Part shown: in pieces, positions 1-64,000 of the stretch
Position numbering within the stretch: the first letter of the stretch is position 1
Layout of the letters: every line of letters starts with the position of its first letter
DNA from: Zoroaster sp. YZ-2022
Lineage: Eukaryota; Echinodermata; Asteroidea; Forcipulatida; Zoroasteridae
DNA length: 64,000 nt
NCBI GenBank assembly: GCA_029582265.1
Contig: CM055822.1
Coordinates: 186,001-250,000, forward strand
Direction: 5' to 3'
Made by a program: the position numbers and the translations under genes
The notes under the pieces: model-generated
The model's input: the letters and a program-made list of their open reading frames with translations, nothing else
The model's database searches: none
Told to the model about the DNA's origin: nothing

Positions 1-26
1 CTGAAAAAGTCCTGGCTACGCCGCTG
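1..26. mobile_element. MITE end (CAGCGGCGTAGCC terminal repeat), cut by window edge
   Basis: The right terminus GGCTACGCCGCTG is the same as the right end of the element at 36609-36793; the rest lies outside the window. Confidence 0.6.
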
Positions 27-457
27 CATGACGCATGTAAGGCTGAACCTTTCACAGGTTCAGGGTCTCGTCATTTATTTATTTAGGTATTAAATTACTG
101 TTAAACTGGTTTGATTTAAAAAATATATATAATACAAACAATTTTTTGGAGCAATTTTTGGATTAAAATACAAATTGCCGAAAATTCCTTTAAAATAGAA
201 AACTCGCTAAATATGATTAAATTACAGTATTACTTACCCTTGTAAAATAGATTCTTCTCGCCATTGCCTTTGCAGCGTCGGGTACGCTTCAATGTTCCAC
301 TTTTAATTGTGGATTCATTAACAGCCGATAAAATGCAATGATGCAGTGAAAGGGAGCCCAATGTGCAAGTATGGTTTCCATTACGACGGCGTTGTGTAGG
401 TCCGTTAATGTGTCAGTTAATAATGACATGACTGACATTTTCTGACCGAGATGTTGG

Positions 458-467
458 TATTTAAAGG
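458..467 (+). promoter_or_regulatory. TATA-like box of gene 1
   Basis: TATTTAAAGG lies about 150 bases upstream of the gene 1 ATG and is preserved upstream of the gene 1' copy at 37253-37262. The match is by eye; the transcription start is not known. Confidence 0.35.
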
Positions 468-612
468 TCTCTGCATAGCGATGGAAAGACTGAATTCGGA
501 ATAGAAGTCGTTATACAATAACGCCAACAAGTAGGAGTTTTAATTTATTGGTACTTATTGCAAACATTTACAAGGATTGCTACTATCTAACGGCATTTTC
601 ACTTCTGGAATC

Positions 613-3600
613 ATGTTCATCTTAAACCGTATAACTGCGGTGCTCCCACTCGTAATTCTTCTGTCAAAAGCGGGTGAGTTTTTATTTGTTTGTTGCAATA
701 TTATTATTGCAGTTTGTCTCATGGCTGTACGATTGGTTTATTACAGTAATTATTATTTTGTGTCTGAACATTGTCGATTTGTAAACAAATGAATATAGCA
801 ATATTTCATACTTGAAGATTAAACAGTAAACAGTCACTTAGCTAACGCAGGGACAGAAGCCCGGGTGGCCGCTGCCCGCCTGATTTTGCCCACAATATTT
901 GGACATTTTGACACGGAGGGTGTATAATTATGAACAAAAACAATTGGGGAAAGAGCTGCAAAGTTACTTTGGGATTGGTTGATATTCCAACATGTCCCCC
1001 GTCCCCCCAAGTAACAATATAAATAATATTTAAAAAAAAAAAAAAATCGTACAAAGCGGGTTAAGAAGTATCACTTGTGTTTTACCGGCAATTTCAGGAA
1101 ATGTTTGTTTTCATCTGAAGATTATTAATTTCCTACTAGAAAGGAATACAAATACTTCGAAGTGAGATATTTCACAAAATAGTTAATATCTTGATTTAAT
1201 AGTAAAACGAGTTGCCAAATGCATTTATGAAAGGAACCCATAAATTAATTTCGATACAATTTTTCTATTTCTGATTATTTTGAAATTTTTGAAGCATTTG
1301 TATCACTTCCTCAAGTAAAATAGCAATGTTTCCGATGACAAATAAATTACATCTTAGAACTCATAAAGTGAGTATACATATAAAAAGATGGAAGTGAAAA
1401 GAAGGCATATCCCGATAAGTATTTGCTTGAGTTGAGGATGCCTTAGTACGAGACAGAACAGACAAACAAACAGGCAGATAGACAAGAGGACCATATTGAA
1501 TAATGAACTTTGATCAATTTAGATAATACAGGTGAATAATAATCAAGTAATGATCAAATAATGATCAAGTTATTATATTGTTAGTAACCAAACCAAATTT
1601 TCAGTTCAATTGGTCCACACATTTCATTTTCTACAAATTATAATTTATTAACAAAAGCCCGTTCATTTACAATTCTCACATCGTGTATGGTCAGTGAAGA
1701 ATTATTGTTTCCCTCGGACCGAAACTTGAGTATAAGTTTAATTGCCTACCTAAGGATATCTCAAAGAATCCTTCGTTAGTTAAACTTGTTTCGCTTTAAA
1801 CATGATTAAAAATATATAGGCTAATCACGCAAAATACTGATACAACTTTGCTCTGCGGGTTGTATCTGATGTACCATGCATGTACGGCTTTGACCACTGA
1901 TGATGTTCAACGCGGTTGTATCTGTTCCGCATGGTTATCTTGGTCATAGCCTTGTATTTAATTCAGGACTATTGTTAATATTTCACAGGTTCGAAGGATT
2001 TCCTCAACAAACTAATAAGTAATGCTTCCTTTGTTGATATTGTTTCTGATTTCGTTTCGGTTTGCGATAACACCATGTGTTTATCTCAACTATCGCGAAG
2101 CTGAGGTACAGGTTCTGAAAAGAACCTTATCGCACAACTCGTATCTCAACCTTCGTTAAGTGAGAAAGGTTCAAGGGAGAACCAATGTCGGGCAACTCGT
2201 TTTTCTTTACTGTCGCTAGAAGTGAAACGTGGTTCTCCCTTGAACCTTCTCACTCTCAAACGAAGGTTGAGATAACAGTTGTGCGATAAGGTTCTTTTCA
2301 GAACCTGTACCTCCAGCCATAGATAACCGAAGGCTGACCTATCGATATTCCACCATGCAAACCCTCAAATCTTATATTTTTCTGGTTGCCATGTCAAAAT
2401 AATAGACGACAATTAATAATACTGTAGGTGTTATTATTTTTTTTAATAAATGAAAGATCTAAGGTTGTTTCGCACAGTACATATTTATGAAAACCCGTAT
2501 TTTATAATTGCAGTCTAAATTATACTCGGATCCATTATTTGTTTAGAAGAGAAAATTATTACTCTATCAATCGCGGCACCAACGTTGTTTTGATTAATTA
2601 TGTTTTGTAATTGCCCGTGTCCATGAAGATTACTTTGTGCATTATTGTTTTATGCAGGATGGGATCTTGTTAATTTTGGCTGTGCACTTTTTCATCCACC
2701 TTCTGTCACTCAGGCGCGTAAGAAATTTGGTTATATGTGATACCATAGCCTACATGATCAATTGCAGTTATTACTGAGAACAGTCAAGTGCATTTGACGG
2801 CGGTTGTCATAATAGGTCTATTGTGTTCATAACGATCATATTAATTAAAAAAGGCAATAAAATAACAATGTATGTAGATAATGCCTCATTAATTAAAATA
2901 ATTAGAAATTAATAATGCAGTACTAATTAGTTCACTTCATGGTCCTGCTGGATTGGTGTCCGCTCAGCAAGGACCCAGGGGAATTTTGCATCAGGAAGTT
3001 TATAAAATGTAATTTTATTGAGTCAATTTGAGTCAATTTTTGGAAATAAATAGAAAATGATTTATTAATCTTCTACACAACAAAATCGATGTTGAAAGAA
3101 AAAAGCCAGAATATCGTTTAAAAAAAAACAGTACCAATTTACTGGGAAGGCTGGTACAAACTGTGACTTTGTAAGTCGACCATTTGATTAGAGTTAAAAC
3201 TAAAGTTTGTGTAAGAAGATGAATTAACATTTGTATGAAAAGTCAAAACTGGTTAATTGACCATTTTTAAGGTTGATAAGAGAAATTACACAAGGAATTT
3301 TGTAATTGAACTAACTACACTTTGTACAAGTGTGTGTTCGTAGGTTCTTTTAATTGAGCGCCATTATTGAACTTGATTACTTGTCTGGATACTGATTTCG
3401 TAATTAAGCAAGGTCAGACTAATTTATCTGCATATGTGTGCAGAGATGTGTTCACTAACTTTAAGATCTTGTAAGGCAGAATATTTACATGTTTTTTGAG
3501 GTAGCATGAATTTTGAAATGTATTTTACTGAAAAATTATGTGCCTGATTTGGGTTATTAGTGAAATAGACAAGTTTGTTGGACTAAAAACAAGGTGACTG

Positions 3601-6600
3601 GAATGTCACTAGTAAAATGGTCGATCAAGAATGACTGGGTGTGCAGAGTTAACTTGTGCTTTATATGAATTTGAACTATTTAATTAATGTACTGTCCGGT
3701 TAATTTTTAGTGATTATCTATTGTTTTGTTCGACTACTCACTGATAATAACTGAAGGGAGGGCAGAACTTTATGGTCCAGTAATTAATTTACATATTGGT
3801 GTTAAAAACCCGCTCAACCATTAAATGTGCACGGAGATGCAGTATACGTAGAATAAAATTCAATTCGAAACCAGAGACAAAATGCATTTATTCTATTTTG
3901 GTGGGGTAAATATATTTACAATCGCGAGTTTGCAAACAAACAATGCCTGCAGTAAAATGTAAAAAAAAACAATTAATAAAATAAAACATAATAATTCCAG
4001 CTCGAACTGAAAGCGCTGTGCTTGTAATTCATCCACCCAATTGCCACCATCTGCCACCCATGTGCCACGCAGATCTACAACCAACCATTTCTGGGGGGCT
4101 AAATACTGGATGGGGCTATATTCACGGCAGGTGTCTGAGGCTTAAAGGCGATTTTAGGCGCTTTCTGATGTAATATGAGCATTTTCAGGACCAGGTTTGT
4201 GAAGTATTCTGGCTAATGATGCAGACGTGAATAGGCCCCCACTTTTAATTTCCTAACCCAACCGAATGTTTGGGGGCAGCTGTGGAAAACATGACAATTA
4301 CTGATATTCCCCACTCTCAAAAGTAGGCAATTCATGTCTCTTAATTGGCCTCAAATAAAAATCCAACAACGCCTATGGACATCAGGAACTTGGGGTACTT
4401 TGTTTCAGTGTCCCAACGCGGTCTGTCCAAGATGGTATCGATTCGCCTCTGTCTAAGTGCGCGCCTTACAGCATTCAGGGTCACACAAGTTGTTAGACTC
4501 TAGACACTCTGTGGTGAATTCTGAGCACTTTATGAATACTTTTGGTGTTGCAAGAAAAACAGTAGCCTCAGTAGCCAGGATAGGATATTAGCATTTAGTT
4601 GTTAAAACCACCATGTGGGCGGAAAGACTTGAGGCACCCACTCGATACTAGAATGGAACTTACTATATCTGAGGACCTACAGCCTCAATCGTCTCAGATC
4701 AGGAGCTGTGAATGCAAAGGACACTAGGTATAAGGGGGGCCAAATACCAGAGGGTGCCATATTGTGCGATACGGGAGGCCTCAAACTATGGCCCACCTGA
4801 TGCGATGTCCTCTACTTAAATTACCATGCAGTATCCTGACCTAACAGTGTACAACTATGAAGCTGAAAGATGTGTCTTACACTGGATGAACTCTATATAG
4901 AGACTGTATATATTGATATTGATGTTGTTTTGTGACTGTCTGTAAATTTGTGATGACTGGACTCGCCAAAAGAAGTTATTTAAAAGAAAAAGTGGGTGAC
5001 ATTTGATATACTGTCCCCACTCTAAAAAGTAGGGGACGTGCCCCCCCCCCACGTTTTATTCATTCTATTTACTCTAGGTACTTTTCCTACATTCGAAGTT
5101 ATTTTAATTTTCTTAGAAATAACAGCACATCAAAAAACATTATTCCTAAGGAAGATTAATACCATCATCAAACATTCAATTTCGAACATTTTGTTATTTG
5201 TAAATTACCTATTCTATACCATACCTATATCGAGGAAACTAAACATTTCGATTTGATTAAATATCATGCCTTTAGTATAGTTTTTTAACAAGAAATTTTT
5301 TGTTGATTTTATCGAAAAAGAATGCCCAATTATGAAGAAATTAATATTTACCTGAAATGAAATTTGTGAAAGTAGGATGCATTCAGAATCGTTCATATTG
5401 AATGATTGGGGAAGAGGATAAACATTTATACAGTTGAAAAAATTGATTTATAATTTAACTAAATTGATAGCAGTTCAGACAAAAAATATTTCAAGGGATG
5501 TTTGATACCATCGCGAACGTTCATGTAAAACTGTGATCCTTTATGTTGAAAAAACTACCTCCTTCTTTATTCAACATAGCGCGACAATCTCTTTTTCCCA
5601 TTAAAACAGGGTTTATCTGTAACATTTCTCAGAAATGCAAGTTAGTTATCATGATCATAATTGAGGTGATTTTTCTCTCTTTTCAAGTAAATCTGGGTCT
5701 TTCCGAGAGTGGTCTAAAAGTTTGTTACTTTGGATCCGTAGCGGAGCCGAATCCTGGTCAGTCTCAAGCCAAGCATCACTTGATGACATTAGCAATGCGA
5801 GGGATACAGAACAAATGCCAGAGTCTTAAAACCATCCTGCGAGAAGGTATATAGATTGGTTCAAAGTAGGGGCAACATTACACAGAAATTGGCTCCCTTT
5901 CTGACTCTGTATATAAATTGCGACAATCGAATCCAGTGCGGAGGGTTGATCACTGATAATCATGGATACTTTTATACGCTTTTCTCTTTGCTTTTTACCT
6001 GTAAACCGACAGAAATTCGATATCCCCACACGGGCGATATTTGGTCGAAGGAAGAATCATGACATTGTATACCTTACATAATGCATTTCTAAATATTAGT
6101 TTTTTTTTTATTAACTGTTGACGTCTGGGGCAAAATGGAGGATCATTTGTCAAAAAGTTTGCTGTGGCGAGGGAACACTTTGTATGGAAAATGGTGCTAT
6201 TCCAAACGAAAACATCATATACTCCATTTTGAAATGAGGAGAGATCAACATCTCCATAAAGGCGTGGGTTATACAAACTTGACAACATCTTCAGATCGAC
6301 AATTCTTTTAAATAATATCACACAGATCCTTGTCATTTGATTGGGTCGAAAGCACATCACGTGCTATCCATCACCTAGTTTGACATTTGCACTAAAAGTA
6401 TATATTTGACATAAATTACATAGGCCTAGTGAACGACTCTAGTATACACACATTGGGTTCCTTAAAGACCAACAGCAGCTAACATCTGGACCCACATATA
6501 CGGATTTTGCAGGCAAACTGGGCACGTGCCCCGGCCCCAGGGCCCAAATAAGGGGCCCTTGGTTTTCAAAAAAAAAAAAAAAAAAAGCATAGTACTAGTA

Positions 6601-9225
6601 GTATTATGCGCGTGTATGGGCCCGTGGTGAATTTGTGCCCAGGGCCTGTGCTCATGATGATCCGTCCATGATCTGGACTGTTCAATTTCAGATGCTACCG
6701 AAGGCACCGTTTGTTTTATATCATTCACACATAGATCCTCGTCATTTGATAAATATTTCAGTGACTTTCACATGTTCGTTCAGATTTTACCGGGTGATGT
6801 TAATCTTCCCATCTATTGGTGTGCGTACTGACGGCACCCGCAACGCTCTGCCTGTGCAATAGTGTTCTATTGTACAACTAGTGTACAGTCTTTTGGAGCA
6901 AAGGGCAAAACTGTTGGACGACACGTGATGTGTGTTCACCAATCAAATAACAAGGTCATGTCACTTTTGGACATTAAATGATATGGATCAAGACCTATGT
7001 TTGTGTTATAATCAAATATTGAGTGCCTCATAGTAAAATCGCCGAGTGAAATGGTTCAGTTACTGGCTTCCCATTTTACTATTAGGCACTTTTTGTATAC
7101 CAGTATAAATCAATGACATAAATATTATGTGTATTACAGTTTGTTCAGTTGATACGGAGAAGCATCTTGGTATGGAGAATGGTGATATCCCAGATGGAAG
7201 CATCACAGCCTCATCATTTTGGTATAACTTAGCAGATCATGCACCCGTTAGGGCACGCCTCAATACTCAAGGTACCGGTAACTGATATATACTAGTTGAA
7301 TATAATCTTTATAGTATAAGGAATAATAAGGAACTACAACCAAAGTGACAAAATTCAAGAAACAAGACATTAATCCAAAAGGATGTAAACATTGTGGTTG
7401 GACATCAGAGATATGAAAAATACTACACCATAATTAAATTAGTTGTTATAAATACAATTGAAAATCAGGTACAATATATGATGCATATCTTTATTTTTCG
7501 TCAGTTTTGGTTTAAATCTGTACATTTCTCTTGTCCTTGTAGAAGTATTTCACGAAATAACTGACCAGGACATATATTTAGTTTTCTTAATTACATTTCT
7601 CTTTGGTATCGTCTTTCTCTTTAACTACAAGTAGGTTTCACCAGGCATTCCAATACAATATTCACTTGGTCACTTTTCCTTCTTGTCTGTCTGTCCTTTT
7701 TTCGTCTGTCAGTTAAGTAATATAGTCAATTCCTTTTCTTTTGGTGTTGTAATGATGTTTTGTTAAAGGCACTCCTAATACAATTTGCTTACCACCTGTG
7801 CCTCCTTACACAATTTTGTATTGGCTAAAATATTTGTATGGAAATTATTACAATATTGAATTGAATTGAGAAACAAATATGAAGTTTATGAAGTAATAAA
7901 TGAACTATTAATACAGCGTGATAAATTAATTTCTATTCAAATGAACAGTGGGGGTGACAACATGGTGACATAAAATGGAGGCACACAGCAAAAAAGGAGA
8001 ATTATACTGTCAAAAAAGGCATTCTGCCCCAATCGTATGGTAAATTACATGCATGGAGCACTCGTCCCCTTTAAACTAAATTAAAAGTACAGGCTCCGTT
8101 TACGATAGTCGCATTTATGCATCCCTCCACGAAATGCAGTAACGGTTCCAGTAACAGCTATTAATTTGACAAATAATTGGCCCAAAAATGAGCCCAAATG
8201 TAGTGACTGGTATCACATACCTATCACGAGCTTCGCTGTGTGATGTCGTGTTCTGGATAGCCGTACGACCTCTTGAAGAGCTTTGAAGGCACATGTTCGC
8301 TATTTTCGCGGACTATTAAGTATTATTGTAGTTATAGTATGGTGTAAATGGAATATTTATTCCAGCGATGTATCATTTGAAATTCAAAACTGATTATCCT
8401 ATAAAACTTGCAATTCATGATTTTAATCAGATTTCAAGACGGTAAAATTGGCTATGAGCACGGAGCATGTATCTATGTGATAGAGGTATATTTACTGAGT
8501 ATCCATCGACATATTTGATGTAGGGTTTTTATTATTGGGTAAACAGGTTTTGCTGCTGCCTGGGTTGCTGACAAAAGTGACTCCCAGCCCTGGATACAAG
8601 TTGACTTCAATGCCATGGTATCCATCACTGGTCTGATTACACAAGGCCGTGCCACCAGTGACGTAAACAACCAATGGGTGAAGACTTTCGAGGTGTCAAT
8701 ACCAAGTGATGGTGGTCAGCTCTGGAGTTTGGTGACCGATACAGACGGTTCACCAATGGAGGCAAGTAATAAAGACTACACACACTGTGGGGACAATTGA
8801 TGGATTTACTTAAATAGAACTTAACAGTAACCCAATTATACTTTTATTTCGGCACTGGTGAACTGTAAAACAATGGTTCTCATGATTGTGTTGTAATTGT
8901 TAAAACGGTATTTGTTTGCCTTTGCATGAGTTAAACAATATCATTGTTCTGATACCAAATATTATTTCGGAAAATTTAATACCTAGAAAAAAAATTGTGG
9001 GAGAAAAATTTACTATCACTTACAAACATTCTTCCAAATTGTGTTGTATTAATAGCATTAAATGATTTTTTTGCTTATTAACAGTTCATCAGTAACACTG
9101 ATGGAGACACTCAGGTGACCACAAGATTCAGGGAGGTACTGTACACAAGAGCTATCCGCATTCATCCAACTAGTTGGAACAACCACTGCAGCATGCGTTT
9201 TGAAGTGATAGGATGTTATCACTAA
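613..9225 (+). CDS. FA58C gene 1: secreted single F5/8 type C (discoidin) domain protein, five exons
   Basis: Exons by splice sites and homology: 613-673, 5688-5846, 7149-7271, 8547-8761, 9085-9225 (699 nt, 232 aa). Exon 1 encodes a signal peptide (hydrophobic core LPLVILL) and ends in phase 1 before GTGAGT. Exon 2 (53 codons, begins VNLGLSESGLKVCY) starts after a pyrimidine tract ending CAAG; it is unlike exon 2 of genes 2-5 except for KVCY. Exons 3-5 form the FA58C domain: LGMENGDIPDGSITASS, then SQPWIQVDF and SITGLITQGR, then RFREVLYTRAIRIHPTSW and the final GCYH. Phases 1-1-1-0 match the paralogues, and intron 4 has a GC donor (GCAAGT). Seen: the open, phase-consistent exons. Known: FA58C domains bind glycans, lipids or proteins through loops at one end of a beta barrel. 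Inferred: a secreted lectin-like protein; ligand unknown. Exon 2 is the least certain exon. Confidence 0.75.
980..3798. other. A1-specific part of gene 1 intron 1
   Basis: This 2.8 kb is absent from the A2 copy, where the flanking text joins near 37760-37785. It is AT-rich and holds the long hairpin at 2103-2313; no coding region was recognised. Confidence 0.6.
2103..2313. repeat. Long hairpin (inverted repeat, about 82-bp arms)
   Basis: Arms 2103-2184 and 2230-2313 are near-perfect reverse complements around a loop of about 45 bases. The arms begin GAGGTACAGGTTCTG and end CAGAACCTGTACCTC and contain a smaller palindrome, GGTTCTGAAAAGAACC. It lies in gene 1 intron 1 and is missing from the A2 copy. 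It could be a foldback MITE or a hairpin RNA source; the sequence alone cannot decide. Confidence 0.75.
3893..5687. other. Remainder of gene 1 intron 1, no gene recognised
   Basis: Shared with A2 at about 37870-39723. Short open frames occur on both strands but are broken between the two copies (for example around 4613-4800 against 38604-38810). A poly-C run sits at 5041-5050. Nothing else was recognised. Confidence 0.5.
6491..6677. mobile_element. 187-bp short interspersed insertion with 7-bp target duplication
   Basis: ATCTGGA occurs at 6484-6490 and again at 6671-6677, while A2 has it once (40534-40540) with continuous flanks. The insert has a GC-rich head around GGGCACGTGCCCC, an internal run of about 19 A and a GC-rich tail. 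It lies in gene 1 intron 2 and has no coding capacity. Confidence 0.7.
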
Positions 9226-11735
9226 AAATACAACCATACAACTTCATAAGAAGTCACAAAAATGTGATTTATTCAATATTTCTTCAAATATTTATTCAAT
9301 ATTCAAACAAATAGTCGTATCGTATTTGTTTGTAGCCCATGCTCTAAAGTGATAAATGTGTAGAAAGATTATTATGTGCATTTATATTTATAATGCAAAA
9401 TGAACTTTAAACATGGTTAAAACTCCATCATTTCTGACCAAAATATATTACATGGTCAGCTCTCTATTATCTGAGAAAGAAGTTTATATTTGACTTGGAA
9501 GATGCTATAGACCAATCCTGCCTTTTGATCAAACGTCACATTTTAACCAATAGGGTCACGCCGGTCATAGGCTTTGCTTTTTTGATACGGGTGAGTGTCC
9601 GACATTTCCAGCGTTGCTAAGGGTGGGCATATACATAATAAGTAGGCATGGCTTAGTTTAATGTAGCTAATTATATTTAATTGATTTTACATAGGCAAAA
9701 CTTGCAAAACATGTAACTGTGGAATGTTTACTTAGGCAAAATTATGCATTTTCCCGCCATTTTCAAAATGACAAAATCTGTGTTTTTAGAAACATGTGAA
9801 TCCTTAATGTACATACACCCTCTAAGGATTCCAGATTACTTCTAGTTCATAGAAAACTCCCGGTGACATAAGGACGTCATTATACATGTACTGAGGAGCT
9901 TAATTAGTTAATTTTTAGAAGTTTCCCACGGCCACTAGCTCAGATGGCATCTCCAGGATTTTACCTTTCAACGTACATTATTAATGTCCTGTAGCAAACA
10001 TGCAGCAACCTCTCACTGTGTGGCTCACACGATGTGTGCGCTGACATTGATACGACTGAGTGCACACCACACTCGTTGCTCTTAGCAACCGAAAATGGAA
10101 TATGCCATTAACATAATAGGGGACAAAACTACTGTTAGTATACAAACTGGCAGAAAACAAATCATTAATTTTTTTCTCCGTGTTGTAACGAAGGTTATTT
10201 CTAAAAAATAATGTGTGGTTATAAAAATAATATAGAATACATACAAAACACAATTTTACATCAAAACAATCACTACTACTACAATAATAAAATGAGATGT
10301 ATACCAACACAATGTTACACTCTTTTTACGTGCATGTACATCATGTAGCATGTCCCGTTTATACCAATATTTTGTGTGAAAAACTAAAAGTCATGCAATG
10401 TAACTGTTTAGCATATGTTGTATTGGATTTTTTTTAAGGTATACAAAATGTTAATGAAAACTGAATGTCAATGTATTTGGTAATATTCTAGCTGATTAAA
10501 CATCCGTGAATGTTGATAAATGTTTAAATTACAAATCGTATGTGTCGCTGATCATCTCTTCGTGTAAGTCATCGAACACCATCCGTAAGTCATCAATATA
10601 CACCCCTATCAACTTAATGCAGTGATCCAGCTACAATGGGTCGAATAAAACAGGGAAAATACCTCCAATCCGATATACTTTGGGTGTAAAAAAGGGTATA
10701 TGTTTATCTCAAAGGTATATTTGTTATAAAACAAAAAATAATGGTTTGAAACGAGTTCATCTTTGGGACTGAAAGATGCAACGTTGTTTCGAGCAGGTCT
10801 AGTTCCCGCCCACAGAATCCGTGAATCATGTGGAAACGTAGTCCAGGCTATCAATAAACCAAAGGTCATGCTCTCCAAAAACGGGCTTCATGATTTTGAC
10901 ACAAAGAGTGCCCTTCTTTCCAGTCCACCAATCAAAATAGATTTTACATAGATTGAAAGCTTATTTTATCTAGTTTATAAAACCGTGCGATCTAAATTGC
11001 TGTGACCTTGCTGGTGAGTTTCCCATTCAATTTAGTGGGAAGACCCCGGAAAACACGACTAAAAGTGTGGTGACCTCCATACAAATCAGAGAATTTCAGA
11101 CCAAAAGCACTTATTTGAATAAAAAAGTGCCCTTCTTTACCGTCACATAATTATAACAAAATGACACTCTTTTGAAAGGGAATACCTATATTTTCAAATG
11201 CCGAGCGATCTAACATGTTTAACAAAGTTACTTTTCAGAAATAGAGAAAATAATCCTCCGAGCGTAGAGATTTGATGAGAATTTCCCGTGTTGAATAGGT
11301 CGCCGTAGACGGCGTTGAGCAGATGAACGCTAGTTTTTCATGTGGTATTTGTTTGAAATATTAAACGAATACAAATGGGGAGTACACTTATCTTACAAGG
11401 GAAAATGTCTTGCATCATCTATACGGACAACTCTTCTTCAAGTTAGATATCATCAACATTTGACAACAATTAAAATCAATATTTTGATTCTTAGAAAATC
11501 CCAACGTTATCAGCATTGGATGCACGCTCTACGTGTAATTAAGATGGTGGCTGGGGAGGCTACGTAATCTGTCGACTGAACTGTGCATTTGATCTTATAA
11601 TGGAACATTTAAAAAAAAAATCTTATTACGGTAGTGCATACGAAAATAAACTTCACCCAGCGTCCCAATGTACTTTCCTGTAAGTTACTGTTAAGGTGTC
11701 ATAGCGCCCATACACTTCCAACATTAATTTATAAA
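9226..11735. other. 3' flank of gene 1, no gene recognised
   Basis: Conserved in A2 as three pieces (43616-~43890, 47487-48958, 54999-55724) separated by the piggyBac and the palindromic element. Short frames at 10609-10878 (-), 10763-10951 (+) and 11340-11567 (+) survive in both copies, but this follows from DNA similarity and no protein family is recognised. Confidence 0.5.
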
Positions 11736-12009
11736 TATTTTACCTTCTCTTAAAATCCACATGACATTTATCCCAAAACAGGATTGATTTTAAGTTAGGG
11801 GCTGCCCCTGTGCATTAGTGTAGATCCATGGTTTCTAGAAATACTGTGATAAATGCTTGAAACGAGGGATAGTCTGTGAAATTAAGATCGAATATTTTAA
11901 AGAAAGGAATACAGACACAAAGAGACTCAGATGGATCATCCACCCAGTAAATTGCAGAATCTTTAATTTCGCTTTAAGGTCATTGTTAAAGTTAAACAAT
12001 AAGTTTATA

Positions 12010-12367
12010 TAATAATAATAATAATAATGTGTTGATTTATATAGCGCACGTATCCACCAACTAAGTGGTGCTCAAGGCGCATTATATTATTATCCCTGCT
12101 CATAAGGCTCATAAGGCTCATAAATCATTCCTCAAACCATCTCAGCTCCCTGGGGAGTATACAGCTCAATTGCTGCCATTTCTAGCGCATATAGAGCAAA
12201 CCAACTCTGCCTTCACAGGTACCCATTTAACCCCTGGGTGGAGAGAAGCAATTATGATTAAGTGTCTTGCTCAAGGACACAAGTGTCACGGCCGTGATTC
12301 GAACCCACATTATGTTGCTAACACCAGAACTTGAATCCGGTAAGCTAGACCGCTCGGCCACGACACC
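12010..12367 (-). mobile_element. tRNA-derived SINE (copy a)
   Basis: Read on the minus strand it starts with a tRNA-Leu/Ser-like head (GTCGTGGCCGAGCGGTCTAG, then a B-box-like GGTTCGAATC), continues with GAGCAAGACACTTAATC and a body, and ends in an ATT-repeat tail at 12010-12030. The head and the following 60 bases match the copy at 17399-17773. Confidence 0.75.
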
Positions 12368-13530
12368 CCATAGGTCTTAGCCTTGGGTTCTTTGCTCAAT
12401 GCTTACAAAATAAAGAAAACAGATTCATGGCAAACTGTTCATGGCACACCCTTACAAACTGAAGTTCGCCCTCGCACCCAATTCAAAATCACTTCATCAA
12501 TCCATCAATATGCTTGCTTTTTACTCCATTTTTGTTTTTCCACAGACGCAATTTGAAAAGCCTTCCGATGAGCTCTAATGAGCTTTTCAGGCAATCTGGC
12601 AGACGTGTGTTCTGTGCAATATTTGTTTTGTCTGTTTCTATAATTCTTTCTTTGATCTTGATTTGTGTAATCTTGTACTTTTGTCATTTTCTTCTTGTTA
12701 TATTGTGTGTGTATGTCTTGTTTGTTTTGTGTCCTCGTTTTGTCTGCTTGTTTCTCTTTGGTTGATCGTTTGTCAGTTTCTTTGCTTGTATTTTTTCTTA
12801 TTAAGTTCAAAGGCTATTCTGATGTATACATTTTTATGAATTGAGATGTTATATTTTTAAATTATTGATGAATTATTATTTTTGTTGAATTGCCAGCAGA
12901 ACAATCTAAACAAATAAACAAAAGAAGACCGGACGTCACGCTTTGATGCTCGTGAATTACGCGTACAGCCAGCATGTTTTCCCTCCGGAGAGTCAATTAA
13001 CAGTTGGTAGCTAGCGCGCAAATGAAACGTTCGGAGCCTGTCCTTGATAGGATAAAGACAGAGAACCAGTCTAAGCCCATACCAGCATGTGATATGTGTG
13101 TGGTAAATAACGAGATACGTTATTATTAGCCTTGACCAAGGCTGTTGTCGTAGTGCGCACTTACCACGCGGTATTCCCACGACCCACCCCTAGCACATAC
13201 CGATTGGTAGCCCGACAAATTCAGAACACACACGTGGTGTGCCGTCCCTGGCCCTGGACACGTACACTGTACAGCGAGATCAATAACTAAGTCGTGGATA
13301 CGGTTGTGCATCGTGACTTCGTACGCGTTCGAACTCAAACAACAGCCTTGACGTGTTTCTTTATTTTCCCATTGGAATTCCAATGGAAAGTCGTATGCAA
13401 GATGTGGGCGGTTCATTTTAAATTATGGCCAATTAAAGGCTCGTAGCTTTGGCACTGTTTGATCCCACACACTGCACAATGCATGGAAACACACTTCGTA
13501 CATTAGCCCAAATATGGACTCCGTCTCTGT
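12368..13530. other. Spacer without recognised genes
   Basis: Contains a T-rich stretch at 12590-12790 that gives low-complexity open frames on both strands. No motif or homology was recognised. Confidence 0.5.
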
Positions 13531-13935
13531 ATACATGTGAAACGGAGGACACGAAGGTCAAAGTCCGACCTGGGCTATGTGTACATGTACAGTACAATCA
13601 TGTATCGCGCACAATGAGCAGTTGCTGGGCCAACCAATAACCAATTAGAATACGTCTTTGGTTTTTGAATTTAGTATATTAGCATTAATGAGCTCCGCCT
13701 TAGATTTTGGCATGTGCAGAAGCATCAAGGCGCGACGACGAATGGTCACTGATGTACATGTATATTAATGTACATTGTACTAGATGTATATACATATATA
13801 TGTACATGAAGATGTATGTATACAGTATACATATGAATCCGTACACTGTATCCATGTGTGCTGGAGTTTGGATAGCTATAAAGCAGGGCAACATTATGCG
13901 ACCAAACCGTTCCGACGCGCCTTGATCAAGGCTAC
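13531..13935. repeat. Left arm of a dispersed inverted repeat pair
   Basis: Reverse-complementary to 16025-16430, including the stretch around CAAGGCGCGACGACGAATGG and a TGTACATGTAT-rich core. The arms are about 400 bp, diverged by substitutions and small indels, and separated by about 2.1 kb. Confidence 0.75.
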
Positions 13936-14227
13936 GTTATTATCAGTCATTGTGTATACTCTGAAAATTAAGCCAGTGTACTATTTATACTAACCTATAC
14001 ACAGGGTCGGTTCCAGGGTCTCGGAAAAGGGGGGTCACACTCAAAAACGTTTGGTAAATTTATGCTCACGGTTATAAAAGTGGAGTATGTTGGCCCTTTT
14101 ACCCACCTTCCTGGATCCGTCAATGGCTAAACAAATAAAAAGGCATAAACATCTATCGATGTACGAACAATGTGCCTTGAATAATAACCATCCGTCTAGA
14201 AGCCGATCAAAAGGGCCATTATCCATT

Positions 14228-14442
14228 CAGCGGCGTAGCCAGGACTTTTTAAGTGGGGGGGGGGGGGGCACAGGGGGCTTGCTTTTCAGTGGGGGGGGGG
14301 GGGCAGGGGGTATGGGTTTTTCCCTTTTCTTTTTCTTTTCTGTTTTTGGGACACTATCGGGATTTTCGTGGGGGGCACCTGGGGGGCACTGGAAATTTGT
14401 GGGGTCACGTGCCCTCAGGCTCCCCCCGTGGCTACGCTGCTG
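14228..14442. mobile_element. G-rich MITE with CAGCGGCGTAGCCA terminal repeats
   Basis: Starts CAGCGGCGTAGCCAGGAC and ends GTGGCTACGCTGCTG. The interior has long G runs and a TTTTC-rich segment, with the same order of motifs as the element at 36609-36793. Translations across it are G-run artefacts. Confidence 0.7.
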
Positions 14443-14580
14443 TTTCCATTTCAATACTTTAAATGTTTCATGAATTGTTTAATGATGCCATTAGCTGTGG
14501 AAGTAGACATGACTTATACATGATAATGAAGGTTTCGGATGTTTTTAAAGCCATTAATCAATATTATATGAACTGCTAAA

Positions 14581-14600
14581 GAGAGAGAGAGAGAGAGAGT
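14581..14600. repeat. (GA)n microsatellite
   Basis: Ten uninterrupted GA units. Confidence 0.85.
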
Positions 14601-14651
14601 GGAGTATAAAGGTAACATATCAGAGGGTAATGTTCAAAGGGATGGATCCCA

Positions 14652-14835
14652 TTAAAGGATCTATGAAATAACATTTGTTTTCTTGAAAACACAATGAACA
14701 ACATTGTCTCCATTTTGACGTCACTTTTCTACCACTTTTTAATTGCTAAATTGTGGGTGTTTTAATACATATCCAATCCGCATAAACAATTAAATTGTTC
14801 CGATGCATAAAAAAATCATTTCATAGGCTCTTTAA
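14652..14835. mobile_element. 184-bp MITE, TIR TTAAAGGATCTATGAAAT
   Basis: The left end TTAAAGGATCTATGAAAT and the right end ATTTCATAGGCTCTTTAA are inverted repeats (15 of 18 match). The ends resemble those of the 1128-bp element at 41583-42710, so both may belong to one family. Confidence 0.55.
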
Positions 14836-15218
14836 TATGGAAGGGGGCTGAGCCGGGGCGGGAGGGGTGTGGGAGGGTACAGAGTTGTTATAAATCGAGG
14901 CCTCCAATCGACTTGAATCGCAATATTTGGCTCATTACAACTCCATGCAGTCTTACCAACAAATGTTGTACCATGCCTTTAGGGCAGTTATGCTATTTTT
15001 GTTTTAAATATCCGTGTATTTCCTTTTCAATTTGTGGAAAAAGAAAAGTAACATTTTCAAATTATACATTTTTACATGATATTTGCCAGAAATATATTTT
15101 TACAGAAATTAAGTCTCGAAATTAATTTATTGCTGGTATTAACAATACTTTTTAACAAATATAGAATTACTTACCATCCTAAAGGACGTGTAGTATAAAT
15201 GCAAAATAGTAGTTATTG

Positions 15219-15345
15219 CCCTTACGTTTCAAACCTTGCAGGTTCTTTCTCGAAGGCAAAAATATATGAAATAAACATACACAAGAGGGGGGCAGAAGTT
15301 AGTCAGGTGTGAAAGAAACACAAAAGAAGAGGACAAAAGAGGCTA
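15219..15345 (-). mobile_element. Penelope-like element terminal fragment (inverted copy)
   Basis: Its reverse complement carries GAGAAAGAACCTGCAAGG followed by GAAACGTAAGG, and the flanking GCAGAAGTTAGTC stretch matches the copy at 20545-20700 in the opposite orientation. The stem-then-GAAACGT layout resembles the hammerhead-like termini known from Penelope-like retroelements. No reverse transcriptase is present. Confidence 0.4.
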
Positions 15346-15952
15346 AGTCAGGTACTTGGGACCGGACAAAAGTGGGATTAGATGTGAATAGTTACAATGT
15401 GGGCAGGAGAATTAGGCTGGAAGAAGTTTAAGGTAAGTGAAAAGCAAAGAGTCAGACGTGGAGGGGGGGGGGCGGGCGGGATATAACAAAATAGACAAAT
15501 AGACTTACAAACAAATCAAGCTTGTAAGTATTTTCGTCTGTTTTTCATAAGAACTCAGTTATGGAGAATAATGGAGGACCAATTCCACATTAAACTCTAG
15601 CTCTACCCTTCTAAAACAATGGACATGCATATTGCATGTTGCTCTTTGAATATTCTTTTCTTATTATGAAAAAGCCATCAATATTGATGCATGAGTTTTT
15701 ACAGAAAACTACATGTGTAACATGCCATTGAAGCAATGCTTTGTACTGCAACTTTTTTTTCAGCTGAATTTGCATTCAAATCACTGTCAATTGTGCATGC
15801 ATGATTGAATTTCAACCATTTCATTACGAGCTGTGTAGAACATGTCATTCTGTCATTTGCTTTTTGAATTTTTAAAATTCATGCAATACTTGTTGAGATA
15901 TTCTAAAAAATATTAGGTGGAACTTAGAAGTTGTGATGGGTGTATGTATGTT

Positions 15953-16024
15953 GTACATTAACATACATGTACATGTATGTACATGCACATACATGTACAT
16001 ACATGAACATACATGCACATACAT
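15953..16024. repeat. ACATACATGT-rich simple repeat
   Basis: Imperfect tandem ACATACATG/TACATG units directly beside the right arm of the inverted pair. Confidence 0.7.
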
Positions 16025-16430
16025 TGCCTTGATCAAGTCGCGTCGGAATGGTTTGGTCGCATAATTTCGCCCCGCTTCATAGCTATCCAAACTCCTGCAC
16101 ACATGGACATAGTTAGTGTACGGATTCATATGTATACTGTATACATTCATATATCTACATGTACATATTGTAGTACCATGTACATTAATGCACATATACT
16201 GAAAATACAGTGACCATTCGTCGTCGCGCCTTGATACTTCTGTACATGCCAACATTTAAGGCGGAGCTCATTAATGCTAATATACCAAATTTAAAAACCA
16301 AAGACGTTTTCTCAATGGTTATTGGTTGCCCTAGCAACTGCTCGCTGTGCGTGATGTACATGATTGTACTGTGAATGTACACATTGGACTTTGACCTTCG
16401 TGTACTCCGTTTCAGTGTACATGTATACAT
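16025..16430. repeat. Right arm of the dispersed inverted repeat pair
   Basis: Partner of 13531-13935 in opposite orientation; see that entry. Confidence 0.75.
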
Positions 16431-16535
16431 ATGTGACCTGTCACCACAAAATGAGCTTCAAGTCGGAAATTTAAACAATTGAGTTCTTGGTATTTCTGGA
16501 TTCAGTAGAACAAGAGCTTTCCAATGATATGTCAC

Positions 16536-16681
16536 AAACTGAATATCGCCCTCATTCAGAGTCTAGAGAAGGTCACTCACTGGTTCATGTATGCTCGCTG
16601 TGTGTATACGCACGCACAGCGCGCATACATGAACCAATGAGTGACCTTCGTTTGCCTCTGAAAGGGGGCGACCTTCAGTTT
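16536..16681. repeat. Hairpin, about 67-bp arms
   Basis: The left arm starts AAACTGAATATCGCCC and the right arm ends GGGGGCGACCTTCAGTTT. They pair almost along their full length with a GTATACGCAC apex. It is short and non-coding, probably a palindromic MITE. Confidence 0.7.
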
Positions 16682-17398
16682 ACGACGTCATGATATGCAC
16701 AAGGTCTATATTGCGGAACTCGCTGCTATATAGGATTCTAGCCGGTCAATCGTCATCGGGCAAGTTCGGTCGTCAGATCAAGAGGTTAAGACGTCTACAC
16801 TAGTAAGCAGGAGGTCGTGGAGGTCGTCACCTCTCCTATTCCCTTCCTACGCTTGCGTGGCGTGGTATCGATGTATCGGTCGAGCACGTCTGCCTGGGCG
16901 CGTGCCAGCCTGCCTGGCTGGCTGGCTTGGCAGGTGGACATGCATTACTGTAGGCCTATTGGTGGATTCACTTATTTTCAGAATTAAATGCAACTGACAG
17001 CAACGCTGACATCGTCGCATTCAGACTGGTTCCACGTACTGTATGCATGATACATCATCGCATTCAGACTGGTTCCACGTACTGTATGCATGATACATCA
17101 TCGCATTCAGACTGGTTCCACGTACTGTATGCATGATACATCATCGCATTCAGACTGGTTCCACGTACTGTATGCATGATACATCATCGCATTCAGACTG
17201 GTTCCACGTACTGTCTACATGATACATCATCGCATTCAGACTGGTTCCACGTACTGTCTACATGATACATCATCGCATTCAGACTGGTTCCACGTACTGT
17301 ATGCATGATACATCATCGCATTCAGACTGGTTCCACGTACTGTATGCATGATACATCATCGCATTCAGACTGGTTCCACGTACTGTCTACATGATACA

Positions 17399-17773
17399 TT
17401 ATTATTATTATTATTATTATTATTAATCATTTCTGGTAATGAAACCAAGGGATGCCTCAGAAAAGCGCACTTAAGCACTGTAAGCTCGAAAGCCTGAGGA
17501 AACCTGTAAACAAGGGCGCTTGCAATGTGAACCAGAAACACCGGGGTAAACCCCTTACACTTCCACGATAAGTGTTCTGGGTTCTTTTACGTGCATTACT
17601 TAATCTAGTACACGGGACCTACGGCTTAACGTCCCATCCGAAGGACGAAGCAATTATGGTTAAGTATCTTGCTCAAAGACACAAGTGTCACGACCGGGGC
17701 TCGAACCCACACCCTGCTGCTGGCAACACCAGAACTTGAGTTCGGTGCGCTAGACCGCTCGGCCACGACACTC
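17399..17773 (-). mobile_element. tRNA-derived SINE (copy b) inside the minisatellite
   Basis: On the minus strand the head is GTCGTGGCCGAGCGGTCTAG with B box GGTTCGAGCCC, then GTGTCTTTGAGCAAG. The tail is an ATT repeat at 17399-17424. The A and B boxes match RNA polymerase III promoter consensus. The body differs from copy a after the first 150 bases, so it may be a different subfamily. Confidence 0.8.
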
Positions 17774-18626
17774 CACATCACATTCAGACTGGTTCCACGT
17801 ACTGTATGCATGATACATCATCGCATTCAGACTGGTTCCACGTACTGTCTACATGATACATCATCACGTTCAGACTGGTTCCACGTACTGTATGCATGAT
17901 ACATCATCGCATTCAGACTGGTTCCACGTACTGTATGCATGATACATCATCACATTCAGACTGGTTCCACATACTGTATGCATGATACATCATCGCATTC
18001 AGACTGGTTCCACGTACTGTATGCATGATACATCATCGCATTCAGACTGGTTCCACGTACTGTCTACATGATACATCATCACATTCAGACTGGTTCCACG
18101 TACTGTATGCATGATACATCATCGCATTCAGACTGGTTCCACGTACTGTATGCATGATACATCATCACATTCAGACTGGTTCCACGTACTGTATGCATGA
18201 TACATCATCGCATTCAGACTGGTTCCACGAACTGTCTACATGATACATCATCGCATTCAGACTGGTTCCACGAACTGTATGCATGATACATCATCGCATT
18301 CAGACTGGTTCCACGTACTGTCTACATGATACATCATCGCATTCAGACTGGTTCCACGTACTGTATGCATGATACATCATCGCATTCAGACTGGTTCCAC
18401 GTACTGTATGCATGATACATCATCGCATTCAGACTGGTTCCACGTACTGTATGCATGATACATCATCGCATTCAGACTGGTTCCACGTACTGTATGCATG
18501 ATACATCATCGCATTCAGACTGGTTCCACGTACTGTATGCATGATACATCATCGCATTCAGACTGGTTCCACGTACTGTCTACATGATACATCATCACAT
18601 TCAGACTGGTTCCACGTACTGTCTAT

Positions 18627-20003
18627 TTTTTTATTTTAAAACCATCTTTAACGAGGGTAACCCATCCAGCACAGCTGATCATTTGGGGCCCTCATATAAT
18701 ATAAAAATATATCAATATTATACAAAAATTGTTACAGGAGGTACAGATGAATTAATAATAATAAAAAGTCTTAATGGACAATTACATACTAAATAAAACG
18801 TAAAGGACTAAATTGCACAAATAGACCCCCGTCCCAGTCTACCATACTGATTAAAGATAGGACTAAAAGGGAAGATTAAAAATGGAGCAAAAAAAAAGTA
18901 AATTAATTATCAATTGTATACCTACATCTCGGGCAAGACACAAGGTAATCTATGACATAATAATATAAAAAAAATATTACTTCAAACCTTGCCTTCCTTC
19001 AGCAAACGCCTGAATGAAGAATAAGAGTTTGAACGAGTGGTGAAAGGGACACCATTTAAAAAAGAAGGAGCTCTGTAACTAAAACTGTTTTTAAAGATTT
19101 CACATTTAGGTTTGGGAATAATAAAGTTACCATGTGTAATTGCCCGAGTTGTTGGTCGATCGCCAGGCTGGATCGGCTTAAGTCTTTGGCTGAGACAGTC
19201 CGGAGCAACACCAATGGAGGCCTTAAAAGCCTGGCAGGCAAGTTGGAAGTGAATGCGCTGGGCAACTGTCATTGTATTGAGATTACTAAAAAGTAAGTTG
19301 GTGGGTGAAATGGGTGGAAGCTTAAGAACAATGCGAAGTGCTCTATTTTGGAGTTTTTGAATTTTGGAGACAAGAGTGGGTTTGGCACCCCACACCATAC
19401 AGCAGTAGTCTATGTGGGGTAGAACCATGGCATTATATAATAAAAAAGCTGTTGGCTGGTCAACAAATTTTCTTGTTCTGGCGAGCAAAGAAATTGAAGA
19501 ACTTAATTTATTGCAGACTTTTTTCACATGTTCAGAGAAATTTAGTTTGTTGTCCATTAGTATCCCTAAGTGTTTATGAGAATCAACTTGTTGTATTTTT
19601 TGGCCAGAAATAAAAATTTCGAGGGGATTGCTCTTTTTAAGTTTTTGAGCAGTACCAACTAGCATAACTTCTGTTTTTTGAGAATTTAAAATAAGTTTGT
19701 TAGCCTGCAGCCATTTTGTTAAATTAAGAAGATCCGAGTTCAATTTATTTTCAATGAGACTAGTGTTTTTATCACCATAATAAATAAGTGTATCATCTGC
19801 ATACATATCAATGTTGCAGTGATCAAGACATTTTGGCAGGTCATTAATGTACAATGAAAAAAGTAAGGGCCCCAGGATTGATCCCTGAGGTATTCCAGAT
19901 GTTACAGGATTAACTACAGAAAGTTTGGATTTATAACAGACTTGCTGCGTCCTTCCAGATAAATAAGATGCTAGCCAATCAACAGCTGAGGTAGATAATC
20001 CAT
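18627..20003 (-). mobile_element. 5'-truncated non-LTR retrotransposon (LINE, Jockey/CR1-like group)
   Basis: The element sits inside the minisatellite with array sequence on both sides. It carries the second half of a reverse transcriptase, about 355 bases of 3' UTR and an A-rich 3' end next to 18626. The broken edge at 20003 is typical of incomplete reverse transcription. The array resumes at the base where it stopped, so any target duplication is very short. Confidence 0.85.
18982..20003 (-). pseudogene. LINE reverse transcriptase, C-terminal part
   Basis: The open frame encodes about 340 residues of the element. Recognisable RT blocks are SGIPQGSILGPLLFSLYIND, the catalytic YADDT, then LILNSQKTEVMLVG and HKHLGILMDNKLNFS, followed by the C-terminal region of Jockey/CR1-type polyproteins (RALRIVL, ending FRRLLKEGKV). 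The N-terminal RT blocks and any endonuclease are missing, so it cannot be autonomous. No frameshift or stop interrupts what remains, so the insertion is probably young. The first residues of the longest open frame come from the minisatellite and are not part of the protein. Confidence 0.85.
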
Positions 20004-20544
20004 GATACATCATCGCATTCAGACTGGTTCCACGTACTGTATGCATGATACATCATCGCATTCAGACTGGTTCCACGTACTGTCTACATGATATGCATGT
20101 CATTTGAAGTGGTAACTTATTACTGCTCAGGGTCTGACCCGGCGAGAATAAATATGATTAGTTTACACAACGACCTTACAGCGGCCTACCGATTTGACAT
20201 CAACCTTAGTGCGCTGTGGTTTTGCGTTTTCACGAAGAACACAAACTTTAGATAGCCAAGTGCCACTTCGTCAAAACGCAACCCAAGCTTTGTGTACACG
20301 TTTTTAATGATCTAACACAAACATTGTATTTTTCAGCGGTTAATTGCTTGATAATTAAGAACTACAAGAGAGTCCAAAACAAAAACAACATATTTCCATT
20401 AATCAAAAGTTCAGAAGTGACATCAATTCAAAAATATTAATTTTTGATGAAGAAACCGAGTCGTGAAACAGTGACTTGTTTAACAATAATATCGAGGCAA
20501 TTATACAACTATTTTCTCTTTTATATTAAACAAATTAAATTCAG

Positions 20545-20700
20545 TCCCTGACTCTGCCTTCTGTACCTTTTTCTTTTGTGTTCATTTCACACCCGACTAA
20601 CTTCTGCTCATTCTTGTGTTAATGTATGAATGTATCTGTTCTGTCTCATTTTGCCTTTGAGAAAGAACCTGCTAGGTTCGAAACGTAAGGCCAATAACCA
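20545..20700 (+). mobile_element. Penelope-like element terminal fragment with hammerhead-like stem
   Basis: GCCTT, GAGAAA, the stem GAACC-TGCTA-GGTTC, GAAACGT and AAGGC follow in order, so GCCTT can pair with AAGGC around an inner hairpin. This resembles the hammerhead-like motif at the ends of Penelope-like elements, but the core CUGANGA box is not matched well. An inverted copy is at 15219-15345. Confidence 0.4.
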
Positions 20701-22205
20701 TTACTTTAAATTTAATATAATTATAAATAAAACAACTTAATTTATATATAATAACACAAAATGTAATTGATATTTTGTGATATTTCCAACATATTCCGAT
20801 AGTTTATTTTTATTTTTGTTATAACATAGCTATAAGTACGTAAACATGCTCGTTTTCATACTATTGATAAAATATGATTTATGCTGTTTCTCAAAGAGAC
20901 ACTTTAATATATTAAAGGGGATGAACGTTATTGGTTGGCGAAACTGTTTTTACTAATACACTCAGAGATATAGTAAACAAAGGTTAAGTAGAAAAGGTTA
21001 TGTAAACAAAAACTTAATTTAAGTAAAAACACAGTGAAAAATAATACAAATCTATTTTGTAAATGAAAAATACAATACAAATACAAAGAGTAAAAATTTA
21101 ACTTTACCCGAGTTGTGTAAGTTTTACTTATGTTATAAAGAAATTTTACAGTTGTTTAGTAGAATTGTACTATGAAAGTGTACAAAAGACATGATTTTAT
21201 GTAAAGTCCCCATCGAGGCGTGTTACCGTCAAATTCAAGATGGAGAACACGAAGGCGAATAATGCCACAGCAATGGAAGTTTTGTCAACTGATTGAGGCG
21301 GTTGAAGATAAATAATTGTTGAGTAATTAAGCTTTATTGTTCGTCTCATTAGTTATGCCTGAATCGTTTGTGGGATGAGATATCCGCGTGTACATCAGCA
21401 TGCAGCGAGTGGTTTTCACTATGCGTTCACACAAATGTATACAGTGTACTGAAGTCATGTACCATACATTATGCATATACGCCCAGTGACGACCGCTTCG
21501 TACAAGTCATTGTGAAAGTATGTGCATGCATGTAGTGTCGCGGCCACATTTTGGCTTTCTCGTGAAGAATTGAGGCTTACCCTGAACCAGCTAGGTTCAA
21601 ACGTAAGGCCAATAACCATTATTTTAAATTCAATATAATTATAAATAAAACAACTTAATTTATATATAATAACACAAAATGTAATTGATATTTTGTGATA
21701 ATTTATTGTTTCTTTCCAACATATTCCGATAGTTTATTTTTTATTTTTGTTATAACAGCTATAAGTTCGTAAACATGCTCGTTTTCATACTGTTGTAACA
21801 CATGATTTATGCTGTTTCCCACGAGGCGTGTTTTAACGTCAAATTCAAGATGGAGAACACGAAGGCGAATAATGCCACAGCAATGGAAGTTTTGTCAACT
21901 GATTGAGGCGGTTGAAGATAAATAATTGTTGAGTAATTAATTTATATTATTCGTCTCATTAGTTAAGGTTATGCCTGAATCGTTTGTGGGATGAGATATC
22001 CGCGTGTACTCAGCATGCAGCGAGTGGTTTTAACTACACGTTCACACACATGTATACAGTGTACTGCAGTCATGTACCATACATTATGCATATACTATAC
22101 GCACAGCGACGACCGCTTCGTACAAGTCATTGTGAAAGTACGGTGCATGCATGTAGTGTTGCGGCCACATAGTTTTGGCTTCCTCGTGAAGAATTGAGGC
22201 TTAAC
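20680..22205. repeat. Two-copy tandem duplication
   Basis: About 20680-21590 and 21595-22205 share two blocks in the same order (AATATAATTATAAATAAAAC and AGATGGAGAACACGAAGGCG). The second copy lacks about 320 bases present at 20890-21210. No coding region was seen. Confidence 0.75.
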
Positions 22206-22964
22206 CTGAACTAAAGAGAAGAACAATATTTAAAAATTCAACATTTGTTTAACCTTCAAATACCTCAAGTAGTTGAGGAAATCCAGTTGTAACTGGGCCA
22301 GATACAAAACAAAACTCCCATAGGCCCATTACCAAACACTAACGTAAGAAAGACAACATACCCATTACAAATTTTTATACAATTTACGTACAATAGAGGT
22401 AAATATTTTAAAATAAAATTACCAAATATCGCAGTAATACGTTATACATCTGTTAAGTAACATTTTACCCAACGCCTGTTTGGTAAAGTTTTACTTCATT
22501 ATAGGAGGTTCACCGGGAATATCTAAAGCAGGGAAAGATTTTACACAACCTGTGTAATTAATTGTTTCTCTGTATGTATGCTCACTCTCTTTTAATCAAG
22601 ATATACATTAAACTACCAACCGATTCAAGTTTATATACTACGTCGTTGTGTCCTTAACGTAACGAGTGTGTAGCGAAAGTAGTGAACATTTTGTATATAT
22701 TCATTACAAAGTGGAATTTAGGAAAGAAGCCTCCTTCATAAATTCAAAACTTTAACTAATTCTCTTTTCTTCAAAGTAACATGAATTTCTAGGGAAGATT
22801 AATGCGATCAATATTGTTAATAAATTTTGATATTTTTCAATGACCAATTTTATACTCAAGACAAAGACTTCCAACACCAAAAATAAGGCCACCCGAAAAA
22901 CTGCTCTGAAGAATGAATGCATGCCACAGTAATACCTGTGTGATTGTTTGATTCAGTACTTTTC
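22206..22964. other. Spacer upstream of gene 2; no first exon seen
   Basis: AT-rich. I looked for a signal-peptide exon like those at 613 and 29883 and found none. Similarity to the other C units starts only near 22965. Confidence 0.5.
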
Positions 22965-23002
22965 AAGGTTCTCTTTGTTGTTTTATATCTTTTGTTTCGA
23001 AG

Positions 23003-25776
23003 TGGCGGCCAAGGTGTGTTATCTTGATCAAGAGCAGGACCAGAGAGGCAAACTCCGATGGGTAAAGCCGATTGAGCTCAAGGATCACTGCTCATGCACA
23101 AGCATCAGACCAGGCGGCGTTAACATGTATACACCGCAGAGACACTACGAACCACACTACACCGATCATCCACTGTTCACGGATGATCAGGAAAAGAATC
23201 GCATGTATTTCAATTGTCAAGGTGAGCCTTTGAAGAGTGCAATCGTGGTTACAATTAATAAATAAAAATACAAATTACATTATTGGGCTACGTGTCATTG
23301 GTAATATCACGTTAAGCTGAAAGCATAGCCAACTTGGAGTGGAGTATTATGTCACGGGTGCTCTCATTTAGGTCTACAGTTGTAAAAATCAAATTGCAAA
23401 TTAATAAATGGACAAAACATTACTTGTGTCTATAAAAATGCATGGTTAGTTGGGATATATATCAGCATTGAGAAACAATGCTACCCTCTTTCTACTAGTA
23501 CCTGTGATCCAAATTCATTTGAATGTTTCCCCTTTTTCAGAATTCTTCTTTAAAAGAATATCTATAACCAAAGAGCTTCCTTGGGCGGGCCCTGAACCGA
23601 AGTCCGTTGCCACCAGCGTCACAAATGTCTCCCATTGAAAATTTCACATTAGGCCAATTTCACACAAAGTTGCTAAACATCTATAGTTGCTATACCAGAG
23701 GTTCTTCACAGAACCACCTTATTTTAATTAATTTTAATTAATTTATCAAACTTTATCTAGTTTGTTCAGTTGATACGGAGGAGCATCTTGGTATGGAGAA
23801 TGGTGATATCCCAGATGACAGTATCACAGCCTCATCATTTTGGAGGAACAAAGCACAAACTGCACCCAACAGGGCACGACTTAATACTCAAGGTAAAACT
23901 GATATACTAGTTGAATATAATCCTTATATTATAATGAATATTAAGAAACTGCAATCAAAGTGACAGAAGACAAGAAACAAGAAATTAATCCAAAAGGATG
24001 TAAACATTGTGACGGTTGGACAACAGGTCAGAATATATTCGAGATATTTTAGAAATATGAACAAATATTACCATAAATTAAAACCCCCAACATTTTTTCC
24101 AGGTCAGACAGCAAAATACTACACTATAATTATATTAGTAGTTATAAATACAATTGACAATCAGGTACAATATCGGGAAAATATAGTTGAATATTTGAAT
24201 TAAAGATGCATATCTTTATTTTTCGTCAGTTTTGGTTTAAATCTGTACATTTATCTTGTCCTTGTAGAGGTATAAATTAAACTTTCTCTTTAAATGAGTT
24301 ATATCACAAAATAACTGACAGGGACATATATTTATTTTTCTTAATTACATTTCTCTTTGGTATCTTCTTTCTCTTTAATAACTACAAGTAGGTTTATATA
24401 TTATCAGACATTCCACTACAATATTCACTTAGTCATTTGTCCTTCTTGTTTGTCTCTACTTGTTATTTGTCTGTCAGTTAAGTAATAAAGTCAATTCCTT
24501 TTGATGTTTGGTGTTGTAAAGGTGTTCTATGTTAAAGGCACTCCAATACAACCTTTTGCTTACCTGTGCCTCATTACACAATTTTGCATTCTGTATTATA
24601 TTAGCTAAAATATTTGTATGGAAATTATTATAATATTGAAATGAATTGAGAAAGAAACATCAAGCTTTATAAAGTGAATAAATGAATTAATAATACAGCG
24701 TGATAAATTAATTTCTATATCCCCCACAAATGAACAGCGGGGGATACAGGGTGACATAAAATGCGGGCACACACCTAAACGGAAGAATTGTACTGATGGA
24801 AAAAAAGGGGAACATTGTCAAAAAAAGGGGCATTCTGCCACAAATCGTATGTTAAATGACATCCATGGAGCACTTAAACTAAATTAAAATGACAGGCTCC
24901 GTTTACGACAGTCGTATTTATGCATGCATCCACGATATGCAGTGACAGTTCCAGTAACAACTATTAGTTTGACAAATAAATGACCCAAAAATTACCCCAA
25001 AAGTGGTGCCTGGTATCACAATATCTTGCAATTCAAGATATTAATCAGAATTTCAAGACGGTAAAATGAGCACGGAGCATGTATATTTACTGAGTATCTA
25101 TCGTCATATTTGATGTAGGGTTTTTATTATTGGGTAAACAGGTTATGCTGCTGCCTGGTGTGCTGGCAAAGGTGACTCCCAGCCCTGGATACAAGTTGAC
25201 TTCAATACCACGGTATCCATCACTGGTCTGATCACACAAGGTCGTGCCAGCAGTGACGGTACTCACCAATGGGTGAAGACATTCAATGTGTCTATACCAA
25301 GTGATGGCGGTCATCTCTGGAGTTTGATGACCGATACAGACGGTGCACCAATGGAGGCAAGTAATAAAGACTATACACACTGTGGGGACAATTGATGGAT
25401 ATACTTAAATAGAACTTAACAGTAACCCAATTATAACTTTATTTCGTGAACTGTAAAGCAATAGTTCTCATGATTGTGTTGTGAAATGTAATTTTTAAGA
25501 CGGTATTTGTTTGTCTTTGCATGAGTCAAACAATATCATTGTTCTGATAACCAAAAATTTACTATCAATTGCAAACAATCTTCATAACTGTGTTGTATTA
25601 ATAGCATTAAATTATTTTTGTTTGATTGTTAACAGTTCATCGGTAACACTGATGGAGACACTCAGGTGACCACAAGATTCAGGGAGGTACTGTACACTAC
25701 AGCTATTCGCATTCAAGCAACTAGTTGGAACAACCACTGCAGCATGCGGTTTGAAGTAATAGGATGTTATCACTAA
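23003..25776 (+). CDS. FA58C gene 2 (signal-peptide exon not found)
   Basis: Exons 23003-23221, 23770-23892, 25142-25356 and 25636-25776 are all open and phase-consistent (1-1-1-0). Exon 2 encodes a 73-residue N-terminal segment beginning VAAKVCYLDQEQDQRG, with a CSC pair and a last cysteine (MYFNCQG) that starts the FA58C domain. The domain continues LGMENGDIPDDSITASSFW, QPWIQVDF, SITGLITQGR, RFREVLYTTAIRI and ends CSMRFEVIGCYH. Intron 4 has a GC donor. Inferred role: secreted lectin-like protein, as for gene 3. No signal exon is visible within 750 bases upstream, so the gene may be 5'-truncated by the duplication or use a distant first exon; gene 1 and gene 3 first exons would be phase-compatible. 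Confidence 0.75.
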
Positions 25777-26228
25777 AAATACAACCATACAACTTAATAA
25801 GAAGTCACAAAAATGTAATTCATGATTTTTTCAATAACAAATAGTCGTATCGTATTTATTTGTAGCCCATGCTTCAAGTGATAAATGTGTAGATTATTAT
25901 GTGTATTTCATATATCATGCAAAATGAACATTAAACATGGTTAAAACTCCATCATTTCTGACCAAAACAAATTACTTGGTCAGCTCTCTATTAACTGAGA
26001 AAGAAGTTTATCGGGATGTTTGACTTGGAAGATGTTACAGACCAATCCAGCCTTTTGATCAAACGTCACGAATTAACCAATACGGTCACGCCGGTCATGG
26101 GCTTGCAGCTTTTGTTCGATACGGGTGAGTGTCTGAGTTTTCCAGCGTTGCTAAGGGTGTGTCGGAACTATTGCAAATTCTGCATTGGTGTTTTTTTCCT
26201 GGTACGATGCGACATGATATATTTATGA

Positions 26229-26318
26229 GGTGTATGTATGCAGACGATGCACTTATTGCACGTGACTCCTTCAACTCTAATACTTGCTGAAGACGTCACC
26301 TCATGGATATTCATACCA
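26229..26318. promoter_or_regulatory. Recurrent module with CACGTG and GACGTCA sites (C1 copy)
   Basis: GCACGTGACTCCTTCA, then GAAGACGTCACCTCATG and ATATTCATACC. The same order recurs at 28926-29030, about 35155-35250 and 58738-58850. The E-box and CRE-like cores suggest a control region, but it could be merely duplicated DNA. Confidence 0.3.
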
Positions 26319-27454
26319 AATCGAGACATCTTCTAAGTAAGAGACATCTTCTAAGTAAGATACATCTTCTGTTTAATATCTTTACTACCTCGTAAATCGC
26401 ATGGGATATTTCGATGATTAACTTATTTCTTTTTCGAAAATATAAAAGGTTCCGTGTACTGTAATAAGTGAAAACAGATTTAAGCTTTAGTATTGATATC
26501 GTCCGTGTACGTAATTCGCCGCACTCGTGAAATGACGCACTTACCTTTGGCTTAAAATTTATCTGAAAACTTACAAATCTATGGCGTATTACTGGTTGCA
26601 TAAACGTGTCTTGGTCATACTTGTTACAAAAATATTTTAAAAATTACAGTGAAATTGTATAATTTACTAGAAAGTTAGTGCTTGTGAAAGTGGAAAAAGT
26701 TGTTAAATTATTCATTTTTCTGGAGGTTTATGGATAATTCACTAAAAGCGTCCTTGTAACGGACTGGTAAAGGCGATCGCGTGCGTGGTCTTCCGGGCGT
26801 TGTGTTCTGGGTTGCCTTGTGCGCTGTCCACAAATATGATCTCGCATTGAGCATTTTACAAGAGAATCTTTCACTGAATCAAACACCAAACGTCGAATTT
26901 CATTGGTAAGTTACCGTCCGGATGATTATATAACCTTAGGTGCGTCAGTTAGGGGTAAATGGAGGATATATTTTGTGGGCTATGGAGGGTTGGACACAGT
27001 TCAGTTTTGTGCAATTAGCGGGTTTATCTTATATTTGACAGATTATTCCTTAACCTCAAACCTCTTAATACATTTTTTCAACCACCACAACAACGTTTTA
27101 AGGAGTACGTTTTCTCATATATTTATAGACGTCAAAACTATTGAAAATGTTTCTTTCCCCTTGCGCTACATGGCGTTAAAGGGCTAATATCGTCATAATC
27201 AACAGGGTATGGAATCGCAGTGCAAGTTTAAGATTTACTCAGTTACTGAAAATAATACACCTGCAGAAATGAGCCAGTCATTTTGAGTCAATGTGTTCAT
27301 CTTAAACTAGGACACTGATTCCATGCCCTGTTGAAAGTCTGCTCTGATTGTGACGATATTACATCTCTTATATCAATTATATTTTCAGTTGGATTACCAA
27401 TCAAGCTTACATTATATTCTATGTATTGAAAAAGTGTGGGAATGATAACCGTGG

Positions 27455-27665
27455 TGATTGTGTCCTGAAACAAGACACTTTAACTGCATTTGCTTCTCTT
27501 CAACCAAGAGTATAAATGGGAACCTGTGAGGGCAGAGATGGTACTAGTTTGTTTAAGCCCGTTGCGTAATACACATTTGGCAGCATGTGCTGCATACTTC
27601 CCAGAGAGTTGAGATGGTTCTGAGAATGATATAACCAGCCCGGTGACAGGGGTAATATTATTCAC
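27455..27665 (+). mobile_element. SINE fragment related to copy a, 5'-truncated
   Basis: CAAGACACTTTAACTGCATT, GGGAACCTGTGAGGGCAGAG and the following GAGTTGAGATGGTT correspond in order to the body of the minus-strand SINE at 12010-12367. The tRNA-like head is absent. Confidence 0.55.
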
Positions 27666-27824
27666 GCGACATGAGTGTCATACTTTGCAGATACTGGCTC
27701 ACTATAAGCTCCATTATATTTATTATTATTACTGTCAGACAAGTTCTGAAACACGCTTCTGTTGTGTCCTAAACTATAAAAAAAATATCAATTCGTTTGA
27801 AAGGGTCACCAGAAGAGTTGCCTT

Positions 27825-27935
27825 CTGTCCTGAACCTGCCTGTCTTATTCCTCTGTCCTTAACCTCCCTGTCTTATTCCTCTGTCCTGAACCTCCCTGTC
27901 TTATTCCTCTGTCCTGAACCTCCATGTCTTATATC
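27825..27935. repeat. 28-bp minisatellite, four units
   Basis: CTGTCCTGAACCTCCCTG followed by TCTTATTCCT repeats with period 28 and single-base differences between units. Confidence 0.85.
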
Positions 27936-28780
27936 TCTCAAAGGAAGGAGGTGGATGACCGACATAAAAACAACTTATGCTACAAGACCCCCAACATATC
28001 AGTGGTTCTCTATTCCTCACAGACCTTTAAGACGTCACTGCGTGCGTCTACTTTATGCGTATTGTATGCTGCGTGCAGCTAAACTCTCAAAATAATATGT
28101 CCGAAGTGTCTGAACAGTTGAGTAAGGTAGGTTCGATGGGAATAAGCGCTTTTAAAGATTAGCGTTGACTGATTTATTTGTTTAAAACTACAAGCACTCG
28201 TGTAACTTAGGCAAATCTTCTCTTGAAAAAATCTTACAAAATGTTGGAAGATTGACAACATGAAATTCACTCACATGATATACAATGCACCCTTTCAAAT
28301 AATATTTCATACGCCTTTTATGATTCATACTTATTATATAATTGATGTATATTTGTGGAAATAGTGTAATAAACATAAATAGGCCCGAAATAGAAACAAA
28401 TAATGAACTATTCAGTTTTGCATTTCGTCCCCCAAAATGTAACAAGCCCCCTCTAGCGTCGACTACAGTACAACAAAATTGTAAAGCTTTTGATTAAAAA
28501 AATCTTCCTTGTTCTGACTATTACACCCGTAATTTCTGAAAATTGGTATGGGACGGGAGTGGGGGTTTATTGGAAAATAAATAATTGGAAATTACACATT
28601 GACAAGATATTCGTCGTACTATGGTTTTAAAACAAATAAGTCCCATAATTTATTTATGGTAAACCAAGGCATAACTTTGTATCGAAACTATTAATTACCC
28701 TAATCCTTAACCATGCTTTTGTGAAATGTCTAATGTTGAACTATTTAAAGTAAACATTTTCAGAAACAAAATTAAAATTT
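27936..28780. other. Spacer without recognised genes
   Basis: AT-rich sequence between the minisatellite and unit D1. Nothing was recognised on either strand. Confidence 0.45.
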
Positions 28781-28925
28781 GGGCGATACAACATTAATTA
28801 CAAACTTTCACTGTTGTAAATTTACATTTATCGTTGTTATTGTTGTTTTTAAATTAAGACCTTACACCTATGGTTACTATTTAATTATGATTATTAATTA
28901 TCAATTTACAATTTTTTCGCAAATA

Positions 28926-29030
28926 TGTATGAGGTGTATAATAATATGCACACCATGCACGTTATGCCCGTGACTCCTCCCACTCTACAACTTGCGTTGG
29001 GAAGACGTCATCTCATAAATATTCATACCG
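28926..29030. promoter_or_regulatory. Recurrent GACGTCA module (D1 copy)
   Basis: GAAGACGTCATCTCATAA then ATATTCATACCG, about 0.85 kb upstream of the gene 3 start. The E-box position reads CCCGTGAC here, so only the CRE-like core is kept. Confidence 0.3.
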
Positions 29031-29525
29031 TATGCACTTATTAATTGATACGGAAGGTATAAAAAAAAGGGAACTATTGGCTAGTCGGTGATTATATCGG
29101 GCAACATTCGTCAGTGCAAATACTATGACAAGATTATTTAAGAGGACCATAATTATTTTCCCTAAGTGGACCTTAAGTCTACTTTAAAATAATACTTTAA
29201 AATAATAAGCAAAGGTCCCAAATATTATAAAATGCGCTGTATAAATCTTAGTAAATATTGATACTCATTGACTCTGATATTACCATCTTTGTTTTGTCTT
29301 CATAATGTGTGATGTTCCAGTGAGGCGTACCAGTTCCCGCTTTCACGCTTCAACGCACTAATCCTCCAGCAAAGAAACTGCAGTACGTTTCATTATTAAG
29401 CGTTTACAGAAATTGTGTAAATGAGTTTAACACACTTGTTATGTAAAATTGTAAAAGAGCAAATTGTTGGAAATAGAGTTGGCTGCATTTTGCTGTAAAT
29501 TTACATTTGTTTTTACAGTGTATGC

Positions 29526-29543
29526 TAAGTCATAATTATGACT
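29526..29543. repeat. 18-bp perfect palindrome
   Basis: AAGTCATAATTATGACTT, about 340 bases upstream of the gene 3 ATG, conserved in the D3 copy near 59369. Possible dimeric protein-binding site; function unknown. Confidence 0.5.
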
Positions 29544-29882
29544 TAATATCTCATAATTATGAACTATTTCTTTATTCTTTGCAACTTACTTTTTGCCTCG
29601 ATGTTATAATAATGAGATTGCCCTTTAATGTGCGTGATGACGGTGTTTCTTGATGACGGTGGTGAATATGATAACATGACGTACCGTACAAACACAGTTG
29701 CACACCTATACGTTGCTAGTGACTATTTGTGTTGTCAAGCATTGTAACACATCCATACGGTGCTATAGTGACTCTTATCAATAGTTTGAAGCCAAAAGAT
29801 TGGGAAATCAGAATGACAGTGGTAAACATCAAAACTGGATCCGACTGATTTCATCTGACAAGGTTTGTGTTCCTCGGTTATC

Positions 29883-32800
29883 ATGGGTACCCTTCACCAT
29901 ATCACCGGTGTGCTCCCTCTCGTGATTCTGGCGTCCATCGTGTTGGTCGGTGAGTTATTTTTTTTAAAGAATAAACCTGGAGACCAAAACTTAACATAAA
30001 TGAAAGTAAATGCATTTTGTTTTCGTTCCTGATCCGTTCCAGTAGTGGTATTAGATACCCACTTAATTTGCAAATCATGAAATCAATTTTCACAAAGGTT
30101 TATAACTACTTCAAACAAGCATGCTTGGAAGACATTATCAGATATTTTCCACGTTTAAATAACATGACACCTTTTCTGGTATTGAGTGAAAGTATTTTCA
30201 AGACATAATTAACTGTAGAAGATTGATCCGTTTTATGCTGCGTGGTTTTATGTATAAATGCACTAACATTTTGGTTCGAGGGTATCAAAGAAGGGAACTA
30301 TTGACTAGTTGGTGATTATATCGGGCAGCATTCCGCAGTACAAATATCATGGCATGATTATTTGACGTCACTGATGTGTCTAATATTTGCCGTGTAAAAT
30401 TGGCCGAATTTAATTTTGAGAAACTTTTAGGATTGCTTTTTCTGAACAGATCACATTATGAGCCACTTAAGGATTACTCTGTGACCTTGATTATACATAC
30501 TGATCCTTTGGGTTTGCATTGTGGGGTGGGTTACATTATTTTATAGCCATTTTGGTATTACATTATGATACCAATTAAATTATACCCCGAACTATATCTA
30601 CATTGAACCGTACGTTTGATGCAATTAAGCATGCTCGCGCCAGGCATTCCATAATATCCCATAGTATTCCATAGTATAAGCAATGTTTCAATTATATAAT
30701 ACAGACCAAACTACTCCAAAACATGTTTTGCTCTTTGTGCTTCGCCTTGTTGCTGTCAATATATAGACATTACGTTTATAATACATAGGATAGCTGCTGG
30801 AAACCACACAATGCAAACACTGGTCTTAGGGAGCTCCAAGCAAATATCAATAATTGACCTTCCCCCATTATTTTTTTAGAAAGGTCATGTCAGAAGGACA
30901 TTATTAACAACATAAGTTTGATTTAACTCAACCCAATGTAAAATATTGTAATATTACTTTTAACAGAACCCTTGTTGTCTCGAATTAAAAACAAATTTAA
31001 ACTATGGTCCCCTGGGGACGTTAAAACGTGAACAGCGCCGCAATTTTGGGCCAATTCTGTTCACTAAAGTGGTGAATTTTCAAGGGCAGCACCAGGAAGG
31101 CGAATTTTAAAGAGGACCATAATTATTTTCCATCACTGGACCCTAATAATAATTTAAAATAATAAGCAAAGGGCCCACACATTATAAAATACGCTATATA
31201 AATCTTAGTAAATATTGATACTCATTGACTCTAATATTACCGTCTTTGTTTTGTCTTGCATACTCTATGATGTTCCAGTGTGGTGCACCTGTGTACGAAA
31301 TATTGATGGAATATGATAAGCAGCAACTCATTTTCACAGTTGATATTTTGTTACCCGTACCCTTGAGATGTATAGAAGCATACATAATGCCTTTGAATGT
31401 GGCTTTTTTTCAAAAGAAACAAATTATAATGAAGGAAATTGTCATACAATCGAGTGAGCTTCATTTCCACGTTCTACACAAATTCAAAGACATGCGAATG
31501 ACGCAAGAACCTGTTGAGGCATCTAAAAAACGTCTCTGGTTTGTGGTCTCCGCGCACGTCGCCTCAGATCCTCGCATCGGCAGTTTTTTTGTTTCTTCTT
31601 TTTTTTGCTATGAAACGATGTCCAATTACAGCCAAAATTGCTGGATCGATTGGAATTCTGCCGTGCTGTGTTTTAAACGACTTTTTCACATAGGGTTATG
31701 AACGTTTGCCCGATTTTTGCATCCTTTCTTTCCCAGTATATACATGTATAACGTATTTCCATGTTGGCCAAAAAAAAAAAATTAAATAAATTAAAAAAAT
31801 GCATAACCGCACTGATTTTGAAGCCGACTGATGACCAGAAACTGGAGACATTTTTTGGCCTATTGAAGCATGTTTCTTTCACTCAATCACAGAGCTGTAT
31901 TGGTATTGCAATTAAAAAGCCAGTCTATGCCGTTATCATTTTGAGAATTCCATTTTTTCAGAGAAATGTGTTGTCAGAAAAATAACCAAACAAGGTGCTG
32001 TCAAGTTAACGCACGATACAAAATAAGAATAACAAATAAAAAAAATATTAATAATTAATAATTTTCTTCAATCCCCTTTAGCTTCGAATTTGATTAAAAC
32101 AATACTCTTCAAGGTTCTCTTTGTTGTTTTATATCTTTTGATTCGAAGCGGCGGCCAAGGTGTGTTATCTTGATCAAGAGCAGGACCAGAGAGGCAAACT
32201 CCGATGGGTAAAGCCAGTTGAGCTCAAGGATCGCTGCTCATGCACAAGCATCAGACCAGGCGGCGTTAACATGTATACACAGCAGAGACACTACGAACCA
32301 CACTACATCGATCATCCACTGTTCACGGATGATCAGGAAAAGATTCGCAAATATTTCAATTGTCAAGGTGAGCCTTTGAAGAGTGCAATCGTGGTTACAA
32401 TTAATAAATAAAAATACAAATTACATTATTGGGCTACGTGTCATTGGTAATATCACGTTAAGCTGAAAGCATAGCCAACTTGGAGTGAAGTATTATGTCA
32501 CGGTTGCTCTCATTTAGGTCTACAGTTAGGTCTACTTGTGTCTATAAAAATGCATGGTTAGTTGGGATATATATCAGCATTGGGAAAGAATGCTACCCTC
32601 TTTCTACTAGTACCTGTGATTCAAATTCATTTGAATGTTTCCCCTTTTTTCAGAATTCTTCTTTAAAAGAATATCTATAACCAAAGAGCTTCCTTGGGCG
32701 GGCACTGAACCGAAGTCTGTTGCCACCAGCGTCACAAATGTCTCCCATTGAAAATTACACATTAGGCCAATTTCACACAGAGTTGCTAAACATCTATAGT

Positions 32801-34880
32801 TGCTATACTAGTGGTTCTTCACTGAACCACCTTATTTTAATTAATTTTAATTAATTTGTTATCAAATTTTATCTAGTTTGTTCAGTTGATACGGAGGAGC
32901 ATCTTGGTATGGAGAATGGTGATATCCCAGATGACAGCATCACAGCCTCGTCATTTTGGAGGAACAAAGCATACACTGCACCTAAGAGGACACGACTTAA
33001 TACTCAAGGTATAACTGATATACTAGTTGAATATAATCCTTATATTATAAGGAATATTAAGAAACTACAACCAAAGTGACAGAAGACAAGAAACAAGAAA
33101 TTAATCCAAAAGGATGTAAACGTTGTGACGGTTGGACAACAGGTCAGCATTATTTGAGATATTTTAGAGATATGAACAAATGTTACCATAAATTAAAACC
33201 CCAACATTTTACCAGGTCAGAGAGCAAAATACTACACCATAATTATATTAGTAGTTATAAATACAATTGACAATCAGGTACAATATCGGGATGTTTTAGT
33301 TGAATATTTGAATTAAAGATGCATATCTTTATTTTTCGTCAGTTTTGGTTTAAATCTGTACATTTATCTTGTCCTTGTAGAAGTATAAATTAAACTTTCT
33401 CTTTAAATGAGCTATTTCACAAAATAACTGACCAGGACATATATTTATTTTTCTTAATTACATTTCTCTTTGGTATCTTTTTTCTCTTTCTTTAACTACA
33501 AGTAGGTTTATATATCATCAGGCATTCCAATACAATATTCACTTTATTGTCCTTCTTGTTTGTCTGTACTTTTTGTTTGTCTGTCAGTTTTGATGTTTGG
33601 TGTTGTAATGCTGTTCTATGTTAAGGGCACTCCAATACAACCCTTTGCTTACCTGTGCCTCATTATACAATTTTGCATTCTGTATTGTAAAATATTTGTA
33701 TGGAAATTATTATAAATATTGAAATGAATTGAGAAAGAAATATCAAGCTTTATAAAGTAAATAAATGAATTAATAATACAGCGAGGGATACAGGGTGATA
33801 TAAAATGCGGGCACACACCTAAACGGAGGAATTGTACTGCAGGAAAAAAGGGGAACATTGTCAAAAAAGGGGCATTCTGCCACAAATCGTATGTTAAATG
33901 ACATCCATGGAGCACTTGTCCCCCTTAAACTAAATTAAAATGACAGGCTCCGTTTACGACAGTCGTATTTATGCATGCATCCACGATATGCAGTGACAGT
34001 TCCAGTACCAACTATTAGTTTGACAAATAAATTACCAAAAAATTACCCCAAAAGTGGTGGCTGGTATCACAATATCTTGCAATTCAAGATATTAATGAGA
34101 ATTTCAAGACGGTAAAATGAGCACGGAGCATGTATATTTACTGAGTATCTATCGTCATATTTGAGGTATGGTCTTTATTATTGGGTAAACAGGTTTTGCT
34201 GCTGCCTGGTGTGCTGGCGAAGGTGACTCCCAGCCCTGGATACAAGTTGACTTCAATACCACGGTATCCATCACTGCTCTGATTACACAAGGCCGTGCCA
34301 GCAGTGACGGTACTGACCAATGGGTGAAGACATTCAATGTGTCTATACCAAGTGATGGCGGTCATCTCTGGGGTTTGGTGACCGATACAGACGGTGCACC
34401 AATGGAGGCAAGTAATAAAGACTATACACACTGTGGGGACAATTGATGGATATACTTAAATAGAACTTAACAGCACCCCAATTATACTTTTATTTCGGCA
34501 CTTGTGAACTGTAAAACAATGGTTCTCATGATTCTGTTGTGAAATGCAATTGTTAAAAACGATATTTGTTTGCCTTTTTGTTTGTCAAACAATATCATTG
34601 TTCTGATAACAAATACTATTTCGGAAAATTTATTACCTAGAAAAAAATCGTCGGAGAAAAATTTACTGTCACTTACAAACATTTTTACAAATTGTGTTGT
34701 ATTAATTAAGCATTAAATTATTTTTTGGCTTGTTAACAGTTCATCGGTAACACTGATGGAGACACTCAGGTGACCGCAAGATTCAGGGAGGTACTGTACA
34801 CTACAGCTATTCGCATTCAACCAACCAGTTGGAATACCTACTGCAGCATGCGTTTTGAAGTGATAGGATGTTATCACTAA
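29883..34880 (+). CDS. FA58C gene 3: complete secreted single-FA58C-domain protein
   Basis: Exons 29883-29949, 32149-32367, 32886-33008, 34193-34407 and 34740-34880 total 765 nt (254 aa), all open with phases 1-1-1-0. Exon 1 is a signal peptide (MGTLHHITGVLPLVILASIV) before GTGAGT. Exon 2 gives AAAKVCYLDQEQDQRG, a CSC pair and the closing FNCQG. The FA58C domain follows with LGMENGDIPDDSITASSFW, SQPWIQVDF, RFREVLYTTAIRI and the terminal GCYH, about 160 residues, the usual family length. Intron 4 uses GCAAGT as donor. This is the best reference model in the cluster. Inferred: secreted protein with carbohydrate- or lipid-binding potential; no ligand can be named. The N-terminal exon matches no domain I know. 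Confidence 0.85.
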
Positions 34881-36230
34881 AATACAACTATACAACTTAA
34901 TAAGAAGTCACAAAAATGTAATTCATGATCACATGTAGCCCATGCTACAAGTGATAAATGTGTAGAAGATTATTATGCATTTCTGACCAAAACATATTAC
35001 TTGGTCAGCTCTCTATTATCTGAGAAAGAAGTTTATGTTAGACATGGAAGATGCTATAGACCAATCCAGCCTTTTGATCAAACGCCACGGATTAACCAAT
35101 ACGGACGGGAACTATTGGAAATTTGCATTCTCCTGGTACGATGATATAATTATTGTGTGCATGTATTCAGACGATGCACTTATTGCACGTGACTCCTTCA
35201 TTTCTAATACTTGCTGAAAACGTCACCTCATGAATATTCATACCATATCCAGGCGTAAATCTCATGGGATATTTTGATGATTAACTTGCTTCTTTTTTAG
35301 AAATACAAAACGTTCACATGGACTGTAATCAGTGAAAAGTGACGTAAACGTTAGTATTGATATCGTCCGTGTACGTAATTCGCCGCACTCGTGAAATGAC
35401 GCACTTACCTTTGGCTTAGAATTTCTCTGAAAACTTAGAAAACTATGGCGCATTACTGGTTGCATAAACTTATCTAGGTCATGCTTGTTACAAAAATAAA
35501 CATCATAGTGAAATTGTATGATTTAATTTACTGGAAAGTTAGTGCTTGTGGAAGTGAAAAAAGTTGTTTAACCAGTGATTTTACTAGATAGAAATATTAA
35601 GGGACGTACATTTCTTTCCATTTTTTTCACATCTGATATTTTATTGTTTTATGCTGTCAACGAGCAGCTGTTGTCTATAGAAACCAAAATATATGAATGT
35701 TTTGCATTTTCATTGATTTTTGAAATAAATACGGATCCTCAAAATAGACATATTCCTTGTTGAAAAAGCGAACGAAGACTCATTAATTTGTTGATATTGA
35801 GAATCTTCTGTGCCGCCATAAACTTTTACAGATGGGGGGGGGGGGGAGTCATTATACCAGCAGTTCGGTAGCTTTTAGTCAAGGCTCACGCGGCAACCCT
35901 GAACACAAGACACAAGAAAAGACCACGCACATGAGTAACAGACGCCCCGAGGGCCTTCACCAGTCCGTTCTGTGGTCTTATGTTTTTCTTTATACTTTTC
36001 TACCGATTTGGTAGAGAAATGTTAAGATATTTATAATGCATTAGGTAACTATTTTGTTATGGTATCACTTATGTAATTATAGATAAACGCAACATTTTGC
36101 TTACGGTGATTGGTATAAATAAATTTGCATCCATAAATTATTAATTTTTCTGGAGGTTTATGGATAATTCACAAGAAGCGTCCTTGGAACGGACTGGTAA
36201 AGGCGATCGCGTGCGTGATCTCCCGGGCGA
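32000..36230. repeat. Segmental duplication unit C2 (body of gene 3)
   Basis: Parallel to C1 (22965-26840), including the exons, most intron text and the downstream block with GGTAAAGGCGATCGCGTGCG at 26768 and 36197. C3 (57200-58610) and C4 (61975-62870) are shorter copies holding only exons 2 and 3. Confidence 0.85.
35155..35250. promoter_or_regulatory. Recurrent E-box/CRE-like module (C2 copy)
   Basis: TTGCACGTGACTCCTTCA then AAAACGTCACCTCATG and ATATTCATACC. The CRE-like core is degraded to AACGTCA here. Confidence 0.25.
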
Positions 36231-36608
36231 TTTATTAGAACAAGTTTCAAGGTGATAAGAAGCAGTGTTTAAGAGATACAATAAAGTATTGATGCAATTA
36301 GGCACATTAAAACCGTCAGGGGCGTGGTATGTAGATACTTAGTGGGCATGGCTTAGTTTAATGTACCTAATTATATTTAATTGATTTAATTATATTTCTT
36401 CTAATTATATTTCTTCACTGTTTTCAAAGCTGTATTTATAATCACGTAAAACCAGATAAATAAGGTAAAACTTCAAAACATGTAACTGTGGAATGTTTAC
36501 TTTGGCAAAATTATGCATTTTCTCGCCATTTTCAAAATGCCAAAATGGGTGTTCCCCAAAAATAGTTTTTAGAAACATGGCACAGTTGTTCTTGATTTAG
36601 TTCATTAC

Positions 36609-36793
36609 CAGCGGCGTAGCCATGGGAGGCCTGGGGGGGGGGGGGGCACGTGCTCCACACAATTTTCCAGTGCCCCCTCAAAGTGCCCCCAAAACAGAAA
36701 AGAAAACAGAAGGGAAAAACCCATACCCCTGGTCCCCCACTGAAAAGCAATGCCCCTGTGACCCCCACTGAAAAAGACCTGGCTACGCCGCTG
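36609..36793. mobile_element. MITE with CAGCGGCGTAGCCA terminal repeats
   Basis: Starts CAGCGGCGTAGCCATGG and ends TGGCTACGCCGCTG, with an interior of G and C runs. Same family as 14228-14442 and the remnant at 1-26. It marks the left edge of unit A2. Confidence 0.75.
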
Positions 36794-38603
36794 CATGACG
36801 CATGTAAGGCTTAACCTTTCACAGGTTCAGGGCCTCGTCATTTATTTATTTAGGTATTAAATTACTGTTAGACTGGTTTGATTTTTTTAAAATGTAATAC
36901 CAAAAAAAATTTGGAGCAATTTTTGGATTAAAATACAAATTGCCGAAAATTCCTTTAAAATAGAAAACTCGCTAAATATGATTAAATTACAATATCCAAA
37001 CTTCGATTACCCTAGTGCTTGTAAAATAGATGTTTCTCGCCATTGCCTTTGCAGCATCGGGTGCGCTTCATGATCCACTTTTAATTGTGGATTCATTAAC
37101 AGCCAATAAAATGCAATGATGAGCCCAATGTGCAAGTATGGTTTCCATTACGACGGCGTTGTGTATGTCCGCGCCCGCTGCATGCAATGACCAATATAAT
37201 GACAGTGTCAGTTAATAATAACATGACTGACATTTTCTGACCGAGATGTTGGTATTTAAAGGTCTCTGCATAGCGATGGAAAGACTGAATTCGGAATAGA
37301 AGTGGTTATACAATAACGCCAACAAGTAGGAGTTTTAATTTATTGGTACTTATTGCAAACATTTACAAGGATTGCTACTATCTAACGGCATTTTCACTTC
37401 TGGAATCATGTTCATCTTAAACCGTATAACTGCGCTGCTCCACTCGTAATTCTTGTGTCAAAAGCGGGTGAGTTTTTATTTGTGTTTGTTGCAATATAGT
37501 TATTGCAGTTTGTCTCATGGCTGTACGATTGGTTTATTACAGTAATTATTATTTTTTGTCTGAACATTGTCGATTTGTAAACGAATGAATATAGCAATAT
37601 TTCATAATTGAAGATTAAACAGTAAACAGTGACTTAGCTAACGCAGGGACAGAAGCCCGGGTGGCCGCTGCCCGCCTGATTTTGCCCACAATATTTGGAC
37701 ATTTTGACACGGATGGCGTATAATTATGAACAAAAATTGGGGAAAGAGCGGCAAAGTTACTTTGGTAGTGTTTAGTTGTGTTAGTGTTAAAACCCGCTCA
37801 ACCATTAAATATGCACGGAGATGCAGTATACGTAGAATAAAATTCAATTCGAACCAGAGACAACATGCATTTATTCTATTTTGCTGGGGTAAATATATTT
37901 ACAATCGCGAGTTTGTAAACAAACAATGCAGTAAAATGTAAAAAAAACAAAAACAGTTAATAAAATAAAACAATAATTCCAGCTCGGACTGAACGTGTGC
38001 TGTGCTTGTAATTCATCCACCCATTTGCCACCATCTGCCACCCATCTGCCACCAGATCTATAACCAACCATTTCTGGGGGCCAAATGCTGGATGGGGCTA
38101 TATTCACGGCAGGTGTCTGAGGCTTAAGGACGATTTTAGGAGCTTTCTGATGTAATATGAGCATTTTCAGGACCAAGTTTGTGAAGTATTCTGGCTAATG
38201 ATGCAGACGTGAATAGGCCCCCACTTTTAATTTCCTAAACCAACCGAACGTTTGGGGGCAGCTGTGGAAAACATGACAATTACTGATATTCCCTACTCTC
38301 AAAAGTATGCAATTCATGTCTCTTAATTGGCCTCAAATAAAAATCCAACAATGCCTATGGACATCAGGAACTTGGGCTACTTTGTTTCAGTGTCCCAACG
38401 CGGTCTGTCCAAGATGGTATCGATTCGCCTCTGTCTAGTCTGAGCGCGCGCCTTACAGCATTCAGGGTCACACAAGTTGTTAGACTCTAGATACTCTGTG
38501 GTGAATTCTGAGCACTTCATGAATACTTTTGGTGTTGCAAGAAAAACAGTAGCCTCAGTAGCCAGGATAGGATATTAGCATTTTTAGTTATTTAAAAACT
38601 ACC

Positions 38604-38810
38604 ATGTGGGCGGAAAGACTTGAGAGGCACCCACTCGATACTAGAATGGAACTTACTATATCTGAGGACCTACCAGCTGGCAATGGAAATGCCTCAATCG
38701 TCTCAGATCAGGAGCTGGCAGATGCAGAGACACTAGGTATAAGTGGGGCCAAATACCAAAGAGTGCCATATGGTGCGATTGCAGAGAGACTCAAACTATG
38801 GCCCACCTGA
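38604..38810 (+). other. Open 68-codon frame in gene 1' intron 1, unrecognised
   Basis: Begins ATGTGGGCGGAAAGACTTG and encodes an acidic segment with DQELADAETLGISGAKYQRV, ending in TGA. The A1 counterpart (about 4613-4800) has deletions and frame breaks. I recognise no family. It may be a relic of an inserted coding segment or chance. Confidence 0.25.
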
Positions 38811-41582
38811 TGCGATGTCCTCTACTTGAATTACCATGCACAGTATCTGACCTAGCAGTGTACAACTATGAAGCTGAAAGATGTGTCTTACACTGGATGA
38901 ACTCTATATAGAGACTGTATATATTGATATTGATGTTGTTTAGTGACTATCTGTGAATTTGTGATTACTGGACTCGCCAAAAAGAAAAAGTTATTTAAAA
39001 AGAAAAATGGGTGACATTTGATATACTGTCCCCACTCTAAAAAGTAGAGGGGACGTGTACCCCGTCCCCCACGTTTTATTCCTTCTATTTACTCTAGAGT
39101 ACTTTTTCCTACATTCGAAGTTATTTAAATTTTCTTAGAAATAACAGCACATCAGAAAACATTATTTCTAGGGAAGATTAATACCATCATCAGCTTAAAA
39201 CATTCAATTTCGAACATTTTGTTATTTGTAAATTACCAATTCTATACCACACCTATATCGAGGAAACTAAACATTTCGATTTTATTAAAATATCATGCCT
39301 TTAGTATAGTTTTTTAACAAGAAATATTTTCATGATTGGTTTTATCGAAAGAGAATGCCAAATTATGACGAAATAAATATTTACCTGAAATGCGCAGAAT
39401 TTGTGAAAGTAGGATGCATTCAGAATCGTTCATGTTGAATGATTGGGACCAGAGGATAAACATTTATACAGTTGAAAAATTGATTTACTAATTTAACTAA
39501 ATTGATAGCAGTTCAGACAAAAATATTTCAAGGGATGTTTGATACCATCATGAACGTTCATGTAAAACTGTGATCCTTTATGTTGAAAAAACTACCTCCT
39601 TCTTTATTCAACATAGCGCGACAATCTCTTTTTCCCATTAAAACAGGGTTTATGTGTAACATTTCTCAGAAATGCAAGTTAGTTATCATGATCATAATTG
39701 AGGTGATTTTTCTCTCTTTTCAGGTAAATCTGGGTCTTTCCGAGAGTGGTCTAAAAGTTTGTTACTTTGGATCCGTACCGGAGCCGAATCCTGGTCAGTC
39801 TCAAGCCAAGCATCACTTGATGACATTAGCAATGCGAGGGATACAGAACAAATGCCAGAGTCTTAAAACCATCCTGCGAGAAGGTATATAGATTGGTTCA
39901 AAGTAGGGGCAACATTACACAGAAATTGGCTCCCTTTCTGACTCTGTATATAAATTGCGACAATCGAATCCAGTGCGGAGAGGGTTGATCACTGATAATC
40001 AGTGGATACTTTTATACGCTTTTCTCTTTGCTTTGTACCTGTGTAAACCGACAGAAATTCGATATCCCCACACGGGCGATGTTTGAATAGAGAAGGAAGA
40101 ATCATGACATTGTATACCTTACACTAATGCATTTCTAAATATTAGCGTATTTTTTTATTAACTGTTGACGTCACAAGGCAAAAAATGGAGGATCATTTTG
40201 TCAATAGAGTTTGTTGTAGCGGGAACACTTTGTATGGAAAATGGTGCTATTCCAAACGAAAACATCATATACTCCATTTTGAAATGAGGAGAGATCAACA
40301 TCTCCATAAAGGCGTAGCTTATACAAACTTGACAACATCTTCAGTTCGACAATTCTTTTAAATAATATCACACAGATCCTTGTCATTTGATTGGGTCGAA
40401 AGCACATCACGTGCTATCCATCACCTAGTTTGACATTTGCACTAAAAGTATATATTTGACATAAATTACATAGGCCTAGTAAACGACTATAGTATACACA
40501 CATTGGGTTCCTTAAAGACCAACAGGAGCTAACATCTGGACTGTTCAATTTCAGATGCTACCGAAGGCACCATTTGTTTTATATCATTCACACATAGATC
40601 CTCGTCATTTGATAAATATTTCAGTGACTTTCACATGTTCGTTCAGATTTTACCGGGTGATGTTAATCTTCCCATCTATTGGTGTGTGTACTGACGGCAC
40701 CCGCAACGCTCTGCCTGTACAATAGCGCTCTATTGTACAGTCTTTTGGAGCAAAGGGCAAAACTATTGGACGGCATGTGATGTGTGTTCCCCAATCAAAT
40801 AACAAGGTATTCATGTCACTTTTGGACATTAAATGATATGGATCAAGACCTATGTTTGTGTTATAATCAAATATTGAGTGCCTCATAGTAAAATCGCCGA
40901 GTGAAATGGTTCAGTTACTGGCTTCCCATTTTACTATTAGGCACTTTTTGTATACCAGTATAAATCAATGACACAAATATTATGTGTACTGCAGTTTGTT
41001 CAGTTGAAACGGAGAAGCATCTTGGTATGGAGAATGGTGATATCCCAGATGGAAGCATCACAGCCTCATCATTTTGGTATAACTTAGCAGATCATGCACC
41101 CGTTAGGGCACGCCTCAATACTCAAGGTACCGGTAACTGATATATACTAGTTGAATATAATCCTTATAGTATAAGGAATAATAAGGAACTACAACCATGG
41201 TGACATAAAATGGAGGCACACAGCAAAAAAGGAGAATTATACTGTCAAAAAGGCATTCTACCCCAATCGTATGGTAAATTACATGCATGGAGCACTCGTC
41301 CCCTTTAAACTAAATTAAAAGTACAGGATCCGTTTACGAATAAATTAAAACGACAGGCTCCGTTTACGACAGTCGCATTTTATGCATCCCTCCACGATCA
41401 GCAGTAACGGTTCCAGTAACAGCTATTAATTTGACAAATAATTGGCCCAAAAATGAGCCCAAAAATAGTGACTGGTATCACATACCTATCACGAGCTTCG
41501 CTGTGTGATTTCGTGTTCTGGATAGCCGTACGACCTTTTGAAGAGCTTTGAAGGCACATGTACGCTATTTTCGCAGACTAGT

Positions 41583-42710
41583 AAAGGTCCTGTGAAGAGT
41601 GTATTTACCAAACTTTATTTTTGGGTGCTGTTATATTGATTGGTATGAATTAAAAACAATTTTAAATGTTTTTTTTTGTGTCGAGTGGATTATTAATTGT
41701 TTATCTAAGAATCAAAAATTGACCCCCGAATTTTCAAAGTTTTAACGAAACGTTCGTGACGTACACAAAGGCAGATAATTTTACACTCGCGGAGCTAGGC
41801 GGTATGGTTTGGTGCCAGACTTTGATCGGATGAAAGTCTAATAATTATAGAGGATCGAGTTGTCCCCGTCACGGTACAATGCACGCTTAGCGTTGTCATG
41901 CACACACAGACGCATTTTAGGCCAGAAGCACGGGAGAATTACTCTACGAAAACCTAGCAGTAACACGCGAAAAACATGTCCGAAAGAGAGGAGAGTTATC
42001 CGTGAAATGCAGCGCAAGCCCCTATCATGCGGTCGGAACACACACCGAAGGCAATGCTAACATTACGGTGTTATTTTATGAAATAACAGAAACAGTTGAG
42101 TCAAAGTTCTGATCATTTAAAAAAAACTCGAAACAAGTGCAGGCATAATAAGAAAGGTTTGATGTTTTTATGTTTGTCTTGCCAGGATATAAAATCAGAC
42201 ACGATGTTTTTATTAATGCGGAAAATCACAGCATGTTTTCATGCCGTGAACACTGAAACGGTGAGCATGGTGTGAACATGTCATTTTGCACGGAATTGGA
42301 CTGGGTTATGCATGGGAGTATTATTAAATGGCCACTTACACTGAGTCTTTCTCGCTTAAAAAAAAACACCTCTCTTCTTCGTTGGAGCCTTCACAGCCTT
42401 CTTAATACTTAGCGGGAATATCGTTGGAATTGCTGGTAGCAGCATGGCCTTATAAGTCGTACCGAACTGGCTGTGAAGGCCCCGTTCAAAGCATGTCTGC
42501 TCGTCTGTCTGCAAGTGCTGTGGATCGCGGATCGGGAATTGCCTCAGTGTACGTCACGAATTGTATGTTAATGAGGGGTATGGGCGTGTAGAAAAGCACC
42601 CCCTAAATTGGTATAAACGTGAGGGGAAACATTTACAAATGACAAATATATGTTCCAGTAGGCATACTTTATTCTATACAATGAAAAAACACCTATTTCA
42701 TAGGACCTTT
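41583..42710. mobile_element. 1128-bp TIR element, non-autonomous
   Basis: Ends AAAGGTCCTGTGAA and TTCATAGGACCTTT are inverted repeats (13 of 14). The A1 site (about 8317) is uninterrupted, so this is an insertion in gene 1' intron 3. No transposase frame. A 12-bp perfect inverted pair GCCTTCACAGCC / GGCTGTGAAGGC (42387-42398, 42469-42480) bounds a possible nested small element. The target duplication is unclear. Confidence 0.6.
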
Positions 42711-43895
42711 AAATATTATTGTAGTTACAGTATGGTGTAAATGGAATTTTTCCAGCGATGTATCATTTGAAATTCCAAACTGATTATCCTATAAAACTTG
42801 CAATTCAAGATTTTAATCAGATTTCAAGACGGTAAAATTGGCTATGAGCACGGAGCATGTATCTATGTGATAGAGGTATATTTACTGAGTATCCATCGGC
42901 ATATTTGATGTAGGGTCTTTATTATTGGGTAAACAGGTTTTGCTGCTGCCTGGTGTGCTGGCAAAGGTGATTCCCAGCCCTGGATACAAGTTGACTTCAA
43001 TGCCACGGTATCCATCACTGGTCTGATTACACAAGGCCGTGCCAGCAGTGACGGTACTGACCAATGGGTGAAGACATTCAATGTGTCTGTACCAAGTGCT
43101 GGCGGTCAGCTCTGGAGTTTGGTGGCCGATACAGACGGTGCACCAATGGAGGCAAGTAATAAAGACTATACACACTGTGGGGACAATTGATGGATATACT
43201 TAAATAGAACTTAACAGTAACCCATTTATACTTTTATTTCGGCACTTGTGAACTGTAAAACAATGGTTCTCATGATTGTGTTGTAATTGTTAAAACGGTA
43301 TTTGTTTGCCTTTGCATGAGTCAAACAATATCATTGTTCTGATACCAAATACTATTTCGGAAAATTTAATACCAAGAAGCAAAATTGTGGGAGAAAAATT
43401 TACTATCACTTACAAACATTCTTCCAAATTGTGTTGTATTAATAGCATTAGATGATTTTTTTGCTTGTTAACAGTTCATCGGTAACACTAATGGAGACAC
43501 TGAGGTGACCACAAGATTCAGGGAGGTACTGTACACAAGAGCTATCCGCATTCATCCAACTAGTTGGAACGACCACTGGAGCATGCGTTTTGAAGTGATA
43601 GGATGTTATCACTAAAAATACAACCATACAACTTCATAAGAAGTCACAAAAATGTAATTCATGATTTCTTCAGTAACAAATAGTCGTATCGTATTTGTTT
43701 GTAGCCCATGCTACAAGTGATAAATGTGTAGAAGATTATTATGTGCATTTATATTTATCATGCAAAATGAACTTTAAACATGGTTAAAACTCCATCATTT
43801 CTGACCAAAATATATTACATGGTCAGCTCTCTATTATCTGAGAAAGAAGTTTATATTTGACTTGGAAGATGCTATAGACCAATCCTGCCTTTTAA

Positions 43896-46800
43896 CCCTT
43901 TGTTTACCACCACTAAGCTTATGATCATTTTTTGTTTTTACCTCCACAGGTTACTTTAGTAAGGTATGCATTTGCCATGTTTGCTTTTTATTTTTATTAA
44001 TTTCGTCGTTTCCATGGAAACTAGGCTGTGGGACTTTTAAGTCCCGACAGTACATACAGGTACTAAATTACGGTACACAATGTACATACACAATATACAA
44101 AACAAGTACACAACAAGTGTTCATGTAGAAAATTCAGTCTTTTACTGTTTTATTGTCCTTCTGAGTTGTTTAATTTAATGTTATTTGATGGTAAATTATA
44201 CAATGAAGTTGCAAGAATACGAATAAAGGGCCGGTCGCACTGCAGCGATAACAAGCTATAGATAGTTCCCGATAGACGCCATCTTTACAGGCAACTAGGG
44301 TTTTGGTTTAGAGCTGGGTCAAGCGTTCTACGCAACCAAGTGGTTCAACAACCAATTATAGAAGAAGTTGATACCATTCATGCTTGATTGCCCGTAAAGA
44401 TGGCTGACTTTACATTGTGTGATTATCAAGTGGGAATTATGTATTATTTCTAAGACATAAAACAATTACATGCAAATGTATAAATACAGTAATATACCAG
44501 CCGCGGATCCAGGAATTTTTGCCCGGAAGGGTCAGGCCTTTGTTTTGATTATATCCGATAAAAAAACCTGTAATGTTTTTTTAAATTATTTTTATTAGTC
44601 GGGGCGGGGGGGGTCGACCCTAATTTATTCATTAGGGTCATACTGGTTCTGCATGGATAGTACATATACGATACCCCATGAAACTCTAAGAAACAGTTCT
44701 TCTTCTCATTGCTGCACAGAAATACACCACAGGTATCACACTTGCTGTGGGGCCTCGACTCGATCTTCTTAGTTGAGCAAACTTCGCGTCGCCCACGTTG
44801 TTTGACATACACAACCCAGTGTACACCACGATTGTGTAGTCGCATTGCCCTATCAACTGAGTACTCTGTACGACGGCGCTTATTTACTACTGCAGGGGGT
44901 GTAGTCCTACCAGTAAGAGGCCTTCCAACCCTTGGTGGACGGGCAAGGACTACAAATGTTTGTGCAACACTTCTGCGAAAGTCTAATGTGCTCAACCTTT
45001 TGCCCAAGTTTTTATTGTATGCGATTTGTGCATTGCAAAGTGTGCGGTCCAAGATGCCAAAAAAAATTCTGTGCCACCACTTTTTTGATTTTCTTCCCAA
45101 TCCGTGTACTGCACAGTACATATCAGCTTTATCAACTCCCCCCATGTATGAATTGTAGTCCTTCAGAGCCTTGGGGCATGGACATTCTTTTGAGGTTCCA
45201 TCCTTTTGTTTGCGAGTTACATTAGCTTTGTCTGTCCCATGGAAATTTGAAATTACATGAACCCCCCTATTGTCCATCCACTTGAAATAAACTAGATCTT
45301 GATCTGATGCACGGTGGTCAAATTGACCGCGCTCTAGAGCCTTATCCATTACCATCCCTTCGGGTAAGCCCTTCCGATTCACCCGAATTGTACCACAAGC
45401 CCTGACATCATTAGCTTTGAGATATTCCATGAGTGGAACAGAGGAAAAATAGTTATCAAAATACACCTCGTGATGTCTTCCAAACAAATCCTGTGTCATA
45501 TCAATGATGACCCTTTCTCCTAACCCAAATCCTGCCAAGGTTTCATCTGGGACACCTCCACCACTCTTCCCTTGATACACATCGAACTTGGTAATATATC
45601 CGTCACTGTCTGCCCTCATCCACAGCTTGTAACCCCGCTTTATAGGTTTTTTTGGGTTGTATTGTTTGATCGAGTGTCGCCCTTTGAAAAGTATCATACT
45701 CTCATCAACACTAACTCGTTGACTGATATTATACAACTTGACATAATTTTGATTCATTTTTGCGATGAGTGGTCTCAGTTTATACAGTTTGTCAGTGTTG
45801 TTAGCTGGGATATTGTTATTGTCATTTACATGTAAGTTAGACAGTATTTGCCCAAACCTGTTCCTAGGCATGGTTGACGCCACCAGTGGAACGGTCAAGT
45901 CTTGATCCGTTTTCCAATAGTCTGTCCAAGACGGCAGCTTGTGATACCCCATGATGAAATTGATGCCGATGAAGCCTAGGAACTCTTGGTTAGTGACAGG
46001 TGAGATGTGCCGCTGCCTCTGATTGATGTACAGATTTGTTTGGTAGATGATGTCATGTCGGGTTGACTCATCTAAGTACTGTAGGAAGTAGTCACCAGGA
46101 GTCTCGCACTCTGTAAAGTGATCTACAATAGGACCTAAAGCAAAACAAGGAACATGTATGAAAATTTTGAGAAACACACATTTGTAGTTTTCTTTATTTG
46201 ACAAAATGCTTGTCCTTTCTTATTGTAAACCTTATTATAGTTCAAAGAACATATATGTTGTGTTTGAAAAATACTGCATACCTTCCGGTAAATCAAATTG
46301 AGACAACTTTGCAGTGACATCTTTCTTCTTCCAGTGGCGTTTGGGTTCTGGTGTTTTCTTTGCCCGTGAAGTTGATGGCACATCAGGCTGCTCGTCAGTA
46401 CTTTCAGCCTCATCATCGTTGCTGTGACTATCATCTTCTGCATCTATGTCGACAGTTTGCAAACCTAACGGGTCTGGCTGAAATGTTGGGTCATCGCTAT
46501 CTGAGTCAGGCTCTTCATCAGTAACATCACTGTCAGATGGTATATCATCTAAAAGGAGCTGTGCTTCATCCAAGTTGTACATGGATGCAAGTCTTCTCTT
46601 TGGAGCATGATCCATTCTAAACATATGAACATAAAATATAGAATTAGCTACAATACTCTAAGTGTGTCGAAAAAATATATATAATATTTGTATATTTGTA
46701 ATTGTATGTTTGTAAGAAAGACCCATTGAGTTACTGACTGAAAAGTAGAGATATTTTCAATTAGAAAGAAAGCATTATTTAGTATTAGTCAGTATAAATG

Positions 46801-47486
46801 GCAAAGCCTTGCATACAACCCTCCCCTGCTGCCCCCCCCCCCCCCCCCCCCCCCCAAAAAGAAGCCAAGTACACGTCCCATGCCCATGCATGGCGCTGGC
46901 CCATATCATGCATAATTCTAACGGACAATATGACAATAAATTTCGATCCATATCGAGTTTATTTTCCCCATCAAAGTAATTACATCCCTCATTATGGGAG
47001 TGGGCCACGTTTCTCATTTGTATCCGTTTACACATGGCTTACATGGCAGTGCCGCGTCCACACCGTGCATTTGCCCAGTTTCCAGACAGGTCACAAACTC
47101 ACAACGGGACGTGTAAGTCCCACACGAATTCATGCCTAGTTTGACAAACAAAAGTTTCCAATATCAAATATTGCTTTCCCACTAATAAGTTTAGGTCCTA
47201 AAGACCTTATACAAAATTAATTGGGCATTTATTGAGGCCAGCTTATTTTACAAAAAGACCGTTCTTTTACCTACCTTTGTATAGCGCGTCACTCCTGCAA
47301 TTTTTGGAAAAAGCTGGTGACGTAGCACTCACATTAGACTTCCCCCAGTCCTTTGACTGTTCTAAACCACTGCTAATAATTATAAGACTCGGAAGTCCCA
47401 ACATGCAGAGTTGCGCGTTTTTTGTCGGCGTGAAAAGAAGTGGGGTTTCAAATGGACTGGGACTCAAAAGTCCCGTCGGTAAACAA
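43896..47486 (-). mobile_element. piggyBac-family DNA transposon, about 3.6 kb
   Basis: Inserted in the A2 3' flank; A1 has continuous sequence around 9521-9560. The left end is TTAA (43892-43895) then CCCTTTGTTTACC. The right end, read inward, is TTGTTTACCGACGGG, lacking the outermost bases and the flanking TTAA. Small palindromes GGGACTTTTAAGTCCC (44030-44045) and GGGACTCAAAAGTCCC (47459-47474) lie near the two ends. Against A1, 18 bases left of the site and about 16 right of it are missing. A poly-C run occupies about 46835-46854. Confidence 0.85.
44549..46624 (-). CDS. piggyBac transposase, two exons, apparently intact
   Basis: Exon 1 46624-46282 and exon 2 46134-44549 join in phase 1 across a 147-base GT-AG intron (donor GAAG|GTATG, acceptor TTTAG), giving 642 aa, the usual size. 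The N-terminus is acidic and Ser/Asp-rich with a basic stretch (KRHWKKKD). The DDE_Tnp_1_7 catalytic domain shows the three aspartates in their known contexts: RVSVDESMILFKGR, EVYFDNYFSS and MGGVDKADMY. The C-terminus has the cysteine-rich zinc-binding region (CDTCGVFLC, NCFLEFHG). The start is the first ATG of the open exon. Known activity: cut-and-paste transposition into TTAA. No stop or frameshift was seen, so the protein may work, although the element's right end looks truncated. Confidence 0.92.
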
Positions 47487-48967
47487 CGCCGGTCATAGGC
47501 TTTGCTTTTTTGATACGGGTGAGTGTCCGACATTTCCAGCGTTGCTAAGGGTGAGCATATACATAATAAGTAGGCATGGCTTAGTTTAATGTAGCTAATT
47601 ATATTTAATTGATTTTACATAGGTAAAACTTGCAAAACATGTAACTGTGGAATGTTTACTTCGGCAAAATTATGCATTTTCCCGCCATTTTCAAAATGAC
47701 AAAATGGGTGTTTGCAGAAACATGTGAATCCTTAATGTACATACACCCTCTAAGGATTCCAGATTACTTCTAGTCCATAGAAAACTCCCGGTGACCTAAG
47801 GACGTCATTATACATTTACTGAGGAGCTTAATTAGTTAATTTTTAGAAGTTTCCCACGGCCACTAGCCCAGATGGCATCTCCAGGATTTTACCTTTCAAC
47901 GTACATTATTAATGTCCTGTAGCAAAAATGCAGCAACCTCTCACTGTGCGGCTCACACGCTGTGCGCGGCTCACACGCTGTGTGCGCTGACATTGATACG
48001 ACTGAGTGTACACCACACTCGTTGCTCTGAGCAACCGAAAATGGAATATGCCATTAACATAATAGGGGACAAAACTACTGTTAGTATACAAACTGGCAGA
48101 AAACAAATCATTTATTTTTTTCTCCGTGTTGTAACGAAGGTTTATTTCTAAAAAATAATGTGTGGTTATAAAAATACTATAGAATACATATACAAAACAC
48201 AATTTTACATCAAAACAATCACTACTACTACAATAATGAAATGAGATGTATACCAACACAATGTTACACTCTTTTTACGTGCATGTACATCATGTAGCAT
48301 GTCCCGTTTATACCAATATTTTGTGTGAAAAACTAAAAGTCATGCAATGTAACTGTTTAGCATATATTGTATTGGATTTTTTTTAAGGTATACAAAATGT
48401 TAATGAAAACTGAATGTCAATGTATTTGATAATATTCTAGCTGATTAAACATCCGTGAATGTTGATAAATGTTTAAATTACAAAATGTATGTGTCGCTGA
48501 TCATCTCTTCGTGTAAGTCATCGAACACCATCCGTAAGTCATCAATATACACCCCTATCAACTTAATGCAGTGATCCAGCTACAATGGGTCCGAATAAAA
48601 CAGGAAAATACCTCCAATCCGATATACTTTGGGTGTAAAAAAGGGTATATGTTTATCTCAAAGGTATATTTGTTATAAAACAAAAAATAATGGTTTGAAA
48701 CGAGTTCTTCTTTGGGACTGAAAGATGCAACGTTGTTTCGAGCAGGTCTAGTTCCCGCCCACAGAATCCGTGAATCATGTGGAAACGTAGTCCAGGCTAT
48801 CAATAAACCAAAGGTCATGCTCTCCAAAAACGGGCTTCATGATTTTGACACAAAGAGTGCCCTTCTTTCCAGTCCACCAATCAAAATAGATTTTACATAG
48901 ATTGAAAGCTTATTTTATCTAGTTTATAAAACCGTGCGATCTAAATTGCTGTGACCTTAGTAGTATG

Positions 48968-49340
48968 TGAGCAGCATCACACGACAGATTGTGGAGGAAC
49001 AGAGGTGGGATTGTGGTGCATTGTGGTGCATTGCCATTACAAACTGCACAAAATCACTGCAGACAAACTGCAGACAAACGAGGAGGGATTGAGCAATGTG
49101 GTGGTGGGAGCACCATAATTTTTTTTGATGGCCAACTTCAATTTATTTTCTTCTTCCATTTTTTTTTTTTTTTGGCCATCAAAAAAAAATTATGGTGCTC
49201 CCACCACCACATTGCTCAATCCCTCCTCGTTTGTCTGCAGTTTGTCTGCAGTGATTTTGTGCAGTTTGTAATGGCAATGCACCACAATGCACCACAATCC
49301 CACCTGTGCTCCACCACAATCCATAGTGTGATGCTGCTCA
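48968..49340. repeat. Nested terminal hairpin, left arm of the palindromic element
   Basis: 48968-49133 pairs with 49174-49340 around a T-rich loop, so the terminal module is itself a small foldback structure. It contains repeated CTGCAGACAAA units and a GATGGCC motif next to a T run. The mirror structure lies at about 54616-54990. Confidence 0.8.
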
Positions 49341-49673
49341 TCCACACAATTTTTCATGATTGAAATTTTTTTTTCAAATTTTTTGATGCTGTTCACCGTA
49401 ATGGTATGATGCTGTACACATGATTGAAATTTTTCATGATTGAATTTTTTTTTTCAATTTTTTTTTTCAACCACAATAAAATCACAAGGGGTAAGCCTTG
49501 TACTTGTTTAATTGAACACTTTGAACAGAACAGGCCATAATTTTTTTTTGATGGCCAAAATTTTTTTTTGATGGCCAACACAATGTACATGATGCCTGTA
49601 TTCCATATGTTTAATTGAGCGCTTTGAACAGAACAGGCCATAATTTTTTTTTTGATGGCCAAAATTTAAAACT

Positions 49674-49770
49674 GATGCTCAGACAAACTGCACACTGTGT
49701 GGAGGGAGTCACGCGCGCGCCCAGACGTGTCTCACGCGCGCGCCCACAGTGTGCAGTTTGTCTGAGCATC
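49674..49770. repeat. Second nested hairpin with CG-rich loop
   Basis: GATGCTCAGACAAACTGCAC pairs with its complement ending GAGCATC; the apex holds two GCGCGCGCCC blocks. Mirrored at 54157-54253. Confidence 0.8.
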
Positions 49771-50005
49771 ACACGACAGTTTTGTCTGCAGTTTGTCTGC
49801 CAAAATACTTATTCCCTCCACACAAAACTGCACACAAAATACTTACTCCAAAAAAAGTGGTTAATATGTGGATTGGCCAAATGATTTTGCTCACTTTGTG
49901 GTTTTTGTAATAATGTGGTCGTGGTTATTATGTGGTTTGACCCGCTATGAACTTTGAATAATAATAATAATAATAGGTAAAACTTGTAGCTTTCAACAAC
50001 GTACG

Positions 50006-50135
50006 ATTGAGTCTTTACTCATTGAGTCTTTACTCATTGAGTCTTTACTCATTGAGTCTTTACTCATTGAGTCTTTACTCATTGAGTCTTTACTCATTGA
50101 GTCTTTACTCATTGAGTCTTTACTCATTGAGTCAA
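50006..50135. repeat. 15-bp repeat array, left arm (about 8 units)
   Basis: The unit ATTGAGTCTTTACTC creates the dyad ACTCATTGAGT at each junction. Two more units lie at 50265-50299, about 20 bases before the TATA box of the left C2H2 gene. Confidence 0.9.
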
Positions 50136-50318
50136 TCCCTCCTCCTCCTCCTCCTTTTTGGTTTCCATCAAAATCACAAGGGGTAAGCCTTGTATTTATA
50201 TATTTTTGGTTTCCATCAAAATCACAATGTGTAGTATTTTGTGTGCAGTTCAAGGGGTACCGGATTGAGTCTTTACTCATTCAGTCTTTACTCATTCCGA
50301 AATGATTAGTTATAGGCC

Positions 50319-50327
50319 TATATATAA
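50319..50327 (+). promoter_or_regulatory. TATA box of the left C2H2 gene
   Basis: TATATATAA lies 52-60 bases upstream of the ATG and just after the 15-bp units. The same arrangement is mirrored at 52774-52784 for the right copy, where the array is far longer. Confidence 0.55.
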
Positions 50328-50378
50328 ACTATTTCTTCCGTTTCTTGTCAATCGGAGATTAAGCATCAGAGATTCAAC

Positions 50379-51125
50379 ATGAATGTTATTTCTGCTGTCA
50401 AACCCCATGCTTGTCACCAGTGCGGCAAAAGCTTTGGACGGAGATATAACCTACGGAGGCATGCAGAACATGTACATAATGAAGAGAAATCTAAAATGGA
50501 TGAAGTTGACGATGATTCTGAAATTAAAGCTATCCAATCTGACAATTCTGACATCGATAATTCTAAACCCGATGTTAAAAAGCGTAGATTTGAAGATTCG
50601 GAAATAGAAACTTATGAAACTGAATCTACGCAGGATGAAGACAAAGATTTCGAGGAAGATGATTCAGAATCCGATACGGAGGTGGAATATGACGAATCAT
50701 CGGAAGAGGATGAGTCAAGTTCTGAACTGGAAGACAATACCACTTTTCGAGACTGGTTGGAAGAGGCTAAAGTGGCTACTGAAGAGATGTGGTGTGAAAA
50801 ATATGAAAAGTACGTCAACGGGGGTATGAGTGAAGACCAAGCCAAGGAAAAAGCCAATAGGAAAACCCTTTGGGCAGTCAAGCGAATCTTTTTCAACAAA
50901 TACAAGGATTTTTTGTCAAGTTACCTACATCTGAAAGATAATGGGACTCATCAGGATATTGCGGAAGATCTCGAAGAAAAAGTAAATAAAGGCATGAAAG
51001 TAAACAAAGCTCTGAACAGAGTAATGCCTAAACACCATACCAAATTTGACGGACTACTACTTCAACTAAATGAGGATGAAGAGAACGAGGATGAAGAGAA
51101 CGAGGTTCGTTTCACAGAAGTATAA
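50379..51125 (+). CDS. C2H2 zinc-finger protein of the palindromic element, left copy
   Basis: 248 residues from the first ATG after the TATA box. A single C2H2 finger is at residues 12-33 (C-x2-C-x12-H-x4-H, core CHQCGKSFGRRYNLRRH). An acidic, Ser/Asp/Glu-rich linker (about 34-122) contains a basic KKRR patch that could be a nuclear signal. The C-terminal part (about 123-235) looks helical: FRDWLEEAK, MSEDQAKEKANRK, FFNKYKDFLSSYL. No catalytic motif is seen. I recall uncharacterised proteins of this layout in marine invertebrate genomes, sometimes near Polinton-like elements, but cannot verify a match. Inferred: DNA-binding factor that might act on the adjacent dyad repeats. The last residues differ from the right copy because the arms diverge at about 51103. 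Confidence 0.8.
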   Translation: MNVISAVKPHACHQCGKSFGRRYNLRRHAEHVHNEEKSKMDEVDDDSEIKAIQSDNSDIDNSKPDVKKRRFEDSEIETYETESTQDEDKDFEEDDSESDTEVEYDESSEEDESSSELEDNTTFRDWLEEAKVATEEMWCEKYEKYVNGGMSEDQAKEKANRKTLWAVKRIFFNKYKDFLSSYLHLKDNGTHQDIAEDLEEKVNKGMKVNKALNRVMPKHHTKFDGLLLQLNEDEENEDEENEVRFTEV

Positions 51126-51391
51126 AATCCACCCCGGCGTGTTTTCATACCTTTTGTAATGTTTTTTATTTTATTTTATTTGTTATATTATTTTATATTC
51201 CTTAAGGGAAGTAGAAAGGGGAGGGACAACAACGTACGAAGACAGACAAAAGAACGACTGTACATGAAGCTATTCAAGTATGATTTGTTAAATTTAATTT
51301 TAACACCAACAGCAATCTTTGACATCAATATATTTACAGATGGTTTTTATATTGGTTTTAAATTGGAAAACATTTGATAAACTGAAAACAT

Positions 51392-51447
<56 letters not shown>

Positions 51448-51996
51448 GTTATTTTAAATTCTAACAAATTCGGGGCCTTTATCAAACTGCACACAAAATA
51501 CTTACTCCCTCCACACAAAATACTGCACACTACTCCCTTAACACCAACAGCAATCTTTTACATCAATATATTTTACAGATGGTTTTTAAATTGGTTTTAA
51601 ATTGGAAAACATTTGATAAACCGAAAACATTAATTATTATTATTATTAATGAAGTCGAATATTAGGGCTCATAATACAGTTGTCTAACTTACATGAAACA
51701 ACGGCCCGCTTTAGAATGTCAGGCCTGTAGTTCACAATACACTGTCTATTTAAAGATGAATAGAAAGTCACCCAGAAGTTTAGAACCCATGCAGAGGCAC
51801 TCATTTTCTTCGAAATTAAGTTGTCACTGCCCTTGATGTAACGTAATAGTGTAAAATAACCATAAAGGATTACTGTAAGACTAACAGAGGTGGTTATTTT
51901 ATAGATTTTTTATTCCTACCAAAAAACACTATTATAGATGGGGTTTTTTAAATTACAGTAGTCTTTCTGAAACATCTGGTCTTTCATTATCACTCT
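51104..51996. other. Central spacer of the palindromic element
   Basis: Not inverted-repetitive as a whole. It holds an ATT microsatellite (about 51397-51447), a direct duplication (51301-51393 and 51539-51632, starting ACACCAACAGCAATCTTT) and no recognised gene. Confidence 0.7.
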
Positions 51997-52724
51997 TCCT
52001 CGTTCTCTTCATCCTCGTTCTCTTCATCCTCATTTAGTTGAAGTAGTAGTCCGTCAAATTTGGTATGGTGTTTAGGCATTACTCTGTTCAGAGCTTTGTT
52101 TACTTCCATGCCTTTATTTACTTTTTCTTCGAGATCTTCCGCAATATCCTGATGAGTCCCATTATCTTTCAGATGTAGGTAACTTGACAAAAAATCCTTG
52201 TATTTGTTGAAAAAGGTTCGCTTGACTGCCCAAAGGGTTTTCCTATTGGCTTTTTCCTTGGCTTGGTCTTCACTCATAGCCCCGTTGACGTACTTTTCAT
52301 ATTTTTCACACCACATCTCTTCAGTAGCCACTTTAGCCTCTTCCAACCAGTCTCGAAAAGTGGTATTGTCTTCCAGTTCAGAACTTGACTCATCCTCTTC
52401 CGATGATTCGTCATATTCCACCTCCGTATCGGATTCTGAATCATCTTCCTCGAAATCTTTGTCTTCATCCTGCGTAGATTCAGTTTCACAAGTTTCTATT
52501 TCCGAATCTTCAAATCTACGCTTTTTAACATCGGGTTTAGAATTATCGATGTCAGAATTGTCAGATTGGATAGCTTTAATTTCAGAATCATCGTCAACTT
52601 CATCCATTTTAGATTTCTCTTCATTATGTACATGTTCTGCATGCCTCCGTAGGTTATATCTCCGTCCAAAGCTTTTGCCGCACTGGTGACAAGCATGGGG
52701 TTTGATAGCAGAAATAACATTCAT
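51990..52724 (-). CDS. C2H2 zinc-finger protein of the palindromic element, right copy
   Basis: 244 residues, inverted copy of the gene at 50379-51125. The finger (residues 12-33), acidic linker and C-terminal helical region are all kept. Over the shared 238 residues I count five substitutions (for example V7I and Y79C), and the C-terminus ends in EEE rather than RFTEV. Both copies stayed open, which suggests coding constraint, recent duplication or gene conversion between arms. Upstream it has a TATA-like TATATATAAAC and then the 42-unit dyad array. Confidence 0.8.
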   Translation of the reverse strand: MNVISAIKPHACHQCGKSFGRRYNLRRHAEHVHNEEKSKMDEVDDDSEIKAIQSDNSDIDNSKPDVKKRRFEDSEIETCETESTQDEDKDFEEDDSESDTEVEYDESSEEDESSSELEDNTTFRDWLEEAKVATEEMWCEKYEKYVNGAMSEDQAKEKANRKTLWAVKRTFFNKYKDFLSSYLHLKDNGTHQDIAEDLEEKVNKGMEVNKALNRVMPKHHTKFDGLLLQLNEDEENEDEENEEE

Positions 52725-52796
52725 GTTGAATCTCTGATGCTTAATCTCCGATTGACAAGAAACGGAAGAAATAGTTTATATATAGGCCTATAACTA

Positions 52797-53430
52797 CTCA
52801 TTTCGGAATGAGTAAAGACTGAATGAGTAAAGACTGAATGAGTAAAGATTCAATGAGTAAAGATTCAATGAGTAGAGACTCAATGAGTAGAGACTCAATG
52901 AGTAGAGACTCAATGAGTAGAGACTGAATGAGTAGAGACTGAATGAGTAGAGACTCAATGAGTAGAGACTCAATGAGTAGAGACTCAATGAGTAGAGACT
53001 CAATGAGTAGAGACTCAATGAGTAGAGACTGAATGAGTAGAGACTCAATGAGTAGAGACTCAATGAGTAGAGACTGAATGAGTAGAGACTGAATGAGTAG
53101 AGACTGAATGAGTAGAGACTCAATGAGTAGAGACTCAATGAGTAGAGACTCAATGAGTAGAGACTCAATGAGTAGAGACTCAATGAGTAGAGACTCAATG
53201 AGTAGAGACTCAATGAGTAGAGACTCAATGAGTAGAGACTCAATGAGTAGAGACTGAATGAGTAGAGACTGAATGAGTAGAGACTGAATGAGTAGAGACT
53301 GAATGAGTAGAGACTCAATGAGTAGAGACTCAATGAGTAGAGACTCAATGAGTAGAGACTCAATGAGTAGAGACTCAATGAGTAGAGACTCAATGAGTAG
53401 AGACTGAATGAGTAGAGACTGAATGAGTCA
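52797..53430. repeat. 15-bp repeat array, right arm (about 42 units)
   Basis: The unit CAATGAGTAGAGACT has variants GAATGAGTAGAGACT and GAATGAGTAAAGACT. The junction dyad ACTCAATGAGT recurs throughout. The array is expanded relative to the left arm and abuts the promoter of the right C2H2 gene. The long Ser-Leu-Tyr open frame across it is an artefact of 15 being divisible by three. Confidence 0.93.
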
Positions 53431-53786
53431 AAGATTGCTGTTTGTGTTAAAATTAAATTGTGCAGTTGTGTGCAGTGGTAAAATTGTGGTTGAAAAAAAA
53501 AAATTAAAGAAAAAAAAATTGATTTTTTTGTTCAATCATGAAAAATGTCAATCATGTGTGCAGCATCACACGACAGTTTGTGGTCAAGCAGGAGGAGGAG
53601 CGGAGGAGGAGCCATTACAAACTGCACAAAATCACTGCAGACAAACTGCAGACAAACTGAGGTGGGATTGAGCAATGTGGTGGTGGGAGCACCATAATTT
53701 TTTTTTTTGATGGCCAACTTCAATTTTTTTTTTTTTTACTTACCCCTTGTGATTTTGATGGAAACCAAAAAGGAGGAGGAGGGATT
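53431..53786. repeat. Extra internal cassette in the right arm
   Basis: Contains a partial copy of the terminal module (GCAGCATCACACGACAG, CTGCAGACAAACTGCAGAC, GGTGGTGGGAGCACCATAA, GATGGCC) lying inside the arm, with no equivalent at this position in the left arm. Confidence 0.7.
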
Positions 53787-53885
53787 GACTCAATGAGTAA
53801 AAACTCAATGAGTAAAGACTCAATGAGTAAAGACTCAATGAGTAAAGACTCAATGAGTAAAGACTCAATGAGTAAAGACTCAATC
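53787..53885. repeat. 15-bp repeat array, right arm, inner block (about 6 units)
   Basis: CAATGAGTAAAGACT units, the mirror partner of the left-arm block at 50006-50135. Confidence 0.88.
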
Positions 53886-55724
53886 GTACGTTGTTGAAAG
53901 CTACAAGTTTTACCTATTATTATTATTATTATTATTCAAAGTTCATAGCGGGTCAAACCACATAATAACCACGACCACATTATTACAAAAACCACAAAGT
54001 GAGCAAAATCATTTGGCCAATCCACATATTAACCCCTTTTTTTGGAGTAAGTATTTTGTGTGCAGTTTTGTGTGGAGGGAGTAAGTATTTTGTGTGCAGT
54101 TTTGTGTGGAGGGAATAAGTATTTTGGCAGACAAACTGCAGACAAAACTGTCGTGTGATGCTCAGACAAACTGCACACTGTGGCAGCGCGCGTGAGACAC
54201 GTCTGGGCGCGCGCGTGACTCCCTCCACACAGTGTGCAGTTTGTCTGAGCATCACACGACAGTTTTAAATTTTGGCCATCAAAAAATAAATTATGGCCTG
54301 TTCTGTTCAAAGCGCTCAATTAAACATATGGAATACAGGCATCATGTACATTGTGTTGGCCATCAAAAAAAAATTTTGGCCATCAAAAAAAAATTTTGGC
54401 CATCAAAAAAAAAATGATGGCCTGTTCTGTTCAAAGTGTTCAATTAAACAAGTACAAGGCTTACCCCTTGTGATTTTATTGTGGTTGAAAAAAAAAATTG
54501 AAAAAAAAATTTCAATCATGAAAAATTTCAATCATGTGTACAGCATCATACCTTTACGGTGAACAGCATCAAAAGATTTGAAAAAAAAATTTCAATCATG
54601 AAAAATTGTGTGGATGAGCAGCATCACACTATGGATTGTGGTGGAGCAGAGGTGGGATTGTGGTGCATTGTGGTGCATTGCCATTACAAACTGCACAAAA
54701 TCACTGCAGACAAACTGCAGACAAACGAGGAGGGATTGAGCAATGTGGTGGTGGGAGCACCATAATTTTTTTTTTTGATGGCCAAAAAAAAAAAAAATGG
54801 AAGAAGAAAAAAAATTGAAGTTGGCCATCAACAAAAAATTATGGTGCTCCCACCACCACATTGCTCAATCCCTCCTCGTTTGTCTGCAGTTTGTCTGCAG
54901 TGATTTTGTGCAGTTTGTAATGGCAATGCACCACAATGCACCACAATCCCACCTCTGCTCCTCCACAATCTGTCGTGTGATGCTGCTCACATACTACTGA
55001 CCTTGCTGGTGAGTTTGCCATTCAATTTAGTGGGAAGACCCCCGGAAAACACGACTAAAAGTGTGGTGACCTCCATACAAATCAGAGAATTTCAGACCAA
55101 AAGCACTTATTTGAATAAAAAAGTGCCCTTCTTTACCGTCACATAATTATAACAAAATGACACTCTTTTGAAAGGGAATACCTATATTTTCAAATGCCGA
55201 GCGATCTAACATGTTTAACAAAGTTACTTTTCAGAAATAGAGAAAATAATCCTCCGAGCGTAGAGATTTGATGAGAATTTCCCGTGTTGAATAGGTCGCC
55301 GTAGACGGCGTTGAGCAGATGAACGCTAGTTTTTCATGTGGTATTTGTTTGAAATATTAAACGAATGCAAATGGGGAGTACACTTATCTTACAAGGGAAA
55401 ATGTCTTGCATCATCTATACGGACAACTCTTCTTCAAGTTAGATATCATCAACATTTGACAAAAATTAAAATCAATATTTTGATTCTTAGAAAATCCCAA
55501 CGTTATCAGCATTGGATGCACGCTCTACGTGTAATTAAAATGGTGGGTGGGGGAGGCTACGTAATCAGTCGACTGAACTGTGCATTTGATCTTATAATAG
55601 AATATTTAAAAAAAAAATCTTATTACGGTAGTGAATACGAAAATAAACTTTACCCAGCGTCCCAATGTACTTTCCTGTAAATTACTGTTAAGGTGTCATA
55701 GCGCCCATACACTTCCAACATTAA

Positions 55725-56224
55725 NNNNNNNNNNNNNNNNNNNNNNNNNNNNNNNNNNNNNNNNNNNNNNNNNNNNNNNNNNNNNNNNNNNNNNNNNNNN
55801 NNNNNNNNNNNNNNNNNNNNNNNNNNNNNNNNNNNNNNNNNNNNNNNNNNNNNNNNNNNNNNNNNNNNNNNNNNNNNNNNNNNNNNNNNNNNNNNNNNNN
55901 NNNNNNNNNNNNNNNNNNNNNNNNNNNNNNNNNNNNNNNNNNNNNNNNNNNNNNNNNNNNNNNNNNNNNNNNNNNNNNNNNNNNNNNNNNNNNNNNNNNN
56001 NNNNNNNNNNNNNNNNNNNNNNNNNNNNNNNNNNNNNNNNNNNNNNNNNNNNNNNNNNNNNNNNNNNNNNNNNNNNNNNNNNNNNNNNNNNNNNNNNNNN
56101 NNNNNNNNNNNNNNNNNNNNNNNNNNNNNNNNNNNNNNNNNNNNNNNNNNNNNNNNNNNNNNNNNNNNNNNNNNNNNNNNNNNNNNNNNNNNNNNNNNNN
56201 NNNNNNNNNNNNNNNNNNNNNNNN
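55725..56224. other. Assembly gap (500 N)
   Basis: Exactly 500 N, a placeholder length. Left of it is A2 text; right of it is D-type text, so the A2 end and possibly a first exon for gene 4 are missing. Confidence 0.99.
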
Positions 56225-57289
56225 GTTTTAGAAAAAAATTATTAACAATATAAGTTTGATTAAACTCAACCCAATGTAAAATATTGTAATACTTTTTTTT
56301 AACCGAAATCATTTTTTGTTCCCTCGAATTTAAAAAAACAAACTGTGGGACCCCTAGGGGACATTAAATGTGAACAGGACTGCAATTTTGGGCTAATTTT
56401 TGTTCACTAAAGTGGTGAATTCTTTTTTCAAGGCAGCACCAGGAAGGCGAATTTTAAAGAGGACCATAATTATTTTCCATCACTGGACCCTAATAATAAT
56501 TTAAAATAATAAGCAGCAAAGGTCCCACACATTATAAAATACGCTATATAAATCTTACTAAATATTGATACTCATTGTCTAGTCTAATATTAGCATCTTT
56601 GTTTTGTCTTGCATACTGTATGATGTTCCAGTGTGGTGCACCTGTGTACGAAATATTGATGGAATATGATAAGCAGCAACTCATTTTCACAGTTGATATT
56701 TTGTTACCTTGAGATGTATAGAAGCATACATAATGCCTTTTACTGTGGCTTGTTTTCAATAGAAACAAATTATAATGAAATTCTGACTTCATTCTGACTT
56801 CCGGAAGAGGAAATTGTCATACAATCGAGTGAGCTTCATTTCTACGTTTTACACAAATTCAAAGACATGCGAATGACGCAAGAACCATTTCCATGTTGGC
56901 AAAAAAATAAAATAAAAATAAATTAAAGAAATGCCTCACCGCACCGATTTTGGAGCCGACCGATGACCAGAAACTGGAGACCTTTTTGGGCCTGTTGAAG
57001 CATTTTTCTTTCACTCAATCACAGAGCTGTATTGATATTGCAATTAAAAAGCCAGTCTATGCCGTTATCATTTTGAGAATTCCATTTTTTCAGAGAAATG
57101 TGTTGTCAGAAAAATAACCAAACAAGGTGCTGTCAAGTTAACGCACGATACAAAATAAGAATAACAAATAAAAATAATATTAATAATTAATAATTTTCTT
57201 CATCTCTTTAGCTTCGAATTTGATTAAACAATACCTTTCAAGGTTCTCTCTTTGTTGTTTTTTATCTTTTGATTCGAAGCGGCGGCCAA

Positions 57290-58191
57290 GGTGTGTTATC
57301 TGATCAAGGAGCAGGACCAGAGAGGCAAACCTCGATGGGTAAAGCCAGTTGAGCTCAAGGATCGCTGTTCATGCACAAGCATCAGACCAGGCGGCGTTAA
57401 CATGTATACAATAGCAGAGACATTACGACGAACCACATTACACCGATCACTCACTGTTCACGGATGATCAGACCAGAAAAAGATTCGCAAATATTTTAAT
57501 TGTCAAGGTGAGCCTTTTGAAGAGTGCAATCGTGGTTACAATTAATAAATAAATAAAATAAAATTACATTATTGGGCTACGTGTCATTGGTAATATCACA
57601 TTAAGCTGGAAAAGCATAGCCAACTTTGGAGTGAATTATTATGTCGCGGGTGCTCTCATTTAGGTTCTGGCGAAGTTGTAAAAATCAAATTGCAAATTAA
57701 TAAATGGACAAACATTACTTGTGTCTATAAAATGCATGGTTAGTTAGATATATATCAGTATTGAGAAACAATGCTACCTCTTTTCTACATTTAGTACCTG
57801 TGATTCAAATTCATTTGAATGTTTCCCTTTTTAGAATTCTTCTTTAAAAGAATATCTATAACCAAAGAGCTTCCTTGGGCGGGCACTGAATCGAAGTCTG
57901 TAGCCATCATCGTCACAAATGACTCCCAATGAAAATTAAACATTATTACAATTTCATTCAGAGCTGCAAAACATATATAGTTGTTATACCAGAGGTTCTT
58001 CACAGAAGAAATCTTTATTTTAATTAATTTTAATTCATTTGTTATCAAACTTTATCTAGTTTGTTCAGTTGATACGGAGAAGCATCTTGGTATGGAGAAT
58101 GGTGATATCCCAGATGAAAGCATCACAGCCTCGTCATTTTATGACAACAAAGCAGATCATGCAGCCATTAGAGCACGGCTTAATACTCAAG
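57290..58191 (+). pseudogene. FA58C gene 4 fragment (exons 2 and 3 only)
   Basis: Exon 2 57290-57507 has several small insertions and deletions against gene 3 (218 nt instead of 219, frame lost soon after the KVCY codons). Exon 3 58069-58191 is open (VDTEKHLGMENGDIPDESI, SSFYDNKADHAAIRARLNTQ). Exons 4-5 are absent: from about 58610 the sequence is D-type. It is either a truncated duplicate or a poorly sequenced region. Confidence 0.65.
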
Positions 58192-58619
58192 GTAACTTAC
58201 ACAACAGTTGCATATAACCCTACAATAAGGAATAATAAGAAACTACAACGAAAGTTACAGAAGACAAGAAACAAGAAAATAATCCAAAAAGGATGTAAAC
58301 ATTGTGACGGTTGACAACAGGTCAGCATATATTTGAGATATTTTAGAAATATGAACAAATGTTACTATAAATTAAAACCCCCAACATTTTTTCCAGGTCA
58401 GAGAGCAAAATACTACACTATAATTATATTAGTAGTTATAAATACAATTGACAATCAGGTACAATATCGGGAAAGTTTAGTTGAATATTAAGGATGCATA
58501 TCTTTATTTTTCGTCAGTTTTGGTTTAAATCTGTACATTTATCTTGTCCTTGTAGAAGTATAAATTAAACTTTCTCTATATCACAAAATAACTGACCAGG
58601 ACATACAACGATACAAACT

Positions 58620-61600
58620 TTCACTGTTGTAAATTTACATTTATCGTTGTTATTGTTGTTTTTAAATTAAGACCTTACACCTATGGTTACTATTTAATTA
58701 TGATTATTAATTATCAATTGGCTAATTTTTTTCGCAAATATGTATTAGGTGTATAATAATATGCACACTATGCATGTTATGCCCGTGACTCCTCCCACTC
58801 TACAACTTGCGTTGGGGAAGACGTCATCTCATAATATTCATACCGTATAGCGCACTTATTAATTGATACGGAAGGTATAACAAAAGGGAACTATTGGCTA
58901 GTCGGTGATTATATCGCCAACATTCGTCAGTGCAAATACTATGACAAGATTATTTAAGAGACCATAATTATTTTCCCTAAGTGGGACCTTAAGTCTACTT
59001 TAAAATAATACTACTTAAAATCAATAAGCAAAGGTCCCAAATATTACAGTAAAATGCGCCGTATATAAACTTAGTAAATATTGATACTCATTGACTCTGG
59101 ATATTACCATCTTTGTTTGTCTTCATAATGTGTGATGTTCCAGTGAGGCGTACCAGTTCCCGCTTTCACGCTTCAATAACGCACTAATCCTTCCAGCAAA
59201 GAAACCTGCAGTACGTTTCATTATTTAAGCGTTTACAGAAATTGTGTAAATGAGTTTAATTAACACACTTGTTATGTAAAATTGAAAAACAGCAAATTGT
59301 TGGAAATAGAGTTGTCGCATTTCGCTGTAATTTTGCTGCACCTACATTTGTTTTTATAGTGTATGCTAAGTCATAATTATGACTTAACATCTCATAATTA
59401 TGAACTATTTCTTTTATTCTTTGCAACTTACTTTTGCCTCTCAGATGTTATAATAATGAGATTGCCCCTTTAATGTGCGTGATGACGGTGTTTCTTTTGG
59501 ATGACGGTGGTGAATATGATAACATGACGTACCGTACAAACACAGTTGCACACCCATACGTTGCTGTTGTAGTGACTTTTGGTGTTGTCACATTTGTAAC
59601 ACACCCCATACGGTGCTATAGTAGACTCTTATCAATAGTTTGAAGCCAGCCAAAAGATTGGGAAATCAGAATGACAGTGGTAAACATCAAAAACTGGATC
59701 CGACTGATTTCATCTGACACTAGTGTTCAAAGTGTTCCTCAGTTATCATGGGTACCCTTCACCACATCACCAGTGTGTTGCCTCGTGATTCCTGGCGTCC
59801 ATCAAAGTGTTGGTCGGTGAGTTATTTTTTTTAAAGAATAAAACCTGGAGACCAAACTTAACATAAAAATGAAAGTAAATGCATTTTTGTTTTCGTTCCC
59901 TGGATCCGTTCCAGTAGTGGTGGTATTAGATACCCACTTAATTTGCAAATCATGAAATAAATCTTCACAAAGGTTTATAACTACTTCAAACAAGCATGCT
60001 AAGACATTATCAGATATTTTCCACGTTTAAATAACATGACACCTTTTCTGGTATTGAAAAGTATTTTCAAGACATAATTAACTGTAGAAGATTGCTCCGT
60101 TTTATGCTGCGTGGTTTTATGTATAAATGCACTAACATTTTGGTTCGAGGGTATCAAAGAAGGAACTATTGACTAGTTGGTGATTATATCGGCAGCATTC
60201 CCAGTACAAATATCATGGCATGATTATTTGACGTCACTGATGTGTCTAATATTGCCTGTAAAATTGGCCGAATTTTAATTTTGAGAAACTTTAGGATTGC
60301 TTTTTCTGAACATAATCACATTATGAGCCACTTAAGGATTACTCTATGACCTTGATTATACATACTGATCCTTTTTTGGGTTTGTATTGTGGGTGGGGTT
60401 ACATTATTTTATAGCCATTGTGGTATTACATTATAATCCCAATTAAATTATACACCGAACTATATCTACATTGAACCGTACGATTGATGCAATTAAGCTT
60501 GATCGCGCCAGGCATTCCATAGTATTCCATAGTATAAGCAATGTTTCAATTATATAATACAGGCCAAACTACTCCAAAACATGTTTTGCTCTTTGTGCTT
60601 CGCCTTGTTGGTGTCAATATATAGACATTACGTTTATAATACATAGGATAGCTGCTGGAAACCACACAATGCAAACACTGGTCTTAGGGGGCTCCAAGCA
60701 AATATCAATAATTGACCTTCCCCCATTATTTTTTTTTAGAAAGGTCATGTCAGAAGGAAATTATTAACAACATAAGTTTGATTAAACTCAACCCAATGTA
60801 AAATATTGTAATATTACTTTTAACCGAACCCTTTTTGTCTCAAATTTTTTTAAATTTTAAGTATGGTCCCCTGGGGACGTTAAAACGTGAACAGCGCCGC
60901 AATTTTGGGCCAATTTTGTTCACTAAAGTGGTAAATTTTCAAGGGCAGCACCAGGAAGGCGAATTTTAAAGAGGACCATAATTATTTATCATCAGTGGAC
61001 CCTAATAATAATTTAAAATAATAAGCAAAGCTCCCACACATTATAAAAAACGCTATATAAATCTTAGTAAATATTGATACTCATTGACTCTAATATTACC
61101 ATCTTTGTTTTGTCTTGCATACTCTATGATGTTCCAGTGTGGTGCACCTGTGTACGAAATATTGATGGAATATGATAAGCAGCAACTCATTTTCACAGTT
61201 GATATTTTGTTACCCGTACCCTTGAGATGTATAGAAGCATACATAATGCCTTTGACTGTGGCTTTTTTTTCAAAAGAAACAAATTATAATGAAGGAAATT
61301 GTCATACAATCGAGTGAGCTTCATTTCCACGTTCTACACAAATTCAAAGACATGTGAGTGACGCAAGAACCTGTTGAGGCATCTAAAAAAGTCTCTGGTT
61401 TGTGGTCTCCGCACGTCGCCTCAGACTCGCGCGTCGGCATTTTTTAAATCTTTCTTTTTAGCTATGAAACGATGTCCAATTACAGCCAAAATTGCTGGAT
61501 CGATTGGAATTCTGCCGTGCTGTGTTTTAAACGACTTTTTCACATAGGGGTATATGAACGTTTGCCCGATGTACTGTACATGCATAACGTATTTCCATGT

Positions 61601-61975
61601 TGGCAAAAAAAAAAAAAAAAAAAATTAAAGAAATGCATCACCGCACTGATTTTGAAGCCGACCGATGACCAGAAACTGGAGACCTTTTTTGGCCTATTGA
61701 AGCATTTTTCTTTCACTCAATCACAGAGCTGTATTGGTATTGCAATTAAAAAGCCAGTCTATGCCGTTATCATTTTGAGAATTCCATTTTTTCAGAGAAA
61801 TGTGTTGTCAGAAAAATAACCAAACAAGGTGCTGTCAAGTTAACTCACGATACAAAATAAGAATAACAAATAAAAATTATATTAATAATTAATAATTTCC
61901 TTCAATCCCCTTTAGCTTCGAATTTGATTAAAACAATACTCTTCAAGGTTCTCTTTGTTGTTTTATATATTTTGT
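58620..61975. repeat. Segmental duplication unit D3
   Basis: Copy of D1 (28780-32140), including the palindrome, the CRE-like module at 58738-58850 and a damaged exon 1 at 59748. Small insertions and deletions are dense up to about 60200 and fewer afterwards. Confidence 0.85.
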
Positions 61976-63713
61976 TTCGAAGTGGCGGCCAAGGTATGTT
62001 ATCTTGATCAAGAGCAGGACCAGAGAGGCAAACTCCGATGGGTAAAGCCAGTTGATCTCAAGGATCGCTGCTCATGCACAAGATCAGACCAGGCGGCGTT
62101 AACATGTATACACCGCAGAGACAATGCGAACTACACTACACCGATCATCCACTGTTCACGGACGATCAGGAAAAGATTCGCAAATATTTCAATTGTCAAG
62201 GTGAGCCTTGAAGAGTGCAGTCGTGGTTAAAATTAATAAATAAAATACAAATTACATTATTGGGCTACGTGTCATTGGTAATATCACGTCAAGCTGAAAG
62301 CATAGCCAACTTGGAGTGAAGTATTATGTCACGGGTGCTCTCCTATTTAGGTCTACAGTTGTCAAAATCAAATTGCAAATTAATAAATGGACAAACATTA
62401 CTTGTGCCTATAAAAAGCATGGTTAGTTGGGATATATATCAGCATTGAGAAAGAATGCTACCTCTTTACTAGTACCTGTGATTCAAATTCATTTGAATGT
62501 TTCCTTTTCAGAATTCTTTAAAAGAATATCTATAACCAAAGAGTTACATTGGGCAGGCCCTGAACCGAAGTCTGTTGCCACCAGCGTCACAAATGTCTCC
62601 CATTGAAAATTACACATTAGGCCAATTTCATTCAGAGCTGCTAAACATCTATAGTTGCTATACCAGAAGTTCTTCACAGAACCACCTTATTTTAATTAAT
62701 TTGTTATCAAACTTTATCTAGTTTGTTCAGTTGATACGGAGGAGCATCTTGGTATGGAGAATGGTGATATCCCAGATGACAGCATCACAGCCTCATCATT
62801 TTGGCAGAACAGAGCAGATTGTGCACCTATTAAGGCACGCCTCAATACTCAAGGTAAATACTGTGTAAAAATTTAAATATTTCGAGTAAATTCATTATTT
62901 AATCATATTTAATCAATGTGCCATTTAGCTAATTTGTTTTTAGAAAGTACACGTTAAACACTTTTAATAAGTAATTTCACAAAATAATTTTTGTGAAATC
63001 TCGCATTCATTCGAAAATATTTACTTCCTTTCTTCAAGTAAAAGGAATTCACCAATCAAAGGTTAAAATAATAGCTTCAAGCACAATGATATAAAATTAA
63101 CCTTTCCTTAAATTATAAGAAGTATATTGCTAATTAGGAGAATACATTTCTGGGTATTTATTTCTGGTTTGTACGGGAGACGGCGATATATGTGGAGTTT
63201 TACGAAAATTGGTACCGATTTTCGTATTCTCCATTTCGTACTTTCAGTGCCAGATGGCATTTCTTTATGAATAAATTATAATGAAGTTTCAAAAACATGT
63301 AATGCGTTATCAGTTTCACGCGTACACACCTCATGGTCGATAACCTGAATGAACCTCTGATAGCGATCCGGGGTGTCTGTTAGTCAATTAGGTTTATTGT
63401 TTTCAAAACGTGGAGTTAATTTAGTGTTGCATAAAATAGACGTTGAACACTCTGTATTTTTTGTTTAATCATCGGATGAACAGAGTATGCCAGCGCATGG
63501 ATAGCTGCACGGGGTGACTCTCATCCCTGGATACAAGTTGAGTTCACTGCCAAGGTATACATCACTGGTGTAATCACACAAGGCCGTGGCAGCACGGACG
63601 GATTCGACCAATGGGTGCAGTCATACAATGTGTCAATATCAAGTGATGATGGTCAGCCCTTGAGTTTTTTGACTGATGCAGACGGTGCACCAATGATGCA
63701 GTTTAAAACGTAA
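59748..63713 (+). pseudogene. FA58C gene 5, frame-damaged and divergent, exon 5 not in window
   Basis: Exon 1 59748-59816 matches gene 3 exon 1 but insertions and a deletion destroy the hydrophobic core. Exon 2 61983-62200 lacks one base in the CSCTS region, shifting frame. Exon 3 62731-62853 is open (SSFWQNRADCAPIKARLNTQ). Exon 4 from 63484 is open but divergent: EYASAWIAARGDSHPWIQVE, ITGVITQGRGSTD. At the place where the others have GAG|GCAAGT it reads on to TAA at 63711-63713 with no GT or GC donor. The final FA58C exon is not seen before the window ends, about 290 bases later. Either a pseudogene, or sequencing errors in exons 1-2 of a real but altered gene. Confidence 0.55.
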
Positions 63714-64000
63714 AACACATTACAGTGTACAGCAATTGTGTGGACATTGTTAGAAAAGCCCAAAACTTATTTATCGCTAGAACATACATATTACCTAATA
63801 GACTTCTGATATTAGTACTTGTACTGTATGTACATTGTTTGTTCATATGCGACTAATGTAATTATCATTCATTCAGCTTCATTTCGGTGTAAACACTCAG
63901 TCTTGGTTAAGTGTGTTTGTATGTTTTTGATACACAATCCGTCTCTCGCACGCCGCACGCCGCACGCCGAACGAGGGCGCTACACGAACCGGTGCCACAC
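63714..64000. other. Sequence after gene 5 exon 4, nothing recognised
   Basis: AT-rich, with a short CGCACGC tandem near 63946-63968. No exon 5 homologue was seen. Confidence 0.5.

What the first reader, a model, noticed from the sequence alone, without database searches (positions are those of the whole stretch)
48959..54998. A 6-kb giant foldback element carrying a zinc-finger gene in each arm, with exact target duplication and empty site
Seen: matching termini (AGTAGTATG...), a GACCTT duplication on both sides, one GACCTT at the uninterrupted A1 site, and about 2.1-3.0 kb inverted arms each holding a C2H2 gene. Known: 6-bp duplications and 5'-AG ends occur in Polinton/Maverick elements. 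Inferred: a non-autonomous, gene-bearing foldback element mobilised by another element's integrase. Most foldback elements carry no conserved gene, so two preserved copies of one gene is unusual.
Basis: partly seen in the sequence, partly recalled or inferred. Interest (0 to 1): 0.9.

Follow-up and report, generated by a model that had tools for sequence, protein, structure and literature searches.

The report
Zinc-finger satellite of a Maverick transposon
The 6-kb palindrome is a rearranged copy of a common jumping element that carries one zinc-finger gene and has the same ends as a virus-like Maverick (Polinton) transposon in the same animal genome, so it most likely lives off that transposon's enzymes.

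Summary
48959-54998 is a 6,040-bp element with inverted arms of 2,147 and 3,001 bp, GACCTT on both sides and a paralogous empty site at 11004-11009.

The Polinton inference holds well. A 16,348-bp element in the same genome (C17:29873119-29889466, duplication TACGGG) begins with the same kind of terminus, terminal hairpin and 15-bp array, then packaging-ATPase and chromodomain-integrase genes. The ends, AGTAGT//ACTACT, are the commonest end motif of vertebrate Mavericks (PMC8097293, passages). Of 28 end pairs, 27 were tested: 23 have perfect 6-bp duplications, three 5/6, one 3/6.

Two points change the picture. Single-gene copies are the rule: 22 of 28 other gene loci show no inverted second copy within 1.5 kb, 6 do. 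And the gene is abundant, at least 176 matches. The window copy is a palindromic derivative. The protein has 114 database relatives; the two with an organism named are echinoderm.

Best reading: a gene-bearing satellite of Mavericks, inserted by a Maverick integrase; its repeats and protein-primed copying probably make the palindromes. Transposition in trans, and the protein's function, are inferred.

The parts
48953..48958 (.). left target-site duplication GACCTT
48959..49340 (+). left terminal hairpin, starting AGTAGTATG (159-nt arms 48968-49126 and 49182-49340)
   Evidence: same layout in the Polinton-type element L027
49341..50000 (+). middle part of left terminal inverted repeat
50006..50133 (+). 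15-bp tandem array, left arm
   Evidence: same kind of unit in L027
50379..51125 (+). C2H2 gene, left copy, 248 aa; lacks the usual 3' end and reads past the junction into terminal-repeat sequence
51105..51106 (.). palindrome junction, no microhomology seen, found in no other held locus
51106..51481 (+). terminal-repeat segment (in both repeats of single-gene copies such as L016 and L030)
51645..51989 (-). 3' flank of the C2H2 gene, as in single-gene copies
51990..52724 (-). C2H2 gene, right copy, 244 aa, usual 3' end
52807..53434 (-). 15-bp tandem array, right arm
53787..53884 (-). second, short 15-bp array in the right arm
53890..54614 (-). middle part of right terminal inverted repeat
54615..54998 (-). 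right terminal hairpin, ending CATACTACT
54999..55004 (.). right target-site duplication GACCTT
11004..11009 (.). single GACCTT at the paralogous empty site

Best explanation
The window element belongs to an abundant non-autonomous family that uses the ends of a Polinton/Maverick. Gene-bearing members with both ends known are mostly 3.7-5.1 kb: terminal hairpin, terminal repeat, 15-bp array, one gene for a protein with one C2H2 finger, an acidic middle and a conserved helical C-terminal domain, then the same repeats inverted. SHOWN: shared ends and repeat layout with an integrase- and ATPase-bearing element; perfect 6-bp target duplications at sizes from 0.4 to 18.7 kb; many gene copies. INFERRED (about 0.85): a Maverick integrase inserts these elements in trans. 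INFERRED (about 0.6): the element is copied as linear DNA by the Maverick's protein-primed polymerase, because it keeps the repeated end triplet proposed to serve jumping back. INFERRED (about 0.5): the window palindrome arose when a displaced strand folded on its long inverted repeats and was copied back (snap-back), giving an inverted copy of the right end, followed by loss of sequence at the centre, which left an uneven 892-bp spacer. INFERRED (about 0.4): the protein binds the shared repeats and controls replication or transcription of the helper or of its own element.
For: Genome-wide terminus pattern: 36+42 matches, 0+0 for the reversed control, forming by eye 28 converging pairs from 402 bp to 20,033 bp. 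Target duplications: of the 27 pairs tested, 23 perfect, 3 at 5/6, 1 at 3/6; four more elements with variant ends 4 of 4 perfect. L027 has the terminus at 3120, the hairpin and the 15-bp array, then Pox_A32 ATPase (E 3.4e-8) and rve + Chromo integrase (2.9e-13, 3e-9); right end and TACGGG duplication at 16,348 bp. A second integrase copy lies 3.2 kb inside another exact terminus (C1:81904946-81906106, terminus C1:81909316). Maverick end motif (AGT)2//(ACT)2 with 6-bp duplications, and its expected jumping-back role, in PMC8097293 (passages); retroviral-type integrases of Polinton-like viruses typically give 6-bp duplications (PMC12220804, passages). At least 176 gene matches, 150 of 2,212 candidates scored. 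One-gene layout in L013, L016, L030. An inverted second gene copy in 6 of 28 non-window gene loci (the best-scoring ones), in convergent and divergent forms. Junction 51105/51106 without microhomology.
Against: No transposition was observed. Only 6,782 of 16,348 bp of the C17 element were read; no polymerase was shown in it, and none of the 60 PF03175 matches (91 of 1,075 candidates scored) falls in any of the 28 pairs. Among the 102 integrase matches (98 of 3,380 candidates scored) only one lies in any of the 28 pairs; the near-duplicate at C17:29944836 and the 18.7- and 20-kb pairs on C8 and C19 have none listed. A retroelement piece lies inside the C17 element. The snap-back step is one of several ways to make a palindrome. 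The protein has no fold match at E <= 0.001.
Confidence: 0.8

Rival explanations
1. The C2H2 gene is a native gene of one Maverick lineage, and the 4-5 kb elements are plain internal-deletion derivatives of that Maverick, not an independent gene-bearing satellite.
For: Zinc-finger 'Ziftr' genes occur in some adintoviruses (PMC11071296, passage). Two listed gene copies lie within 10 kb of a listed integrase (C4:39227932 with 39236076; C14:23187665 with 23193062, compared by eye). A 10.3-kb element contains the gene (C2:56405568-56415869).
Against: No C2H2 match in the 6.8 kb held of the C17 element. Only two such neighbours among the listed copies, and nested insertion would do as well; but both lists are capped, so neighbours may be missed.
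Confidence: 0.3
2. Right family, but the palindrome formed by ordinary chromosomal repair (break-induced replication or gene conversion between arms) after insertion, not during element replication.
For: Among 98 held loci the junction is only in the two that cover the window element itself, and the target duplication would survive such an event. The arms differ by about 0.8-0.9% in aligned bases and the flanks from the empty-site paralogue by 0.75%, so the event need not be older than the locus.
Against: Two-gene copies recur in different geometries at other loci, which fits a process tied to the element's life cycle. The genome-wide junction search did not complete.
Confidence: 0.35
3. An independent cut-and-paste transposon whose C2H2 protein is the transposase.
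For: Beyond low-complexity frames it is the only gene in the window element, and it is open in many copies.
Against: The conserved C-terminal part is predicted as a helical bundle, with no fold match at E <= 0.001; elements with no match to the gene (L022, 402 bp; L014 and L015, 2.2 kb) and with other genes (WW-PC4) share ends and duplications; an integrase-bearing element has the same ends.
Confidence: 0.03
4. Assembly artefact, or a join of two unrelated insertions.
For: Long palindromes are a known failure mode of assembly (recalled).
Against: Same GACCTT both sides with a matching empty site; arms differ by substitutions, indels and array length; no N inside the element; related two-gene copies elsewhere. 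No reads could be checked.
Confidence: 0.02

Closest known systems
Polinton/Maverick (adintovirus-type) self-synthesizing transposons
   Same: (AGT)2//(ACT)2 ends and 6-bp target duplication (PMC8097293, passages); terminal inverted repeats; in this genome an integrase/ATPase-bearing element with the same repeat layout.
   Different: No integrase, polymerase, ATPase or capsid gene recognised in the window element; 6 kb (single-gene kin 3.7-5.1 kb) instead of 15-20 kb (recalled); arms run into the gene; one C2H2 gene without a named family beyond its finger.
Foldback transposons (e.g. Galileo, Tetris; sea urchin TU elements)
   Same: Very long inverted arms with tandem repeats inside; TU elements are recalled to have 15-bp repeat arrays and to be echinoderm elements.
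   Different: Maverick-type ends and 6-bp duplications; TU is recalled to have 8-bp duplications; Galileo is placed with the P element (start of abstract in listing). Here the arms contain a gene.
Transpovirons of mimiviruses
   Same: Small linear element with terminal inverted repeats that depends on a helper; a zinc-finger protein is one of the conserved core proteins (PMC8877843, passages).
   Different: Transpovirons also carry a helicase and live with giant viruses of protists; here the putative helper is a Maverick in an animal genome.
'Ziftr' zinc-finger genes of adintoviruses and adomaviruses
   Same: Zinc-finger regulator genes carried by Maverick relatives (PMC11071296, one passage).
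   Different: Sequence relation to the present protein not tested; there the gene sits in a virus genome, here in small gene-plus-repeats elements.

Membership tests
Polinton/Maverick (as a full member) | 5'-(AGT)2//(ACT)2-3' or (AG)3//(CT)3 termini | tested here: met
   motif from PMC8097293 (passages)
Polinton/Maverick (as a full member) | 6-bp target-site duplication | tested here: met
   window GACCTT; 23 of 27 tested pairs perfect, 3 at 5/6, 1 at 3/6
Polinton/Maverick (as a full member) | retroviral-type integrase encoded | tested here: not met
   window element: no such ORF among those of 80 aa or more in six frames, by inspection (only the two C2H2 proteins were scanned with Pfam), and no listed integrase match there; present in the C17 element with the same kind of ends
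Polinton/Maverick (as a full member) | protein-primed PolB encoded | tested here: not met
   window element: none among ORFs by inspection. For the C17 element inconclusive: 58% of it unread and no PF03175 match listed there
Non-autonomous derivative/satellite of a Polinton | shares termini, terminal-repeat layout and duplication size with an integrase-bearing element in the same genome | tested here: met
Non-autonomous derivative/satellite of a Polinton | mobilised in trans by the helper's enzymes | not testable with these tools
   inference from ends only
Foldback element | long inverted arms making up most of the element, with internal repeats | tested here: met
   5,148 of 6,040 bp in arms; 15-bp arrays
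Sea urchin TU element | 8-bp target duplication and 15-bp repeats in the outer arm (recalled) | tested here: not met
   duplication is 6 bp; no TU sequence was compared; definition recalled, no call
Transpoviron | helicase plus zinc-finger core genes | tested here: not met
   zinc finger present, no helicase-like ORF seen by inspection

The most novel reading that the evidence does not exclude
A true satellite of an animal Maverick virus: a 4-5 kb linear element, copied by the Maverick's protein-primed polymerase, packaged in its particles and inserted by its integrase, which carries one conserved zinc-finger protein that acts on the shared repeats to favour the satellite or curb the helper. 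It has reached high copy number here and has relatives in sea star and sea urchin, and its replication throws off gene-bearing palindromes like defective genomes.
Probability: 0.28. Interest if true: 0.85.

Novelty: new variant of a known kind. Interest (0 to 1): 0.68.

Why it matters
Mavericks are virus-like elements (PMC8097293, passages). In the searches made here no listed paper was found to hold the phrases non-autonomous (or nonautonomous) Polinton or Maverick (a paper with one such phrase and none of the other five terms would have been missed). A dependant family with its own conserved gene and at least 176 gene matches would make Maverick activity traceable through its dependants, offers a case of parasitism on an animal endogenous virus comparable with transpovirons, and gives several palindromes of different geometry in which the origin of inverted duplications can be studied.

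Tried and rejected
Virus contigs: no relative of the protein in IMG/VR by single sequence (14 pattern stretches, none confirmed) or profile (86, none confirmed). Fold comparison of the predicted protein (mean pLDDT 66.8) gave no match at E <= 0.001 in the viral or PDB libraries. PHROGs gave transposase-type hits and one of unknown function for the integrase, and a weak terminase hit for the ATPase. Capsid-like identity of two further L027 ORFs (7507-7983, 7996-8412) and a PX-like ORF (5374-5934) is recalled resemblance only; Pfam and PHROGs gave nothing. A PolB-like ORF in L024 (recalled motifs) has no Pfam match and no useful PDB match (best E 0.12), and its genome search did not complete, so it is not used as evidence. 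TU elements were considered because of the 15-bp repeats and set aside on duplication size (recalled). Ratio of non-synonymous to synonymous change among the best gene copies, 0.57 over 406 pairs of 29 ORFs, is weak evidence because the copies were the best-scoring ones; L040 was dropped as short and L029/L033 as the window's own. Paper searches; passages only were seen of PMC8097293, PMC12220804, PMC6431247, PMC8877843 and PMC11071296; the passages of PMC6431247 said nothing on non-autonomous Polintons.
Full report
OBSERVATION. The window lies at C7:186001-250000 of an unnamed 1.0-Gb genome in 616 contigs. The described element is there: 48959-54998, 6,040 bp, GACCTT on both sides, inverted arms 48959-51105 and 51998-54998. 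The two outer parts align over 1,297 columns with 11 mismatches and 9 gap openings; the inner 842 bp with 7 mismatches. A paralogous copy of the flanks at 9558-11727 has one GACCTT and no insert; the nearest 400 bp on either side are 99.25% identical. The two ORFs face each other (248 and 244 aa). Each has one N-terminal C2H2 finger, an acidic middle and a conserved C-terminal part.

THE FAMILY IN THE GENOME. The protein finds 176 matches with only 150 of 2,212 candidates scored (not all 176 are listed). A 24-base terminus pattern finds 36 + 42 sites and none for the reversed control. By eye these form 28 converging pairs, lengths 402 to 20,033 bp. I tested target duplications in 27: 23 perfect, three 5 of 6 (two of them duplicates of one another), one 3 of 6; C13:13639777 was not tested. 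Four further elements with variant ends (L013, L014, L015, L019) are 4 of 4 perfect. Not all are independent: C17:29873119/C17:29944836, the two 10.6-kb copies on C2, C9:5171196/C9:5223475 and L014/L015 share flanking sequence. Among the gene matches that were listed, five pairs other than the window contain one: C16 (3.7 kb), two on C9 (4.6 and 4.9 kb), C17:19206104 (7.5 kb) and C2:56405568 (10.3 kb) (compared by eye); L013 (5.1 kb) has it too, and L019 (4.6 kb) a broken copy.

THE POLINTON LINK. L027, read from 3120 on, begins AGTAGTATATGAGCCGCATCACACCATGG, has the terminal hairpin and a 15-bp array of the kind seen in the window, then ORFs for a packaging ATPase (Pox_A32 E 3.4e-8) and an integrase with chromodomain (rve 2.9e-13, Chromo 3e-9). 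Its right end is at C17:29889466, total 16,348 bp, with TACGGG on both sides. The ends match the motif (AGT)2//(ACT)2 reported as the commonest of vertebrate Mavericks, with 6-bp duplications and an expected jumping-back role in protein-primed replication (PMC8097293; passages read). The integrase has at least 102 matches in the genome (98 of 3,380 candidates scored); one lies 3.2 kb inside another exact terminus, on C1. Against this: of the 28 pairs only the C17 one contains a listed integrase; none contains any of the 60 PF03175 polymerase matches; the C17 element holds a retroelement piece, and 58% of it was not read.

ANATOMY AND THE PALINDROME. L013, L016 and L030 show the usual plan: hairpin, terminal repeat, 15-bp array, gene with 3' flank, array, terminal repeat, with one gene (L030 is cut before its ends). 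In the window the right part (51106-54998) has this plan minus the outer left repeat and most of the array beside it, and the left part (48959-51105) is an inverted copy of the right end that stops within the gene's last codons. The joint 51105/51106 shows no microhomology and, among 98 held loci (297,856 bases), occurs only in the two that cover the window element itself. The left gene therefore ends in repeat-derived residues. Elsewhere, 6 of 28 non-window gene loci, these being the best-scoring ones with 1.5 kb held on each side, have an inverted second copy: L055 and L057 convergent; L036 (92 nt), L050, L051 and L058 divergent; L039 has a direct partial copy. Palindrome formation is thus recurrent, with varied breakpoints. 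I take snap-back copying of a displaced strand, with later loss at the centre, as most likely (about 0.5); chromosomal repair is the rival (0.35).

THE PROTEIN. 67 relatives by sequence and 114 by profile; the only ones with an organism named are from Patiria miniata and Lytechinus pictus, a sea star and a sea urchin (recalled), which suggests, without proving it, an echinoderm host. The predicted structure has a confident finger and a C-terminal helical bundle (ten-residue blocks from 121 to 230: 76-97 pLDDT, one block 64) with no fold match at E <= 0.001. The two copies in the window differ by 1 synonymous and 9 non-synonymous changes, so there is no sign that both are maintained. A role in binding the shared repeats is a guess guided by zinc-finger genes in adintoviruses (PMC11071296, one passage) and transpovirons (PMC8877843, passages).

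KNOWN OR NEW. It works like a non-autonomous Maverick; it is not a Maverick in full, since no integrase or polymerase was seen in it. It is also a foldback element by form. A search for the phrases non-autonomous (or nonautonomous) Polinton or Maverick listed no paper that holds them (it asked for two of six terms, so a paper with one phrase alone would be missed); Repbase and closed journals were not searched, so precedents may exist. What seems new is a conserved gene of its own, high copy number, the shared hairpin-plus-array ends, and recurrent gene-bearing palindromes.

VERDICT. Confidence 0.8 for a Maverick-dependent, gene-bearing non-autonomous family; interest 0.68.

Noticed in passing
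L009+L010 (G000:C2:35579840-35590416), duplicate at C2:35667322-35677897, and L023: A 10.6-kb element with the same ends carries a WW + PC4 protein (PC4 E 5.8e-15, WW 4.3e-9) and a second orphan ORF; L023 holds the second ORF and the WW part of the first. Eight database relatives of the WW-PC4 protein. Target duplication 5 of 6 bases.
   Followed up: partly
G000:C3:36097972-36107385 and C19:4468612-4488644: Flanks of these two insertions are reverse complements of each other, so both sit at the same site of a repeated or duplicated host sequence; the C19 copy appears to lack three bases of its right duplication (compared by eye).
   Followed up: no
L024 (G000:C12:31115000-31124900): Mosaic of C2H2-element and WW-PC4-element pieces, a C2H2 gene fragment with a 229-bp tandem repeat, and a PolB-like ORF (recalled motifs) that Pfam does not recognise.
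   Followed up: partly
G000 genome-wide: At least 102 matches to the L027 integrase (58-100% identity) and 60 PolB matches; three PolB-integrase neighbours about 3 kb apart on C2, C11 and C14 (lists compared by eye).
   Followed up: partly
L051 (G000:C1:72759628): Gene 5' flanks in alternating orientation between two divergent gene copies, a nested palindrome.
   Followed up: no
window: pieces of 1-11727 against 36768-55724; pieces of 22954-33783 against 56230-62863: Large imperfect direct duplications, apparently a tandem array; the insertion lies in one unit.
   Followed up: no
window 17009-18625: Tandem repeat with a period of about 43 bp.
   Followed up: no
window 55725-56224: 500-base run of N, starting 727 bases right of the element's last base; it ends the right-flank alignment to the empty site.
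   Followed up: no
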